A DNA stretch of 64,000 nucleotides. It comes from Pseudomonadales bacterium (GTDB lineage: Bacteria; Pseudomonadota; Gammaproteobacteria; Pseudomonadales; Azotimanducaceae). The position numbers were made by a program, and so were the translations under genes. The notes under the pieces were generated by a model. It searched no databases. It had not been told where the DNA came from and saw only the letters and a list, made by a program, of their open reading frames with translations. This document shows, piece after piece, positions 1 to 64,000 of the stretch (within the stretch, counting starts at the first letter, position 1; every line of letters starts with the position of its first letter). The stretch covers positions 42,498 to 106,497 of the forward strand of contig JAJDTI010000179.1 of NCBI GenBank assembly GCA_022827245.1, given 5' to 3'.

Positions 1-221
1 AACCGGACATCCAGGTTCGTCAGCCGGAGCGACCACAGGAGTGCCCGGTTGCTCGCGACCCAGCCGTCGATGATCCGATCCATGGCGCCGCCGATGCCGC
101 GGCGCACCGCGCCCACCGGCACGGCGATCCGCACAAGTCCCATCACGTACAGCGGAATGCACCAGAGCACCGTGTGCACCGAGATGAACGCGATGGAGAC
201 GATTCCGCGCAGCGTATCCAT
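1..221 (-). CDS. Partial PlsC/YihG-like acyltransferase, N-terminal part
   Basis: The minus strand is open from an ATG at 221 to the window edge and encodes about 73 residues. The visible part starts MDTLRGIVSIAFI, has one hydrophobic segment (about residues 5-35), then an Arg-rich stretch and WVASNRALLW. This resembles the N-terminus of inner-membrane 1-acylglycerol-3-phosphate acyltransferases of the YihG type, which precedes the HX4D catalytic domain. The catalytic motifs would lie outside the window, so the function is an inference from the N-terminal pattern only. The gene is divergent from the lipoprotein gene on its right. Confidence 0.5.
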   Translation of the reverse strand, partial: MDTLRGIVSIAFISVHTVLWCIPLYVMGLVRIAVPVGAVRRGIGGAMDRIIDGWVASNRALLWSLRLTNLDVR

Positions 222-242
222 GCCGAGGTCTTTAACACAGGC

Positions 243-1418
243 ATGCCCGCGCCGCCAACGGCAGGCCCGGGACGCGCGCAACCCGTTCGGGACGTCCCGG
301 TGAGCGTCCCCCGCCGCGCGCTGCCGATCCTGGCGGCATTCCTGGCGTGCGTCCCGGTCACCGGGTGCGCCACGCTGTCCTGGTACGGCGAGGCCGCCAT
401 CGGCCAGATGCGCATCCTCGCCGCGCGCCGGCCGGTCGCCGAGGTGCTCGCGGACCCCGCGACCTCGGCGGCGACCGCCGCGAGCCTGGCGCGGGTCGAC
501 GCGATCCTCGAGTTCGCCGCCCGGGACCTCGGCCTCGATGTGGGCGACCGCTACCGGACCTACGTACACCTGGACCGGGACGCCGTGGTCTGGAACGTCT
601 TCGCCGCGCCCGAGTTCTCCCTGACGCCGCACCGGTGGTGCTACCCCGTCGTGGGTTGCGCCGTCTACCGGGGCTTCTTCGACCCGGACCGCGCACGGCG
701 AGAGGCGGCGGCCCTTGCCGCCCGCGGTTTCGACGTCCACGTCGGTCGCGTGGCCGCGTACTCCACCCTGGGCTGGTTCGACGATCCGCTGCTGTCGACG
801 TTCATCGGCTATCCCGACGAACGCCTGGCGGAACTGCTCTTCCACGAACTCGCGCACGGCAAGCTGTTCGTGCCCGGCGACTCCGCGTTCAACGAGGCCT
901 TCGCCACCTTCGTCGGCCGGGAAGGCGCCGCGGCGTGGCTGCTCGCCACGCGGCGGGACCCGGAACCGTTCCTCGCCACGGAACACGCGCGCCTCCGGCG
1001 CGCCGACTTCTTCCGGGCGTGGCGCGGGCGGCTGCGCGCGCTTTACGCGGAGGACCTGCCAGACGATCAGCGCCGGCTTATGAAAGGAGCCCTGTTCGAC
1101 GCCATGCGCTCCTGTTACGCAGAGCGCCGCCGGAGGCTCGGTCCCGGGTTCGGAGGCACCCTGCCGGCGTCCTTCAACAACGCCCGCCTTGCCGCGACGA
1201 GTACCTACGAGGACCGCACGCCGTCCTTCGCGGCGCTCTTCGCGCGCGCCGGCGGCAACTGGGGAGCCTTCTACCGGGCGGCGCGCAAACTCGGCGACCG
1301 CGAACCCGGGGCGCGCGACGAGACCCTGCGCGACCTCGCCCGCGCACACACCGCGCCCCATCGGCCGGAGGAGCGGGATGCGCTCCTGTGCCGCCGCCCA
1401 CGCGTGGCCGCCGGTTGA
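243..1418 (+). CDS. Predicted aminopeptidase lipoprotein (PF10023 family)
   Basis: Zinc peptidase-like protein of the proteobacterial 'predicted aminopeptidase' family. A hydrophobic signal segment ends in the lipobox VTGC, so it is probably a membrane-anchored periplasmic lipoprotein. The metal-binding motif HELAH lies near the middle (nucleotides about 843-857), followed by a downstream NEAFATFVG segment that supplies a Glu typical of gluzincins. The length of about 390 residues fits the family. The start is uncertain: ATG 243 is used here, but GTG 300 would give a compact lipoprotein signal beginning VSVPRRALPIL. The substrate is unknown. A further in-frame start at 174 would overlap the divergent acyltransferase and is less likely. 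Confidence 0.8.
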   Translation: MPAPPTAGPGRAQPVRDVPVSVPRRALPILAAFLACVPVTGCATLSWYGEAAIGQMRILAARRPVAEVLADPATSAATAASLARVDAILEFAARDLGLDVGDRYRTYVHLDRDAVVWNVFAAPEFSLTPHRWCYPVVGCAVYRGFFDPDRARREAAALAARGFDVHVGRVAAYSTLGWFDDPLLSTFIGYPDERLAELLFHELAHGKLFVPGDSAFNEAFATFVGREGAAAWLLATRRDPEPFLATEHARLRRADFFRAWRGRLRALYAEDLPDDQRRLMKGALFDAMRSCYAERRRRLGPGFGGTLPASFNNARLAATSTYEDRTPSFAALFARAGGNWGAFYRAARKLGDREPGARDETLRDLARAHTAPHRPEERDALLCRRPRVAAG

Positions 1419-1451
1419 TCCGGCGACGCCCGCCCGCATAGCATCCCTCCG

Positions 1452-3014
1452 ATGGAACAGACGCCAGGGGAGCGTAGCGACCGTCGGCAGTGGTTCCATG
1501 GGCGCTCGGTCGGGCTCTGGCTGGGTCTCGCCGCCTTCGCCCTTCTCCTGATCTTCCCCGCCGCTCCGGACAACCCTCCCGCCAGCCGCCTGGCCGCCGT
1601 GGCCGCCCTGATGGCGATCTGGTGGATGAGCGAGGCGATCCCGCTCTTCGCGACGGCCCTGGCGCCCCTGGTCCTGTTCCCGCTGCTCGGGATCATGCCC
1701 GGCCGGGACACGGCGCCGATCTACCTCAACAGCACCATCGTGCTGTTCATCGGCGGGTTCATGATCGCCCTGACCATGCAGAAGTGGAACCTGCACCGCC
1801 GGATCGCGCTCGACATCATCCACCGCGTCGGCGGTGGTCCGGCGCGCCTCGTGCTCGGGTTCATGATCGCGGCGGCTTTCCTGTCGATGTGGGTGTCGAA
1901 CACGGCCACCGCGGTCATGATGGTGCCGATCGGCCTCGCCATCGTGCTGCAGGTCGAGAGCCGCGCGGGGGACGCGGCGCACCCGCTGTCCGTGGGCCTC
2001 ATGCTGGGCATCGCCTACGGCTGCTCGGTCGGCGGGATGACGACCCTCGTCGGCACCCCGCCCAACCTCTCGTTCGTGCGGATCCACGAGATCCTCTTCC
2101 CGGACGCCCCCACGATCGCGTTCGGACAGTGGATGGTGGTCGCCTTCCCGGTCGGGGTCATCATGCTGCTCGCCGCGTGGCTGTTGATCACCCGGGTGAT
2201 GTACCGGGCTCCCCCGAGTCTGCGCATCGACCCGGCGACGGTGGCGGACGAACGGGCGCGGCTCGGTCCGGTCTCCTTCGAGGAACGCGCGGTGCTCACC
2301 GTGTTCGCGGTCACCGCCCTGCTCTGGGTGTTTCGCGTCGACCTCGACCTGGGCGGCTTCACGGTGCCCGGCTGGTCGGACGTGCTGCCCTGGCCCGGAC
2401 TCGTCGACGACGGTACGGTGGCCATTGCGATGGCCTCACTCATGTTCTTCATCCCGGCGAGAAACCGCGAAGGCGGCACGCGGATCATGGGCCCCGAGAT
2501 CATCCCGCGGCTGCCGTGGAACATCGTCCTGCTCATCGGCGGCGGCTTCGCGCTGGCGTCGGCGTTCCAGCAGACGGGGCTGGCGCAGCTCATCGGCGCC
2601 CGGTTCGATGCGGCCGCCGCGCTGCCGACGTTCGCGCTGATCCTCCTCGTCTGCCTCGCCATCACCTTCCTGACCGAACTGACCAGCAACACGGCGACGA
2701 CGGAGATGATCCTGCCGATCCTGGCGGCCGTCGCGGTCGCCACCGGCACCCACCCGCTCATCCTCATGATCCCCGCCACCATGTCCGCGAGCTGCGCGTT
2801 CATGATGCCGGTGGCGACGCCGCCCAACTCCATCGTCTTCGGCAGCAACCGCATCTCCATTCCCGAGATGGCGCGCGCGGGCATCGTGCTCAACCTGTTC
2901 GGGGCCCTCGTCATCGCGAGCGTCGTCTACACCCTCGGCCTCGTCGTGTTCGACATCGATCCCTCCGCGGTGCCGGCCTGGGCGACGTCTCTCGCCGGGG
3001 AAAGCGGTCACTGA
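1452..3014 (+). CDS. SLC13/DASS family anion:sodium symporter
   Basis: Integral membrane transporter of 520 residues in the divalent anion:Na+ symporter family, whose substrates are dicarboxylates, sulfate or phosphate. The two diagnostic SNT repeats are visible: SNTATAVMM in the first half and SNTATTEMI in the second, each flanked by hydrophobic helices. About a dozen hydrophobic segments are spread along the chain. The N-terminus is hydrophilic and the first helix starts near residue 22. It ends four bases before the exonuclease I gene, so the two may be cotranscribed, although their functions are unrelated. The exact substrate cannot be read from the sequence. Confidence 0.9.
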   Translation: MEQTPGERSDRRQWFHGRSVGLWLGLAAFALLLIFPAAPDNPPASRLAAVAALMAIWWMSEAIPLFATALAPLVLFPLLGIMPGRDTAPIYLNSTIVLFIGGFMIALTMQKWNLHRRIALDIIHRVGGGPARLVLGFMIAAAFLSMWVSNTATAVMMVPIGLAIVLQVESRAGDAAHPLSVGLMLGIAYGCSVGGMTTLVGTPPNLSFVRIHEILFPDAPTIAFGQWMVVAFPVGVIMLLAAWLLITRVMYRAPPSLRIDPATVADERARLGPVSFEERAVLTVFAVTALLWVFRVDLDLGGFTVPGWSDVLPWPGLVDDGTVAIAMASLMFFIPARNREGGTRIMGPEIIPRLPWNIVLLIGGGFALASAFQQTGLAQLIGARFDAAAALPTFALILLVCLAITFLTELTSNTATTEMILPILAAVAVATGTHPLILMIPATMSASCAFMMPVATPPNSIVFGSNRISIPEMARAGIVLNLFGALVIASVVYTLGLVVFDIDPSAVPAWATSLAGESGH

Positions 3015-3017
3015 ACG

Positions 3018-4457
3018 ATGCCGAGCGGCCCCGAGAGCTTCTACTGGTACGACCTCGAGACCTCGGGGACATCCCCCGCGACCGACCGGATCGTGCAGTT
3101 CGCCGGGCAGCGCACGGACGCCGACCTCAACCCGATGGGCGCGCCGTTCGCGACCTACGTCAAGCTGCCGCCGGACATCGTCCCCTTCCCCGAGTCCTGC
3201 CTGGTCACCCGGATCACGCCGCAGCGCACCCTCGCCGAAGGCATGGACGAGTGGGAGGCGATGATGGAGCTGCAGCGCATCTTCTCCGCCGGCCAGACCT
3301 GCGTCGCGGGGTACAACAACCTGCGTTTCGACGACGAGTTCCTGCGCCACGCGCTCTACCGCAACCTGTTCGATCCATACGCCCGGGAGTGGCGCGACGG
3401 CAACTCGCGATGGGACCTGATCGACGTCGCCCGCGCGACGGGCGCCTTGCGGCCGGAAGGCCTCGAGTGGCCGAGTTCCGACGGCGTCCCCACCTTCGGC
3501 CTCCAGGCCCTCGCGCAGGCCAACGGACTGGAGCACGGCACGCCGCACGACGCCATGTCCGACGTGCGCGCCACGATCGCGCTGGCCCGGCTGCTGCGCG
3601 ACCGGCAACCGAGGCTCTTCGCGTACGGACTGACGCTGCGCTCGAAGCACGCCGCGCGCCGGCTGCTGGTCCCCTTCGGGAAGGAACTGTGCGTGCACGT
3701 TTCCCGCCGCATCGCCAACGCGCGCTACTGCACGGCGCCGGTGGTCTCGGTGGCGCAGCACCCCACGATGGACAACGGCATCATCGTCGCGGACCTCGGA
3801 TGCGACGTCGCGCCGCTCGTCGAACGCTCCGCCGAGCAACTGCGGGAAACGCTGTTCGCCGAGGACGTCGAGGAGCGCCCGCCGCTCAAGCAGGTGCGGC
3901 TCAACCGTTGCCCCTTCGTGGCGCCGATCAACGTCCTGCGGCCGGAGGATGCCAGGCGCCTCGGTATCGACGCGGCCCTCGTCGAGGACCGCCGCGCCAC
4001 GCTCCGCGCCACGCCCGGACTCCACGAGAAGATCGCCCGCGTCTACCTCCGTGACGACGGCGACCCCGCGACGGACGCGGCGGCCGACGTCGAGGAGCGC
4101 CTTTACGACGGGTTCACGCCCGACCCCGACCGGAACGCCTGCGAGCGGCTGCAACGGGAGCTGCGCACCCATGCGCCCTGGCCGGAACCGCGCTTCACCG
4201 ATGCGCGCCTCACCGAACTCGCGGGGCGCCTGAAAGCCCGTATCAGGCCTTCGGACCTCGGTCCCGCCGAACGCGCGGACTGGCACCGTTTCGTCGCGGC
4301 GCGCCTGACCACGGAGCACCCTCGACGGTTGACCGTGGCCGCCTACCGGCAGGAAGTCGCCGACCGGCTCGAGGCCGTCACCGACGCCGCCGAGCGCGAG
4401 GTACTCCAGGCCCTCGAGGCCTACGGAGCGGAACTCGAAGCGAGAACGCTGCCATGA
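3018..4457 (+). CDS. sbcB: Exodeoxyribonuclease I
   Basis: 3'-5' single-strand DNA exonuclease (SbcB/XonA), 479 residues, close to the usual 470-480. The DEDD nuclease domain starts at the N-terminus with YDLETSG (Exo I acidic pair), continues with GYNNLRFDDEF, and ends with HDAMSDVRAT (Exo III His/Asp). The SH3-like and helical exonuclease-specific C-terminal domains follow. It acts in recombination and mismatch repair in the cytoplasm. The stop codon overlaps the ATG of the ABC ATPase gene at 4454, so the genes are translationally coupled despite unrelated roles. Confidence 0.95.
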   Translation: MPSGPESFYWYDLETSGTSPATDRIVQFAGQRTDADLNPMGAPFATYVKLPPDIVPFPESCLVTRITPQRTLAEGMDEWEAMMELQRIFSAGQTCVAGYNNLRFDDEFLRHALYRNLFDPYAREWRDGNSRWDLIDVARATGALRPEGLEWPSSDGVPTFGLQALAQANGLEHGTPHDAMSDVRATIALARLLRDRQPRLFAYGLTLRSKHAARRLLVPFGKELCVHVSRRIANARYCTAPVVSVAQHPTMDNGIIVADLGCDVAPLVERSAEQLRETLFAEDVEERPPLKQVRLNRCPFVAPINVLRPEDARRLGIDAALVEDRRATLRATPGLHEKIARVYLRDDGDPATDAAADVEERLYDGFTPDPDRNACERLQRELRTHAPWPEPRFTDARLTELAGRLKARIRPSDLGPAERADWHRFVAARLTTEHPRRLTVAAYRQEVADRLEAVTDAAEREVLQALEAYGAELEARTLP

Positions 4458-5191
4458 GCGCGGGCGTGCGCTTCTCCTCGGTCGGCAAGCGTTTCGGCGA
4501 GCACTGGGTGTTCCGCGAGCTGTCGCTGTCCCTCCCCGGCGGCGGCACCACGGCCATAGTGGGAGAGAGCGGTTGCGGCAAGACCACCCTCCTGCAACTC
4601 GTGAACGGCGTGCTGCGTCCGACGGCGGGGCGGGTCGAGGTGTTCGGCGAAGCCGTCCCCCGGGAGGGCATCGAAGCCTTCCGGCGGCGGATCGGGTACG
4701 CGGTGCAGGGTGCGGGCCTCTTTCCCCACATGACGGTACGCGAGAACGTGACGCTGCTCGCCCGCCTGGAACGCTGGGCGGGCGACGCCATCGAGGCCCG
4801 CTTCGACGAACTCCTCGACGAGATGGGACTCGAGGTCGGCCTGGCCGGCCAGTACCCGGTGCAGCTCTCCGGCGGCCAGCAGCAACGCGTCGGACTCTGC
4901 CGGGCGCTCATGCTGCGTCCGGACATGCTGCTGCTCGACGAGCCGTTCTCCGCGGTGGACCCGATCACCCGGGAGAGCCTCTACGACCAGTTCCTCCATG
5001 CGCGCGAACACGAGGGCGTCGACACGCTGCTCGTCACCCACGACATGGGCGAGGCGGTACGGCTCGCCGGGCATCTCGTCATCCTGGGGCCCGGCGGCGT
5101 ACATCAGTCCGGCGCAACGGAGGAGGTGCTCGCGCAACCCGCGAACGACTACGTCGCCCGCCTTCTCGCCACGCGCGCCGGCCCGGCGTGA
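4454..5191 (+). CDS. Osmoprotectant-type ABC transporter ATP-binding protein
   Basis: ABC ATPase of 245 residues. Walker A is GESGCGKTT, the signature LSGGQQQRV, Walker B LLLDEPF, and the H-loop lies in LLVTHDMGE. The closest functional group is the quaternary-amine (glycine betaine, choline, OpuC/YehX) importers, chosen because the next gene carries an OpuBC-type binding domain and permease. The C-terminal CBS pair found in some OpuCA proteins is absent. Its TGA overlaps the GTG start of the permease/binding gene, which shows a two-gene transport operon. Confidence 0.9.
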   Translation: MSAGVRFSSVGKRFGEHWVFRELSLSLPGGGTTAIVGESGCGKTTLLQLVNGVLRPTAGRVEVFGEAVPREGIEAFRRRIGYAVQGAGLFPHMTVRENVTLLARLERWAGDAIEARFDELLDEMGLEVGLAGQYPVQLSGGQQQRVGLCRALMLRPDMLLLDEPFSAVDPITRESLYDQFLHAREHEGVDTLLVTHDMGEAVRLAGHLVILGPGGVHQSGATEEVLAQPANDYVARLLATRAGPA

Positions 5192-6657
5192 ACCCCTTCC
5201 GCGCCGCCACGCTCTGCGTCTCCCTCGCCCTCGCCGCCGGGGGCGAACCGCTGGTGGTCGCCAGCAAGGACTTCAACGAGTCCTACATCCTGGGCGAGAT
5301 CATGGCGCAGCTCCTCGAGTCGGACGGCTTCGAGGTGGAGCGGCGCTTCGGGCTTGGCGGCACGCTGATCTGCTACGACGCCCTGCGCACCGGCGAAATC
5401 GACCTCTACGCCGAGTACACCGGCACGCTCGCCACGGCGATCCTGAAACGCCCCGACCGCTCCGGCATCGACGCGCTCAACGACGTGCTGGCCGACGAGG
5501 GCCTGGCGCTCCTGCCCCCCTTCGGCTTCAACAACACCTACGCCCTCGCCGTGCCCCGCGCGCTGGCCCGGTCACGGGGCCTTGAGACCATCTCCGGGCT
5601 CGTCGACCATCCGGACCTCCGCATCGCCGTCTCCCACGAGTTCCTCGAACGCGAGGACGGCTGGCCCGGGCTGTCCCGGGTGTACGGCTTCGACCGCCCC
5701 ATCGACGGGATCGAGCACGGGCTCGCCTACCAGGCGTTGGAAGAGGGCACGATCGACCTCACCGACGCCTACTCGACCGACGGCGAACTGGTGCGCTATG
5801 ACCTCGTCGTGCTCCGGGACGACCGGGACTTCTTCCCGCGCTACCTCGCCGCGCCCCTCGTCCGGAACGATCTCCCGCAACGGGCGAAGGACCGTCTGCG
5901 AATCGTGGCCGACACCCTGGACGACCCCGCGATGCAGGCGCTCAACGCGTCGGTGCTGTTCGAGGACGCGGACTTCGCCGAAGCCGCGGCCGGCTACCTG
6001 GACGGCATCGGCATCGAGAGCGACGGGGCGGTCTCGGGACCCTGGCGGCAGCTCGGGCGCAACACGCTGCGCCACCTCGAACTCACCGTCATGGCGCTCG
6101 TCCCCGCGACCCTCGTCGGCATCGGCCTCGGGCTCCTCGTTTTCCGCATCGCCTGGCTGGCCCGCTCGGTCGTGTACGCGGCGGGGCTCCTGCAGACGAT
6201 ACCGTCGATCGCGCTCCTCGCCTTCATGATTCCCCTGTTCGGGATCGGCGTGACCCCGGCCATCGTCGCGCTCTTCCTGTACTCGCTGCTGCCCATCGTG
6301 CGCAATACCGTGACGGCGCTCTCGACCATCGACCCGGTGCTGCAGCGGGTGTCGCTCGCGATGGGACTGACGCGCACGCAGCGCCTGCGGCACGTGTTCG
6401 TGCCGCTCGCCGTGCCGAGCATCCTCGCCGGCATCCGCACCGCGGCCGTCATCAGCATCGGGACCGCCACCCTCGCCGCGTTCATCGGCGCCGGGGGGCT
6501 GGGCGACCCGATCGTCACGGGCCTCGCCCTGAACGACCACGGGCTGATCCTGCAGGGCGCGTTGCCAGCGGCCCTGCTCGCGATATTCACGGAGTTCGCG
6601 CTCGAAGGCGTCGAACGGATGCTGTCGCCGCGCCACCTGCGCGCGGCGACGGCCTGA
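5188..6657 (+). CDS. Fused substrate-binding protein and permease of osmoprotectant ABC transporter
   Basis: One 489-residue chain holds both remaining parts of the importer. Residues about 1-20 are a signal-like hydrophobic segment. Residues about 20-275 are an OpuAC/OpuBC-type periplasmic binding domain (VVASKDFNES, YAEYTGTLA, DLTDAYSTD). Residues about 290-485 are the BPD-type permease with the EAA-like loop seen as AMGLTRTQRLRHVFVPLAVP. The GTG start at 5188 overlaps the stop of the ATPase gene. The order (binding domain first, permease second) is the reverse of the better-known permease-then-binding fusions. The ligand is inferred to be a quaternary amine or related compatible solute. 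Confidence 0.88.
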   Translation: MNPFRAATLCVSLALAAGGEPLVVASKDFNESYILGEIMAQLLESDGFEVERRFGLGGTLICYDALRTGEIDLYAEYTGTLATAILKRPDRSGIDALNDVLADEGLALLPPFGFNNTYALAVPRALARSRGLETISGLVDHPDLRIAVSHEFLEREDGWPGLSRVYGFDRPIDGIEHGLAYQALEEGTIDLTDAYSTDGELVRYDLVVLRDDRDFFPRYLAAPLVRNDLPQRAKDRLRIVADTLDDPAMQALNASVLFEDADFAEAAAGYLDGIGIESDGAVSGPWRQLGRNTLRHLELTVMALVPATLVGIGLGLLVFRIAWLARSVVYAAGLLQTIPSIALLAFMIPLFGIGVTPAIVALFLYSLLPIVRNTVTALSTIDPVLQRVSLAMGLTRTQRLRHVFVPLAVPSILAGIRTAAVISIGTATLAAFIGAGGLGDPIVTGLALNDHGLILQGALPAALLAIFTEFALEGVERMLSPRHLRAATA

Positions 6658-6664
6658 CCGACGT

Positions 6665-7720
6665 TCAGCGCCGAGCCGGGTAGCGCCGCGTCTCGCCCAC
6701 CGCGAAGGCCGCGAACTCCGACTCCGGGATACCGGCCTCCGCGCGCGCCGCCGCCAGCGCGTGCATCGGTGTCAGCAGTCCTTCCGCCGACAGGAAGAAC
6801 GCGCCCCAGTGAATGGCCAGGGACGCCGTCGCCCCGATGTCCTGGTGAATCCGGACCGCCTCCTCCGGATTCACGTGCGCGGGGCGCATGAAGAAACGCG
6901 GCTCGTACGCACCGATCGGGACGATGCCCAGGTCGATCTTCCCAAGGCGGTCGCCGATCTCCCGGAACTGCCGGTCGTTGTAGCCGGTGTCGCCCGCGAA
7001 CCAGACCTGGAAGTCGTCCCACGCCAGGCTCCACGAAGCCCAGAGCGTCTCGTTGCGGTCGGTCAGGCTCCGGCCGGAGAAGTGCTGCGAGGGGGTAGCC
7101 GTCAGCCTGAGCGAACGCGCGCCGGAGACGTGGTACCGCCGGTCCCACCAGTCCATCTCGAAGACGCGCCCGGAGTCGATGCCGCGCCGTTCGAACCACC
7201 TGCGCAGCCCGAGCGGTACGTAGTACACGGGTCCGTCGCCGAGCGCCTTGACGGTCGCCGCGTCGAGGTGGTCATAGTGGTTGTGCGAGATGACCACCAC
7301 GTCCACGGGCGGCAGCTCCCCGACGGTCAGCGCCGGCCGGGTGACGCGTCTCGGACCCGCGAAAGAGACAGGTGACGCGCGGTCGCTGAACATCGGGTCC
7401 GTCAGCACGTTGATGCCCTGGTGCTGAATCAGCACCGTCGCGTGGCCGACCCAGGTGACGGTGGCGTTCGCGCTCGCGCCCGACGCCAGGGCGGGGGTCG
7501 CCCGGGGTACGCGGTCGCGGGCCGGGTCATACGTCGGCCACATGTCCGAGAAGAACCGCATCCGCACCACCCGGAGAAAGTTCCCCGCGCCACCGCTGAC
7601 GGAGTCGGAGTAGGGGTTGCGGAAACCCCGGTCCGCGTGGTGCGCCGGGACCTCGGCCGGCAGGGCGGCGCTGCCCCACGCCAGGGCCACGATCGCGAGC
7701 GGCGCGAGCCGGCCCGTCAC
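6665..7720 (-). CDS. MBL-fold hydrolase, UlaG/NAPE-PLD-like
   Basis: Metallo-beta-lactamase-fold protein of 351 residues. It has the HxHxDH-type metal motif SHNHYDHLD, an upstream WVGHATVLIQ strand typical of the UlaG/NAPE-PLD branch, GDTGYND and a terminal His motif (LAIHWGAF). The N-terminus contains a hydrophobic stretch (LAIVALAWGSAALPAE) that could export it to the periplasm. Relatives hydrolyse phosphodiester or lactone bonds, and N-acyl-phosphatidylethanolamine cleavage is known for one branch; the actual substrate here is unknown. It overlaps the TetR gene by four bases and is transcribed after it, so the pair probably forms one operon. Confidence 0.85.
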   Translation of the reverse strand: MTGRLAPLAIVALAWGSAALPAEVPAHHADRGFRNPYSDSVSGGAGNFLRVVRMRFFSDMWPTYDPARDRVPRATPALASGASANATVTWVGHATVLIQHQGINVLTDPMFSDRASPVSFAGPRRVTRPALTVGELPPVDVVVISHNHYDHLDAATVKALGDGPVYYVPLGLRRWFERRGIDSGRVFEMDWWDRRYHVSGARSLRLTATPSQHFSGRSLTDRNETLWASWSLAWDDFQVWFAGDTGYNDRQFREIGDRLGKIDLGIVPIGAYEPRFFMRPAHVNPEEAVRIHQDIGATASLAIHWGAFFLSAEGLLTPMHALAAARAEAGIPESEFAAFAVGETRRYPARR

Positions 7721-8313
7721 GCGCCCTCCTCCGCCAGCAGGAGCACTCCGGCCTTCAGGGCGGCGAGGAGCCGGTCGAGGTCTTCGCGGGATGCCGCGCC
7801 ATACTTGAAGCCCATGACGGACGCCACGGTGAAGTGCGCCGCGTCCGCCACCGTCAGGCCGCGGCGGGCCATCGCCGACGCGTGGCCCTCCAGGATCCCC
7901 CGCACGAGCGTTTCGTGCCGGCGGTGCGATTCGGCGATGGCGCCGCGACCCGCCTCGTTGTGTCCGCCGAGCAGGTCCTCGGCATCGCCGGCGTTCTCCA
8001 GCAGCTCGAACGAACGCACCACCGTACCCTCGAAATACGCGTCCAGGCGCTCCGAAAGCGAACCGCAGCGCGTCAGCGCCTCCCGCACGCCGTCGAGGTT
8101 GCGTTCGGTGACGTGCAGGATGGAGCGCACGATCAGCTCGTCCCTGGTCCCGAAAAGATCGTAGAGGGTCTGCCGGGATACCCCTGCCTCGGCGGCGACA
8201 TCGGCCATCGAGGTCTTGCGCGCCCCAAAGCGCACGAACGTCCGGATGGCCGCTTCGACTAGCTGGTCCCTGCGGTCGGTCACGCCGTCGTCGGCAGCAG
8301 TTTCGATGGGCAT
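7717..8313 (-). CDS. TetR family transcriptional regulator
   Basis: 198-residue repressor-like protein. The N-terminal helix-turn-helix (about residues 14-60) includes FGARKTSMADVAAEAGVS and QTLYDLFGTRDEL, the TetR pattern. The C-terminal ligand domain is unlike any I recognise. The gene is divergent from the SDR/SRPBCC pair and upstream of the MBL hydrolase. The 102-bp divergent spacer carries a strong inverted repeat at 8375-8393, so autorepression and repression of the SDR pair is the likely scheme. Confidence 0.9.
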   Translation of the reverse strand: MPIETAADDGVTDRRDQLVEAAIRTFVRFGARKTSMADVAAEAGVSRQTLYDLFGTRDELIVRSILHVTERNLDGVREALTRCGSLSERLDAYFEGTVVRSFELLENAGDAEDLLGGHNEAGRGAIAESHRRHETLVRGILEGHASAMARRGLTVADAAHFTVASVMGFKYGAASREDLDRLLAALKAGVLLLAEEGA

Positions 8314-8335
8314 CGATTCTATCGGGCGGAACCGC

Positions 8336-8341
8336 TTGACA
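8336..8341 (+). promoter_or_regulatory. Consensus -35 hexamer TTGACA before the SDR gene
   Basis: TTGACA lies 75 bases before the GTG start. No equally good -10 stands 17 bases away; the AT-rich block 8361-8374 is the only candidate. This is a possible sigma-70 promoter for the SDR gene that would be controlled by the operator just downstream. Confidence 0.4.
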
Positions 8342-8374
8342 CGAACTGGAAGGCTACCCGAAACTTACAACTTT

Positions 8375-8393
8375 ACAAACATTGATTGTTTGT
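8375..8393. promoter_or_regulatory. Palindromic operator, probable TetR site
   Basis: ACAAACA, five bases, then TGTTTGT: two perfect 7-bp arms, extended by one more T/A pair to 8374-8394. It is centred between the divergent TetR and SDR genes and ends about 22 bases before the SDR start codon. Size and place fit a TetR-family operator; binding itself is inferred. Confidence 0.75.
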
Positions 8394-8415
8394 ATATCCG
8401 CCGAGGAGGAAGCGC

Positions 8416-9261
8416 GTGTCGGATCGCAGGACGGTACTCATCACGGGCTGCTCGACCGGAATCGGCCGGGCGACCGCACGAACGTTCCAGCGTCGCGGCT
8501 GGAGCGTGATCGCCTCGATGCGCCGGCCGGAGCGGGAGCGCGAACTGAAGGCGCTCGACCAGGTCCTGGTGACCCGGCTCGACGTCACGGACCCCGAGAG
8601 CATCGTCGAGGCGATACGGGCCGGTCACGACCGTTTCGGGCGCCTCGACTGCCTGGTGAACAACGCGGGTTTCGGCGGCCACGCCCTGCTCGAACAGTCG
8701 ACGGACGAGATGATCCGCGGCATGTACGAGACCAACGTGTTCGGCGCGATCAACGCGACGCGCGAGGTACTGCCGATCCTGCGCCGGCAGAACGGTGGGA
8801 GCGTGATCAACGTGACCTCCATGGGCGGCCTGATGGGACTGCCCCTCGATTCCGTCTACTGCTCGACCAAGTTCGCGATGGAGGGGTTTACCGAGGCGCT
8901 GGCCCTGGAATGCCGACCGCTTGGCATCCGGGTCTGTACGGTCGCCCCCGGTGCGTACCTGACGACCGCGTTCCAGGCGAACACCGTGGACGCGTTGGAT
9001 TCCGGCGCGCCGGAACTGGCCGCGTACGCCCGCCGGCTGCGCGCCCACGTGCAGCGCGCGGTCTCGAGCGGCGGCGGGACCACTGCGGATCCGGCCGAGG
9101 TGGCCGACGTCATCTACCGGTGCGCCACCTCGGACATGCCGGTGCGCAACCCCGTGGGCCGGGATGCGGAGATGTTGATGGGCTTGATGGGCAAGGGTTC
9201 GAGGCAGGCGTTCGTCGATCAGGTCGCCGCGATGCTGCTGCCGCCGGCGGAGGTGGAGTGA
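8416..9261 (+). CDS. SDR family oxidoreductase
   Basis: Classical short-chain dehydrogenase of about 281 residues. TGCSTGIG is the cofactor glycine motif, NNAGFGG the NNAG motif, and the active site is S...YCSTKFAME (YxxxK). The GTG at 8416 is chosen because a strong ribosome site (GAGGAGGA, 8403-8410) sits five bases upstream; earlier in-frame codons would fall in the operator. The substrate is unknown. It overlaps the SRPBCC gene by one base (TGATG) and is divergent from a TetR gene, so the pair is probably induced by a small lipophilic compound. Confidence 0.88.
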   Translation: MSDRRTVLITGCSTGIGRATARTFQRRGWSVIASMRRPERERELKALDQVLVTRLDVTDPESIVEAIRAGHDRFGRLDCLVNNAGFGGHALLEQSTDEMIRGMYETNVFGAINATREVLPILRRQNGGSVINVTSMGGLMGLPLDSVYCSTKFAMEGFTEALALECRPLGIRVCTVAPGAYLTTAFQANTVDALDSGAPELAAYARRLRAHVQRAVSSGGGTTADPAEVADVIYRCATSDMPVRNPVGRDAEMLMGLMGKGSRQAFVDQVAAMLLPPAEVE

Positions 9262-9740
9262 TGTCGAAATGGTTGATCGGGGCGGTCGCGCTCCTCGTCG
9301 CAGTCGGCGTACTGGCGTTGACGGGCGCCAAGTCCGTGCATGCCGAGCGTGTCATTCCGCATCCGCCCGAGGCGATCTGGGCCGTGCTCATGGACGCGGA
9401 CGGATACGGAGACTGGAATACGGTACTCGTACATGCCGAGGGGGCGTTCGAGGAAGGGCGCACCATGCGCTACCGGATGCGAACGGGGGACGGCGGCACG
9501 ACGCCCGTGGAGTCCTTGGTGACGAAGCTCGTGGGCGGGCGGCAAATCCAACAGTTCGGCGGGACGCGCGGCGTCCTCACGTTCGAGCACACCTGGCGCC
9601 TCGAGCCGGCGCCCGGCGGCACGCGGGTGATCCAGCACGAAGAGTACCGGGGCATCGGCGTGTGGTTCTGGGACCCCGCCTTGGTGGAAGAAGCCTACTG
9701 GGACGGGCTGGCGGCCCTCGAGGAACGCCTGCGGGGCTAG
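9261..9740 (+). CDS. SRPBCC family protein with N-terminal membrane anchor
   Basis: 159-residue protein. Residues 4-20 are hydrophobic (LIGAVALLVAVGVLALTG) and could anchor or export it. The rest is a START/polyketide-cyclase-like fold (SRPBCC), seen in the strand pattern around IPHPPEAIWAVLMDADGY and the C-terminal helix. Such folds bind hydrophobic ligands; some are cyclases or aromatases. Translation is coupled to the SDR gene, suggesting the two act on one lipophilic substrate under TetR control. Confidence 0.75.
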   Translation: MSKWLIGAVALLVAVGVLALTGAKSVHAERVIPHPPEAIWAVLMDADGYGDWNTVLVHAEGAFEEGRTMRYRMRTGDGGTTPVESLVTKLVGGRQIQQFGGTRGVLTFEHTWRLEPAPGGTRVIQHEEYRGIGVWFWDPALVEEAYWDGLAALEERLRG

Positions 9741-9753
9741 GCTCGTCCCGGCG

Positions 9754-10140
9754 CTATCGCGCTATTCGCCCCAGCGGCTGCGCCATGTGCAGCAGCACGC
9801 CGGCCGGGTCCCAGATGTAGGTGACGAGGGCCCCGTAGTCCTCTTCCTTCGGAGGGTTCACCCGGGGCGGACCGCCGAAGGAGCCCTCCTCGATCACCGC
9901 CTTCGCATGCTCGTACCATGCCTGCGCGTCCTCGACGGTGACGTGCAGCATCGAGTTCTCGCACCACTCCCTGTTGTAGTAGCGCTGCAGGAAGAGTGGA
10001 CAGCCGCCGAGCTCGAGTTCCGCCAGCCCGTCCCGCTCCCAGTTCAGCTTCCATCCGAGGGCGACGTAGAAATCCCGCGAGTCCTCGAAATCGCGCGTGC
10101 CGACGAACGTCCTGATCCCCGAGACGCCGAGATTCGCCAT
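9754..10140 (-). CDS. VOC (glyoxalase/bleomycin-resistance fold) protein
   Basis: 128-residue vicinal-oxygen-chelate protein. It starts with RTFVGTRDFEDSRDFYVALG, the beta-alpha-beta opening of the fold, and ends with YIWDPAGVLLHMAQPL, which carries a metal-ligand position. The single pair of modules fits a dimeric small VOC enzyme or binding protein. Neither resistance nor lyase activity can be assigned. It stands alone, convergent with the SRPBCC gene and divergent from the methyltransferase. Confidence 0.75.
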   Translation of the reverse strand: MANLGVSGIRTFVGTRDFEDSRDFYVALGWKLNWERDGLAELELGGCPLFLQRYYNREWCENSMLHVTVEDAQAWYEHAKAVIEEGSFGGPPRVNPPKEEDYGALVTYIWDPAGVLLHMAQPLGRIAR

Positions 10141-10190
10141 CGTGCCCCCGTGGGAAGCCGTGATCCGGCGGCGGAGTGTACCCTGCCCGC

Positions 10191-11171
10191 ATGCCGATCC
10201 CGATCGACCGGTCCCGGACGCGGGCCATGCGCGGCCGCTTCGACGAAGCGCTGACGCTCGTCACGAACGAGTTCGCCGGCCTCGATGGCGACCGCCAGTA
10301 CCGCAACGCCTTCGCGCGCCTGCTGAAACCGGATCCGCTGGAGCGCGTCGTCATGCTCGGCACGGACCAGCGAGACCATTTCGTCCCGGCGCTGCGGGCG
10401 CTGGTACCCACGGTGGTACCGCCCGGCGGCCGGGTGCTGGACCTCGGCGGCGGTGACGGCCGCACGTTCGCCCTGATCGCGGACCGGATACCGCGCGGCA
10501 CGCAGGTGTCGATCCTCGAGCCCAACGCGGGCTACGTCGACGACTACCTCTCGTACCTGCAGACCCAGCCACACCTCGCCGCGGGGCGCGCGATGGTGAC
10601 CGGTTTCGACGCGATGGACGCGGCGGCGCCCCCGGACGACAGCACCGTCCACCTCGTCCTGGCCCTGCACATGCTCTACTTCCTGGCGGACCCCGGCGCG
10701 GGACTCGTACGCATGGCCCGATTCCTGGCACCCGGCGGCGCGCTGTGCGTGGTCGTGGCGGACGAGACCAACGGCTACACCGGCCGGTCGCTGCGCGCCT
10801 TCCTGGATTCGGTCGGCGGACTGGGTCCGGGCGCCGATCCGCTGGCCTCCATCGCCCGGCGGGAAGCTCTGTTCGGCGACACCCTGCCGGGGCTTCTCTC
10901 CACCGCCCTGCCCGACCGGCGGTTCGAAGTCGAAACCCACCACCAGCCGAGCCGCCTCTACGGACACACGCTGGCCGACCTCATCGCGCTGTCGACGATC
11001 GCGGAACTCGCCGACGTACCGGGCACGGACAAGTTCGCCGCCGCCCGCGACCTCCTGCGGGACACGCCCGAAGCCGTCGACCTGCGCATCGAGGACGACG
11101 GCCCGCGCAAGGGCATGTGGAGCGTCTCGCAACCCCAGTTCCTGATGATCCTGCGCCGCGCCGGCTTGTGA
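10191..11171 (+). CDS. Class I SAM-dependent methyltransferase
   Basis: About 326 residues. Motif I is VLDLGGGDGRTF (about residues 82-93), followed by a motif II acidic residue in VSILEPN and a post-motif LVLALHMLYFLAD. The C-terminal half may form a lid. ATG 10191 is used; GTG 10176 is in frame just upstream. No substrate can be inferred. It is followed after about 66 bases by a DsbA/HCCA-isomerase-like gene on the same strand. Confidence 0.8.
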   Translation: MPIPIDRSRTRAMRGRFDEALTLVTNEFAGLDGDRQYRNAFARLLKPDPLERVVMLGTDQRDHFVPALRALVPTVVPPGGRVLDLGGGDGRTFALIADRIPRGTQVSILEPNAGYVDDYLSYLQTQPHLAAGRAMVTGFDAMDAAAPPDDSTVHLVLALHMLYFLADPGAGLVRMARFLAPGGALCVVVADETNGYTGRSLRAFLDSVGGLGPGADPLASIARREALFGDTLPGLLSTALPDRRFEVETHHQPSRLYGHTLADLIALSTIAELADVPGTDKFAAARDLLRDTPEAVDLRIEDDGPRKGMWSVSQPQFLMILRRAGL

Positions 11172-11237
11172 TTCGCGAGCCGCTCGTCCGACAATCGCCG
11201 CCACGAACCGCACGACCGACCGGAGAGGCATTCCCGC

Positions 11238-11837
11238 TTGGCCACCATCGACTTCTACTGGGACATCGGCAGCACCAACACGTACTTCGCGTTCCACCTC
11301 ATCCGCCCCATCGCCGAGAAGCACCGCGCGGACATCGTGATGCACCCGTTCAACCTCGGGTTCGTCTTCCGCCATCACAACTACGTGCTCCAGGACGAGC
11401 CGGCCGCCAAGCTCCGCAACCGCGGCCGGGACCTCGTGCGCTGGGCGGAGAAACACGGCCTGCCGTTCCGCATTCCGGACCGCTTTCCGATCAAGACCAG
11501 CCGACCCCTGCGCGGCGGGCTCGCGGCGCGGGAACTCGGCGCCGAGACGCCGTACCTCGACGCGGTCTTCGCGCGCTACTGGGAGCGGAACGACCCGTCC
11601 ATCACGGAGGTCGCGGGGATGGAGGCGGTCGCGCGGGACATCGGTCTCGACCCGGCGGCGTTCGTCGCCCTCTGCGACGGCCCGGAAATCCGCCAGGCGC
11701 TGATCGACGAGACCCGGGCCGCGCTGGACCGGGGCGTGTTCGGCGCGCCGTCGTTCTACATCGGCGACGAACTGTTCTGGGGCAAGGACCGCATGGAGTT
11801 CATCGACGACGAGCTGGCGCGGCTGGGACGGAACTGA
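11238..11837 (+). CDS. 2-hydroxychromene-2-carboxylate isomerase / DsbA-family protein
   Basis: 199-residue thioredoxin-fold protein of the kappa-GST/HCCA isomerase group. The N-terminal strand IDFYWDIGSTNTYFAFH has a Ser in the position of the active-site residue, and the C-terminal FGAPSFYIGDELFWGKDR is diagnostic. A TTG start is used because GGAGAGG (11222-11228) is placed correctly before it. Known members isomerise chromene carboxylates in aromatic degradation or conjugate glutathione. No aromatic-degradation genes are nearby, so the exact role is open. Confidence 0.82.
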   Translation: MATIDFYWDIGSTNTYFAFHLIRPIAEKHRADIVMHPFNLGFVFRHHNYVLQDEPAAKLRNRGRDLVRWAEKHGLPFRIPDRFPIKTSRPLRGGLAARELGAETPYLDAVFARYWERNDPSITEVAGMEAVARDIGLDPAAFVALCDGPEIRQALIDETRAALDRGVFGAPSFYIGDELFWGKDRMEFIDDELARLGRN

Positions 11838-11892
11838 CCGCGGCCAGCCGCATGGGTCACAATCCAACGAATCGCAACAGGGGAAGGTCGAC

Positions 11893-13122
11893 ATGATCGA
11901 TTTCGAGATACCGGAAGACGCCAGGGCCGTGCGCAACAAGGTCCGCGAGTTCGTGCAGGGGGAATGTCACCCCGCCGAGGAAGTCTGCACCGCGGACAAC
12001 TTCGACGAGGTGCTCGCCGGACTGCGGGAGAAGGCGCGCGCCCAGGGCCTGTGGTGTCCGTTCGTTCCCGTGGAGGAGGGAGGCATGGGATTGCGGCCGC
12101 TCGCCAACGCGCTCGTGCAGATGGAGCTCGGCGAGAGCTTCCTCGGCGCCCTCGCCCTCAACACCCAGGGTCCCGACGACGCCACCATGCTCACGCTGAT
12201 CGAGCACGGCACGGACGAACAGAAGGAGAAGTACCTGAAGCCGCTGCTGAACGGCGAGAAACGCATCTGCTACTCGATGACGGAGAAGGCGGCCGGCGCG
12301 GACGCCACCGGCATGCAGACGTCGGCGGTCCTCGACGGCGACGAATGGGTCCTGAACGGCGAGAAGTGGTTCAGTTCGTCCGCCAGCGTCGCCGACATCG
12401 CGCTGGTGATGGCCAAGACCGACCCGGACGCCCCGCGCCATGAACGCTACAGCACGTTCCTGGTCGAGCTGCCGAACCCCGGCTACCAGATTTTGCGGAA
12501 CATCGAGACGATGCAGCCGCATACGGAGCTGGGGCTGAAGCTCGGGGGCTCCCACTCGGAGATCCGGATCGACAACCTGCGCGTGCCCCGCGACAGCATC
12601 CTCGGCGGCCGCGGGCAGGGCTTCAACATGGGCCAGCACCGTCTCGCGTACGGCCGGCTGCGCCACGGGATGCACAACGTGGCCATGGCGCAGCGCGCCC
12701 TGGACCTCGCGACGGCGCACGTGGTCAAGCGCGAGACCTTCGGCGAGCGCCTCGCCGACCGCCAGGGCGTGCGCTGGATGCTCGCGGACTGCGCGGCCGA
12801 GATCTACAAGGCGCGGCTGATGCTGCTGCACGTCGCCTACAAGGCGGAGAGAGGCATGGACCTGCGGCAGGAGAACGGCATCGCGAAGGTGTTCCTGGCC
12901 AACATGGTCCACCAGGTGGTCGACACGGCCCTGCAGCTCCACGGCGCGCTCGGCTACAGCCACGACACGCCGCTCGCCCGCTGGTACACGGGCATCCGCT
13001 CGCAGCGGCTGGTCGACGGCCCGGACGAGGTGCACCGCTGGCGGACCGGGGCAAACGTCGTGAGGGCCTTCGAGAAGCACGGCACGACGGCCTCGGCCTG
13101 CGGGGGGGAGCTGTTCGACTAG
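11893..13122 (+). CDS. Acyl-CoA dehydrogenase family protein
   Basis: 409 residues, with the three-domain pattern of FAD-dependent acyl-CoA dehydrogenases: an N-terminal helical domain, a beta domain with ICYSMTEKAAGADATG and WVLNGEKWFSS, and a C-terminal helical bundle with QLHGALGYSHDTPL and a GPDEVHRW end. It removes alpha,beta hydrogens from acyl-CoA and passes electrons to ETF. The chain-length class is not evident. It is tail-to-tail with the D-2-hydroxyacid dehydrogenase gene, overlapping it by four bases. Confidence 0.88.
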   Translation: MIDFEIPEDARAVRNKVREFVQGECHPAEEVCTADNFDEVLAGLREKARAQGLWCPFVPVEEGGMGLRPLANALVQMELGESFLGALALNTQGPDDATMLTLIEHGTDEQKEKYLKPLLNGEKRICYSMTEKAAGADATGMQTSAVLDGDEWVLNGEKWFSSSASVADIALVMAKTDPDAPRHERYSTFLVELPNPGYQILRNIETMQPHTELGLKLGGSHSEIRIDNLRVPRDSILGGRGQGFNMGQHRLAYGRLRHGMHNVAMAQRALDLATAHVVKRETFGERLADRQGVRWMLADCAAEIYKARLMLLHVAYKAERGMDLRQENGIAKVFLANMVHQVVDTALQLHGALGYSHDTPLARWYTGIRSQRLVDGPDEVHRWRTGANVVRAFEKHGTTASACGGELFD

Positions 13123-14138
13123 TAGCGGACCTGCTTGTCGACCACGTTGCGGAGCGGCCTCCCGGTCGCGAAGCGCGCGATGTTGTCGCGCAGCAGCTGC
13201 CGCCGGCGCTCCCCGATCCGGTCGGAGACCGTCGCCACGTGGGGCGTGATCGTGACGTTCGGCATGGTCCAGAGCGCGTGGTCGGTGGGCAGCGGTTCGG
13301 GGTCGGTGACGTCGAGGCCGGCGGCGCGGACCTTGCCGCTGCGGAGTGCCGCGACCAGGGCGTCCGTCTCGACGATCTTCCCGCGCGAGATGTTGATGAG
13401 GTAGACGCCCTCCTTCATCAGCCCGAACTCGCGGGCGCCGATCATGCCCTCGGTGGCCGGCGTGTGTGGCACCGCGGAGAAGACGACATCGGCTCGCGGC
13501 AGCAGGTCGTCGAGTTCGTCCGGCTTGCCGACGTAGGCCACGTCGCGGTGCATGGGAATGTCCTTCGGGTCGGTCGCGATCACGGTCATGCCGAAGGCCG
13601 CGGCCCGCTGCGCGATCTGGGTGCCGATGCCGCCGAGGCCGATGACGAGCGCCGTCTTGCCCTCGAGCTCGATCATCGGCAGCTCCCGGGTGTTGTCCCA
13701 GCCCTCGGGCATCCGGGCGTTGAAGGCCTTGAGGTTGCGCGTGAAGTTGAGCAGCAGGCCAAGGGCGTGGTCGGCGATCTCCGGGCCCTGGATGATCTTC
13801 GCGTTGGTGAGCACGATGTCGCTGTCGCGCAGCTCGGGGATCCTGAGGAAGCCTTCGACGCCTGCCGAGCCGCTCTGGATCCAGCGCAGTTTGCCGTCGT
13901 CGACGAGGTAGTCCTCGATGCCCCGGTAGCTCGCGATCAGGCCCTCGCACTCGCGGGGGTCGACGTCGTCGCCGGAAAGGAAGCGCAGGCCGGAGTGCTC
14001 TTCGAGCAGGTCCGCGAGGCCCGCGGCGGCCGCCGGCGGCATGCAGATCGCCTGGGCCGCGGCCCGCGCCGGGATCAGGAGGATGACGAGGACGCCGAGC
14101 AGAAGGGGTCCGCGAAGCAGTGCACGAAGATCGAACAT
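13119..14138 (-). CDS. D-2-hydroxyacid dehydrogenase with signal peptide
   Basis: 339 residues of the NAD-dependent D-isomer dehydrogenase family. The Rossmann motif is VIGLGGIGTQIAQ, and the catalytic Arg (NISRGK), Glu (DPEPLP) and His (TPHVA) are all present. The N-terminus from ATG 14138 reads as a Sec signal: basic residues, a long hydrophobic run (GPLLLGVLVILLIPA) and an ARAAAQA cleavage-type end. That is odd for a nucleotide-dependent enzyme and suggests a periplasmic relative or a mis-set start, although no good internal ATG exists before the catalytic domain. Confidence 0.85.
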   Translation of the reverse strand: MFDLRALLRGPLLLGVLVILLIPARAAAQAICMPPAAAAGLADLLEEHSGLRFLSGDDVDPRECEGLIASYRGIEDYLVDDGKLRWIQSGSAGVEGFLRIPELRDSDIVLTNAKIIQGPEIADHALGLLLNFTRNLKAFNARMPEGWDNTRELPMIELEGKTALVIGLGGIGTQIAQRAAAFGMTVIATDPKDIPMHRDVAYVGKPDELDDLLPRADVVFSAVPHTPATEGMIGAREFGLMKEGVYLINISRGKIVETDALVAALRSGKVRAAGLDVTDPEPLPTDHALWTMPNVTITPHVATVSDRIGERRRQLLRDNIARFATGRPLRNVVDKQVRY

Positions 14139-14266
14139 CGTCGGTGTCTCCTGGCTGGCGTCGTTCCGGACGGAAACCGGGCGAGCGGAACGCCGGATGG
14201 TATCACCCGCCGGCAGGCCGACCTCGCGTTGACCGGTCCCGGCCGACCAGCCACCGGGCGGTACGG

Positions 14267-16684
14267 TCACCGCTCGACGGCGTCCGCCATCCGGTAGCCG
14301 ATGCCGCGCACGTTGCGGATGAAGTCCGGCCGGGCCGCATCGTCGCCGAGCTTGCGGCGGAGCTTCTTGACGAACGTGCGCACCTGCTCCGGACCGGCGT
14401 GGCCGCGGCCGCCCCATACGCGGCGCAGCAGGGACTCGAAAGTGGACACCTGGCCGGCGTCGAGCGAGAGTACCCGAAGCAGTTCGTACTCGGTCGCGGT
14501 GAGCCGCACCGGGGAGCCCCCGACGGTCACCCGGCGCAAGCCGTAATCGATCACGAGCCCGTTCAGCACGAACGGTTCCGGCGCGCGCCGCCGGCGCAGG
14601 GCGGCGCGAATGCGCGCGGTCAGCTCCGTCGGGGAGAACGGCTTGACGATGTAGTCGGCGGCGCCCACCTCCAGCGCCCGTGCGACGGTCTCGTCGCGCC
14701 CGTAGCCGGAGATGAAGATGACCGGCAGCTCGGCCAGCTCCGGAACGCGCTCCATCAACTCGATGCCGTCGGTGTCGGGCAGCATCAGGTCGAGCAGCAC
14801 GAGGCTCGGCCGCTCGGTGCGAACGAGCCGGCTGGCCTCCTCGGGATCGCCCGTGACCACCGGTACGAAGGACGTTCCGGCGAGCGCGTCGCGGACATAG
14901 CGCAGGGTCTGCGGATCGTCGTCCACGACCAGCACCCGCTCCGGCTCCGACTCGCCCACACGCGCGCCCGACGCCGGCGCCGCCTCCGCGCCGGCGTCGG
15001 GCGCTTCGGCCAGCGGGAGCGTGAACAGGAGCCGGGAGCCTTGCCCAACGCCCGGGCTGGTCGCCCGGATCCGTCCGCCGTGCGCCTCCACCAGCCCCTT
15101 GCAGATCGCAAGCCCGAGCCCGCTCCCCGCGAGCGGGCCGCTGCCGGCGGAGCGCGTGTACTTGCGGAACAGGTGCGGCAACTCCTCCGCCGCCATGCCC
15201 CGACCCTGGTCGGAGACCGAGATCGACGCGTACACCCCGTCGCGCTCGGCCGCGATGCGGATCGGACGGGACTCGGGGGAGTGCTGTGCCGCGTTGTGAA
15301 TCAGGTTGTTCAGCACCTGCACGACGCGGCGCCGGTCCGCCATGACCCGGGGCAGGTCCGGCGGCAGGTTGACCACTACGGGGTGCGCGCCGCCACCGCC
15401 GAGGAAGGTCGTACGGGCCTCTTCCAACACGGCGCGGATCTCGACGGGCTCCGGGGACACCGAAAGCGTCCCGGCTTCGATTCGCCCCACGTCGAGCAGG
15501 TCGCCGATCAGGCTGCGCATATGGTCGGCCTGGCCGTCGATGATGCGGAAGAACTCACGCATCTCCGCGGGTTCGAGCGCGGTCTCGGCGGCCAGTACGG
15601 TGGCGGCCGAGCCCTTGATGGAGGTCAGCGGCGCGCGCAGTTCGTGGCTGACCATCCCCAGGAACTCCGCCCGCAGCCGGTCGAGCTCCTCGAGCGCCGC
15701 CAGGTCCTGCATGGTCACCACCATCGACTCGACGGCGCCCCCGGCGGCGCGGATCGGAGTGGCGTTGATGAGGGTGGCGACGCGACGGCTACCGGGCACG
15801 GACAGCTCGATCTCCTCCGCGCGTACGGTCTCGCCCCTGTCGAGGACGCTGGTCGCCGGCAACTCGGCCAGCGAGAACTCGGACCCGTCCGCGCGCCGGC
15901 AGGTCAACACCTCGAGCAGATCCTCAACGGCCTGGCCGGGGCGGCGCAGTCCTTCGACGATGCGCCGGGCTTCCCGGTTGAGCGACACCGGTCGGCCGGT
16001 GTCGACGTCGAACACGACCACGCCGACCGGCGAGGTTTCCACCAGGGCCTCGAGATGGTTGCGGGTGCGGCGCTCGTCGCGGTGCGCACGCGCGTTGGCG
16101 ATCGCCGTCGCCGCCTGACCGGCGAACAGTTCGATGACCTCCCCGTCGGCGGCCGTGAACTCGAGGCCGCCGGCCTTGTCGCCGAGAAAGAAACTCCCGA
16201 CCTGGCGGTCCCGGTGGCGCATGGTCATGGCACGCAGGGTCTTCGAGACGCTCATTGCCGGCACGAGTCCCGACTCACGCAGATACGCCGGGAAATCGTC
16301 CAGGCGGAACACGCCCGTCAACTCCCGCAGGTGCTCGTAGAGCGCCGGCCCGTGGGGCCAGGCGGCGATGCGGCGACGCTGCGCCGCGGTAAAGCCGGAG
16401 GTGACGAAGTCCTGGGGCCGGCCCTCGTCATCGACCGGAACGATGATGCCGTACCTGGTCCCCGTCAGCGAACGCGCGCTATCGACGACCTCCTGAAGGA
16501 CGGTGTCCAGGTCCAGGCTGGCGTTGACGCGCAGCACGGCCGCGTTCAGCTTGGCGATGCGCTCGCGCAGCGCCTCGTTTTCGCGTCTCAGTTCGTCCGG
16601 AGTAGTCAACCGGGCGTCACCGGCGGGGTTCTGTACCCAGAAATACACGGAGCGGCCACGAAACCGGTCTCGTTGTGCATTCAA
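14267..16684 (-). CDS. One-piece two-component protein: GAF-PAS-HisKA-HATPase-REC-OmpR-type DNA-binding
   Basis: 805-residue soluble regulator. In order: coiled coil (about 33-50), GAF domain (about 55-205), PAS domain (about 210-330), HisKA with FLGMVSHELRAP (His about 347), HATPase with N box NNLIHNAAQHS and G boxes DQGRGM and GSGLGL, receiver with Asp about 632 in LLDLMLPD, and a winged helix (about 700-803) with TATEYELLRVL and VRGIGYRM. No membrane segment is seen, so it should sense a cytoplasmic signal and could itself bind DNA. The start is unsure: TTG 16684 lies inside the conserved promoter element, and TTG 16609 is an alternative. It is divergent from the sterol operon, which makes it a candidate regulator. 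Confidence 0.88.
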   Translation of the reverse strand: MNAQRDRFRGRSVYFWVQNPAGDARLTTPDELRRENEALRERIAKLNAAVLRVNASLDLDTVLQEVVDSARSLTGTRYGIIVPVDDEGRPQDFVTSGFTAAQRRRIAAWPHGPALYEHLRELTGVFRLDDFPAYLRESGLVPAMSVSKTLRAMTMRHRDRQVGSFFLGDKAGGLEFTAADGEVIELFAGQAATAIANARAHRDERRTRNHLEALVETSPVGVVVFDVDTGRPVSLNREARRIVEGLRRPGQAVEDLLEVLTCRRADGSEFSLAELPATSVLDRGETVRAEEIELSVPGSRRVATLINATPIRAAGGAVESMVVTMQDLAALEELDRLRAEFLGMVSHELRAPLTSIKGSAATVLAAETALEPAEMREFFRIIDGQADHMRSLIGDLLDVGRIEAGTLSVSPEPVEIRAVLEEARTTFLGGGGAHPVVVNLPPDLPRVMADRRRVVQVLNNLIHNAAQHSPESRPIRIAAERDGVYASISVSDQGRGMAAEELPHLFRKYTRSAGSGPLAGSGLGLAICKGLVEAHGGRIRATSPGVGQGSRLLFTLPLAEAPDAGAEAAPASGARVGESEPERVLVVDDDPQTLRYVRDALAGTSFVPVVTGDPEEASRLVRTERPSLVLLDLMLPDTDGIELMERVPELAELPVIFISGYGRDETVARALEVGAADYIVKPFSPTELTARIRAALRRRRAPEPFVLNGLVIDYGLRRVTVGGSPVRLTATEYELLRVLSLDAGQVSTFESLLRRVWGGRGHAGPEQVRTFVKKLRRKLGDDAARPDFIRNVRGIGYRMADAVER

Positions 16685-16710
16685 TGTGCACGGAGATTGT
16701 GGAATAAGTC
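16654..16710 (+). promoter_or_regulatory. Shared 57-bp promoter/operator element, left copy
   Basis: 46 of 57 bases match 30561-30617 (read on the minus strand) without gaps. The invariant core is TTGTGCATTCAA (16673-16684), 19 bases, then ATAAGTC (16704-16710). It lies 77 bases before the HMG-CoA reductase fusion start. The conserved boundary and spacing suggest one sigma factor or activator drives both operons. Exact -35 and -10 hexamers cannot be assigned. In this copy GTGCA and TGCAC also form an inverted pair, which the other copy lacks. Confidence 0.75.
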
Positions 16711-16787
16711 ACCAATCCGAGCAACCCAAGGTGGAACGTGAGCAGACATCCACTCGCCGTACACGAAAAGGACACCCGCCCGGAGCC

Positions 16788-19114
<2,327 letters not shown>

Positions 19115-19118
<4 letters not shown>

Positions 19119-20272
19119 CGTCCAGACCAGCCGCGGGCGAAGACCGTCCCGGGCCGCCCGTTCTCGTGACCGGCGGGTCCGGACACGTGGGCGCGAATCT
19201 CGTGCGCCGGCTGCTCGCCGATGGCGTTCGCGTGCGCGTGCTGTTGCTGGGGGACAGCCCCAACGAGGCGTTGGAGGGCCTGGACGTGGAGCGGGCCTAC
19301 GCGGACATCCGCGACCTCGCCGCCACGCGGCGCGCGGTCGAGGGCTGCCAGGGCATCTATCACTGCGCGGCCCGCGTCTCGACCATCGACGGCGACCGCG
19401 CCCATCGCCGGGAGCTGTTCGAGTGCAACGTGATCGGCACCCGCAACGTGCTGCAGGCGGCGCGGGAAGCGGACGCCGGCCGGGTGGTGGTGACCGGCTC
19501 CTTCAGCGCCGTCGGATACGACCTGGACGATCCGTCGACGCCGAGCGACGAAACGATGCAGTTCTACCCGATGGCCCGGACCATGCCCTATGAGCGGAGC
19601 AAGGTGCTGGTCGAGCACGAGTGCCTGCGTGCCGTGGCGAAGGGTCAGGAGGTCGTGGTGGCGACGTCCTGCGCGGTGGTTGGCGGCGCCGACTTCGTGC
19701 CTTCGCGTCTGGGACGGACCCTGTGCGACTTCGCCAACGGGAAGCTGCACGCGTACGTCGACGGCGGCTTCGAGTTCGTGGCGGCGCAGGACCTCGTGCA
19801 GGGCCACGTGCTGTGCATGCACAAGGGACGCCCCGGCGAGAAGTACATCTTCGGCAGCGAGTACAAGACCATCTCCGACATCCTCGATCTCTTCGAGGAG
19901 GCCACCGGGGTTCCCAGGCCGCACCGGGCGATCCCGAGTTCCGCGATGTACGTGTTCGCGGAAGTGGCCAGCTTCTACCTCAGCCGCTTCCACCCGCGTT
20001 TCCCGCAACGCTTCACGCCCGGCGCCATCCGCCTGCTGAAGCTGCGGCGGCGCGCGAACACGGCCAAGGCGCGGCAGGAGCTCGGATATCGGCCGACGGG
20101 CATCCGGGCGGCGGTGCACGAGGCTTACGCGTTCCACTACCTGCGCGGCGCGATCGGCAATCCCGATGCGAAGCGCCCGAGCGCGGCGCCGGGGGATACG
20201 GACCCGGGTCCCGCGGCCGGCGAGGCGGCCGCCGAGGCGGCGCGCGTAGCGTCCGGAGAAGGCGCCGCATGA
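19115..20272 (+). CDS. NAD(P)-dependent 3-beta-hydroxysteroid dehydrogenase-like SDR (SdmB-like)
   Basis: 385-residue extended SDR. LVTGGSGHVGANLVRRLL is the cofactor motif, and YERSK the active-site YxxxK with a preceding Ser (TGSFSAV). The family includes 3-beta-HSD/C4-decarboxylases and hopanoid-associated epimerases. In Methylococcus, SdmB of this type works with a Rieske oxygenase to remove a sterol C4 methyl group. Here it is directly upstream of a Rieske gene with an ATGA junction on both sides, so a C4-demethylation role is the best inference. The C-terminal 30 residues are Ala/Gly/Pro-rich and probably disordered. Confidence 0.8.
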
Positions 20273-21357
20273 ACCACGCGCCGCCGAGCTTCACGGATGG
20301 CGGGACCCTGCGCCAGCGCGCCCGGGCCGCGGGCCTGGACCCCGACTACTGGTATGCGGTGGAGGAGGTACGCCGGGTCAAGCCGGGCACGGTGGTCGAG
20401 GTGGTCTTCTGGGGCCGCTCCATCGCGCTGTTTCGAGGTGACGATGGCACGTTTCGCGCCGTCGAGAACCGCTGCGCGCACCGCCAGATCAAGCTCTCCC
20501 TGGGCGAGGTCGAGGGCTGCCGCCTGGTGTGCGCCTACCACGGCTGGCAGTACGACGGGGACGGGCACTGCGTCGAGATCCCGCACGAACGCTATGGCCG
20601 GGGTTTCCCCAAGCTCACGCTGCGCACCTATCCGGTGCAGGTCCGCTACGGCCTGGTCTGGCTGTTCCCGGGAGACCCCGACAAGGCCCGGGAACGCCGG
20701 ATACCGGACATCCCGGAACTCGAGGGTCCGGCGCGCTGGGCCTGCGTACCGCTGACCTTCGACTGGTCCGCCCACCACTCGATGGTGATCGACAACGTGA
20801 GCGACTTCTCCCATGCCCACCTGCATCGTCGGTACCGCCCGTTCGACAACGCGCGGCTGACCCGCTGCGATACGGTCGGCGACAACGTGCACGTCGCCTA
20901 CGAGACGCGCATCGGCGGCGGACGCATCACCGGCCGCTTCGTCGAGCGCGACCGGGTCGACACCGGCCGCATCGAGCTCTGCTACGAGTACCCGTACCAG
21001 TGGTCCAACACGGACGACGCGATCAAGCACTGGTTGTTCGTGCTGCCGGTGAACGAGCGCACGACGCGCGTGTTCTTCCTGTTCTACTTCAGGTCGCTGA
21101 AGATCCCCGGGTTACCGATTCGCATTCCGAGGGCCGCCATGACGCCGGTCATGCGGCTCTCGAACCGGTGGGCGATCGGCCCGCTCCTCGACCAGGACCG
21201 GTTCGCCGTCGAAGCGGAGCAGCGCGGCTACGAACGCCACTGGGATGCGCCGCCCGTCGAACTGAACCCGGCCGTGCGGGCGTTCCAGGAAGTGACCGTG
21301 CGGAAATGGGGAGAGTATCTCGAGCGGGAGTCGGAGCACGCCCGTGACCCTGCTTGA
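20269..21357 (+). CDS. Rieske non-heme iron oxygenase (SdmA-like)
   Basis: 362 residues. The Rieske cluster ligands are seen as CAHR and CAYHGW (CxH then CxxH) at about residues 70-92. The mononuclear iron motif fits DNVSDFSHAHLHR (Asp-His-His type). No membrane segments are evident. The family oxidises steroids and aromatic rings; in sterol-making methanotrophs SdmA oxidises the C4 methyl of 4,4-dimethylsterols. Coupling to the SDR upstream and to a sterol reductase downstream supports that role. A ferredoxin or reductase partner is not in the window. It overlaps the next gene by 14 bases. Confidence 0.85.
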   Translation: MNHAPPSFTDGGTLRQRARAAGLDPDYWYAVEEVRRVKPGTVVEVVFWGRSIALFRGDDGTFRAVENRCAHRQIKLSLGEVEGCRLVCAYHGWQYDGDGHCVEIPHERYGRGFPKLTLRTYPVQVRYGLVWLFPGDPDKARERRIPDIPELEGPARWACVPLTFDWSAHHSMVIDNVSDFSHAHLHRRYRPFDNARLTRCDTVGDNVHVAYETRIGGGRITGRFVERDRVDTGRIELCYEYPYQWSNTDDAIKHWLFVLPVNERTTRVFFLFYFRSLKIPGLPIRIPRAAMTPVMRLSNRWAIGPLLDQDRFAVEAEQRGYERHWDAPPVELNPAVRAFQEVTVRKWGEYLERESEHARDPA

Positions 21358-22441
21358 CGCCATCCCGCCGTCGGCGCTCTCCACCGCCGCCCTGCTCGAA
21401 GCCGCGGCCCTGCTGCTGGCGTTCGTCGTGGCCCTGTTCGTCGGCTCGATGGTGGTCCCCGGACGCCGGCTGACGCCGACCGGTCCCGCGGGGGCGCAGC
21501 GCACGAAGCTCAACGGACTGGCCCTGTTCGCGATCGTCGTGGCCGCGGCCGCGATCGGACAGGTCGCCGGCTGGTTCTCCCTCGCCACGCTGCATACGCG
21601 TTTCGCGGCCCTGTTCGTCGCCGCGAACGTCTTCGCCTTCGGCCTTGCCGGCTGGCTCTACTGGCGCGCCGCCCGTGAGCGCGACGCGCCCGCCGGTTTC
21701 TGGCGCGGCTTCTTTCTCGGCCGGGAACTCAGTCCCGCCTGGTTCGGCGTGGACCTCAAGCTCTTCAGCTACCGGCCGTCGCTCATGGGCCTCGCGCTCC
21801 TCAACGCCTCGTTCGCGGTCGCGCAGTACGAAACGCATGGTGAGCTGACTCTGGCAATGACGGTCTACCAGGTCTTCGCGTTCCTGTACGTGCTGAACTA
21901 CTTCCAGTTCGAGTACGGCATGGTCCATACCTGGGACATCGTGAGCGAACGTTTCGGCTGGATGCTGATCTGGGGCGACTACGTCCTGGTGCCCTTCTTC
22001 TACTGCATCGCCGGCTGGTGGCTGGTGGACGCCGCCGGACCGCCGCTGTCTCCCTGGGCGGCCGCCGCGATCGTCGCGCTGTTCGTGTTCGGCTTCGTGC
22101 TGTTCCGCGGCGCGAACGGGCAGAAGCACCGCTTCCGGCAGGACCCCGACACCAGGATCTGGGGGAGGACCGCCGAATCGCTGGACGGACGCCTGCTGGT
22201 CTCCGGGTTCTGGGGGGTCGGGCGGCACCTGAACTACACCGGCGAGATCTGCGTCTACGTGGCCTTCGCGCTGACCACGGGTTTCGCCTCCTTCGTCCCG
22301 TACCTCTTGCCGGCATGGCTGACGGTCCTGCTGGTGCACCGGGCCCGGCGCGACGAGCGCCGCTGCCGCGCGAAGTACGGCGCCCTCTGGGAGCGCTACA
22401 CCGAGCGCGCCCGGTTCTCCATGCTGCCGTACGTCTACTAG
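21344..22441 (+). CDS. ERG4/ERG24-family sterol reductase, probable delta-14 reductase
   Basis: 365-residue polytopic membrane protein with about eight to nine hydrophobic segments. The family signature LLVSGFWGVGRHLNYTGE is present, and the C-terminus has the usual RDERRCRAKYG, WERYTER and PYVY endings. Family members reduce the delta-14, delta-7 or delta-24(28) sterol double bonds with NADPH. The neighbouring CYP51 creates a delta-14 bond, so C14 reduction is the most economical assignment. GTG 21344 overlaps the Rieske gene end and is the first start giving a full membrane domain. Confidence 0.88.
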   Translation: MTLLDAIPPSALSTAALLEAAALLLAFVVALFVGSMVVPGRRLTPTGPAGAQRTKLNGLALFAIVVAAAAIGQVAGWFSLATLHTRFAALFVAANVFAFGLAGWLYWRAARERDAPAGFWRGFFLGRELSPAWFGVDLKLFSYRPSLMGLALLNASFAVAQYETHGELTLAMTVYQVFAFLYVLNYFQFEYGMVHTWDIVSERFGWMLIWGDYVLVPFFYCIAGWWLVDAAGPPLSPWAAAAIVALFVFGFVLFRGANGQKHRFRQDPDTRIWGRTAESLDGRLLVSGFWGVGRHLNYTGEICVYVAFALTTGFASFVPYLLPAWLTVLLVHRARRDERRCRAKYGALWERYTERARFSMLPYVY

Positions 22442-22456
22442 CGCCTGCCACCGCCG

Positions 22457-23866
22457 ATGCCGACCCCAGCCCACAGCGTCGAACTCCCGCGCGCGCGACC
22501 AGGATCTCCGCGTACGGCGAAACCCGTTCCGGAGCTCTCGGGCGGACGGCCGCTGGTCGGCCATCTCCCCGAGTTCCAGAAGGACCCGGTCGCGATGCTG
22601 ACCCGCGGCCAGCGGGAGTGCGGCGACCTGTTCCGCTTCCGTCTCGGACCACGTCCGTTCGTGCTGTTCGCCGGACCGGAGGCCCACGACGCTTACTTCC
22701 GGGCGCCGGACGAGCAGTTGGACGCGAAGTCCGTCTACCGGTTCACGGTGCCCATCTTCGGCCGCGGCGTGGCCTACGACGTCTCGCCCCAGCTCATGAC
22801 CGAGCAGTTGGGCTTCCTGTTCCCGGCCCTGCGCGAGTCATCCATGCGCAGGTTCGCGCGCATCATGTTCGAGGAGACGAGCAGCTACGCCGACGCCCTC
22901 CCCGACGAGGGCGAACTCGACCTGCCAACCGCGATGAACGAGCTGACCGTCAACATCGCGAGCCGCTGCTTCCTCGGCGAGGAGGTGCGCAGCGAGGTGG
23001 ACGCCGGCTTCGCCGAGGCGTACCACGACCTCCAGAAGGGCATCAACACGCTTGGGTTCTTCCTGCCGCGGCTGCCCACGCCAGGACACCGCAGCCGCGA
23101 CCGAGCCCGGCGGACCGTGACGGCGCTGTTCTCCCGGATCATGCGCGAGCGCCGGCGTTCGAGCGCCGAGTCCGAGGACTTCATGCAGACGCTCATGCGG
23201 GCGCGCTACAAGGACGGCCGCGCCCTCAGCGACGACGAGATCACCGGAATCCTGCTCGCGGCGCTGTTCGCCGGGCAGCACACGAGCGCCGTGCTCGCGA
23301 GCTGGACTGGCCTCGAACTGCAGCGAGACCCGGCGTACCTCGCGCGCGTGAAAGCCGAGATGCGGGACGTCTACGGTGGAGCGGGCGACCTGACGTTCGC
23401 GGGTCTCAAGCGACAGGCAACGCTCGAGAACGCCGTGCGCGAGTGCGAGCGCCTGCACCCGCCGCTGATCATCCTGGTGCGCAAGGCGCTCCAGCGGATG
23501 GTGTATCGCGACCAGGTCATACCCGCCGGCACCCTGGCGATGGTGTCCCCGGCGGTTTCCCATCGCCTGCCGGACGTGTTCTCCGATCCCGAGCGGTTTC
23601 TGCCCGACCGCTTCGCGCCCCCGGCGCACGAGGACAAGCAGCACCAGTACACGTTGATCGGGTTCGGCGGCGGCAAGCACCGATGCATGGGCAAGCACTT
23701 CGCGATCCTGCAGATCAAGGCGATCTGGACCGTCCTCCTCGACCGCTTCGACTTCCGCCTGGACGGCGCGTTTCCCGCGCCGAACTACGGAAGCTGGGTG
23801 ACGGGACCCAAGACACCCTGCCTGCTCCGCTACCGCCGTCGCCCGGAGGCGGGCGTCTTCGGCTGA
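22457..23866 (+). CDS. Sterol 14-alpha-demethylase cytochrome P450 (CYP51)
   Basis: 469 residues. The CYP51-specific B'-region reads YRFTVPIFGRGVAYD, and the I-helix has LFAGQHTSAV rather than the usual AGxDT. The ExxR is in RECERLHPP, and the heme-binding loop is FGGGKHRCMGKHF. There is no N-terminal membrane anchor, as expected for a bacterial enzyme. It removes the 14-alpha methyl of lanosterol-type sterols by three oxidations. Redox partners are not encoded here, and no fused ferredoxin is present. It starts 15 bases after the sterol reductase gene and ends 4 bases before the epoxidase-cyclase gene. Confidence 0.95.
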   Translation: MPTPAHSVELPRARPGSPRTAKPVPELSGGRPLVGHLPEFQKDPVAMLTRGQRECGDLFRFRLGPRPFVLFAGPEAHDAYFRAPDEQLDAKSVYRFTVPIFGRGVAYDVSPQLMTEQLGFLFPALRESSMRRFARIMFEETSSYADALPDEGELDLPTAMNELTVNIASRCFLGEEVRSEVDAGFAEAYHDLQKGINTLGFFLPRLPTPGHRSRDRARRTVTALFSRIMRERRRSSAESEDFMQTLMRARYKDGRALSDDEITGILLAALFAGQHTSAVLASWTGLELQRDPAYLARVKAEMRDVYGGAGDLTFAGLKRQATLENAVRECERLHPPLIILVRKALQRMVYRDQVIPAGTLAMVSPAVSHRLPDVFSDPERFLPDRFAPPAHEDKQHQYTLIGFGGGKHRCMGKHFAILQIKAIWTVLLDRFDFRLDGAFPAPNYGSWVTGPKTPCLLRYRRRPEAGVFG

Positions 23867-23870
23867 GGCC

Positions 23871-26800
23871 GTGGCCGTTTCGCCCGAGTATGACGTCGCC
23901 GTCGTCGGAGGCGGCCCGGTAGGCGCCTTCTGCGCCCTCGCGCATGCCCGGGCGGGCGCGCGGGTCGCCCTGCTCGAGGCGAATCCGAAAGCGTCCACGC
24001 GACTGGCCGGCGAGTGGCTGCACCCTCCCGCCGTGCGGATGCTGCGCGAGGTCGGGCTGAACCTCGACACCGAGCGTCGCAGTGCCCCGGGCAAGGGATT
24101 CGTGGTCCTGCCGGAGGACGGTTCGGAGCCGATCGTGCTTCCCTATCCGGCGGGCATGGTCGGCGTCGCCTGCGAGCACGCGGCGCTCGTCTCGGGCCTG
24201 CACGAGGCGCTTCGGAACCAGCCCGGCGTCGACTGCCACGCCAACGCGCGGGTGCGCTCCGTCGAAGACCGGCGCGTCGTCTTCACGCGCGCGGGCAGGG
24301 AACGCTCGCTCCGGGCGGCAAGGATCGTCGGCGCGGACGGCCGCGTCTCGATCGTGCGCCGGTCGCTCGGCCTGTCAACGCGGCGGCTGACCTGTTCGCG
24401 CATGATCGGGGTCGCCGTCGAGGACGCGACCCTGCCGTTCGAGGGCTACGGGCACGTGCTGCTCGGGGGGCCGGGGCCGGTTCTCATCTTCCGCCTCGAC
24501 GAGGGCCGCGTGCGCCTCGTCGTCGACGTCCCCCTCGACCACTGGACGCAGGACCGGACCGCGCTCCTGGAAGAGACCTACGCCGACCTGCTCCCCGAGT
24601 CGCTCAGGCACGGGTTCGTCCAGGCGCTGCGGGAAGGCAGGTTCAAGGCCGCCAACAACGAACTGAGGCCCCGCACCACCTACGGCACGTCGCGGCGCGC
24701 GCTCGTCGGCGACGCGGCAGGGCACTATCACCCGCTCACGGCGGTGGGCCTGACCCTGGGATTCGGCGACGCCCTCGCCCTGGCCGAGGAGCGCAGTTTC
24801 GACGATTTCGCAACCACGCGCCTGGCCGCCACCCGCGGCCCGGAGCTGCTCGCGATGTCGCTCTACGAGGTCTTCGCCGACCATCGAACCGAAGCGGCGT
24901 CGCTCCGGCAGGCCGTGTATCGGAGATGGCGCGCGAACGGGAGCGTACGGGAGCGGACCATGGGCCTGCTCGCCTGCGAGGACACGTCGGTCGCCCGTCT
25001 CGGCCTTGCGTTCTACGGGATGGTGGCCGGGGCCGTTGCGGCCGCACTGCCCCGATCCGTCGACCGGCGCGCATGGCGTCGGACGCGCGACACGGTTCAC
25101 GCGCTCGCCGTCCGCATCGGTCACTGCCAGCGCGGCTTTCGCGAGCTGCGCAAGGCTGCCGGCACCGGGGCCGACCCGGAGGGGCGGTCCGGGAACAGCC
25201 TGTCGAAAGGACTCCTGGTCTCCATGGGATCGCACCATGGCGACGCCCGCCAGAGTCGCGCAAGCGCCGGCGCATCGGTGGACGCGGGCGCGGCGTTGCG
25301 GGGGGCGGCAACGTACCTGCTGGACCTCCAGGGCGAGGACGGGGGCTGGGAAGGCGAGATGACCTGGTGTCCGATGCTCGCCGCGCAGTACGTGCTCCTG
25401 CATCACCTCGTCGGGCAGCCGCTCGCGCCGGCCCGGCAGCGCCTCATCCTCCGCCACTTCGCCGACACCCGCCTGCCGGACGGTACGTGGGGCCTGCACG
25501 AGCACTCGCAGCCTTACCTCTTCGTGACGACCCTGGTCTACGTGGCCGCGCGGCTGATGGGGGTCGAGCGCGACGCTGCGCTGATCGAGCGGGCCGGGCG
25601 GTTCGTGCGCCGCGAGGGAGTGCTCGCGATACCCACCTGGGGCAAGTTCTGGCTCGCGCTGCTCGGTCTGTACGACTGGCGGGGCGTGCACGCCATGCTG
25701 CCCGAACTCTGGCGGTTGCCGCGGTGGTTGCCCGTGCATCCCGCCAAGTGGTACTGCCACACCCGGCAAATATACATGGCGATGGCGGCGGTCTATGCCC
25801 ATCGCTATCGCGCGCCCGTGACGCCGTCGATCGCGGCGCTGCGCGAGGAACTCTTTCCGGAGGGGTTCGCCAACGTCAACTTCCCCGCCGGTCGCAGCCG
25901 CTTGCGGGAGGCGGACCTCTACGCCAGGCCGACCGTCCTGTGCCGGGCCGCACAGGGCGCGGCGCTGGTGTTCGACCGGTTCCACGGCAAGCGCCTGCGC
26001 CGGGACTGCCGGGACGACCTGGTCCGGCGGATCCGTTGGGAGCTTTCGAGCTCGGGGCACACGAGCATCTCCCCCGTAAGCGGCTTCCTCAACATCCTCG
26101 CACTGTGGCTCGAGGACCCGGACGACCCCGACTGCCACGCAGCGCTACGGCGGCTGGACGACTGGATCTGGGAAGACGAGGCGGGCGGGGCCCGCGTCAC
26201 GGGGGCGCGGAGCGCTTCCTGGGACACGGGATTCGCCCTGCAGGCGCTGGCCGCGGCGCCGGAACCCGGCGGATGGCCGGACGCGCTCCGCAGGGGCGTC
26301 GACTTCCTCCGCCGGCAACAGATTCGCACGAGTTTCGACGGATTCCGCGAGGCGGCGCGGGCCGACCCCAGCGGCGGGTGGTGCTTCGCCGGCGTGTGGC
26401 ATGGCTGGCCGGTGACGGATTGCACCGCGGAGGCGGTCCTCGGCATGCTCGCGAGCGATCCCAAGGGCGTGGACGAGGGCGCGCTCGGGGACGCGGTCGG
26501 ATTCATGCTGCGTGGGCAGAACCGCGACGGCGGCTTCGGGAGCTACGAGGCGCGGCGCTCCGTGATCGGCCTCGAGTGGCTCAACCCGGCCGAGATGTTC
26601 GGCGACTCGATGACCGAGCACTCCTACGTCGAGTGCACGGCCTCGTGCATGTCGGCCATCGCCGCCGCCCGTCGGCACTCCCCGCGTATCGTCGGCCCCG
26701 ACGCCGTGGAGGCCATGACGCGCGCCGACACGTGGCTGCGCAGGACGCAGGCGAGCGATGGGTCGTGGCGCGGCGTGTGGGGCGTGCAGTTCATCTACGG

Positions 26801-27251
26801 CACGTTCTTCGGCGTCAGGGGTCTGCTCGCCGGCGGGGCCCGGCCGGGCGACCCGGCGGTGCGGCTGGCCTGCCGATGGCTGCTCGACCGGCAGCGCAGC
26901 GACGGCGGATGGGGCGAGCATCACAGCGGGTGTCTCGCCGGCCGGTACGTGCCGCACGAGGAAAGCCAGGTCATCCAGACCGCCTGGGCCCTGATCGCGC
27001 TACTCGAGGCGGGGGACTCGAACTGGACCGCGATTTCCCGGGGCGCGGAGTTCCTCTGCAACGCGCAGCAGCCCGGCGGGACGTGGCCGAGGCAGGACAT
27101 GGCGGGGGTCTTCTTCCGCACCGCGCTTCTGGACTACGCGCTGTACCGCCAGTACTTTCCCCTCCATGCGCTCGCTCTGTACGAAGCGCGGCGGCGGGCT
27201 CGGACCTTTTGTCCGGCACCCGTCGACAGCCCCGCGAGAGCGGCTGGCTGA
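23871..27251 (+). CDS. Squalene epoxidase - oxidosqualene cyclase fusion
   Basis: A single uninterrupted 1126-residue frame from GTG 23871. Residues 1 to about 435 are a FAD monooxygenase of squalene-epoxidase type: VVGGGPVGAF, IVGADGR and LVGDAAGHYHPLTAVGL. A hydrophilic linker covers about 436-470. Residues from about 475 are an oxidosqualene cyclase: repeated QW-like motifs (GEDGGWEGE, GQNRDGGFGSY, RSDGGWGEHH) and the catalytic DCTAEA with Asp 850. Val 848, two before that Asp, and GGFGSYE with Tyr match lanosterol synthases rather than cycloartenol synthases. The SHC motif DxDD is absent. Met 452 (nt 25224) after AAGGA could allow a separate cyclase, but no stop divides the parts. Confidence 0.93.
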   Translation: MAVSPEYDVAVVGGGPVGAFCALAHARAGARVALLEANPKASTRLAGEWLHPPAVRMLREVGLNLDTERRSAPGKGFVVLPEDGSEPIVLPYPAGMVGVACEHAALVSGLHEALRNQPGVDCHANARVRSVEDRRVVFTRAGRERSLRAARIVGADGRVSIVRRSLGLSTRRLTCSRMIGVAVEDATLPFEGYGHVLLGGPGPVLIFRLDEGRVRLVVDVPLDHWTQDRTALLEETYADLLPESLRHGFVQALREGRFKAANNELRPRTTYGTSRRALVGDAAGHYHPLTAVGLTLGFGDALALAEERSFDDFATTRLAATRGPELLAMSLYEVFADHRTEAASLRQAVYRRWRANGSVRERTMGLLACEDTSVARLGLAFYGMVAGAVAAALPRSVDRRAWRRTRDTVHALAVRIGHCQRGFRELRKAAGTGADPEGRSGNSLSKGLLVSMGSHHGDARQSRASAGASVDAGAALRGAATYLLDLQGEDGGWEGEMTWCPMLAAQYVLLHHLVGQPLAPARQRLILRHFADTRLPDGTWGLHEHSQPYLFVTTLVYVAARLMGVERDAALIERAGRFVRREGVLAIPTWGKFWLALLGLYDWRGVHAMLPELWRLPRWLPVHPAKWYCHTRQIYMAMAAVYAHRYRAPVTPSIAALREELFPEGFANVNFPAGRSRLREADLYARPTVLCRAAQGAALVFDRFHGKRLRRDCRDDLVRRIRWELSSSGHTSISPVSGFLNILALWLEDPDDPDCHAALRRLDDWIWEDEAGGARVTGARSASWDTGFALQALAAAPEPGGWPDALRRGVDFLRRQQIRTSFDGFREAARADPSGGWCFAGVWHGWPVTDCTAEAVLGMLASDPKGVDEGALGDAVGFMLRGQNRDGGFGSYEARRSVIGLEWLNPAEMFGDSMTEHSYVECTASCMSAIAAARRHSPRIVGPDAVEAMTRADTWLRRTQASDGSWRGVWGVQFIYGTFFGVRGLLAGGARPGDPAVRLACRWLLDRQRSDGGWGEHHSGCLAGRYVPHEESQVIQTAWALIALLEAGDSNWTAISRGAEFLCNAQQPGGTWPRQDMAGVFFRTALLDYALYRQYFPLHALALYEARRRARTFCPAPVDSPARAAG

Positions 27252-27305
27252 GGCGCCGGGCGCAGCCGGCAACCCCAACGTAGCGAAGCACGAAGGACGG
27301 GCCCC

Positions 27306-28691
27306 ATGCCAAGGAGAGTCGCAATCGTCGGCGGCGGGGTCGCCGGCCTGGGAGCGGCCTGGGCACTGAGTCAGCATCCCGACCGGTTCGACTTCCGCGT
27401 GTTCGAAGCGGAGGCGCACCTCGGCGGCAACGCCATCACGGCCGACATGCCGCAGGACGACGGTACGTCGATCCCGTTCGACATCTCCGTCACCGCCTGC
27501 ATCCCGTCCGTGTATCACCACATCCTGCTGCTGGCCCCGCAACTCGGCATCGAGCTCGTCGACAACCGGTTCAGCTACAGCGTCGCGTACCGCGGCGGAA
27601 TCTACGCGCACGACCTGGACAGCGGCATCCACCAAGAGCTGCGAGCGGAGATCGCGAAGTTCCAGCGGCTCCTGCGGCGCCTGAACCGGTTTGGCCGTCT
27701 CAACCGGTCTCGGTCCAGGCTCCTGAATGCCCTCAACCCCTTCAACTACGTGAGCATGGGGACCGTCCTCAACTTCGGCCGCTACTCGGGGGACTTCCGG
27801 TACAAGGTGCTGAAGCCCATGTTCGTCAACTTCCTGATGGCGACCAACGTCTTCGACATGCCGACGTCGCTGTTCTCGCGGTACCTGGAGTTCTTCGACA
27901 TCGAGACCGCCACGCCGATGCGGACCTGGGTAGGCGGGACGCGGCGCATCTACGAGAAGCTGACGGAAGGGTTTCGCGACAGGATCCACCTCGGCAGGCG
28001 GGTCAGCAAGGTCGTCCGGTCCGGGTCGGCGGTGCTCGTGGAGGACGAGAACGGCGCCGTCGAGACCTTCGACGACGTCGTCTTCGCCTGCAACGCGAAC
28101 CAGACGCTGATGGCGCTCGACAAGCCGAGCTTTCTCGAGAGCTGGATGCTGGCGTCGATTCGCTACGAGAGCGAACTGCACAACCATGCCGTCGTCCACT
28201 CGGACGCCTCGGTGCTTCCCGACAACGCCGCGCGGCCGCTCGAGACCCGCAGCAACCACATCGAGCAGTACGGCGCCCGGCCGGACAACTACGAAATCAC
28301 CTACATCATGCACAACCAGCAGCCGTGGGCGAACGGATCGGACAAGCCCTGCCTGGTGACCTACAACCCGGTCAGCCGCATCGACGAGAGCAAGGTCATC
28401 AAGCGGTGGTGGTTTCAGCACGTCGTGCACGATGTCCGCCACATCGTCCTCCTGGTCCCGCTGTTGCGCCTGATCCAGGGCAGGAAACGGACCTGGCACT
28501 GCGGGGCGCACACGCTGATCAACAGCCAGGAGACGTGTTTCGTGACCGGCCTGGTGACGGCCAGGCAGCTCGGTGCGGACTATCCGTTCCGGGACGACGA
28601 GACCCGGAAGTGGTTCAACTTCTACGGGCGCATGATGTACGGATGGCGCTTCAGGAAGGCGCGGTCCGGCGGCGACGCCGACATCGACTGA
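27306..28691 (+). CDS. FAD-dependent oxidoreductase (COG2907-like), last gene of sterol operon
   Basis: 461 residues. The N-terminal dinucleotide motif is VAIVGGGVAGLGAAWAL, followed by an Arg/Gly-rich second FAD contact (LGGNAIT). The general pattern is amine oxidase/phytoene desaturase-like, and MRTWVGGTRRIYEKL fits the flavin-fold core. It lies 54 bases after the epoxidase-cyclase gene and is codirectional. Its step is not known; a desaturase or double-bond reductase acting on the sterol nucleus or side chain is a guess from position. It is not the DHCR24 type, which belongs to the VAO flavin family. Confidence 0.7.
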   Translation: MPRRVAIVGGGVAGLGAAWALSQHPDRFDFRVFEAEAHLGGNAITADMPQDDGTSIPFDISVTACIPSVYHHILLLAPQLGIELVDNRFSYSVAYRGGIYAHDLDSGIHQELRAEIAKFQRLLRRLNRFGRLNRSRSRLLNALNPFNYVSMGTVLNFGRYSGDFRYKVLKPMFVNFLMATNVFDMPTSLFSRYLEFFDIETATPMRTWVGGTRRIYEKLTEGFRDRIHLGRRVSKVVRSGSAVLVEDENGAVETFDDVVFACNANQTLMALDKPSFLESWMLASIRYESELHNHAVVHSDASVLPDNAARPLETRSNHIEQYGARPDNYEITYIMHNQQPWANGSDKPCLVTYNPVSRIDESKVIKRWWFQHVVHDVRHIVLLVPLLRLIQGRKRTWHCGAHTLINSQETCFVTGLVTARQLGADYPFRDDETRKWFNFYGRMMYGWRFRKARSGGDADID

Positions 28692-28707
28692 GGCGCCTTA
28701 TCCCTCG

Positions 28708-29442
28708 CTACAGCCCGACGACGCTGTAGTTCCCGTCGAGGATCAGGCGGACAGAGACGTACAGGCCCAGCAGCGGGAAGAGCACCCACGGGGCGTTGGT
28801 CGCAAGGACGAACACCCACATCTCGCGTCGGCTGATGCGTTCGTGGCGCCCCGCGATGAAGAAGCTCGCGAGGTACACGCTCGTCACGTAGGTCCACTGC
28901 CAGAAGAGCGCGAGGCCGAGCATGCCCGTGAGGAGTGCGGGCATGAAGCCCACCGTCACGGCGGCATAGAGGAGGAGCGTCGGCACCGCCGTCACGAAAC
29001 CGTTCGCGGTGTCGGCGTTGAACCCGAACGTCCGCCGGTCGGCGAAAGAAGGGTCGTACTGCGAGTAGGTCGACCAGACATCGGTCCAGACCGTCGGCGA
29101 GAGTACGCCGGTCCACGGCACTTCGGCCGCGAAGAACTCGAGGGCCGGTGTCCGGCCGGTTTCGCGCCGCCGCTCGCGCCAGTACGCGGTGCGCGTCTCG
29201 ACATCGGACCGGCGAAGAAAGAGGCACGCCTCCCAGTAGCAGATCATCAGGTTGAGCGCGAGGAACAGGCTGAGGGCGCAGTGGACGACGCTGACATCCG
29301 CATACACGTAGTAGCGTACCGCGACGCCCGCAACGGTGAACGCCGTCACGATCAGCGCGGCGAGCGGCAGCACGCGGATGGTCGGGACGAATCGGGCGTT
29401 CGCCCGCGGATGAATGCCCCGGTACGAGGGGCTGTCGCTCAT
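28708..29442 (-). CDS. Polytopic membrane protein, EBP/EXPERA-like candidate sterol isomerase
   Basis: 244 residues with about five hydrophobic helices (roughly 22-46, 50-76, 148-168, 172-195, 208-238). Spacing and some motifs recall emopamil-binding protein (sterol delta8-delta7 isomerase): an acidic residue at the end of helix 2 (CYWEACLF), an ADRRTFGFNADTAN loop, and ATNAPWVLFPLLG where EBP has its MNALW Asn. The second catalytic Glu of EBP is not evident, so this is a weak match. It follows squalene synthase by six bases in one operon, convergent with the main sterol operon. If not an isomerase, it is a membrane protein of unknown function. Confidence 0.5.
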   Translation of the reverse strand: MSDSPSYRGIHPRANARFVPTIRVLPLAALIVTAFTVAGVAVRYYVYADVSVVHCALSLFLALNLMICYWEACLFLRRSDVETRTAYWRERRRETGRTPALEFFAAEVPWTGVLSPTVWTDVWSTYSQYDPSFADRRTFGFNADTANGFVTAVPTLLLYAAVTVGFMPALLTGMLGLALFWQWTYVTSVYLASFFIAGRHERISRREMWVFVLATNAPWVLFPLLGLYVSVRLILDGNYSVVGL

Positions 29443-29448
29443 GTCCCG

Positions 29449-30528
29449 CTACCCGTCGCCGGCCCGCAGGACCGGCGACGGCGCCGCCACGTCGAACAGC
29501 CACCGCAGGGCGTTGTCGTGACGCACCGCCAGGCTGGTCGCAGCGATGGTGGCATACACCTGGCGGCGCGAGATCTTGACGTCGTCTCCCCGGTCGAACC
29601 GCGGGTTGGCGTCGATGCGGCGCAGGGTCAGCGCGGCGAACCCCAGGGTCCATAGCAGGAACCGACGGATGCCCGGTTCGTCCCGGGGCACCAGCAAGGC
29701 GAACCGCAGCGCCGCATCCAGATGGCGCCGGGCCTCCGCGGCCAGACGAGCGATCCGCCGGGCGCCGGCCGGTTCGCCCGCCGCGCCCGGGAACGGCTCG
29801 GCGTCCGGGTGCGGGAAGTCGCGCGGCAGCCAGCTCACGCCCCGGGCCAGGTCCTCCCGGTGGTCCTTGAGGATGTTCACGAGTTGCAGACCGCGCCCGA
29901 ACCGCGACGACAGGGGGAAGAGCGCTCCGCGGCGCGTCGCGATCTCCGCCGAGTAGTCACAGAGCAGGTCGGTGATCATCTCGCCCACCACGCCGGCCAC
30001 GTAGTGGCAGTACCGGTCGACCTCGACCATGCCCCGCAGGCCTTCCGCTCCGGTCCCGACGAACTCGGCCATGCCATGGCACATCTGCGTGACGCACCGC
30101 TCGACCGCGTCGCGCTGGCCCGACGGCAGTTCCCGCTGAAAGCCGACCACGAGCGGGGCGTTGGCCACCAGGTCCCGCTCGCCGTCCGGGGTCGCGTCGG
30201 ACAGACAGCCCGCCAGGTCCGCCGCGAACGGCTCCACGATCGCGGCGCCCACCACCACGTCGGCGAACCGATGCAGGTACTCCCGCTTGCGGGATGCGGC
30301 AAGGCGCGGCTCGTCTTCGATCGTGTCGGCGATGCGGCACAGCAGGTAGGCGTTGCCCACGACGCCGCGCAGCGGCGCCGGGAGCTGCGGGATCGTCAGC
30401 GCGAACGTCCGCGACACCCGCTGCAGCGCCTGCTCCTGGTACCGGAGCGCCGCCTCGGTCGTGGCGCCACCCACGCGAGCGCCAGGGAGCGGTGGCGTGC
30501 TCTTGCGAGGGGCCAGTCCAGGTTGCAT
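29449..30528 (-). CDS. Squalene synthase (trans-isoprenyl diphosphate synthase, head-to-head)
   Basis: 359 residues. The first Asp-rich site lies in LLCRIADTIEDE, and the second in VNILKDHREDLARG. DRYCHYVAGVVGEMITDL is the conserved central helix shared with eukaryotic-type squalene synthase (FDFT1-like). Residues near the start (SRTFALTIPQLP) also match. It joins two farnesyl diphosphates. Phytoene synthase is the alternative, but the gene context (epoxidase, cyclase, CYP51) favours squalene. HpnCDE-type genes are absent from the window. ATG 30528 is used; the region upstream holds the conserved promoter element. The EBP-like gene follows in the same operon. Confidence 0.88.
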   Translation of the reverse strand: MQPGLAPRKSTPPLPGARVGGATTEAALRYQEQALQRVSRTFALTIPQLPAPLRGVVGNAYLLCRIADTIEDEPRLAASRKREYLHRFADVVVGAAIVEPFAADLAGCLSDATPDGERDLVANAPLVVGFQRELPSGQRDAVERCVTQMCHGMAEFVGTGAEGLRGMVEVDRYCHYVAGVVGEMITDLLCDYSAEIATRRGALFPLSSRFGRGLQLVNILKDHREDLARGVSWLPRDFPHPDAEPFPGAAGEPAGARRIARLAAEARRHLDAALRFALLVPRDEPGIRRFLLWTLGFAALTLRRIDANPRFDRGDDVKISRRQVYATIAATSLAVRHDNALRWLFDVAAPSPVLRAGDG

Positions 30529-30560
30529 GAGTCGGCTCCTGTTCGGAGGCCGCGACCGGG

Positions 30561-30617
30561 GACTTATCCCATACGCCCCATGGACTTTGAATGCACAAGG
30601 AGACCGGGTTCGTGTCC
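30561..30617 (-). promoter_or_regulatory. Shared 57-bp promoter/operator element, right copy
   Basis: The minus-strand copy of the element at 16654-16710, 46/57 identical with no gap. The core TTGTGCATTCAA is at 30598-30587 and ATAAGTC at 30567-30561. It lies 32 bases before the squalene synthase ATG. Two operons that feed one pathway thus carry the same element in matching orientation to their genes. Confidence 0.75.
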
Positions 30618-30738
30618 ATTCCATGTATCCAGGCGCGCAGGCAGCGCTCGCAGACGCGCCGGCGGACACTCCACTCCGGCTGGCGCTCGGTCCTCCCAGC
30701 ACTTAGTCTTTGCGCTCCTTTCTCCAGGAGTTCCCGCC

Positions 30739-31488
30739 ATCCACCGCACCAAGGACAAGCTCAAGGCCGGCGAGACGGTCGTCGGGACCACGGCCCATGC
30801 CGGCAGCGACACGCGTTTCCTTTCCGGCGCCGGTTTCGACTTCCTGCTCTTCGACACGCAACACTCGACGGACGACATCAAGGGTCTCGTGCGCGCCGTC
30901 GGCGGCACGCGCGGCACCGATACGACCCCCATCGTGCGGGTCGGCGACCTGCGGCCGGACCAGATCTGCTACGCCCTCGACATCGGCGCCAAGGGCATCG
31001 TCGTACCGATGGTGAACAACCCGGACGAAGCCGCGCAGATGGTGAACTGGTGCCGCTACCCCTTCGCCGGCGCACGCAGTTCCGCGGGCATGCGCGGCGA
31101 CTGGGGCGAGTTCTCGAGCTACCGCGAGTACATGGACGCGGTCAACGAACAGCTCCTGATCATCCCGATGATCGAGACGCAGGAGGCGCTGGACGGGATC
31201 GAGGACATCCTGCGCGTGGACGGCATCGACGTCCTGCTCGTCGGTCCGTCCGACCTGTCCATCAACATCGATGTCCCGCTCGATTACACGAACCCGAAGT
31301 ACCACGCCGCCCTCGACCGTATCGGGGCGGCCTGCCAGGCCGCCGGCGTCGCGCCGGGGATGTTCTTCGTCCCGCCAGGGATCTCGCCCGCCGAGCTGAT
31401 GGAGAAGGGTTTCCGGTTCTTCACCCTGCCCTGGGCGGGCTGGGCGACCGAGGGGATCCAGGCGGGGCTCAAGGCGGTGCGGGAATAG
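30739..31488 (+). CDS. HpcH/HpaI aldolase/citrate lyase family protein
   Basis: 249-residue TIM-barrel aldolase-like protein. VGTTAHAGSD, LFDTQHSTDD, IVVPMVNNPDEA (metal-ligand region) and LLVGPSDLSINI follow the HpaI order. Relatives cleave 4-hydroxy-2-oxo acids with a divalent metal. No ATG, GTG or TTG opens the frame; the best translated start is ATC at 30739, eight bases after AGGAG (30726-30730). It may be a true rare start or a single-base change from ATG. It is monocistronic and unrelated to the sterol genes. Confidence 0.85.
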   Translation: MHRTKDKLKAGETVVGTTAHAGSDTRFLSGAGFDFLLFDTQHSTDDIKGLVRAVGGTRGTDTTPIVRVGDLRPDQICYALDIGAKGIVVPMVNNPDEAAQMVNWCRYPFAGARSSAGMRGDWGEFSSYREYMDAVNEQLLIIPMIETQEALDGIEDILRVDGIDVLLVGPSDLSINIDVPLDYTNPKYHAALDRIGAACQAAGVAPGMFFVPPGISPAELMEKGFRFFTLPWAGWATEGIQAGLKAVRE

Positions 31489-31537
31489 CGCCACAGCCTC
31501 GCGCGCACGCCGCCCGATCGGCCACGGCAGCCTTTGC

Positions 31538-32248
31538 GTGACGCTGCGCATCGAGGACATGCAGGTCCTGTTCGAGGTGGGAGACCGGGTCCGGTTCCCG
31601 ACCGCCGACGGCACGCTGACCGGGACCGTGGAGAAGCTCAACCCGGCGCGGGCACGGGTCCGCTGCGGCGCCGATGTCTGGACGGTGCCGTACGCGGGGC
31701 TCGATCACGCCTCCGGCGTACCCGCACGGGAACGCGGCGAACGCGCCGCCAGACTAAAGGACGTCGCCGCCAACGCCCGCGCCCTCATGGACCGCAACGG
31801 CCTCCACGCGTGGTCATTCCGGTTCGGCAACGCACGGCAGAAGCTGGGCGAGTGCCGCGCGAAAGAGAAGCTGATCGTACTCAGCCGCACGCACGCGACG
31901 CAGGGCGCGCCCGACGACGTCGCGGACACCATCCTCCACGAGATCGCGCATGCGCTTGCCGGCCCCGAGGCCGGTCACGGACCCGCCTGGAAGGCGATCG
32001 CCCGACGGCTGGGGGCGACGCCGGCCAGCCGGGCGCACGAGAGCGACGCGGCGCGCCGAACGCGGGAGGCGGCCAGGGCCGGATTCCGGGTGGGCGACAG
32101 CGTCGAGTTCACCGGGCGGGGCGAGGTCCGCACCGGCGTCATCGAGCGGATGAACCCCAAGCGCGCCAGGGTGCGCAGCGGCGACACCGTCTGGTTCGTC
32201 CCGTATCCGCGACTGCGGCCGGTCCACAGCGCCCGGTCCCGCGAGTAG
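31538..32248 (+). CDS. SprT-like zinc metallopeptidase-fold protein with flanking repeats
   Basis: 236 residues. The central domain has the HEIAHALAG metal motif with a further His in AGHGPAWK, like the SprT family. It is flanked by two copies of a small beta domain, VGDRVRF...NPARARVR at the N-terminus and VGDSVEF...NPKRARVR at the C-terminus, so the protein is a repeat-core-repeat arrangement. SprT-like domains occur in DNA-protein crosslink proteases, but function here is unknown. GTG 31538 is used; ATG 31559 is possible. Confidence 0.75.
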   Translation: MTLRIEDMQVLFEVGDRVRFPTADGTLTGTVEKLNPARARVRCGADVWTVPYAGLDHASGVPARERGERAARLKDVAANARALMDRNGLHAWSFRFGNARQKLGECRAKEKLIVLSRTHATQGAPDDVADTILHEIAHALAGPEAGHGPAWKAIARRLGATPASRAHESDAARRTREAARAGFRVGDSVEFTGRGEVRTGVIERMNPKRARVRSGDTVWFVPYPRLRPVHSARSRE

Positions 32249-32371
32249 CGTCGCTCGACGCCTGCGGCGACGGCCAGCCAGGACCCCGCGGGACTTCCGA
32301 ACGTCCCGGCAACGCGGCACACTTGCGCCCGGCAAGTCTCGCTTCCCCTCCAGGAACCCAAGGAGCAACCC

Positions 32372-32740
32372 ATGCCCGACTACGACGGCACCATCACCCT
32401 GTCCACGCCCGTCAGCGACCTCGACGCCTCCCTGGCGTGGTTCGCCGACAAACTCGGCCTCGATGAGAGGTTCAAGGCCCCCGAAGCCGGATGGGCCGAG
32501 GTCAACACGCCGACCGAAGGGGTCAGCATCGGCCTCAACCAGCACGGTGAAGGGTCCGGCGGCGGCACCACCCCCGTGCTGGGCGTCGAGGACATCGACG
32601 CCGCGCGCGCCGAACTCGAGGCCAAGGGCGTGCAGTTCGAAGGCGAGACCGAGGAGATTCCCGGCATGGTGAAGCTCGCGACGTTCCTCGACCCCGACGG
32701 CAACCGTTACATGTTCGCGCAGTCGCTGGCGGGCGGATAA
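32372..32740 (+). CDS. VOC family protein
   Basis: 122-residue glyoxalase-fold protein. The N-terminal TLSTPVSDLDASLAWFADKL and the C-terminal ATFLDPDGNRYMFAQSL are the paired strand-helix elements of the fold. The second Glu/His ligand set is incomplete, so it may bind rather than transform its ligand. A good ribosome site (AAGGAG, 32360-32365) precedes the ATG. It stands alone between SprT-like and HigA genes. Confidence 0.75.
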   Translation: MPDYDGTITLSTPVSDLDASLAWFADKLGLDERFKAPEAGWAEVNTPTEGVSIGLNQHGEGSGGGTTPVLGVEDIDAARAELEAKGVQFEGETEEIPGMVKLATFLDPDGNRYMFAQSLAGG

Positions 32741-32847
32741 GGCGCCGCCCGCGGGGTGGGATCGTACTGGAAGACGCCGACCGCGCCGTCCCGGTCCCAG
32801 GAAACCGCACGGATGCGCCGGCCCCACTGAGAGGAGGGAGACAGGAC

Positions 32848-33156
32848 ATGGCGCGCGAACCGATACACCCGGGGGAGACACTGCGGGAAGACCTTGAGGC
32901 GCTCGGCATGAGCGCGGCGGAGCTGGCACGGCGAATCGAAGTACCGGTGAACCGCATCACGCAGATCCTGAACGGTCAAAGGGCCGTCACTGGCGACACC
33001 GCACTGCGTCTGGGCCGGTTCTTCGGGACGTCGGGCGAGTTCTGGCTCAACCTGCAGAAGCTGTACGAGCTGAGGCGTGCGGAACGCGAGCACGGCGCGG
33101 AGATCGGACGCTTGCCGTCCCTCGCAGGCGACAGCCGCATGTCGGCGCCGGGTTGA
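32848..33156 (+). CDS. HigA-like XRE antitoxin without visible toxin
   Basis: 102 residues. It opens with HPGETLREDLEALGMSAAELA and continues with a Cro/C1 helix-turn-helix (NRITQILNGQRAVT) and LGRFFGTSGEFWLNLQ, the HigA pattern. HigB normally sits just upstream, but only 107 bases separate this gene from the VOC gene and none encodes a RelE-like toxin. It may be an orphan, or a regulator recruited from a lost toxin-antitoxin pair. A strong GGAGGGAG ribosome site precedes the ATG. Confidence 0.85.
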   Translation: MAREPIHPGETLREDLEALGMSAAELARRIEVPVNRITQILNGQRAVTGDTALRLGRFFGTSGEFWLNLQKLYELRRAEREHGAEIGRLPSLAGDSRMSAPG

Positions 33157-33193
33157 GTCGGACGCCACGGACCGCAACGCGACTCTCCGTGAA

Positions 33194-33216
33194 GGCGGCG
33201 TCCACCAACACGGAGT
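33194..33216. repeat. 23-bp near copy of the island-end sequence
   Basis: GGCGGCGTCCACC followed by AACACGGAGT matches 36547-36569 at 21 of 23 positions. The second site overlaps the right side of the integrase-proximal att repeat. This could be a remnant of an earlier insertion at ssrA, but only these two copies are visible. Confidence 0.45.
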
Positions 33217-33232
33217 ATCGATCAAGGATCGA

Positions 33233-34471
33233 TCAGTCGAGTGGCACCCGGAGCCGCGCGGGAGATGTGGCGTCGATGTGCACGCCGTCTCCACCGGCCC
33301 ATCCCGCCAACCGGCGCAACCCGAGGCCGATCGCTCGCAGGAGATCCGCGTCCCGGGCGCTCGCGGAGCGCTCCAGCCACAAGTGCGGGACGATCAGCGT
33401 GCGCGCGGCCCGATCCATCCGCAGGTCCGCCCGCCCGACCAGCCGGTCGCCATGCAGGATGGGCATCACGTAGTAGCCCCATCGCCGTTCGGCGGCGGGC
33501 TTGTACACCTCCCAGACGTAGTCGAACCCGAACCACTCCGCGGCCCGGCCGCGCGCCGTGACGAAATCCAGCGGCGGCAGGAACGTGGCCTCGGTCAGCG
33601 TGTCCGCCCGTCGGGTGCGCCAGGCTCGCGGTATCGATCCACGCTGCACGGCTTCCAGCTCCCCGGCCCGCTCCGCAGGCAGGTAGTGCGCTGGGCCGTC
33701 ATCGATCTGCGCTCGTACCGCCGCGCCTGACGTCAGGAGTTCGTCCAACCTGCGACGCTCCGCGCCGGGATCCGAACGGAGGCGGGCGAGGTGCCGGAAC
33801 CGGCGGGCCCAGTCGCGGGCCGTTGCCAGGCCCTGCAGCGCGAGCGCCTTGCGGGCGAAGAAGTCGTCGGCCTCGTCTGCCGTCGCCGCGTGCCGCAGCT
33901 CGACCGGTGCGACGTCGCCGCGCAAGGCATAGAGCCGCTCGAATCCCCGGCGCCCGTACGTCATCAGCTCGCCGGTCAGCCAGAGATGCCGGAGGGCGCG
34001 GGCCGTAGCCTTGTCCGAGCGGAACCTTCCTCGACGATTCCGCCCGGCATAGTCCCGGTTCGTTACCGGCCCTCGGGACGAGATGTCTTCCCGGAGCGTC
34101 TCCAGAAGCTGCCCGTGCTCTGCTGCGAACGCGCGCTGCTTCTCCTCGGCCGCCCGACGCGCCATGTGGACCCGCCAGTACGGGAGCTCGCCCATGGGCA
34201 GCACGTACAGGATCCCGCCGTAGTCAAAGAACTCGCGGCTCGTGTACAGCAGGTGGTCGAGATGCTCGGGGCGGTAGTCCCACACACGGGCATGCAGCGC
34301 GAGATCGTGACTCCGGCCGACCACGTTCAACGGGTCGATCTGGACCAGGCCCGACTGGTGCAGGGTCCTGCGGGCGCCGGCACGACCGGCCGACCGCCGG
34401 CCGGGCCAGAGTCCCTGACAGCCGAGGATGAACCGGCGGGCGGTTTGCGCGGAGACCGAGAGTGGGGTCAA
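33233..34471 (-). CDS. YcaQ/AlkX-like winged-helix protein (HTH_42, DNA glycosylase family)
   Basis: 412 residues of the PF06224 family, members of which unhook crosslinks or excise alkylated bases. Recognisable blocks include LVQIDPLNVVGRSHDLALHARV near the N-terminus, RRGFERLYALR, and a C-terminal PHLWLER region. The start is TTG 34471, because GGGAGAGG lies five bases upstream and the family consensus begins soon after it. A near-identical 134-bp piece of this gene is found again at 35578-35711. A glycosylase QxQ motif is not certain. Confidence 0.8.
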   Translation of the reverse strand: MTPLSVSAQTARRFILGCQGLWPGRRSAGRAGARRTLHQSGLVQIDPLNVVGRSHDLALHARVWDYRPEHLDHLLYTSREFFDYGGILYVLPMGELPYWRVHMARRAAEEKQRAFAAEHGQLLETLREDISSRGPVTNRDYAGRNRRGRFRSDKATARALRHLWLTGELMTYGRRGFERLYALRGDVAPVELRHAATADEADDFFARKALALQGLATARDWARRFRHLARLRSDPGAERRRLDELLTSGAAVRAQIDDGPAHYLPAERAGELEAVQRGSIPRAWRTRRADTLTEATFLPPLDFVTARGRAAEWFGFDYVWEVYKPAAERRWGYYVMPILHGDRLVGRADLRMDRAARTLIVPHLWLERSASARDADLLRAIGLGLRRLAGWAGGDGVHIDATSPARLRVPLD

Positions 34472-34515
34472 CGATCCTCTCCCGGTTCCGCCGTCAGGAC
34501 GGCCACACCGATCAA

Positions 34516-34980
34516 TCAGTCCCCGGCATGGTCCGCCACCACGTTGATCGGCGCGCGATGCTCCAGCCAGGCCTTCGCAGCGATGATCACTTGATTGAAG
34601 CCGCCGGTCGAGTCGAGCGCGGCAGCGATGGTCGCCTGCGGATCGCCGGAATACCCGGTCTCCTCCACGCGGAGAAGGGTTGTGTCCTGACTCTTCCGCT
34701 CGAACCTCCACGTCACCGTGGTGAGGCTCCCCGCGTTCTCCCATTCCATGACGATCAAGCGGGGATGCACGAGCGACGTGACCCGTACCTCGAACTGTGG
34801 CGCATCGGGTCGCGCACCAAGGTACCAGGCCGAGGTTTCGCCGGCTCGCAGGCCATCGTCGCGCCGCGTGAACCAGAACCTGCTCATGGTTTCCGGATTC
34901 ACGAACGCGTCGAAGACCTCCGGCACAGGCTTGTGAATGAGCGTCTGCGCCGTCGCGGCGAGGTCAACCTCCAGCGTCAT
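34516..34980 (-). CDS. AHSA1/SRPBCC-domain protein
   Basis: 154 residues with the AHSA1 pattern: IHKPVPEVFDAFVNPETMSRFWF at the N-terminus and a C-terminal helix (FNQVIIAAKAWLEH). The domain activates Hsp90 ATPase in eukaryotes, but small bacterial forms are generic ligand-binding folds. ATG 34980 is chosen over an earlier codon because GGAG is eight bases upstream. Upstream of the YcaQ-like gene on the same strand, but separated by a 44-base gap. Confidence 0.8.
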   Translation of the reverse strand: MTLEVDLAATAQTLIHKPVPEVFDAFVNPETMSRFWFTRRDDGLRAGETSAWYLGARPDAPQFEVRVTSLVHPRLIVMEWENAGSLTTVTWRFERKSQDTTLLRVEETGYSGDPQATIAAALDSTGGFNQVIIAAKAWLEHRAPINVVADHAGD

Positions 34981-35169
34981 GCCAGTATCTCCAATCCCGG
35001 GCGGCACCGTTTGCCCACAGGTGTGGTGGCCGCAAGATGCGGCACAGGTTACGCAACCTTCAAGTCAACGACGAACATCCTCATGCGCACGTCCGATCAC
35101 AGGGAGCTTGGTTGCACTGCAATCATGCCGTAGTTTTAGCTGTGTCCACGCCACTTGGAAGCACCGCAA

Positions 35170-35418
35170 ATGGCGAGCATAACGATCCGCAATCTCGACG
35201 ACGACGTTAAGACGCGCCTGCGAGTGCGCGCCGCCGAGCATCACCGTTCGATGGAGGAGGAGGTACGTCTCATCCTCCGCGACGCCGTGAACCGTGACGG
35301 CCCCGCTCCTCGAGACCTGGCAGCGTTCACCCGCGAGTGCTTCGCGCCCCTGGGCGGCGTGGAACTGGAACTTCCTCCTCGCCGCGGTCCGTTGCGCAAG
35401 CCTCCCGATTTCTCCTGA
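35170..35418 (+). CDS. FitA/VapB-type antitoxin
   Basis: 82 residues. The N-terminal ribbon-helix-helix (SITIRNLDDDVKTRLRVRA) is typical of FitA antitoxins, followed by a toxin-binding tail. It precedes a PIN-domain toxin gene by nine bases, the usual FitAB/VapBC arrangement. The partner toxin is damaged, so the antitoxin may now be unneeded. Confidence 0.85.
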   Translation: MASITIRNLDDDVKTRLRVRAAEHHRSMEEEVRLILRDAVNRDGPAPRDLAAFTRECFAPLGGVELELPPRRGPLRKPPDFS

Positions 35419-35427
35419 GCGGCCGGC

Positions 35428-35784
35428 ATGCTCATCCTGGGCACCAATGTCGCCTCCGAGCTCATGCGGCCATCGCCGGCTCCGAGTGTCGTCGCGTGGA
35501 TTGCCGAGCGCGACGCTACAGCGATGCATCTGACCGCGATGAGCGAAGCGGAGTTGCGCTTCGGCGTCGCGATCCTGCAGCAAGTGGTCGAGATGCTCGG
35601 GGCGGCAGTCCCACACACGGGCGTGCAGCGCGAGATCGCGGCTCCGGCCGACGACGTTCGACGGGTCGATCTGGACCAGCCCCGACTGGTGCAGGGCCCT
35701 GCGGGCGCCGGTACGTCGGTGGTTCAGAACACCGGGTCCAGCGCCAGCAGCAATCGTTCGCCAACTCCATGGGGAGACCGGTGA
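35428..35784 (+). pseudogene. PIN-domain toxin (FitB/VapC-like), truncated and fused to a foreign segment
   Basis: The first about 51 residues are PIN-like: MLILGTNVASELMRP has the first acidic position (here an Asn in place of the usual Asp in LDTNV) and AMSEAELRFGVAIL fits the second Glu. From 35578 the sequence becomes a 134-bp copy of the YcaQ-gene region 34247-34380, read in the opposite sense, and the PIN catalytic C-terminal half is missing. Toxicity is unlikely. The frame stays open to 35784, so a chimeric protein could be made but is not a functional RNase. Confidence 0.75.
35578..35711. repeat. Dispersed copy of part of the YcaQ-like gene
   Basis: 134 bases colinear with 34247-34380 with no gaps and about a dozen substitutions. 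It interrupts the PIN toxin coding sequence. The source is the N-terminal coding region of the YcaQ-like gene on the minus strand. Confidence 0.85.
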
Positions 35785-36356
35785 ACGACCCCGCCAAAGC
35801 CATCGTGCCACGCCCCACCCTTTAGCAACGACCAGTGGCCCGTGGCCAATCGCCGGATCTGCCCGTTCGCCTGGACCGGAGGCGCCGCGGTCTCGAGATC
35901 GGCGAAGACGTCCCAATCGACGTCGCTATTCGGAATCCACTCCGTGCCCACTCCGCTGAGCGTGATCAACATGCGGCAAGGCACATAGTCCGCGTGAAAT
36001 CGCGGGCACATGGGAGCGCTCAGCGTCTCGAGTCGAACACCGACCCGTGCACAGTCCATGAGCTCGCCCAACATTTCGCTGGCCTCGGCGATCTGATCGC
36101 TCAGCGCAGCATGCACGTCGGCCTCGATGGTCCCCGGCAGCTCATTCTCCGGGGCTTCGGGGTCGTCCGCCGCCTGGACCCAACGCAACTGCGGAACCTG
36201 ACGCGATCGGATCAAGCGCTTTGACAAGGCTTCGCAAGCGCTCGCTCGCGGGCGTGCCACGCTGACGATTTCCACATCCTCATCGTAGATCGCGGCAAAG
36301 TCGCCCAGTTGACCGCTGATCACCTGTCGCATCCGAGGTCTGCCTCCCACGTGCAC
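35724..36356 (-). CDS. DUF1826 domain protein
   Basis: Up to 210 residues; ATG 36332 (MRQVISGQLG) is the more compact start. The C-terminal GVVHRSPHG, TGHWSLLKGGAWH and FHADYVPCRMLITLSG segments fit DUF1826 (PF08856). Members are often near COG0523 or Zur-controlled zinc genes, but their chemistry is not known. A Zur-like palindrome at 36389-36406 lies 33-57 bases upstream of the start, which predicts expression in zinc starvation. No zinc transporter is in this window. Confidence 0.75.
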   Translation of the reverse strand: MHVGGRPRMRQVISGQLGDFAAIYDEDVEIVSVARPRASACEALSKRLIRSRQVPQLRWVQAADDPEAPENELPGTIEADVHAALSDQIAEASEMLGELMDCARVGVRLETLSAPMCPRFHADYVPCRMLITLSGVGTEWIPNSDVDWDVFADLETAAPPVQANGQIRRLATGHWSLLKGGAWHDGFGGVVHRSPHGVGERLLLALDPVF

Positions 36357-36388
36357 CTGACTGTCGCTGGGCAGCCCCCAAAACGACT

Positions 36389-36406
36389 GTTACGTTATAA
36401 CATTTC
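36389..36406. promoter_or_regulatory. Zur-like operator before DUF1826
   Basis: GTTACGTTATAACATTTC resembles the Zur consensus whose core is ATGTTATAACAT; the central GTTATAAC (36394-36401) is perfectly palindromic. It sits in the promoter position of the DUF1826 gene. Recognition by Zur is inferred; the zur gene is not in the window. Confidence 0.6.
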
Positions 36407-36538
36407 CCGCGCGAGGGTTGTCTAGCCGGCCCGGTACTGCACGAGTGCACTTCGCCCTGACCGTCTTCAGGGGCGCCCGAGCCTCGCCCGGGCGGCGGGG
36501 CAGCTGTCGAACAGGATTACCCGGGCGCGCACTGTGTG

Positions 36539-36553
36539 GTGGTGGAGGCGGCG
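36539..36553. repeat. Left att repeat of the island
   Basis: GTGGTGGAGGCGGCG, identical to 53920-53934. Sequence beyond it diverges from the tmRNA end, as expected for the distal attachment site. Confidence 0.75.
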
Positions 36554-36636
36554 TCCACCGACACGGGGTTTTCGGCGGATTCTCAACGCCTCTCAAAGTT
36601 CACTTAACATGCTGATATATTAACTGTTATTGAATC

Positions 36637-36665
36637 TTGACGTTTCATGTCGATTGGCTTAGGCT
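36637..36665 (+). promoter_or_regulatory. Possible promoter of the integrase gene
   Basis: TTGACG (36637-36642), a 17-base spacer, then TAGGCT (36660-36665), 33 bases before the integrase ATG. The surrounding 36600-36690 is AT-rich and includes the inverted pair TTATTG and CAATAA, which could bind a regulator. The -10 is poor. Confidence 0.4.
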
Positions 36666-36698
36666 CACGCAATAACTGATAACTCAAGTGATTACCGT

Positions 36699-37883
36699 AT
36701 GCGCCGACCTCAACGGCTATCGGCCTCCTTCGTCAAGACCGTCAACGTCCCAGGCCGCTACGGCGATGGGCGTGGCGGCCACGGACTCTCCCTGCTCGTC
36801 AAGCCGATGCGTGCCGGCGGCTTCTCCAAGTCCTGGTCGCAAAGGCTACTCGTCAACGGCCGGCCAACCAACATCGGCCTGGGAGGCTACCCCATCGTAA
36901 CTCTCGCGGAGGCCCGCCGAGCGGTCATCGCCAATCGCAGGGCGGTCGCGCAGGGACGCGACCCGCGCGCCGGGGGCGTGCCAACCTTCGAAGAGGCAGC
37001 CGAGAAGGTGATCGCCATGCACGAGCCGACCTGGAAGGACGGCGCGAGGTCCGCCGCCATCTGGCGGTCGAGCCTGAGGGACTACGCCATGCCGCACCTT
37101 GGCCGAAAGACCGTCGACTCGATCACGACGGCGGACGTCATGGCCGTCCTCGTTCCGATCTGGAGCACGAAGCGCGAGACGGCGCGCCGGGTTCGCCAAC
37201 GCATCGGCGCTGTCATGAAGTGGAGCGTCGCCCACCGGTACCGACAGGACAACCCCGCCGGGGACGCGATCGCCGAGGCGCTCCCGCGAGACGGCGGGTC
37301 CGTGAAGATCCACCACCGCGCCCTGCCTCATGCCGAGGTCGGTGCCGCGGTCGCGAAGATCCGCGCTTCCGGGGCGTACCGCTCGACCGTGTTCGCTTTC
37401 GAATTTCTGGTCCTCACCGCCAGCAGGTCCGGCGAGGTCAGGGGCGCCCGATGGCAGGAGGTCGACTTCGAATCTGCCACGTGGACCGTGCCCGCATCCC
37501 GCATGAAGATGTCCCGCCCGCATCGCGTCCCGCTCTCGGCGCGGGCGGTCGAAATCCTCGACGAGGCACGCGAGCTGGCCGACGATGCCGACCTGGTCTT
37601 CCCATCACCAACCGGTCGGATGCTCAGCGACAGCACAATCTCCAAGCTCGTGCGGGAGAACGGCATCGGCTGTGTGCCCCACGGCATGAGAAGCTCCTTC
37701 CGCGACTGGGCTGCGGAGTGTTCGGACGCCCCGCGCGAGGTCTGCGAACTTGCCCTGGCACACGTCAACAGCGACCGCGTCGAGGCAGCCTACCGGCGTT
37801 CGGACCTTTTCGAGAAACGGCGCGAACTCATGCAGGACTGGGCGAACTACCTCGCGGAGTCGCCCGTTCCGGTCGTGACATGA
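36699..37883 (+). CDS. Tyrosine-type site-specific integrase (P4 family)
   Basis: 394 residues. The N-terminal arm-binding DUF4102-like domain is followed by the SAM-like core domain and the catalytic domain with Arg in SRSGEVRGARW, HGMRSSFRD (HxxR) and the final His and Tyr in LAHVNSDRVEAAYRRSD. All catalytic residues can be seen, so it is probably active. It lies just inside the left att repeat and would catalyse island excision and integration at ssrA. ATG 36699 gives the family N-terminus. Confidence 0.93.
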   Translation: MRRPQRLSASFVKTVNVPGRYGDGRGGHGLSLLVKPMRAGGFSKSWSQRLLVNGRPTNIGLGGYPIVTLAEARRAVIANRRAVAQGRDPRAGGVPTFEEAAEKVIAMHEPTWKDGARSAAIWRSSLRDYAMPHLGRKTVDSITTADVMAVLVPIWSTKRETARRVRQRIGAVMKWSVAHRYRQDNPAGDAIAEALPRDGGSVKIHHRALPHAEVGAAVAKIRASGAYRSTVFAFEFLVLTASRSGEVRGARWQEVDFESATWTVPASRMKMSRPHRVPLSARAVEILDEARELADDADLVFPSPTGRMLSDSTISKLVRENGIGCVPHGMRSSFRDWAAECSDAPREVCELALAHVNSDRVEAAYRRSDLFEKRRELMQDWANYLAESPVPVVT

Positions 37884-38079
37884 CCGCGCTTGACGCCAAC
37901 TTGCCCCGCCTTTGACGCTCCGAGGGTCGCCATGACGAAAATGAACATGGTCTGGCTCGCCGTGGCGACCCTGATCCACCCCGACACACGACCAGCCCGC
38001 CTCGTCTCCAAAGAGATCGATGCGAGGGCACAAGAGCTTTTTCGGACGAGCATCACGCCGGTGATGATTACCCGTCACC

Positions 38080-38304
38080 TTGTCGCATCCGAAGATCGAC
38101 AACGCGACCGTCGCGATCCTCGCCGAGGCGAGCCGAAACCGCTACCTCACGAAGCTCGGCGATCGGTACCGGCTGTATCGTCTATCCGATCAACCGAACG
38201 ACGGGCTCGACAAGACGGGCCCCTACTGCCCGTGCGCAGACGATGTCCCTACAGAGTATCGCCACCTCATTCAGTGGTACCGCCGAGACTACCTCGGCCT
38301 CTAA
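38080..38304 (+). CDS. Small hypothetical protein
   Basis: 74 residues from a TTG start, reading SHPKIDNATVAILAEASRNRY and ending HLIQWYRRDYLGL. It has CPC in the middle and no clear domain. No strong ribosome site precedes it, so it may be a remnant. It follows the integrase by about 200 bases on the same strand. Confidence 0.35.
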   Translation: MSHPKIDNATVAILAEASRNRYLTKLGDRYRLYRLSDQPNDGLDKTGPYCPCADDVPTEYRHLIQWYRRDYLGL

Positions 38305-38892
38305 GGTTGCGTCCGTAGCCGTGGCGGAACGTTCCGCCGTGTCAAGCGGGGCGCTCGGCACATTCGGCCGATGCGACCAGACCACTCTGGTCTCCTTGTG
38401 TTCGACCCCATACGGATCATGGGCGTTGCCTTCGGCCCGCGCCCTAGTCGGCTTCGCCGACCCGAGCCCGCAGGCGGTCTCGGCCCATTCGGGAAACGGT
38501 CGCTAACGCTTCCGCCCTCCGGGCGGTGAGACCTCCTCGCCAACACTGCTGAACCTGCACCGTCCGCCAGCCGGACGATCGCCATTCGTCGATCTGGGCC
38601 GCGCGCCAACGAGACTACTTGGTCGAATGTAGCCGCCAACGCGTCCCAAGCAATTTCGAGTATTGCCGATACCAGCCAATCGGCGCGACATCGCTCCCGG
38701 TCGTTCGGAAACCGCAGCAGGGTCGTCCGTCTTGTGCACCAGCGTGTCACCCGTGCTCGACCGGTCAACCGGTCGGTTCTCCGCTTCGCTCCGACCTCGC
38801 TGACGCTCGGTGACCGGCCTGCGCGCGGGCGGCCCCTGTCCAGGCACCGACGCACTCCCGCGTCGGCAACTCAGCCTGCACAGGAGATCATC
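38305..38892. other. No clear gene
   Basis: 588 bases with no convincing coding frame. The stretch 38758-38775 carries a repeated ACCGGT (ACCGGTCAACCGGT). I see no RNA gene or insertion sequence. Confidence 0.5.
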
Positions 38893-39432
38893 ATGGACCT
38901 TCAACTTCTCATCGCCCAGTGGAGCGGGGCATTGCCGCCGGGCTTCGTCCGGCCCGCCATCCTCACCGAGGGCACCGACCGGTGCGCCCAGCCGCGGTGC
39001 ACGCGAAAGGTCGCCATCAAGAGCAACGGGGAGCCGGCCAAGTCGTGCTCGAGATGCCTCGAACGACGCGCCAGATCCTGCAAGCGTCGCCGGGCGGCCC
39101 TGGTCGCCGAAGGCGGCTGTCGGCGCTGCGCGTACCGGAAACGTCTCGAGGGCGACTTCCTCTGCACGCGGTGCCGCGAAGACCGCGATGCCGAGCACGC
39201 GCAGAAGCGCCAGGACGCCCTTGACGCGGCGGCCATCGAGGAGTTCGCTGCACAGCTCGAGCGGGTCCACCAGGCGAGCAACCTCGACTGCGGGATCTCG
39301 CCTTGGAACGCGAGGCCGAAGCCGCAGCCCTCGGCGGCATACTGGTCGCCGCTGCCGGACCCGGAGCCGCGTGAGGAGCGCGAGTGGGCCAACTCGATCA
39401 GCGACACCGGGTGGCGGTACAGACGTCACTGA
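38893..39432 (+). CDS. Cys-rich putative zinc-ribbon protein
   Basis: 179 residues starting at ATG 38893 after CAGGAG. It holds four short Cys pairs: CAQPRC, CSRC, CRRC and CTRC, spaced so that two zinc knuckles could form, in a very basic central region (RRARSCKRRR). A charged helical C-terminus follows. It probably binds nucleic acid, but no family is recognised. It is inside the island between the integrase and the recombinase cassette. Confidence 0.6.
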   Translation: MDLQLLIAQWSGALPPGFVRPAILTEGTDRCAQPRCTRKVAIKSNGEPAKSCSRCLERRARSCKRRRAALVAEGGCRRCAYRKRLEGDFLCTRCREDRDAEHAQKRQDALDAAAIEEFAAQLERVHQASNLDCGISPWNARPKPQPSAAYWSPLPDPEPREEREWANSISDTGWRYRRH

Positions 39433-39763
39433 CCTGCTCGCGCGATCCAGACGCGGCGGCTCCGGTCGTCGCGTCTCCACCGTCCCAGACGCTGCTCCTG
39501 GCGCGGCGCCGACTGTCAAGGCGACGGGTGCCGGCCGCACGGCAGGCCCTTTGCAGGCCGCGCCACGCCGCCAACGCTGGCGGTCGGGATGGCCACCGCG
39601 ACCCTTTCCAGCGCCAGTACCCTAGCTTGAGCAGATTTCCGGGCGAACTTCCTCCCGGCGGACGCCATCCCTGCCGTGGGGCGAGCACAACGGATTCGCC
39701 TCAACAGAGCGCGCAACGATGCAGAAGATGCCTGCGCGTCTCCCGCCGATACTACTTAACAAT
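39433..39763. other. No clear gene
   Basis: 331 bases without a convincing frame. The open frames here are short and arginine-rich shadows. The last 20 bases begin the AT-rich promoter region of the recombinase cassette. Confidence 0.5.
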
Positions 39764-39792
39764 TTGATAAACAAAGAATAATTGCGTTAATC
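39764..39792 (+). promoter_or_regulatory. Promoter of the recombinase cassette
   Basis: TTGATA (39764-39769), a 17-base spacer, TTAATC (39787-39792), within a strikingly AT-rich patch (39751-39790) in GC-rich DNA. Transcription would start near 39799 and favour the ATG at 39874 for the first gene. Confidence 0.5.
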
Positions 39793-39873
39793 CGCAGCTT
39801 GGACGATCATCGCGTCCATGCAACCCCCGTCGTTCCCCGCCACGACCGGAAACCCGCTCCCGCGGCCCGGCGG

Positions 39874-40134
39874 ATGACCCGCCTCTTGTCCCGACCGCAC
39901 GACAGAAAGCCCTTCGACGCAGCCGCCGAGGCGGCATCCCTGAAGGCCGACACCCGGGCCCGGCGTCGCCGCCGCCGCACTCCCTCCCGCCTCGACCGCC
40001 ACACGCACGAACTGCTCGCGCTGTACGACGCGGGCGCCACCGTCGCCGAGTTGCAGCGCTGGCTCGAAGCGCGGCGCGTCCGCGTCCACCAGACCACCGT
40101 CGGCCGCTGGCTGCGCCGCCGCGGCTGCCACTGA
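39874..40134 (+). CDS. Small helix-turn-helix protein of the recombinase cassette
   Basis: 86 residues from ATG 39874 (a TTG at 39799 would add 25). It is very basic (TRARRRRRRTPSR) and ends in a helix-turn-helix-like segment, ALYDAGATVAELQRWL...VHQTTVGRWLRRRG, similar to resolvase-type or transposase-type DNA-binding tails. It starts a codirectional set of four genes with gaps of 10 bases or overlaps. A DNA-binding accessory factor is likely. Confidence 0.55.
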   Translation: MTRLLSRPHDRKPFDAAAEAASLKADTRARRRRRRTPSRLDRHTHELLALYDAGATVAELQRWLEARRVRVHQTTVGRWLRRRGCH

Positions 40135-40143
40135 CAGTACCGC

Positions 40144-41052
40144 ATGGCGAAGTTCCGCAAGATCCGGTCGCCCGAGGATCAGGCCAGGGCCATAGTCGGC
40201 CGTCTGGTCAACCTCGGCGTTCTGAGGCGCAATCCCAACGCGCCCGCGTCCGTCGGCACCGTTCGCAACATCCGCCAGTGCCTGACGCAGATCGCCCGCC
40301 ATATAGCCGGGGACGGCCTCGAACTGTTCGACCTCGACCCGGCCAAGGCCAACGCCTACCTCCGCTCCCGCGCCGCCGATCTCGGCCAGAAGGCCCTCGA
40401 CGGGCACCGTCAGGCGCTCCAGAAGCTCCTGATCCATGTCCGCGGTTCGCTCCCCGAAGGCGGCAAGCTGACCATCGTCCGCTCGCTCAGGCCGACGCCC
40501 AAGGTCGGGCGGGCCTACGCCCCGCACCAGGTCCCCATGGTTGCAGGCCGGCAGACAGCACCCAACGCGCTCGCCACGCTGATCGCCCACGCGGCCGGAC
40601 TGCGCGCGCACGAGCTGCTGACGCTCGCCCGGCCTGCCGAGCGGCCTCCGGACGTCCGGCCCGCGCGCCCGGAGAAGTTCGAGGGCCGGCCGGGAACGGA
40701 CTACACCGTGGTCGGCAAGGGCGGCCTGACGCGCCTCGTCCGCATTCCCGACCACCTGGCCGAACGCCTCGAGGAGCGCCGCCTCGACGAACCGGCGCCC
40801 GTCACCGACCGCGGCATCCGCTACGTGTCGCGCTACGACCTCCGCGGCGGGGAGGCGTGGAGCCGCAGCTTCTCCCGCGCCTCGCACAGCGCCCTCGGCT
40901 GGAGCCGCGGTGCCCACGGGGTTCGCCACAGCTTTGCCCAGGAGCGCATGGCCGAACTGCAGCGCCACCTCGTCTACGACGATGCGCTGGAAGTGGTCAG
41001 CCAGGAGCTCGGGCACTTCAGGCCCCAGATCACCGAGGAGTACTTGAGGTGA
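40144..41052 (+). CDS. Tyrosine recombinase of unknown cassette
   Basis: 302 residues. A SAM-like N-terminal core domain (NIRQCLTQIARHIAG, LRSRAADLG) is followed by a shortened catalytic domain: Arg in GLRAHELLTLA, HGVRHSFAQ (HxxR) and LGHFRPQITEEYLR (His and Tyr). It is smaller than P4 integrases and lacks an arm-binding domain. The stop overlaps the GTG of the next gene. Its target may be the hairpin downstream at 42061, but this is only an inference. Confidence 0.8.
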   Translation: MAKFRKIRSPEDQARAIVGRLVNLGVLRRNPNAPASVGTVRNIRQCLTQIARHIAGDGLELFDLDPAKANAYLRSRAADLGQKALDGHRQALQKLLIHVRGSLPEGGKLTIVRSLRPTPKVGRAYAPHQVPMVAGRQTAPNALATLIAHAAGLRAHELLTLARPAERPPDVRPARPEKFEGRPGTDYTVVGKGGLTRLVRIPDHLAERLEERRLDEPAPVTDRGIRYVSRYDLRGGEAWSRSFSRASHSALGWSRGAHGVRHSFAQERMAELQRHLVYDDALEVVSQELGHFRPQITEEYLR

Positions 41053-41489
41053 GCCGCCGGCTGACTCTCCACCTCACAGCGCGCCACAACGCGGCCCTCG
41101 ACCGCATCCTCGGCGGCGGCGACAGCCACGACAACAACCAACGCCGCCGCGCGGTCGAACAGCTCATCCTCGACCGTGCCCGGGAATTGGGGGATCGGAC
41201 CGGCCCGCAGAACGCCGCCGCCGTCGAGTCTCCCGGCGCCGCGGAGAGTTCCGCTGCCCCGATCGACGAGAACACCGTCCGGCTGATCGACCGCCTGAAG
41301 GCATCGCGCGACCAGTACCGCCATCTCGCCGCGCGCGCCGAAGCCGCCCTCCTGGGCGTCCCGGTGCGCGACGACTACGGCAGCATCGAACGCCGCCTCG
41401 AACGTGCGCTCAGCGCCAAGGGCTTCCGCATGCCCGCCGCATCCGATCCGCGTGCACGCGCCGGGAGTCGCCGCAGCGGAGGGCGGTAG
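41049..41489 (+). CDS. Hypothetical protein of the recombinase cassette
   Basis: 146 residues from GTG 41049. The N-terminus RRLTLHLTARHNAALDRIL resembles a ribbon-helix-helix opening, and the rest is charged and helical (LIDRLKASRDQYRHLAARAEAALL). No family is recognised. Overlap with the recombinase gene suggests a partner in DNA binding or regulation. Confidence 0.55.
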   Translation: MSRRLTLHLTARHNAALDRILGGGDSHDNNQRRRAVEQLILDRARELGDRTGPQNAAAVESPGAAESSAAPIDENTVRLIDRLKASRDQYRHLAARAEAALLGVPVRDDYGSIERRLERALSAKGFRMPAASDPRARAGSRRSGGR

Positions 41490-41492
41490 CCG

Positions 41493-41984
41493 GTGTTCGC
41501 TCTGTTCCTGGTCGCCGCCCTGATCGCGGGCGCCGTCCTGCTGGCGCTGAACGCCTACGAGCGCGTCGAGGGCCTCGTGCTCGTCGACAACGCCACTGGC
41601 GCGGTCGTCCTCGAGGGCTGGTCCGTCCTCGCCCACCACTCGGCCATCGTCGGCATCCTCGCCACCGTGGTGTTCCTGCTGGCGCTCGCCATCGGCCTCT
41701 GCACCTCCGAACTGCACATCCAGGCCGCGCTTCGCGTCCGCCAGGAATGGCTCGACCGCAGGTACCGCGACGACCAGCTCGGCATCGCCCGCGACGACTG
41801 CCGGCGCCTCGAGCAGAAGCTCGCCGACACGCAGCGGCAACTGGTCGCCGTCAAGGGCCAGCGCGCCAGGTTCCGGCGTTCCCTGCGCCAGGTCACGCGG
41901 GAACGCGACCGCGCGCTGAAGGCCGCCGCAGAGGCTGCGACGGCGCGCGATCCGCCCGGTTCCGCCCCGTCCGGCGGCGACTAG
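41493..41984 (+). CDS. Membrane-anchored coiled-coil protein of the recombinase cassette
   Basis: 163 residues from GTG 41493. There are two hydrophobic helices (about 2-20 and 50-72) and a long charged helix from about 85 to 150 (CRRLEQKLADTQRQLVAVKG) that should form a coiled coil. It is the fourth gene of the cassette and ends 76 bases before the long hairpin. No known family is recognised. Confidence 0.6.
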   Translation: MFALFLVAALIAGAVLLALNAYERVEGLVLVDNATGAVVLEGWSVLAHHSAIVGILATVVFLLALAIGLCTSELHIQAALRVRQEWLDRRYRDDQLGIARDDCRRLEQKLADTQRQLVAVKGQRARFRRSLRQVTRERDRALKAAAEAATARDPPGSAPSGGD

Positions 41985-42060
41985 CCGCGTACCGCGCCCG
42001 AATCGCAGCATCCTCGCCTCGGGCCGCAAGGCCGAAACACCGTCGCAGAACGTGCGCCGC

Positions 42061-42111
42061 GCCCCGACGCTGTGGGACGGACTCGGAAGTCGCGTCCCAC
42101 AGCGTCGGGGC
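42061..42111. repeat. Perfect 19-bp hairpin with inner stem
   Basis: Arms GCCCCGACGCTGTGGGACG (42061-42079) and its exact complement (42093-42111) with a 13-base loop. The loop itself pairs GACT with AGTC around CGGA, leaving one bulged G. No T run follows, so it is not an ordinary terminator. It lies after the recombinase cassette. Confidence 0.85.
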
Positions 42112-42356
42112 TGGGCTTCCACCGAACCGCGCAGAATCTCGCGCGCAGCCCTTCCGCGCACCTGTTTGCAACGGGCTCCGGACGTCTGTAGGGTGCGCCG
42201 CGAACCTCAAAACCGTTCCTCTTCGAGGGACGTCAGCGCCGGGATCTGCGACCCGGACATGGAGTCCTCCACCAGGTAGAACAACGGAGAGATGTTCCGA
42301 AAGGAACGTGCGATTCAAGTGCGTGCCGCGGGTGATCCAGCAGCGCGCGTCGAATC

Positions 42357-42503
42357 AACCCAGCCACCCCGGCTGACCACAACGGGAGACGGCCCCAAAA
42401 GGGCCAGTGATCGCGGCGGAACGCGGGAATTCCAGCTGTTTCGCTTCGATCCACAGCCGCCCCGGCTGACCCAAAGCGGGAGATGCCCACAAGGCATATC
42501 GCA
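42357..42503. ncRNA. Tandem structured repeat units, candidate ncRNA
   Basis: Two similar units start near 42360 and 42461. Each has a CAGCC/GGCTG stem, an AACGGGAGA or AGCGGGAGA linker and a second stem whose bases differ but still pair (GGCCC with GGGCC in unit 1, TGCC with GGCA in unit 2). The covariation suggests RNA selection. Another hairpin with a GAAA loop (GTTCC/GGAAC, 42294-42307) lies just before. The strand and role are unknown. Confidence 0.45.
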
Positions 42504-42843
42504 GATGTTCCACTGACCAAACGGAACCGCCGCCCGCGACAAGGGCAAGCGCGAGAGCAGTGCCGGCGCCGTCCGCGAGGACGAAACGGGTGCGAATAGG
42601 ATGAACGGATTAGTGACCCGCGATTCCGCTCAGCGTCGACAGATCGCAAGCATCGGTCGAATGCGAGTCCTTACTTACACCACAACTCGACCGCTTGCCC
42701 CGCCAGCTGCCGACCGGCTGCCGCCCCGTTGTTGCCCGCCCGTTCCCGGTCGATCCCACGGCGACGGCGCGAACGCGCAGTCTGCAAATCCGGCTTCCGC
42801 CAGCCACACCGCATGAGAGGTGTCGAGCGGCCGTCGCCCGGCT

Positions 42844-45800
42844 CTAGGAAGCGAAGGAACCGCGCGGCAGAAGCGGCGTCCACTCCCGTCCATTGGCCGT
42901 GCCGGCACACCAGAACACCGGCAGCGTGTTGTTCGGTATTGTGTTGTGGAACGACACCAAAGCGCCCATGTTGCCGAATCCCAACGGGTTCTGACGGACA
43001 AGCTGTCGCCCGATCTGGAGCATGGCTTCCTCCGCGAAGGCGCGGTCGCCGTCATCCTCGAAGATGCCGGCGTCCGGCGCGAAGGCCCTGACTTCATCGT
43101 CGAACGTCGTCATCGCCAGGACCTGCACTTGGGAGAACTTCCGCCTCACACGCCTGACGGCCTCCGGAAACGCCGTTTGCAGGCAGCACACCACGCGCCC
43201 TTCCGCCGCCAGTTCCGCGAACAACTCCGCATCCAGCGACCACAGCCGGTCCAAGCCCTTCGCCAGCGTCCTGCCGGTTCCGGCGAAATCGTCCACCACT
43301 ACGAGCATCGGATCGTCGTCCAGATGGGCGCGCGCCCATGTCGGCATCCCGTCGATCGAGGCGCACTTGCCTGGGCTCATCCGCCTCGCCAGTTCCCGCG
43401 CCGTCGCCGCGCCGCTCTTGGTGTCCGAGTCGACGTGGCCGAGGTAGAGGTTGTCCGACCTGCGCCGCACGATGCGCCATACGCCGTCCCCGACCTCACG
43501 CCGCCGCGCGTTCAGCGAGTCGACCATGTTGGCCAGTCCGTTGACGTTGGCCCCCTGCGTCACGAAGCCCTTCTCCGCGAGCCGCTTGAGCAGCAGGAAC
43601 GCCACCTCGATGCGGCTCTCGTCGTCGAACTGTCGCAGCCAGCGACGCACCTCCGCCACGTCCTTCTGCCGCCCCAAGTACACCAGCCGCTCCGTGACCG
43701 CCAGCAGATCGTCCTCGTCGATCGGAAATCCCGTCGTCTCGACGATGGCGAACACCGGCTCCTCCGCGGGGGCCTGGGCTGCCACCTCCTCCTGGTATCC
43801 GCGCCACGCGGGCAGCAGCTCATGTTCGCCGTTGTCGAGCAGCCAATCCCGGAACACCGGCAGTTCGACTTCCACCCACCGCCGGCCCTTCGGCCGGGAC
43901 AGGACGCGGCGCCGCAACAGATCCGCCTCCACGTCCCGCAGGTCCTGCAGCGGCAGGCGCTCCCCGGGCTCCAATCCGAGTTGGTCCTGCGCCGCGACCA
44001 CATCCTCGAGCGACTCGTACCTGCCCAATCCCAGCGTCGCGACGCACGCGAGAAACAGGCAGTTCGCCGCCACCGACCGCTCCTTGTCGGCCGGATCGAG
44101 CTCCGGCACGTCGGCCCAGAAGTGGGCAAAGTTGGTTGGCCCGAGTTCCCGCACGACGCTGCGCCGCACGTACTCGAAGTCGCTCGTCCCGACGAACGTC
44201 CGCCGTTCCTGCGCACAGCGCTGGAACACCTTGCCCGCCACCAGGTGCATGTAGAAGGGGTTGCCCTTGCAGTAATCCACAATGCGCTTGACCGCTTCGT
44301 CTTCGTACTCGATCTTGCCGCTCACTGGCTCGCGGATCAGCGCCGCGCAGTCCGCCTCCGCCTCGATCCTGTCGAGCGACCTGTTCATCCACTTGTTCAG
44401 GTCCGCGGCGTGGCGTTGGTAGATGCTGTTCATCCGCTCGCTGCCGACGAACATGAACGTCAGGCCCACTTCCGACAGGGAACGAAGCGCCTTCACGAAC
44501 TGCTTGCCCCGCTCGCCGAGGTAGAAGGCCGGGTCCAGGTCGTCGAACTCGTCGATGATGACCAGCATCTTGCGGCCGCTGTCCCGCGCCAGCGCCTCCA
44601 CGAAGGGGACGAGCGGCCCGAGACCGGCCCGAAACTCTTCCTCGACGGGCGGCTCACCGCCTACGCCCAACGCCTCCACCAGCCGCGTAGCCACCCGGTG
44701 ACCCAACTGGCCCTCGTGCAGTGCCGCCAATTCGCCCATCCGCAACACGATGCAGACCATGTCACCGCGCTCCCGCAGGTCCGCCGCCAGCACCTGCAAC
44801 ACCGAGGTCTTCCCGACCCGCTTCTGTCCCCACAGGAAGGTCGACGTCTCGTTCGACACGTCGAGCTCGAGGGTTCCGAGGAACGAATCGCGACCGTAGA
44901 GTCCTTCCTTGTCACGGATCGGGTTGATCCCGTAAGGCGGGTTCCTGAGAAGGCCCTCCCAGTCCGGCTGCGTTGCCTGCTGTTCGAACTCGAGCCTCTG
45001 GCCGAACTCAAGCGCCCGCCCGTTGACGGTCTCGCAAGCAACCACCGCGTCCAGCCGCAGCGTCCGGCCCGTCGGCGCGCCCGCCAGCACAAGACGAATC
45101 AACCGTTCGGCACCGGGTCCGAGCTCGAACGGCTCGTGCGGTTCGGACGCGGAGAGCGACACCGGCCCCGTCGGCTCGGCGGTTCGCACGCGGACCCCTA
45201 GCGCCATCCCGTCGCCTTCGTTCACCACCCGCACCGGGAACTCCACCTGTTCCGCGCCCCGGCCCAGATCGAGCTTGAACGCCCCGCCGGCGATCGCCAA
45301 CTTCGGCCGCATCATCTCGTCGCTGGCCTGCGTGCCCTCTTCGATCAAGCGCGACATGTGCCGGGCCACGGGTTCGAAGACCGTCCGCCGCAGTCGGTGG
45401 TCCATGTCCACGCCCAGCGAATCGAGCGCCCGTTGCACCTGCTGCCGGAGATCCCTGGCGCGCATGGGAATGCTGTCGGCTTCGTACTTCTCGCAGCTCT
45501 CGCAGAACTTTCGGAAGACCGCGCCGAGCAGCACCTCCACCTCGCGCAGCGTTTGCCGTTCCCCCGCCAGCGCGTACGGCGCGTAGGCGTGCGCCCGCTT
45601 GATGACATCCGTGGACGGCAGCTTGGCGGCGACGACCGCGGACTCGCAGAACCTGTCCGCCGCCGCCACCAGCGCCGACTGCGCCTCCCTCGTCTTCGCC
45701 GTGGCTGCGCGCATCACGGCGTCCCGCCTCGCCTTGGCCGGTATCTCGAACAGCGCGTTCAGCGCGTCCGTCGCCCGGTAGTACAGGTCCCCCACCTTTG

Positions 45801-46422
45801 GCGGCAGTTTCCGCCCGGCGTCCTCCATCCGCAGCGTCGCGTGCACCAGCGCCAGGGCAAGCTGGTCGTCGACGAACTTGTCGGCGTTCCGCAGCAGGTC
45901 CGCGACGCCGTTCATCTCGACATCCACGGGATTTGACGACGCCCAGCGCGACACGATGTTGACGAAAGTCCTCTCGACGTCCGCATCCATGATCGTGTCG
46001 AGCTGCGACGCGTACGCCTCGCCGACGCCGAGGTTGTCTCCGCTGCCCCGGTACCGGTCGAGCAACGCCTGAAACCCGGCCTCGTCGTCCTCGTCCGGTG
46101 CGGCCATCGCGCCGTCCTCGACGACCGCCTCGCCGCCCTCGGCGGCAACCGATCCGTCGATGTCCTTCAGGAGCGTAACCACCGGGCGGCGCCCACCGGC
46201 CAATGCGAGTTCCTCCGGAAACCACGCAACAAGCTCCGCGAGCGTTTTCGCCCCGTAGTCCGTCTCGCGGAAGCCCCTGTGAGTGCGCTGCAGGAGGCGG
46301 TTCTTCAGCACGCCGAGTTCCATCCTCCGCCAGTTCCGCTTTCTCTTCGCCCGCGCATCCGCGAACGCTCGCAGGACCAGCGCCAGAAACTGGTCCTCCG
46401 ATCGCTTTCCGTCCATTTTCAA
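42844..46422 (-). CDS. LOTUS-like / P-loop ATPase / PRTase-like conflict protein
   Basis: 1192 residues in one chain. The N-terminal about 25-75 (LKNRLLQRTHRGFRETDYG) resembles an OST-HTH/LOTUS nucleic-acid-binding domain. The middle holds an AAA/STAND-type ATPase with Walker A GQKRVGKTS (about 530-540) and Walker B MLVIIDEFDDLD. The C-terminal third has a phosphoribosyltransferase-like fold, with VVVDDFAGTGRTL matching a PRPP loop (about 1040-1055). A beta-sandwich-like region separates the first two. Such ATPase plus PRTase-like effectors are typical of defence or conflict systems. TTG 46422 is used; ATG 46416 is equally possible. It is transcribed alone. Confidence 0.75.
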   Translation of the reverse strand: MKMDGKRSEDQFLALVLRAFADARAKRKRNWRRMELGVLKNRLLQRTHRGFRETDYGAKTLAELVAWFPEELALAGGRRPVVTLLKDIDGSVAAEGGEAVVEDGAMAAPDEDDEAGFQALLDRYRGSGDNLGVGEAYASQLDTIMDADVERTFVNIVSRWASSNPVDVEMNGVADLLRNADKFVDDQLALALVHATLRMEDAGRKLPPKVGDLYYRATDALNALFEIPAKARRDAVMRAATAKTREAQSALVAAADRFCESAVVAAKLPSTDVIKRAHAYAPYALAGERQTLREVEVLLGAVFRKFCESCEKYEADSIPMRARDLRQQVQRALDSLGVDMDHRLRRTVFEPVARHMSRLIEEGTQASDEMMRPKLAIAGGAFKLDLGRGAEQVEFPVRVVNEGDGMALGVRVRTAEPTGPVSLSASEPHEPFELGPGAERLIRLVLAGAPTGRTLRLDAVVACETVNGRALEFGQRLEFEQQATQPDWEGLLRNPPYGINPIRDKEGLYGRDSFLGTLELDVSNETSTFLWGQKRVGKTSVLQVLAADLRERGDMVCIVLRMGELAALHEGQLGHRVATRLVEALGVGGEPPVEEEFRAGLGPLVPFVEALARDSGRKMLVIIDEFDDLDPAFYLGERGKQFVKALRSLSEVGLTFMFVGSERMNSIYQRHAADLNKWMNRSLDRIEAEADCAALIREPVSGKIEYEDEAVKRIVDYCKGNPFYMHLVAGKVFQRCAQERRTFVGTSDFEYVRRSVVRELGPTNFAHFWADVPELDPADKERSVAANCLFLACVATLGLGRYESLEDVVAAQDQLGLEPGERLPLQDLRDVEADLLRRRVLSRPKGRRWVEVELPVFRDWLLDNGEHELLPAWRGYQEEVAAQAPAEEPVFAIVETTGFPIDEDDLLAVTERLVYLGRQKDVAEVRRWLRQFDDESRIEVAFLLLKRLAEKGFVTQGANVNGLANMVDSLNARRREVGDGVWRIVRRRSDNLYLGHVDSDTKSGAATARELARRMSPGKCASIDGMPTWARAHLDDDPMLVVVDDFAGTGRTLAKGLDRLWSLDAELFAELAAEGRVVCCLQTAFPEAVRRVRRKFSQVQVLAMTTFDDEVRAFAPDAGIFEDDGDRAFAEEAMLQIGRQLVRQNPLGFGNMGALVSFHNTIPNNTLPVFWCAGTANGREWTPLLPRGSFAS

Positions 46423-46616
46423 TGCCGAGTTCCTTCCACTGCTCCCTGCAACCGCACCCGCGCGGAACGGCGGCTCCGCGACCGCCTACCGAGTGCTCGA
46501 TGAACCAGGCATTCTACCCGCGGCGTCCTGGCCGGAGGACTTTTTGCGGCTCTCACGCAGCTGTCACGCGTTGCCGATACGCCCGCCATTCACCACGTTT
46601 GCCGTCATCGATTCCG

Positions 46617-46752
46617 GCGCTCTCCTGGGCGTGCGCGTCCTAGTCGACACGACACCCATCCGCGACACCCGCGGCGCGGTCGGGCGGGTGGTCGTCGCGC
46701 TACGGGACCTGGCCCGGTTCGAGGCGCTGGAGCGCTCGCGGGCGGAGATTCC
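46617..46752 (+). pseudogene. Fragment of a PAS-histidine kinase gene
   Basis: Read on the plus strand, this encodes VLVDTTPIRDTRGAVGRVVV...RFEALERSRAEI, which closely follows the PAS-to-HisKA junction of the sensor kinase at 14267-16684 (TLINATPIRAAGGAVESMVV). Neither side continues the kinase. It is a gene remnant. The rest of 46423-46855 shows nothing else. Confidence 0.6.
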
Positions 46753-46855
46753 TCGGTTACAAGTGACGGGCAATACCGAGTGCTCGACTGATGCCGAAGT
46801 AACACATCGGGTCAGAGCGGACTCGCACTTCCCTCAGAGTTCCATACCTCGACCA

Positions 46856-47335
46856 TTAAGCGCGCCCGCTGTCGTCCGACCGTCCAGTTCCACGAATCTC
46901 CGACTGCGACTGCTCACCTGTCAACCAACGTGCAATGTACTCGACCATCTCGCCGAACTCACGCCTCTCAGACCCACGAATGGAGCATTCCCACACCGTC
47001 AGGCATCGCCAACCCGCAGCGTGAAGCTCCCCGCGTACGCGCGCGTCCCGCTCTCGGTTCCGAATCAACTTCTCCTTCCAAAACGCCGGCCGACTCGTGG
47101 GTCTGCGAAACAGGAAACAATCATGCATGTGCCAGAAACAACCGTTGACGAAGATGACCGCGTTGAACCTGCGAAACACGATGTCCGGCCTTCCTGGGAG
47201 ACCCTTCACGTGAACCCGATACCGAAAGCCACGCGCATGCAGCGCCTTCCTCACAGCCAATTCGAGTGTGGTATCCGCCCCGCGGATCGATGCCATGATC
47301 CGGCTGCGGGTCGCCCGATCTACCCTGTCTACCAC
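46856..47335 (-). CDS. vsr: Very short patch repair endonuclease
   Basis: 159 residues. MVDRVDRATRSRIMASIRG at the start, GRPDIVFRRFNAVIFVNGCFWH (catalytic Asp and His region) and the Cys-His zinc ligands HDC fit Vsr. It nicks T:G mismatches produced by deamination of 5-methylcytosine. It follows the cytosine methyltransferase on the same strand after 166 bases, the classic pairing. The C-terminal tail is longer than needed. Confidence 0.93.
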   Translation of the reverse strand: MVDRVDRATRSRIMASIRGADTTLELAVRKALHARGFRYRVHVKGLPGRPDIVFRRFNAVIFVNGCFWHMHDCFLFRRPTSRPAFWKEKLIRNRERDARVRGELHAAGWRCLTVWECSIRGSERREFGEMVEYIARWLTGEQSQSEIRGTGRSDDSGRA

Positions 47336-47501
47336 TGTCTTCTGCCCGCCGGGGTGAGCTTGCTGAACACCGCGACCTCGTATCGCAGGCTAATGCGCGT
47401 TCCTGCGAACCTGCGCCCGGCCCCGGACTTCCCAACGCCATCCATCACGCAGATTGGTAGCTAGACGTCTCCATGGGAGATGATCTTCAGCACCCATCCA
47501 C

Positions 47502-49193
47502 CTACGCGACGACCGATAGGCTCTCCGAACCGACCGCCTGGTCCTCCAGGGAGCCGCCGGTGCCATTGAGTTCCGACGCACAACCAGGCATTAGTACGTT
47601 GTTGAACCAGCATCCGACAATCATCCCTGCATAGATCGGGGATCGCCTCTCCGACAGCTTCGCCTCACCGATCAGCGACTCGTTGCCTGACAACGATGCC
47701 GTCAGCACATGCCTAACCCTTTGCCACACTACTGCACTGTCCAGCTCGCCTATGCGTTGTCCAACCTCCCCCGCTAGCCGTCCCAGCTCATCCAACACTT
47801 CAAAGGGCCCAATCCCCGACATGCGATGCAGCCAAACTTGCTGAAGCGACCAGTGCGGATCACCGCCCGCTAGCGCGCCCGACAGCGAGGCACCCCTCAC
47901 GCCGAGGGCCGAGAACTCTTCAGCAACAGCCCAATCATCCGCCAACAACGATAGGGTCGCCGACTCCAGGCCAGTCACTCTGACATCCCTCGGCGTCCCA
48001 TATCGGAAGTCCACGCCCCACTTGGGAGTGCCACTGTCGAACGAGTTCGACATCTGAAATCTCATACCGCTCTTGAACCTCAAACCCGGTATCGCAGCCC
48101 GGAATCGACGTCTGTCGGGAAAGCGGTGCTTGGCGGTTCTGGGTAGAGTCTCCGGTGGACGTTCTCGCGCAAGCGGAACCTGCTTTCGTTCCCACGGATG
48201 CCTCAGCCGTCCGGCCGAAACTCCACGCAGCGCACAGCCAATGTAGTACGAAAAGAGAGGCGGCAGCGCGTTACCGATCAACTGAATCTTGGCAGTGTAG
48301 GACGGCGCGAAGAAGCCGAATGCCCCGGGGAACCCCTGCAAGGACGCCCGCTCTCGAATCGTGAGCCGCCTAAAATCCCCAGTCGCCCTGGTGTCCTCAA
48401 TCACGATGCTCTCACGCGACACCTTGGTACATGTCGCCGTCAGCGTTCGGGACGGGCGGTCCGAGTCATCGGGGAACCCCATCCGGTTGTAGACCGGATG
48501 GTGAGTCTTAGCCTCCACATTCAGACGCACCTCTTCGTCCGTCAACGGGTTCTCAACAATGTGGTCAGATAGACTCTCGAGAGGTATACGGGTCCCGTAC
48601 ATCATGTCCTCGTAACATTCCGTTCCAAACGAACCAATGACGTCGCGAAGTGTGAGAGACGGCGTCCTCGACCTATAGCTCAACAACAGATCCTCGGGAA
48701 ATCTCCCGACAATGCACCGCTTCCGGCGTTGCGGAAGGCCAAACTCCGACAGGTCAACTACACGGATAGAGTCGACAAGGTGGGCAAATTCCACCAGCTC
48801 CCCGCCGTTCGACATTTCTGCTTCGATGATCTTCGCGACTCTCGGTACGTTTTCCATGACCCAGAATCTCGGCTGGACATGTGCCACCACTGCCAGAAAA
48901 GCCCGCAGGTCGACCATCCCGTCAACGAGATCGCCCGAACCACCCTTGTTGGAGTAGGAGAACTGCGTACATGGCGGGCTTCCGACAACCACATCCACGT
49001 CTGAAGGTAGCGATGCGAGATCCAGAGATCGCATATCGCACTCTCGCACACTATCACCCAAGTTCTTCGCGTACGTTTCTACTGCCGTCGGGGAAATGTC
49101 GATGCCTTCAACTACACGCACGCCGGACAATTCCAACCCAAGTGACCACCCGCCTACGCCGCAATAAAGGTCTATGGCCTTTAGCTGTCTCAA
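47502..49193 (-). CDS. C5-cytosine DNA methyltransferase with C-terminal extension
   Basis: 563 residues. The first about 325 are a C5 methyltransferase: IDLYCGVGGWSLG (motif I), GSPPCTQFS with catalytic Cys (IV), MENVPR (VI), QRRKR (VIII) and IGNALPPLFSYYIG (X). The remaining about 240 residues, including WHS-like LQQVWLHRMSGI and HVLTASL, match no domain I recognise and may couple it to the restriction partner. Its target sequence cannot be read. Genes for a DUF3883 nuclease and helicase are immediately upstream, and Vsr follows. Confidence 0.92.
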   Translation of the reverse strand: MRQLKAIDLYCGVGGWSLGLELSGVRVVEGIDISPTAVETYAKNLGDSVRECDMRSLDLASLPSDVDVVVGSPPCTQFSYSNKGGSGDLVDGMVDLRAFLAVVAHVQPRFWVMENVPRVAKIIEAEMSNGGELVEFAHLVDSIRVVDLSEFGLPQRRKRCIVGRFPEDLLLSYRSRTPSLTLRDVIGSFGTECYEDMMYGTRIPLESLSDHIVENPLTDEEVRLNVEAKTHHPVYNRMGFPDDSDRPSRTLTATCTKVSRESIVIEDTRATGDFRRLTIRERASLQGFPGAFGFFAPSYTAKIQLIGNALPPLFSYYIGCALRGVSAGRLRHPWERKQVPLARERPPETLPRTAKHRFPDRRRFRAAIPGLRFKSGMRFQMSNSFDSGTPKWGVDFRYGTPRDVRVTGLESATLSLLADDWAVAEEFSALGVRGASLSGALAGGDPHWSLQQVWLHRMSGIGPFEVLDELGRLAGEVGQRIGELDSAVVWQRVRHVLTASLSGNESLIGEAKLSERRSPIYAGMIVGCWFNNVLMPGCASELNGTGGSLEDQAVGSESLSVVA

Positions 49194-49296
49194 CTCTCTA
49201 ACAACCTTTTTTGGATCCTAAAGTCGAACGGCCTCGACGGCCACCCACCCTCATCCCTTCTCGTCCCCGTCTTACCACCAAATGCAATCGCGGAAA

Positions 49297-50253
49297 TCAT
49301 GAGTTCGCTGACATCCGGTACTCGGTGGCCAAAACATCCCAACCGCGCGGCGTTTCGGGTCCGAAAAAGAACTCGTAAGGCCCTCTGATCACACGGGGCT
49401 CGTAGTCCTGGCGCTGCATCTGCGACCGATCGACGAGGTAAAGTGCATAGCGTTCGCCTTCACGTTTCGCGCATTCAATCTCGTTGACTGTCCAATAGAA
49501 TCTCGGGGTTCCAACGAAAGACTTCACCTCAATGAAGCAGTTGTGGACAATCGACGACCGATCACGAAAGGACAGAACATCGAACCCCGCGTTCGCGTGA
49601 CGATCTGAAATGCGACGAATCTGCCTCCTAAGCGGATGGTCCTTCAGACGGCTCCTTTCAAACGCCACTACCCGTTCCTCTGCTTTAAGGCCCGCTTCGG
49701 CGCTCTCAGCCAGCCTTCGCTGCAGATCATCCGCACTTAGAGTCCCTAGGGAGAGTGCGTCATTTGACCGGGCTACGGCCTCAACAAACCGATCGGCATA
49801 CTGTTTTCCAACTCTCCAAGTTGTCGACGTCAAGCGGTCTCGATGGAACACTCCGACATCGACAAGCAACGCACCGAGCCCCAAGTGCCTGCCGGGCGCA
49901 CGTTTGGCGTCAACCCACACTTCGTCCGTGCCATCCACTAGCACTAACGCGTCCCCAAGCGTGGGCGCGAGACGTTCCGCGAGCACGTAATCCACGAGCC
50001 GAGCGCCTAACACGTCTGCTCGCTCGACTACCTCCGAACTCGAAACTTGGTCACCGCGCACCTTCACGATGCCCAGATCGTCGAGCAACTCAATGGTGTT
50101 CTGGATCTTTACACGCGACGCGCGAAACAAGACCGCCACGTTCTCGACGAGCGAGGAAGCTGCCACCGCGCCGCCATGGCTGTGAATGTACTCGATCAGC
50201 CCAAGTGTCGCACTCGCGCCAATCACGCCTTCAGCTCGCCTTGCGTTGCTCAT
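49297..50253 (-). CDS. DUF3883 nuclease-like protein with winged helix
   Basis: 318 residues. The N-terminus (about 5-70) fits a winged helix (LGLIEYIHSHGGAVAASSL). The C-terminus has AGFDVLSFRDRSS...FIEVKSF, the DUF3883 pattern whose D..ExK residues match PD-(D/E)xK nucleases. DUF3883 proteins accompany helicases and methyltransferases in restriction-like systems. The ATG at 50253 overlaps the end of the helicase gene. Probable effector or nuclease of the cluster. Confidence 0.82.
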   Translation of the reverse strand: MSNARRAEGVIGASATLGLIEYIHSHGGAVAASSLVENVAVLFRASRVKIQNTIELLDDLGIVKVRGDQVSSSEVVERADVLGARLVDYVLAERLAPTLGDALVLVDGTDEVWVDAKRAPGRHLGLGALLVDVGVFHRDRLTSTTWRVGKQYADRFVEAVARSNDALSLGTLSADDLQRRLAESAEAGLKAEERVVAFERSRLKDHPLRRQIRRISDRHANAGFDVLSFRDRSSIVHNCFIEVKSFVGTPRFYWTVNEIECAKREGERYALYLVDRSQMQRQDYEPRVIRGPYEFFFGPETPRGWDVLATEYRMSANS

Positions 50254-52198
50254 ATGCGCGAATGACTGCTTTGATGTCTTCCACCGACTCGTCTTCTGAA
50301 AACACCAAGTCGAAGAGGGGAATGTCGTCCGTATCGATGAGTTTGGTCATCCGCTCTTCCTTGATCACCAAACGCTCGTCAATGACCTGCTCGACGGTAT
50401 CGTCAGATACCAGGTAGTAGTACATTTTCGGCGATCCCCCGTCCGGATCGTACCGATGAATTCGATCTTTTGACTGGATGAACTTCGCTGCATTGAAGTC
50501 TCGATCGAAGTAGATCGCAGTGTCCGCCGCCTTATGTAGGGAGATCGACTCACCGATCGCCTGCGGGTTCGCAATGAGAACCGCCGTTCGGGACGTGGTG
50601 TTGAACTCGCGGATAATCCGTTCTCGGCTCTGCAATCCACTTGCCTCTTCCACGTCTGAGTCGGCAATAGGCGTTGCTCCAGAAATGACATTGACGATCT
50701 CAGCACTGCAGGACAGTTCCTCCAGTAACATTGCAAGATTGCCTATGAAGTACGACCAGACTACGACCTTTCGTTCGCGCTCAACGATGTCCCTAACCAG
50801 CCGTCGCACCTCCGCGAGCTTTTCCAATTGCTTTGCCGAGTCAAAATCCTCCACGCGCTGTGCGATCGCCACCTCAGCGCCTGATACCGGAATCCGATCT
50901 CCCGGATGGAACACGCCATCCGCGTCTAACGGGCCAAGGAGCAGCGAGGGGTTCGTCGCGGCTTGCCGCAAACGGATGAGCCGTGCCCTTAACAACGTGG
51001 ACGTGCGCGAATCTACGCCTTCCCGGATTCTTGGAACGATCAACTGCTCGATATCGCGGTAGATCGAACGTTGCTCTGCGCCCATCGGCACGACTACACG
51101 GGTTTCCGAGGTCGGCGCCAGACCAAGGTCGCGCTTCCTTATGCGAGTGAAAAACGGTCGAACTCTCTCCTTGAGATTCGCCACCGCTGCTGGAAGGTGA
51201 CCCGCCGTCATGGCTCGCAGCGTTCCAAGCGGGAAGCCAATGATGTTTCGATCGGGGTGGATGAAACGAAACAGGTTGTTCAGGTCCTCGTACCCGTTCG
51301 GTGCCGGCGTACCAGTCAGCACAACTCGAGATGCCGCAAATGGCGCTGTTCTCAGTACGGACGCTGCCCACTCACCGTCGTCGCGCTTTACGTAGTGGGC
51401 CTCATCCAAGACCAGCATCACACGTCGCTCAGAACTGTCAATGAAGTCGCGAAAGTCCGTCTCCGCTCCCATGAAGGACTGATACGATGTCAGCGTCATC
51501 TCGACGTCCCGCTCAGCGAATCGGTGACCCCTCAGGTACGCGTGTCTTTCGTGGACAGGTACTATCCCGGAAACTCGTTTCCCCTTCGCCTCTCTTCCGA
51601 AGAGCGCGTGGTACTCATCCTCCCATGCCCTGAAAGAGGATAGCGGCCCAATCACCAAAAGGTGGTCTACACGACGGTGCCGCGCGACCTGAGCCTTCAG
51701 GTAGGCATACGCTGCCAGTACAATCGTCGTCTTGCCAGATCCGGGAACCGAGAAGTTGCAGCAATGTTGAGAGAACGCGAGGTGGTACGCCGATAAGAGC
51801 TGAAGAGGATAGAGCGTCCTACCTGGGCACGTTTCAGAGATCGTGATGGCGAACTCCTCCAACCCTTCGGGCTTTACCTCGCCATGCCAAATGGCTTCCG
51901 CCGAGCGGGAAAACTCTTCAAAGTGCTCCTCATCGGCGCGAACAGCCCGCATCGAGCTGGATAGCTCGTCGGCTTCGCCAACGCTGATGCCGATTCGCTC
52001 CAGAATTTTCTCAAGCGTGCGGTAGACAGGCGAAAGGTCTTGGTCAGAGCAAGGGATAACGACACGTCCCTCTGACTGGAACTCACCGCCTTGTTTGCGC
52101 AGGAAAGCCGCGAATAACCGGCTCCGACGTAGGCTCTCCAGCCCACCAGTAATGACCAGTCCGTGTGACTGTTCGTCAAAGTCGACTACCAGAGCCAT
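50231..52198 (-). CDS. SNF2-family DEAD/DEAH helicase-like ATPase
   Basis: 655 residues. Motif I VPGSGKTT, motif II LDEAHYVK, motif III TGTPAPN, and C-terminal motifs VVVWSYF, INVISGATP-like and QSKDRIHRYD are all recognisable in Swi2/Snf2 order. Such ATPases translocate on duplex DNA in several defence systems. The N-terminal 130 residues are specific to this group. It follows the ParB-like gene by 48 bases and overlaps the DUF3883 gene. Confidence 0.9.
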   Translation of the reverse strand: MALVVDFDEQSHGLVITGGLESLRRSRLFAAFLRKQGGEFQSEGRVVIPCSDQDLSPVYRTLEKILERIGISVGEADELSSSMRAVRADEEHFEEFSRSAEAIWHGEVKPEGLEEFAITISETCPGRTLYPLQLLSAYHLAFSQHCCNFSVPGSGKTTIVLAAYAYLKAQVARHRRVDHLLVIGPLSSFRAWEDEYHALFGREAKGKRVSGIVPVHERHAYLRGHRFAERDVEMTLTSYQSFMGAETDFRDFIDSSERRVMLVLDEAHYVKRDDGEWAASVLRTAPFAASRVVLTGTPAPNGYEDLNNLFRFIHPDRNIIGFPLGTLRAMTAGHLPAAVANLKERVRPFFTRIRKRDLGLAPTSETRVVVPMGAEQRSIYRDIEQLIVPRIREGVDSRTSTLLRARLIRLRQAATNPSLLLGPLDADGVFHPGDRIPVSGAEVAIAQRVEDFDSAKQLEKLAEVRRLVRDIVERERKVVVWSYFIGNLAMLLEELSCSAEIVNVISGATPIADSDVEEASGLQSRERIIREFNTTSRTAVLIANPQAIGESISLHKAADTAIYFDRDFNAAKFIQSKDRIHRYDPDGGSPKMYYYLVSDDTVEQVIDERLVIKEERMTKLIDTDDIPLFDLVFSEDESVEDIKAVIRAYEQRKAS

Positions 52199-52246
52199 CT
52201 CGTCATACCTTTAGCCGGTTGTTGATACGTCGAGCTGTTCAGGTCG

Positions 52247-53578
52247 CTAGTTTGACCGTCTCTCATGCCGCTCAATCTTCTTCTTCATGGCGAAGGTGAG
52301 TCTGCTTATCTCCTTTATCATCTCTCGACAGGTAGGATCCGCCAGCAATCCCGGGCTTCCGGCATCAATCCTGCGCAACGAATTCAGTGCCCGCGTCAGC
52401 AAGCGGGGTGGTTCAAGCTCCTCGACGACATCCTCCAGCGCGTCCTCGGAGATTCCGAAGCTCCGCTTCACCGCAGGATCGACGGAGTCCTTCCACTCAT
52501 CATCACGCGCTCTGGCGGCATCAACGAGCGTCTTGAGATCAGGGTATTTGTTGGCATACTCCTGTAGTGACCCCATCTTTTCCGTGATCGGCTCAACCTG
52601 TTGTCTATGTTGCTCCGCGAAGGGTCGCCAAATCTTCTCGTGAGCAAAGAAACTCTTCTTTCCAGAGCCCTCATGGGAAATCGCTCTGTATGTCTTATTC
52701 GTGCCAGTGAAATTCGAGCCGAGCCGGATGTAATCGAACTGTATGGCTTTGAGCTCCAGAAGATCTATATCCGGCTCGAACGCCCACTGAATCTGTCCCT
52801 TGCCTCCTTCAAGTCGGACAAGATCGCTGTAGAGGTCAACGAACATTCCTTCTTTCGTACCACCACCATCCTCTTTGAGCATGTTGTAGAGCCCCGGGCA
52901 TCCAATGTGGTCGAGATACTCGTCCATCAGGGACATGATGCCGATCAATCTCTTGACCCGATATTCTGACTCCCCCATGAGTTGGGCGATCTCCGGGATG
53001 TCGATTCCGAGTGCTTCTTTGAGCCGCTTCGCATGCAGATACTTTTCCAGGGGCCCATAATCAAGAATCGCGTCCTCGCCTAACTGGTACTGTGTCTCTA
53101 ACCGGACGATTTCCTCCTCGTTCTCGTCATAAGCGTCGGGGAGGATTACCGCTTCGAAATACTGCTTTTCACTTTCTGCCTTTTCGACTCTTCGAAGTAG
53201 CATCGCGCGGCGGTTGCCGTCGATGATCACTCCATCCAGCGTGACGATCCCTGGTCGCTGCTGCCCTTTTCGTCCTAAGTCCTCAAGCGTCCGTCTGTTT
53301 CTGCCTCTATTGGTGTCCCAGAGGAACCTCCCGATTTGATTGTGTAGATCGTCGTCATATTCGTCATCACCGACCGCATGCTCCTGTTGCCACGTCAGCA
53401 TCTCGCTCTCTAGACGGCCGTTGTGCCGGTTGTAAACCAGCAGGTCCAGATCGATTCGGTGCACGGGGTGAATCTCGGACACCCCCTTGTAGTAGAGCTT
53501 GCTCTGACTGATCGCCTTACCAGGGCTCTGCCTGAGTTGTGCAAGTTGCTGCTGGCGTACGTCGCGTGCGAGTACCAT
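52247..53578 (-). CDS. ParB/Srx-like domain protein of the modification cluster
   Basis: 443 residues from ATG 53578, chosen because AGGA is six bases upstream. An in-frame extension to TTG 53650 also looks protein-like (GPLGLAKLLGHLKHSQ). The Srx/ParB-like region includes HPVHRIDLDLLVYN and LDGVIIDGNRRAMLLRR, the ParB nucleotide-binding signature. The C-terminal part is helical and charged. ParB-like proteins occur as regulators or nucleases in DndB-like and restriction-type clusters. First gene of the minus-strand cluster ending at vsr. Confidence 0.8.
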   Translation of the reverse strand: MVLARDVRQQQLAQLRQSPGKAISQSKLYYKGVSEIHPVHRIDLDLLVYNRHNGRLESEMLTWQQEHAVGDDEYDDDLHNQIGRFLWDTNRGRNRRTLEDLGRKGQQRPGIVTLDGVIIDGNRRAMLLRRVEKAESEKQYFEAVILPDAYDENEEEIVRLETQYQLGEDAILDYGPLEKYLHAKRLKEALGIDIPEIAQLMGESEYRVKRLIGIMSLMDEYLDHIGCPGLYNMLKEDGGGTKEGMFVDLYSDLVRLEGGKGQIQWAFEPDIDLLELKAIQFDYIRLGSNFTGTNKTYRAISHEGSGKKSFFAHEKIWRPFAEQHRQQVEPITEKMGSLQEYANKYPDLKTLVDAARARDDEWKDSVDPAVKRSFGISEDALEDVVEELEPPRLLTRALNSLRRIDAGSPGLLADPTCREMIKEISRLTFAMKKKIERHERRSN

Positions 53579-53919
53579 TCCGAATCCTGCTCCCCGTTGA
53601 CTGTGCTTCAGATGTCCAAGGAGCTTAGCCAGCCCGAGGGGTCCTCGCAAATCAGTGTGCCCATCTGCTGACGAGCGGGAGAATCCCTTTCGATCGCGAA
53701 GACGGCGATCGTGAAGACGGCGACCGCGCACAAGAGCCGCCGACCTTTGGTCACCCCGGCTTCCTCGATATCCCGTGGGCGGTGAAGAGCTGAAGGGGGA
53801 AGGCGCAGTTACGCGAATTGAGAATGGCTAGCCGCCTCCAAAGATGTGATTACCTTACTGATAACGGCAAGTGTGAGAGGGAAAAATAGCTATTTACAAC
53901 AGTCAGTTACGCCAAGTTA
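53579..53919. other. Island right-end region with possible integrase arm repeats
   Basis: No gene beyond the ParB-like start region. Two copies of CAGTTACGC occur at 53806-53814 and 53904-53912, and the palindrome AAATAGCTATTT at 53884-53895 lies close to the att site. These might be arm-type or excisionase sites; nothing proves it. Confidence 0.4.
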
Positions 53920-53934
53920 GTGGTGGAGGCGGCG
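53920..53934. repeat. Right att repeat, within the ssrA 3' end
   Basis: GTGGTGGAGGCGGCG, identical to 36539-36553. It overlaps the acceptor-stem end of tmRNA, so the island regenerates the RNA end on insertion. Confidence 0.8.
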
Positions 53935-54272
53935 GGAGTCGAACCCGCGTCCGTCGGTCCTCCATCGTCGGATCTACATGCTTAGTTTCGTCTATTGCTT
54001 TAGCCCGCGGGCGACCCGACGAACAGGGTGCCCTGAGGCGATTCCCTAAGGTTTAGCCTCCGGAGTCGGGACATCCTCCGGCCGCGATCCCGTGAACTTG
54101 CCCCCGATGGACCGCCACGGGCAGCAGGCCATCGAGGTTAGCCTCAAGCGGCTAGTGCGTAGTTGTCGTCGTTGGCAACTATTTCAGGTTGCAGCAATGG
54201 ATTTACGAGAGTTGCTACCCTCTCGGCATGCACCTTCGACTTCGATACCGCCGTCGAAACCAGATCGCCCCC
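53921..54272 (-). ncRNA. ssrA: Transfer-messenger RNA
   Basis: 352 bases on the minus strand. The 5' end GGGGGCGATCTGGTTTCGAC at 54272 and the tRNA-like 3' end GGGTTCGACTCCCGCC followed by CCA are typical. The encoded tag ends ANDDNYALAA with its stop at 54144-54146, close to the common gammaproteobacterial ANDENYALAA. It releases ribosomes stalled on broken mRNA and tags their products for proteolysis. The island is inserted at its 3' end without harming it. Confidence 0.95.
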
Positions 54273-55643
54273 AAGGGTGTCGAAACGGTCACGCATTGTA
54301 GCAGGATCGCCCTCCGCCACCGCCGGTCGGCCGCCGCGGCGCTCGGGCTCCTGGTGGTGGTCACCCAGGCCGCCCTTTCCGCGCCGGCCGCCCCAGGCGA
54401 GCGCGCCCGGGACCACCTCGCCCGCGCCATCGAGCACATCCAGGCGGAGCGCTACGCGCTGGCGCGCAGCTACCTCGAACCGGTGCTCCTGAGCCCCTGG
54501 ATCACCTCGCGCCAGCGCGCCCGCGCGTACTACTACCGCGGCTTCGCCTTCGCCTCGGAGGAAATGTACGTCTCCGCGGCGCAGGACTACGTGCGCGCGC
54601 TCGAGTTCCATCCGAGCCTGCCGCAGGCGCTGTCCGGACTCGCGCACCTCTACGGCGAGGGGCTCGGACTGGTCCGGGACGATGCGGCGGCCTTCCGGCT
54701 CGCGCTGAAGGCCGCGCGGGGCGGTGACGGGGCCGCGCGCGTCCGGGTCGGGGTGTCCTACCTCGGCAGCGATATCGCCCGGGCCCGTTACTGGCTCCAG
54801 GCCGCGGCGGAGGACGGCTATGTCCCGGCCTACGTCCACCTGGCCCGCAGCTTCAGGCGTTCGTTCGCGGACACGCCGGACCCGGCCGCCGCGCGGCATT
54901 GGTACGAACGGGCCGAGGGCGCCGGCAGCGTGGAGGCGACGCTGGCCCTCGGCCACATGTTCCGGAACGGGGAGCTCGGCCCCCCCGACCCGGGCGAGGC
55001 GGCGCGGCGGTTCGAACGGGCATCCGCCGCGGGCTCCGGGCATGCGCAGGCGGCGCTCGCCCACCTGTACGTCGGCGGTGAGGGCGTGCCCAGGGATCTC
55101 CGCCGCGCCCACGCCCTCTACACGGAAGCCGCGACCCGGCATGTCGCGGCCGCCTACACGGGGCTCGGCCACCTGTACGAGACGGGCGCTGGAACCGCGC
55201 GCAACGAGATCCTGGCCGAGCGTTGGTATCGGCGCGGCGCCGACGCGGACGAGGCGGTCGCCCAGTACCGCCTCGGGCGCCTGCTGCTCGTGGACCGCTC
55301 GGGCGACCGTCTCGAAGAGGCCGTGCACTGGCTCCAGCGCGCCGCCGGCGCGGGTCACGCGGCGGCGCAGAATGCGGCGGCCTGGATTCTGGCCACGTCG
55401 CCCCGCGACGCGGTGCGCAACGGCGCGCTCGCGGTACACCTCGCCGAGCGGGCGGTGGCACAGGCGGAGGACGCGGACACCCTCGACACCCTGGCGGCCG
55501 CGTTGGCGGAGGAGGGGGACTTTCCCCGCGCGATCGCATCGCAACGCCTGGCGCTCGCGCGCCTCGACGCGGACGACGAACGCCGCGCGGAACTGCTCGC
55601 GCGCCTGGCCAGCTACGAGGCCAGCCGGCCCTGGCGGGAGTAA
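54228..55643 (+). CDS. Sel1-repeat lipid/secreted-type protein
   Basis: About 471 residues of Sel1/TPR-like repeats, seen as recurring LGHMFRNGELG, LAHLYVGGEGVP, LGHLYETGAGTA and LGRLLLVDRSGD units. An N-terminal hydrophobic stretch (SAAAALGLLVVVTQAALSAPAAP) looks like a signal peptide, so it is probably exported. ATG 54228 is used, but it lies antisense to the first 45 bases of ssrA and the true start may be later. Sel1 proteins act as scaffolds; no specific partner is evident. Confidence 0.8.
   Translation: MHLRLRYRRRNQIAPKGVETVTHCSRIALRHRRSAAAALGLLVVVTQAALSAPAAPGERARDHLARAIEHIQAERYALARSYLEPVLLSPWITSRQRARAYYYRGFAFASEEMYVSAAQDYVRALEFHPSLPQALSGLAHLYGEGLGLVRDDAAAFRLALKAARGGDGAARVRVGVSYLGSDIARARYWLQAAAEDGYVPAYVHLARSFRRSFADTPDPAAARHWYERAEGAGSVEATLALGHMFRNGELGPPDPGEAARRFERASAAGSGHAQAALAHLYVGGEGVPRDLRRAHALYTEAATRHVAAAYTGLGHLYETGAGTARNEILAERWYRRGADADEAVAQYRLGRLLLVDRSGDRLEEAVHWLQRAAGAGHAAAQNAAAWILATSPRDAVRNGALAVHLAERAVAQAEDADTLDTLAAALAEEGDFPRAIASQRLALARLDADDERRAELLARLASYEASRPWRE
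54295..54300 (-). promoter_or_regulatory. Possible -10 of ssrA
   Basis: TACAAT on the minus strand, 22 bases before the mature 5' end; RNase P would trim the leader. No good -35 is at the expected distance. Confidence 0.4.
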
Positions 55644-55665
55644 CGGGCGTGCCGCGGCTCCGGCG

Positions 55666-56208
55666 TCATGCGCCCAGCTTGTCGAAAACGTCCTCGATCG
55701 ACGACGCCACCGCATAAAGTTCCGCGGTGTCGCCGTGGGCAAACTCCGTTGCGACGACATGGTCGATGAGGGACAGCAGCGGGTCCCAGTAGCCTTCGCG
55801 GTTCGCGAGTACGATCGGTCTGTCGTGCAGGCCGAGCTGTCGCCAGGTGAGGACTTCGATGGTCTCGTCCAACGTGCCGAGCCCGCCCGGCAGCGAGACG
55901 AAGGCGTCCGCCAGCTCGAACATCGTCCGCTTGCGCGCATGCATGTCGTCCACCACGACCAGTTCGGTCAGCCCGGTCGCCGGGACCTCGGACTCCATCG
56001 AACGCGGAATGACCCCGACCACCCGTCCACCGCCGGCGAGCGCCGCGTCCGCCACGCTCCCCATCAGGCCGACGCCACCGCCGCCGTAGACGATCCCGAG
56101 CCCCCGCGCGGCACAGGCGGCCCCGAACGCGCGCGCGTGGTCCGTGAACGCGGCATCGCGTCCCGAGCTCGCGCCGCAGTAGACGCACAACGTCTGGATC
56201 TCCCGCAA
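55666..56208 (-). CDS. LOG-family (TIGR00730) Rossmann-fold protein
   Basis: 180 residues. TLCVYCGASSG at the start, VYGGGGVGLMG, and PGGLGTLDE (the PGGxGTxxE motif) show the nucleotide 5'-monophosphate phosphoribohydrolase family (plant LOG, bacterial YgdH/YvdD type). The TTG start at 56208 is preferred because GGAGG lies five bases upstream and the chain then begins at the usual family N-terminus. The reaction removes ribose-5-phosphate from a nucleotide. Divergent from the small protein gene on its right. Confidence 0.85.
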   Translation of the reverse strand: MREIQTLCVYCGASSGRDAAFTDHARAFGAACAARGLGIVYGGGGVGLMGSVADAALAGGGRVVGVIPRSMESEVPATGLTELVVVDDMHARKRTMFELADAFVSLPGGLGTLDETIEVLTWRQLGLHDRPIVLANREGYWDPLLSLIDHVVATEFAHGDTAELYAVASSIEDVFDKLGA

Positions 56209-56347
56209 TCCGGCCTCCGTTCCATCCCGTACGAGCGCGCGGGCGCCAACGAAGCGCGAGCTTATCGCAGCCGCGAGGCCCGTCACTGCATGGCGGGCGA
56301 CGGGCGTTTCTGGTAAAAAGCACGCCGCTTTTCTCGGACTGCGACCG

Positions 56348-56602
56348 GTGAGCGAAGCCCGGCGGCAAACGCGCATCGTCTACGAAGGCTTCATCGAGCT
56401 GGCCCACGGCAACGGCGGCGTTGTCGAGGTCGGGGACCTGGTCGCCTACATGCGCGGACGAAACCGTCCCATGGGCGCATGGCAAGTCCGGGGCGAACTC
56501 TCGACGCTCCAGGCGGCGGGACTCGTCGCCGTCGACGAGGAGTCCGCAAGCTGGCGTCCGGTCGAGGGCCAGGACTTCGACTCCGCGTACGCCGCGGGGT
56601 AG
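56348..56602 (+). CDS. Small hypothetical protein
   Basis: 84 residues from GTG 56348, reading SEARRQTRIVYEGFIEL, with RGELSTLQAAGLVAVDEESASW suggesting a winged-helix-like fold. No clear family. Codon use matches its neighbours, so it is plausibly expressed, alone on the strand. Confidence 0.5.
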   Translation: MSEARRQTRIVYEGFIELAHGNGGVVEVGDLVAYMRGRNRPMGAWQVRGELSTLQAAGLVAVDEESASWRPVEGQDFDSAYAAG

Positions 56603-56684
56603 AGCCATCGGGCTTTGCCGTTCGCGCCGGCGCCCGCAGCGGACTGTCCGCCGCACCCGTGAGATCAGACCTCGGGACGCTACA

Positions 56685-56831
56685 TTGAGCAAACTGACGA
56701 TCAAGCGTGGCATCAGCGATCAGGCCGGCGCCCGTTCCCTGGTTGCCAAGGCGCGGGAACGCGCGCGGCTGGCATCAAGCAAGGCTCTCGAGCTGGCCGT
56801 CGAGGAGACGCGCGCGGCGCGCGAGGGATGA
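56685..56831 (+). CDS. Very small hypothetical ORF
   Basis: 48 residues from TTG 56685: LTIKRGISDQAGARS then an Ala/Arg-rich helix (ARERARLASSKALELAVEE). A single amphipathic helix is likely. There is no strong ribosome site. It may be noncoding. Confidence 0.25.
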   Translation: MSKLTIKRGISDQAGARSLVAKARERARLASSKALELAVEETRAAREG

Positions 56832-56954
56832 CAACACCGCCAGTCACGCGTAGCTGGGCGGAACTGCACATGCGGCGTCACTGACGCGATACCGGTCCGG
56901 CGTCGCACAAGCCCGGACTGTCCCCGCCCCCCTCGTCCGCGTACTCTTTGCACC

Positions 56955-57200
56955 ATGAGCGAAGAAACCGAACCCCTCGACTTCGAAGCCGCGCTCGCCG
57001 AACTCGAAGCCCTCGTGCAACGGATGGAGACCGGCTCCCTGACCCTGGAGGAGTCCCTCGAGGCGTTCGAGCGCGGTGTGCGGCTGACGCGTCAGTGCCA
57101 GGCCGCGCTCGAACGCGCGGAACTGCGGGTCAAGGCGTTGATGGAGGACGGCACGGAGACTCCGGTCCCCGAGGCCGCCTCGGGCGACGATGGCGGATGA
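56955..57200 (+). CDS. xseB: Exodeoxyribonuclease VII small subunit
   Basis: 81 residues with [20 protein letters not shown] and [18 protein letters not shown], the XseB signature. It combines with XseA to degrade single-stranded DNA to oligonucleotides. The end overlaps the ispA start by 11 bases, the usual coupling. XseA is elsewhere. Confidence 0.95.
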
Positions 57201-58110
57201 CGGCGGGGCGTCCGCGGAAGCGGTCACGGCCCGTTTCGCGGCACCGATCGAAGACGCCCTCGCCCGCCACCTCCCCGCCCCCGAGCCCGAGCGGTTCGAC
57301 CTCTCCCCGAAACTCGCGGAGGCCCTGCGCTACGCCGCGCTCGGCGGGGGCAAGCGGCTGCGGCCCGCCGTCGCCTGCGCGACGTGCGTCTCCCTCGGGG
57401 GGCAGCTCGAAGCCGCCGTCGATCCCGCCGCCGCGATCGAGTACGTCCACGCATACTCCCTCGTCCACGACGATCTCCCCGCCATGGACGACGACGACCT
57501 CCGCCGCGGGCGGCCCTCGTGCCACATTGCCTTCGACGAGGCGACGGCCGTGCTCGTGGGCGACGGGTTGCAGACCCTGGCGTTCGAGGTGCTCGCCGAC
57601 GCACCGGGCCTCCCGGAAGCCACCCGGCTGCGCTTGGTCCGGCTGCTCGCGGACGCCGCCGGGTGGCGTGGCATGGTCGGCGGGCAGGCGTGCGACATGG
57701 ACGCGACCGGCGCTCCGCCGCTGTCGCTGACCCGACTGCAACGCATGCACGCGGCGAAGACGGGCCGGCTCTTCCGCGTAGCCGTGCAGTTCGGTGCGTT
57801 ATGCGCCCTGCCGGACATCGACGACCGGCGTTTCCGGCACCTCACGACCTTCGGCGAGCGCCTCGGCCTCGCCTTCCAGATCGTGGACGATGTCCTCGAC
57901 GTCACGCAGTCGAGCGACCAACTCGGGAAACCCGCCGGCTCCGATGCGGCCCTTGGCAAGAACACCTATCCCGCGCTGGTCGGCCTCGACCGGGCACGGT
58001 CGCTGGCCCGCGACACGCTCTCCGAAGCGCTTCGCATACTGGAAGGGCTGGGCCTGCGCCACGGTCCGCTCGACGCGCTGGCGCGCGCGACGGTGGAGCG
58101 CGTGCGGTAG
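57190..58110 (+). CDS. ispA: Farnesyl diphosphate synthase-type polyprenyl synthetase
   Basis: 306 residues. The first Asp-rich motif is [10 protein letters not shown], followed by RRG; the second is DDVLD. GGKRLRP, LKTG-like AAKTGRLF and GxQACDM are in family order. It makes FPP (possibly GPP) from IPP and DMAPP and would supply squalene synthase at 29449. In many gammaproteobacteria dxs follows ispA; here it does not. Confidence 0.93.
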
Positions 58111-58113
58111 CGC

Positions 58114-59520
58114 ATGCCGGCGGTCGCGTCGATAGCCACCCGCCTGAGCCGCATCGGTCGCGACTTTCCGGGCATCTCGTCGGGTCGAACGCGCTTTCGG
58201 GCGGACGAGTCCGGCGTCCTCGCAGAGATGTCCTTCGACGACAGTCCGGCCGGCACGGCCGCCCGGCTCGCCGTGGAGCACATCCTTCGCCGCCGCCCGC
58301 TTCCACCGGGGGCGGCCGTAGCCCGGGACGGCGAGGTCCGGCTGTCGCTCGGGGCCCGCGACGCGCTCGGGTTCGCGCGCGCCCTCGGTTACGCCGGCAC
58401 GGAGTGTCTCGCGCCGGCGCTGCCCCGGCGCGAACTCGCGACCGTGCCGCTCCCGACGCTGCTGAGTCACGTCCTCATCGCGTTCGAACGGGACTACGGC
58501 GAAGCGGGCCCGGAGGCGCCGACGCTCCCCGCCTGGTCCAACGTGCTGCGCGTCTTCGGCGCCGACGCCCTCACCGACCGGGAACTCGGCGCGCGGGCAG
58601 TCCTCGCGAAACGCGTCGTCCGCGTCGTGCAGCGCGACCTGACGCGCCTCGGCTGGCTCGAGCGCGGCGCCGCCGGGAGCCGAACGTTCCGGCTGACCGA
58701 TCGTGGCGTGGGGCTCGAAGCCGCCGGGCGCCGCCGGCTTGCCGAGGTCGAGGCGTCGTGGCGCCGTCGGCACGGTTCCGCCGCGATCGGGCGCCTGCGG
58801 GACGCGCTCGCCGAGGTGGTATCGGCCCAGGACCTCGAGTGGCCGTGGTACCTCACCGGCTACGGTCCGGCCGATGCCTCCCTCACGGGCGGCTCGTACC
58901 TGCCGGCGGCGCCCGGCCCGCCACGCCTTCCGGGACGCGGGACCGAATGGCCGGCGGTTGCGCGGGACACGGCCCCCGCCGCGACGGAGTTCCCCCTGTC
59001 GGCGTTGCTGTCCCAGGTACTGGCGGCGTTCACGGTGGACTACGAGGAAGCGCACCTCGGCCCGCTCGGCGCCGCGTCGGTGTTCCTCTCCCAGGTGCCC
59101 GGCGACGCCATCTCCCTGGAGCGGGCGCGCGCCATCTGCGACGTGAGCGGTACCGACAAGTCGACCCCGGAGCGGCATCTCTGCGTGGTCGTCGAACCCG
59201 GCCGGCCCAGCGACGGGACGCGGATGGTCCACCTGACGCCCAAGGCGCGGCGGATCCGCGACTCCTACCCCGCGCTGGTCATGGACATCGAGGCCGCCTG
59301 GCGGAAGCGATTCGGCGCCGGCGTCCTCGACGGTCTGCGGGGCGCGCTCGAAGCGCTCGACGCCGGCACGGCGCCCGGAACGCCCGACTACCCCGACACC
59401 CGGGCGTGGCTCCACCCCGCTTCGATGAAGGCCCGCCGCGCCATGGGGCGCGTCGCCCCGGACGGGCAACCGGTGCACCTGGCGTGGCATTCCGGGCAGT
59501 CACGACCGACGGACTGGTAG
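58114..59520 (+). CDS. Hypothetical protein with two MarR-like winged helices
   Basis: 468 residues. Two homologous winged-helix regions are visible: the first around LLSHVLIAFERDYG, NVLRVFGADALTDRELG and VQRDLTRLGWLER, the second around LLSQVLAAFTVDYEEA, SVFLSQVPGDAISL and MVHLTPKARRIRDSY. A third, weaker copy may open the chain. No catalytic motif is seen. It may be a self-contained two-headed DNA-binding protein. It follows ispA by three bases and replaces the usual dxs position. Confidence 0.6.
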   Translation: MPAVASIATRLSRIGRDFPGISSGRTRFRADESGVLAEMSFDDSPAGTAARLAVEHILRRRPLPPGAAVARDGEVRLSLGARDALGFARALGYAGTECLAPALPRRELATVPLPTLLSHVLIAFERDYGEAGPEAPTLPAWSNVLRVFGADALTDRELGARAVLAKRVVRVVQRDLTRLGWLERGAAGSRTFRLTDRGVGLEAAGRRRLAEVEASWRRRHGSAAIGRLRDALAEVVSAQDLEWPWYLTGYGPADASLTGGSYLPAAPGPPRLPGRGTEWPAVARDTAPAATEFPLSALLSQVLAAFTVDYEEAHLGPLGAASVFLSQVPGDAISLERARAICDVSGTDKSTPERHLCVVVEPGRPSDGTRMVHLTPKARRIRDSYPALVMDIEAAWRKRFGAGVLDGLRGALEALDAGTAPGTPDYPDTRAWLHPASMKARRAMGRVAPDGQPVHLAWHSGQSRPTDW

Positions 59521-59529
59521 CGAGCGGAC

Positions 59530-61005
59530 TCAGGTTCCGAGCAGCCGCTCCACCGCCGCGTGCCAGCCGTCCAGCCACGCCGTCCGCGTCGCCGGCGTGA
59601 CGGCCGGCAGGAAACGGCGTTCGCCCTCCGCCGCCGTCATCGCGGTCGTGTCCTCGATCAGTCCCGCCCCCACCGCCGCCAGGGCGGCCGCGCCGAGGGC
59701 CGTGGTCTCCGGCAGCGGCGTCCGTTCCACGGCGACGTCCAGCACGTCCGCCAGGAACTGGCAGAACCAGTCGTTCGCCACCATGCCGCCATCCACCCGC
59801 AGGGTCTCGACGGCGACGCCGTCCGCGGCGATCGCGGCCACGAGATCCGCCGTCTGGAAGCCCACGCTCTTGAGCGTGGCGGTGACGATCTCGTCGCGGC
59901 CGTCGTCGAGGGTCAGACCCGTGATGGCGCCGCGCACGTCGGCGCGCCAGTGCGGAGCACCAAGACCGGTGAAGGCCGGCACGACATGCACGCCCCGCGT
60001 GTCGCCGCCGATCCGGCGCGCGATGGCCTCCGTCTCGGCCGCCGACCCGATCAGACCGAGCCGGTCCCGCAGCCACTTCACGGCGACGCCGGCCACGAAG
60101 ATGCTGCCTTCCAGGGCGAACGTCGTCTCGCCGCCCAGCCGGTAGCCGACGGTCGTCAGCAGCCGCGCGTCCGACGCCGGCTTCGCCGCGCCCGTGTTCG
60201 TCATCAGGAAGCAGCCGGTACCGTAGGTGCTCTTGGTCATCCCGGGGCGCAGGCAGCCCTGGCCGACGAGGGCCGCCTGCTGGTCCCCCGCCACGCCCCG
60301 GACCGGGATCGCCGCCCCGAAGTGGGACGCGTCGCAGACGCCGAAGTCGTCGACGCAGTCCTTCACCTCCGGCAGCAGCGCGACCGGGATGTCGAAATAG
60401 TCGAGCAGCGTGTCGCTCCACGCGTGGTGGGCGATGTCGTAGAGCTGCGTGCGGGACGCGTTCGTCGCGTCGGTGCAGTGGCGCCGGCCGCCGGTGAACC
60501 GCCAGACGAGGAAGCTGTCAATCGTGCCGAAGCATAGCCGGCCGCCCCGCGCCGCCGCGCGCACGCCGTCCCGCTCCAGGAGCCAGGCGAGCTTGGTGCT
60601 CGAGAAGTACGGGTCGACCACGAGCCCCGTCACGTCGCGGATGCCCGCCTCGACGCCCTCCCGGACCATGTCCGCACAGCGGTCCGCCGTACGCCGGTCC
60701 TGCCAGACGATGGCCGGATGGACGGCCTGTCCCGTTTGCGCGTCCCAGACGACGGTGGTCTCGCGCTGGTTCGCTATGCCCATGGCCGCGATGTTGGAGG
60801 CCGCGACTTCGGACGCCGCGAGGGCGTCACGCACCGCGTCCACGGTCGTCCGCCAGATGACCTCGGGGTCCTGCTCCACCCAGCCGTCCGCCGGGAAGGT
60901 CGAGTCAAAGTCCCGTTGGCCGACGCCGAGAACAGCGCCCGAAGTGTCGAACACGATCGCGCGCGAGCTGGACGTGCCCTGGTCCACCGCGAGGACGTAC
61001 GGCAT
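59530..61005 (-). CDS. glpK: Glycerol kinase
   Basis: 491 residues of the FGGY family. VLAVDQGTSSSRAIVFD opens the ATPase fold, WVEQDPEVIW and GIANQRETTVVWD are glycerol kinase signatures, and DGGMVANDWFCQF and TALGAA are near the end. Converts glycerol and ATP to glycerol 3-phosphate. ATG 61005 has GGGAG seven bases upstream. No glpF or glpD is adjacent. Confidence 0.95.
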   Translation of the reverse strand: MPYVLAVDQGTSSSRAIVFDTSGAVLGVGQRDFDSTFPADGWVEQDPEVIWRTTVDAVRDALAASEVAASNIAAMGIANQRETTVVWDAQTGQAVHPAIVWQDRRTADRCADMVREGVEAGIRDVTGLVVDPYFSSTKLAWLLERDGVRAAARGGRLCFGTIDSFLVWRFTGGRRHCTDATNASRTQLYDIAHHAWSDTLLDYFDIPVALLPEVKDCVDDFGVCDASHFGAAIPVRGVAGDQQAALVGQGCLRPGMTKSTYGTGCFLMTNTGAAKPASDARLLTTVGYRLGGETTFALEGSIFVAGVAVKWLRDRLGLIGSAAETEAIARRIGGDTRGVHVVPAFTGLGAPHWRADVRGAITGLTLDDGRDEIVTATLKSVGFQTADLVAAIAADGVAVETLRVDGGMVANDWFCQFLADVLDVAVERTPLPETTALGAAALAAVGAGLIEDTTAMTAAEGERRFLPAVTPATRTAWLDGWHAAVERLLGT

Positions 61006-61223
61006 GGATGACTCCCATCGTTTGAACGCAAGATCGTAACAGGCACGCGGCGGGGGGCGGGCCGGCTCAAAACACCCTTGCGCCGCGCACCGGATACTGT
61101 ATATTCGTACATAAAACGGCCCGCCGGAGGTACGTTTGCCACCGTCCGCCAACCGGGGGAGTTGTCCACAGATCTCCACCGTTTGGTCACCGACGACGCA
61201 CAAGCCATCAAGTGTTTTTCCCC

Positions 61224-61252
61224 TTGTGTCTCGCATGCAAACGCTTTATGTT
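61224..61252 (+). promoter_or_regulatory. Promoter candidate for nrdA
   Basis: TTGTGT (61224-61229), 17 bases, TATGTT (61247-61252), about 170 bases before the nrdA ATG. The rest of 61006-61424 shows no gene. An imperfect CTGT-N8-ACAT box at 61097-61112 is noted, not called a LexA site. Confidence 0.45.
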
Positions 61253-61424
61253 GTGGTCTTGTGCGCGTTCAAACACGACATCTAGGGCCATGCGCCTGAC
61301 GGTCGGTCCTTGAGACGCGGCGCGAAAGACACGACGAAGACACACGACAGCAGACACGAAAACAGCCACGACAGAAGCGGGGACAAACACCCGGAGCAGC
61401 AGCCAGCAGGAGGGCCCTGGATCG

Positions 61425-64000
61425 ATGCAGACACCGACCGCCACGGAATCCACCGGCACCCCGGGCGCGCCAGACGCACCTGAAGACGCACCTGAAACAG
61501 CAACGCCAGCTCCGGCCATCCCGACGATCACCCCGTCGCTCGCCGCCACCGCACCGGGACAACTGCGCGTCATCAAGCGGAACGGCACGGTCGCCCCGTA
61601 CACCGACGACAAGATCGAGGTCGCGATGGCGAAGGCCTTCCTGGCGGTGGAAGGCGGCACGGCGGCGGCCTCCTCGCGCATCCGGGAACGCGTCTCGGCG
61701 CTGACCCACCAGGTGACCGGCGTCTTTCAGCGGCGCTTCCCGTCCGGGGGCACGATCCACATCGAGGACATCCAGGACCAGGTCGAACTGGCGCTGATGC
61801 GCGCCGGCGAGCACAAGGTGGCGCGCGACTACGTGCTCTACCGCGAGGAGCGGGCGCGCATCCGGGCGGAGCGGCAGCAGTCCGGGGAAGGCGGCGACGC
61901 CGCTCCGGCGTTGACCGTCCTCGGCGCGGACGGCGAAACCCGTCCCCTCGACACGGCCCGCATCCAGACCCTCGTGAGCGAGGCCTGCCAGGGACTGCAC
62001 GACGTCGACGCCGCAGGGATCATCGCCGAAGCCCGCTCCAACATGTACGACGGCATCGAGGAGAAGGACGTGAGCGCGGCCCTCGTCATGGCGGCCCGGA
62101 CGCTCGTCGAGGAAGAACCCAACTACACCTACGTCGCCGCGCGCCTGCTGCTCGACGAACTCCGCACCGAGGCGCTCGCCTTCATGGACGTGCGCGTCCC
62201 CGACGCGACGGACCACCGGGCGACGCAGTCGGAAATGGCCGCGCTCTACGGCCAGGCGCTCCAGGCGTTCATCGCCCGGGGCGCGGAGCTGGAACTGCTC
62301 GCGCCGGAGCTCAGACGCTTCGACCTCGACGCGCTCGGCCGGGCGCTCAAGCCCGAACGCGATCTGCAGTTCACCTACCTCGGCCTGCAGACGCTGTACG
62401 ACCGGTATTTCATCCACTCCGGCGACACCCGCTTCGAGTTGCCGCAGATCTTCTTCATGCGTGTCGCGATGGGGCTCGCCGTGCAGGAGGACGACCGGGA
62501 AGCCCGGGCGATCGAGTTCTACAACCTGCTGTCGTCGTTCGACTACATGAGTTCGACCCCGACGCTCTTCAACTCCGGGACGCTGCGCCCGCAGTTGTCC
62601 TCGTGCTTCCTGAGCACGGTCTCGGACGATCTCGACGGCATCTACAGCGCCATCCGCGACAACGCGCTGCTCTCGAAGTGGGCCGGCGGTCTCGGCAACG
62701 ACTGGACGCCGGTGCGCGCCCTCGGCTCCTACATCAAGGGGACGAACGGCAAATCCCAGGGCGTGGTGCCGTTCCTGAAGGTGGTCAACGACACGGCGGT
62801 AGCCGTGAACCAGTGCTTCGACCCGGACACGCGGGTGCACACGGCCGACGGCGTCAAGGCCTTGCGCGACGTCGCCGCCGGCGACCTGGTGCTCGGCCAG
62901 CGCGGGGCCTACCGCGAGGTCCGGGAGACCTTCACGTACAACCAGACCGATCCGATGGTGGAAGTGCACGTCAAGCACTCGGTCGCGCCGCTGCGGGTCA
63001 CCGCGGGCCACCCCCTGTGGGCCATCCGCGGCATCCCCATGGAGCAGGCCGGGCGGCGGAGCCTCGACTGGCTGGCGAAAGGCAGGGTCAAGCCCGAATG
63101 GATCGATGCCGGGGACCTCGGAACCGGCGACTACGTCGCGCAGGTGATACCGCAGGAGACGGTTCCGGTCGCCGGCTTCGACGAAGACGACGCCCGCATG
63201 TACGGCATCCTGCTCGGGGACGGCCATTGCGCGAAGCACGGACTGGAGTGGGGCGTCTCCGGCAACCCGGAGAAAGATGCCCATCTCGACTTCGTGACGG
63301 CTTATCTCGACGCGCGGGGGATCCACCACTGGACGACGGGGCGCGGCGAACGCTATCGCCAGATCCACTGGTCCGCGGGCATCGGCCTGCAGCGCGACGG
63401 CACTACGGGCCAGTACCGGGGAGCCGGGTTGCGCAACCTCGAGTTCACCCGCGAAGACCTGTACGGGCCGGACGGCCAGAAACGCATCGCCCGCCGCTTC
63501 GGCCACCTGCCCCGGTCGCAGACGCTGGCGCTGCTGCAGGGACTGCTGGAGACCGACGGCCACGTCAGCAGGGGCCGGGAAATCACCTTCACGAGCACGT
63601 CCGAAGCCCTGGCGGAGGGCGTGCGCTACCAGATGCTGCGTCTGGGCGTACCGACGTCGGGACAGTTCAGGGAGCGTCGCCAGGACCACGAGGGCATCCG
63701 CGACGATGGCTCGCGGGTACGGTCCAGAGGTACGGTGCGGAGCTACGACATTCGCATCCCGGCCGTCGCGGAACTGGCCCGGCGGCTGCACGTGAAGCCG
63801 CTGACCAAACGGAACTGGCTGGCTGTCGGGAACTGGGTGTTCAGCCGAGTTCGGGAAGTCACGTCCCTGCCCCCGACGCCGTTCGTGATGGACCTCAGGG
63901 TGGAGGGCGACGAGTCCTACATGACGACCGGCGCGCTCGCCCACAACGGCGGCAAGCGCAAGGGCGCCGTCTGCTCCTACCTCGAGACCTGGCACCTCGA
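61425..64000 (+). CDS. nrdA: Ribonucleoside-diphosphate reductase alpha subunit, intein-containing, partial
   Basis: The frame from ATG 61425 runs to the window edge. Extein part: two ATP-cone domains (about residues 45-145 and 160-255; VIKRNGTVAPY, VLGADGETRPLD), the catalytic barrel start with SCFLSTV (active-site Cys), and VVNDTAVAVNQ up to residue 463. A 378-residue intein follows (464-841), and the extein resumes as GGKRKGAVCSYLETWHL. Two ATP cones are as in Pseudomonas-type class I NrdA. It reduces ribonucleotides with NrdB, which is not in the window. AGGAGG lies 11 bases upstream. Confidence 0.9.
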   Translation, partial: MQTPTATESTGTPGAPDAPEDAPETATPAPAIPTITPSLAATAPGQLRVIKRNGTVAPYTDDKIEVAMAKAFLAVEGGTAAASSRIRERVSALTHQVTGVFQRRFPSGGTIHIEDIQDQVELALMRAGEHKVARDYVLYREERARIRAERQQSGEGGDAAPALTVLGADGETRPLDTARIQTLVSEACQGLHDVDAAGIIAEARSNMYDGIEEKDVSAALVMAARTLVEEEPNYTYVAARLLLDELRTEALAFMDVRVPDATDHRATQSEMAALYGQALQAFIARGAELELLAPELRRFDLDALGRALKPERDLQFTYLGLQTLYDRYFIHSGDTRFELPQIFFMRVAMGLAVQEDDREARAIEFYNLLSSFDYMSSTPTLFNSGTLRPQLSSCFLSTVSDDLDGIYSAIRDNALLSKWAGGLGNDWTPVRALGSYIKGTNGKSQGVVPFLKVVNDTAVAVNQCFDPDTRVHTADGVKALRDVAAGDLVLGQRGAYREVRETFTYNQTDPMVEVHVKHSVAPLRVTAGHPLWAIRGIPMEQAGRRSLDWLAKGRVKPEWIDAGDLGTGDYVAQVIPQETVPVAGFDEDDARMYGILLGDGHCAKHGLEWGVSGNPEKDAHLDFVTAYLDARGIHHWTTGRGERYRQIHWSAGIGLQRDGTTGQYRGAGLRNLEFTREDLYGPDGQKRIARRFGHLPRSQTLALLQGLLETDGHVSRGREITFTSTSEALAEGVRYQMLRLGVPTSGQFRERRQDHEGIRDDGSRVRSRGTVRSYDIRIPAVAELARRLHVKPLTKRNWLAVGNWVFSRVREVTSLPPTPFVMDLRVEGDESYMTTGALAHNGGKRKGAVCSYLETWHL
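62814..63947 (+). mobile_element. LAGLIDADG intein in NrdA
   Basis: 378 residues from Cys 464 to Asn 841 of the frame. Block A is CFDPDTRVHTADGV, block B carries TAGHPLW, the homing endonuclease has MYGILLGDGH and LLQGLLETDGH, and the end is ALAHN. The insertion lies between Gln and Gly of the conserved NQGGKRKG, so the +1 residue is Gly, not Cys, Ser or Thr. Ordinary splicing needs a +1 nucleophile, so the mechanism here is in question. Confidence 0.9.

Follow-up and report, generated by a model that had tools for sequence, protein, structure and literature searches.

The window, by which we mean the whole stretch of 64,000 nucleotides of Pseudomonadales DNA analysed here, very probably encodes a squalene epoxidase (SQE) and an oxidosqualene cyclase (OSC) as one 1126-residue fusion of the MsbE type, predicted from its sequence to convert squalene via 2,3-oxidosqualene to lanosterol. 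This arrangement of domains is genuine and common among relatives, and publications have described it since 2020. The present analysis therefore contributes an account of how the junction arose, arguments against an internal start, the constant distance between the two domains and the link to a second fusion, which concerns mevalonate supply. The features are listed in Table 1.

Table 1. The SQE-OSC fusion, its parts and its neighbours (positions in the window)
Feature	Position	Strand	Remarks
HMG-CoA reductase - mevalonate kinase fusion	16788..19118	+	776 aa if the start is ATG 16788; TIGR00532 and TIGR00549 above cut-off
SdmB-like NAD-dependent sterol dehydrogenase	19115..20272	+	NF052578 best match, 316 bits, below cut-off 600; start set by ATGA overlap
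SdmA-like Rieske oxygenase	20269..21357	+	NF052579 best match, 397 bits, below cut-off 600; ATGA overlap
Delta14-sterol reductase family (ERG24)	21344..22441	+	PF01222; 4quv, E 6e-66
CYP51-type sterol 14alpha-demethylase	22457..23866	+	best solved relatives cytochrome P450 51, E 1e-109
Squalene epoxidase - oxidosqualene cyclase fusion	23871..27251	+	1126 aa; open frame, Pfam, model and fold match
Squalene epoxidase domain	23883..25160	+	residues 5-430
Junction	25161..25277	+	residues 431-469: conserved epoxidase tail (to about 454), low-confidence linker 455-466
Internal ATG (Met452)	25224..25226	+	not supported as a start
Oxidosqualene cyclase domain	25278..27209	+	residues 470-1113
DCTAEA catalytic motif	26418..26435	+	residues 850-855; D850 = human D455 (alignment to 1w6k)
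FAD amine-oxidase-family protein	27306..28691	+	PF01593, 65 bits
Membrane protein, weak EXPERA/EBP (sterol isomerase superfamily) similarity	28708..29442	-	PF05241 below cut-off
Squalene synthase family	29449..30702	-	PF00494, 157.6 bits; TIGR01559 best but below cut-off

One reading frame with two complete domains

Inspection of the reading frame showed a GTG start at 23871, a TGA stop ending at 27251 and 1126 codons without an internal stop. The chance of a random frame this long staying open is about 5.5e-9 at the gene's 72% GC, and a coding-like excess of GC at third positions was found in the epoxidase, linker and cyclase parts, weakest in the linker. Four Pfam domains exceeded their cut-offs in the fusion protein: FAD_binding_3 (residues 6-305), SE (152-389), SQHop_cyclase_N (478-770) and SQHop_cyclase_C (781-1105). 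The epoxidase part belongs to the SE family, with 83.9 bits for PF08491 (cut-off 20.1) and 85.4 bits for PF01494 (cut-off 22). The cyclase part scored 497 bits with TIGR01787 (squalene/oxidosqualene cyclases; cut-off 322.7) and 709 bits over the full profile with TIGR03463 (2,3-oxidosqualene cyclase), which is below the cut-off of 851; it is thus filed under TIGR01787 and not under TIGR03463.

Among solved structures, the best relative of the epoxidase part is human squalene monooxygenase (residues 7-369, E 1e-24) and that of the cyclase part human lanosterol synthase (residues 475-1105, E 4e-125). A model of the whole chain, predicted from 93 fusion sequences including the window's own, reached a pLDDT of 85.2 and a pTM of 0.85. 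In this model residues 5-430 superpose on residues 122-571 of human SQLE, its solved length, and residues 470-1113, which have the OSC fold, on residues 71-731 of human OSC. It follows that neither enzyme is truncated and that the stretch separating them is only about 40 residues long. The flavin motifs, which we take to be the GxGxxG, DG and GD motifs of squalene epoxidases, are conserved: D156/G157 and G280/D281 are present in all 82 fusions compared and G13/G15 in 80, with gaps in the other two. The sequence-only reading, which had described one polypeptide with an FAD-binding epoxidase part followed by a cyclase part with DCTAEA, is thus borne out by frame, Pfam and model.

Could two genes have been joined by an artefact of assembly or annotation? 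The window's genome is a draft (4.96 Mb in 208 contigs, 86.6% complete; the window lies on contig C162), yet such an artefact is extremely improbable. We scanned named genomes with an alignment of 27 fusions; 280 of the 292 stretches found were relatives, and the best 80 of the 280 were kept. Both parts share one open frame at 79 of these 80 named loci, a number that does not estimate the frequency of the fusion across bacteria, because the alignment was built from fusions and only the best 80 of 280 loci were taken. At the one exception, L102, the cyclase part is interrupted by a stop. Five genomes of the same family (G063, G068, G085, G014 and G046) carry a full-length copy without stops. 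A stop or frameshift between the two parts was looked for and none was found, and two proteins from other public contigs have the same organization (P0001, 1126 aa, with 99% identity in the epoxidase part; P0002, 1111 aa, with 90%). As the same single frame recurs at the loci of other genomes, it is no accident of assembly.

A protein search with the epoxidase part as the query and length limits taken from the whole protein (7995 candidates scored) yielded 658 proteins with E values no higher than 0.001. Among the best 120 of these, 117 are single chains of 1107-1186 aa; the remaining three (766, 837 and 863 aa) also carry the SE and cyclase N-terminal domains. A closely related unfused pair of neighbouring SQE and OSC genes was sought in the DNA of genome samples from the class and the phylum and was not found. 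In the class sample 6 of 369 genomes matched at E 1e-60, three with the fusion (the window's own included) and three with a cyclase match without an epoxidase in the same frame. In the phylum sample, queried with the separate cyclase P0188, the window's own genome was the single match among 398. In G316 the epoxidase runs off the contig end. The window's own genome (86.6% complete) yielded no second relative of the cyclase part, and no relative turned up among viral contigs.

The junction and the internal methionine

The predicted model has pLDDT values below 50 at residues 433-436 and 455-466. Separate epoxidases end shortly past the motif LARAFLxS, which aligns with residues 444-451 of the fusion, and they share the tail of the fusion, with M, T, A or V following the motif. 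Separate cyclases (644-646 aa) mostly start with M-x-PD-x-x-SALR or a similar sequence; judged by eye, this sequence corresponds to residues 468-477 of the fusion. The ends of the epoxidases and the starts of the cyclases thus flank the junction, meaning that neither the epoxidase tail nor the cyclase was shortened. To judge from these alignments, the fusion seems to have lost only the stop of the epoxidase and the start of the cyclase.

For comparison 15 separate epoxidase/cyclase pairs were used, put together on the basis of equal lengths of their contigs. A quick tree placed three of the 15 among the fusions, as if fusions had repeatedly been split. We dropped this reading because a tree with all fusions together was 130 log units better than the quick tree. 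A single clade of fusions was not rejected against the 15 pairs (p-AU 0.99). Most likely the fusion arose once, when the tail of a separate epoxidase became joined to the start of a cyclase.

The suggestion that Met452 could also give a free cyclase does not agree with these data. It is true that an AAGGA ends 12 bases upstream of this ATG in the window, and a start codon is present at the site in 60 of 81 loci. However, the codon lies within the conserved epoxidase tail, directly after S451, which is near-invariant (80 of 82 fusions), and upstream of the usual start of separate cyclases. Position 452 is Met in 58 of the 82 fusions and Ile, Val or Leu in the other 24. Moreover, a Shine-Dalgarno-like 4-mer at -20 to -5 was found at one of the 60 loci with a start codon at 452, compared to 189 of 1206 other in-frame ATGs. 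Because Met452 belongs to the epoxidase tail and 59 of 60 relatives have no ribosome-binding signal there, it is very unlikely that the gene makes a free cyclase besides the full chain.

The operon, known systems and distribution

The fusion gene is the last in a row of six same-strand genes, in which neighbours either overlap by 4 to 14 bases or stand no more than 15 bases apart; the CYP51 gene ends 4 bases before it. The FAD protein gene begins 54 bases past it. Two of the neighbours are called SdmA-like and SdmB-like only, since they score below the cut-offs of the respective models. The similarity of the membrane protein to EBP is faint: PF05241 was found in six of eight relatives with 8-18 bits, always below the cut-off of 25.7 and with E up to 5, and a sequence search of solved structures gave no match at E up to 10. 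The order SdmB, SdmA, ERG24, CYP51, SQE-OSC was found at 54 of the best 80 of the 280 loci; where at least 5.5 kb of upstream sequence was available (63 loci), it was present in 51 and absent in 12.

The HMG-CoA reductase-mevalonate kinase gene overlaps the SdmB-like gene by 4 bases. Thus a second fusion of consecutive enzymes overlaps the operon. No published description of this second fusion was found in the literature searched.

The sequence-only reading knew of no described protein with the SQE-OSC arrangement and named published fusions of exactly this type as what would speak against it. Such fusions exist (PMC7074536, PMC10070321). MsbE is an SQE-OSC fusion encoded in the msb locus of a gammaproteobacterial symbiont of the sponge Melophlus sarasinorum (PMC7074536). 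By its description, the window's protein is like MsbE (MT026193.1): both domains are in one chain, with the epoxidase first. The neighbours are also alike, msbA-D encoding an NAD(P) oxidoreductase, a Rieske protein with overlapping gene, a sterol reductase and a C30-demethylase (PMC7074536). Unlike the window, the msb locus contains a sterol methyltransferase (msbF) and the squalene synthase is encoded elsewhere (PMC7074536), whereas the window has a squalene synthase gene close by and the HMG-CoA reductase-mevalonate kinase gene overlapping the operon start.

The accessible text of PMC10070321 names fused SMO/OSC homologs from sponge and environmental metagenomes, which have the same architecture as the window's fusion. 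They appear in the Methods, their N-termini having been trimmed before the OSC tree was built; in this text methyltransferases were assayed and no assay of the fused protein is told. Clusters of steroid genes from Ircinia symbionts, according to the available part of PMC9531527, occur in 115 of 537 MAGs from 10 phyla and have ERG24, CYP51 and LSS in the same order, usually with a reductase gene and a hypothetical gene ahead. The window agrees with this pattern, having the three genes in order on one strand with a reductase and a second gene upstream. The words epoxidase and monooxygenase and words beginning with fus are absent from the main text of PMC9531527, which does not name the fusion; the clusters' mean length of 5910 bp and the LSS alignment of 3765 positions would fit an SQE-OSC fusion.

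The same two reactions are assigned to two proteins with consecutive locus tags in Methylococcus capsulatus (MCA2872, MCA2873). At two gammaproteobacterial loci without the fusion (L133, L136) the cyclase gene precedes the epoxidase-like gene, in contrast to the fusion with its epoxidase first. The fusion is not mentioned in the accessible portions of PMC10202945, PMC13277303, PMC12004948, PMC12008989 and PMC13001223, and no paper was found under the phrase SQE-OSC or similar. Nor did a test of a fused SQE-OSC enzyme turn up in the literature searched, which includes few subscription papers and so gives no proof of absence.

The fusion loci (best 80 of 280) are labelled Nitrospirota, Actinomycetota, Chloroflexota, Gemmatimonadota, Acidobacteriota, Binatota, Bacteroidota, Rhodothermota and Pseudomonadota. 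Of the 80 loci, 21 bear the prefix jk18x, which is used for an Ircinia sponge MAG in PMC9531527. For two others, L053 and L065, a sponge source is explicit. Among the remaining 57 we take several record prefixes to be reminiscent of sponge surveys.

Within the genus, one genome (G007) has a copy which is only 63% identical and cut at a contig end; seven others were searched and no full copy was found (of these, G001 is 71% complete and G006 64%). Fusion loci of other phyla are up to 69% identical to the window's. As genomes of the same genus lack a close full copy and other phyla reach such identities, we suspected spread across phyla. Recent, rampant transfer finds little support in the quick tree, which has nine changes of phylum label for nine phylum groups (minimum eight) and whose details are not firm, a better tree having been found afterwards. 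In this tree five of the seven listed phylum groups form one clade each, the exceptions being Pseudomonadota (four changes) and Acidobacteriota (two). For the operon, the accessible text of PMC9531527 reports occurrence across 10 phyla, purifying selection and horizontal gene transfer.

Predicted product and possible coupling of the two steps

The catalytic Asp of DCTAE is D455 in human numbering. It is present as D850 in all 82 fusions, as is V848 (human V453) just upstream of the motif. At the position of human C449 there is H844 (81 of 82 fusions), and at that of T381 there is A779 (82 of 82), so that the Cys and Thr of the animal enzymes are both replaced. According to the accessible text of PMC4919349, Val453 was fully associated with lanosterol in the bacteria tested, and only one of the three residues is conserved between bacterial and eukaryotic cyclases. 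Val848, the residue of lanosterol synthases, thus predicts lanosterol as the product.

With Ala and His in place of the animal Thr and Cys, the product could differ. Instead of lanosterol, the cyclase might form parkeol, cycloartenol or an arborane-type triterpenol; alternatively, the epoxidase half might be inactive. The score below the TIGR03463 cut-off would fit as well. Yet this is unlikely in view of the Val at 453 in every fusion examined, the intact flavin motifs and the adjoining CYP51 and delta14-reductase genes, which fit sterols of the lanosterol type.

Beyond the single frame, the two complete domains and the conserved five-gene order, which are read directly from the sequence, we infer that both active sites are functional. 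The N-terminal flavin domain, supplied by a reductase encoded elsewhere, would make the epoxide, which would diffuse along a shared membrane face into the cyclase domain, and enzymes of the operon acting downstream would then remove the C14 and C4 methyls. The gain from the fusion is likely to be equal dosage and nearness of two membrane-bound steps.

Channelling of 2,3-oxidosqualene between the domains is possible. The chances are about even that the domains are instead independent enzymes sharing a chain, with co-expression as the benefit and no channelling. Separate versions exist in the 15 inferred pairs, with cyclases 67-72% and epoxidases 49-59% identical to the window's parts, and the model has low confidence in the linker. 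On the other hand, the distance between the domains hardly varies (E370 and W493 are 123 residues apart in 101 of 118 sequences), and the pTM of the model would suggest a fixed predicted arrangement. With a natural epoxidase-cyclase fusion, channelling of a membrane-bound epoxide could be tested directly, and a single gene would serve as the lanosterol source in engineered E. coli. Bacteria that make sterols are also relevant to sterane biomarkers and to the question of how sterol biosynthesis originated.

A bolder and rather doubtful idea is that one transcript with two fusions of consecutive enzymes amounts to a built-in sterol metabolon with intramolecular transfer of oxidosqualene, kept by sponge-associated bacteria of many phyla. 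The HMG-CoA reductase-mevalonate kinase fusion would then stand at the entry and the SQE-OSC fusion at the commitment step.

Fusion of two mevalonate-pathway enzymes

HMG-CoA reductase and mevalonate kinase are consecutive enzymes of the mevalonate pathway, and in the window they are encoded as one protein. Both enzymes were detected together in four of the 80 named loci (L043, L054, L055, L072), each time in one frame, that of L043 being interrupted by the locus edge. A match spanning both parts was found in 31 of 87 related genomes, every one of the same family; it was free of stops in 14 of the 31 and contained one or two stops in the remaining ones. The window's own genome (G000) carries a second copy (G000:C191, 69%) with one stop within the match. 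No description of this fusion was found in the literature search among the matches listed (best 10 of 18), and the accessible part of PMC13001223 makes no mention of it.

For DXP reductoisomerase of the MEP pathway, no match was obtained across the whole genome G000, which is 86.6% complete. Therefore the bacterium probably relies on mevalonate.

Features of the window discussed in this part
Feature	Position	Strand	Remark
HMG-CoA reductase-mevalonate kinase fusion	16788-19118	+	single open frame; both NCBIfam cut-offs reached
FAD amine-oxidase-family protein	27306-28691	+	directly downstream of the squalene epoxidase-oxidosqualene cyclase (SQE-OSC) fusion
Conserved membrane protein	28708-29442	-	sub-threshold EXPERA/EBP similarity only
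Phage-type integrase	36699		
PRTase-CE/AAA protein	42844		
tmRNA gene	53921-54272		end of the 36699-54272 stretch

SQE-OSC fusions and their neighbours

The conserved membrane protein adjoins sterol operons and shows 44-60% identity in six aligned relatives; it is a candidate sterol double-bond isomerase. The FAD amine-oxidase-family protein was also located close to the SQE-OSC fusion in several other loci.

In nine loci (L034, L037, L051, L074, L084, L085, L089, L090 and L092) the SQE-OSC fusion persists separately from the sterol operon: with at least 5.5 kb of upstream DNA each, their fetched flanks contained no sterol-operon neighbour except weak P450 matches. Six of the nine come from Acidimicrobiia/Acidimicrobiaceae or Gemmatimonadetes. 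A further copy (L102:9941-13399) has a stop codon within the cyclase part; the gene may be in decay, or the stop may stem from faulty assembly.

Putative defence island

The stretch from the integrase to the tmRNA gene also holds a Vsr endonuclease, a C5 methyltransferase, a NOV_C protein and a SNF2 helicase, and the GC content is 54.5-57% from 48 to 54 kb of the window. Taken together, the stretch resembles a defence island located at a tmRNA gene.
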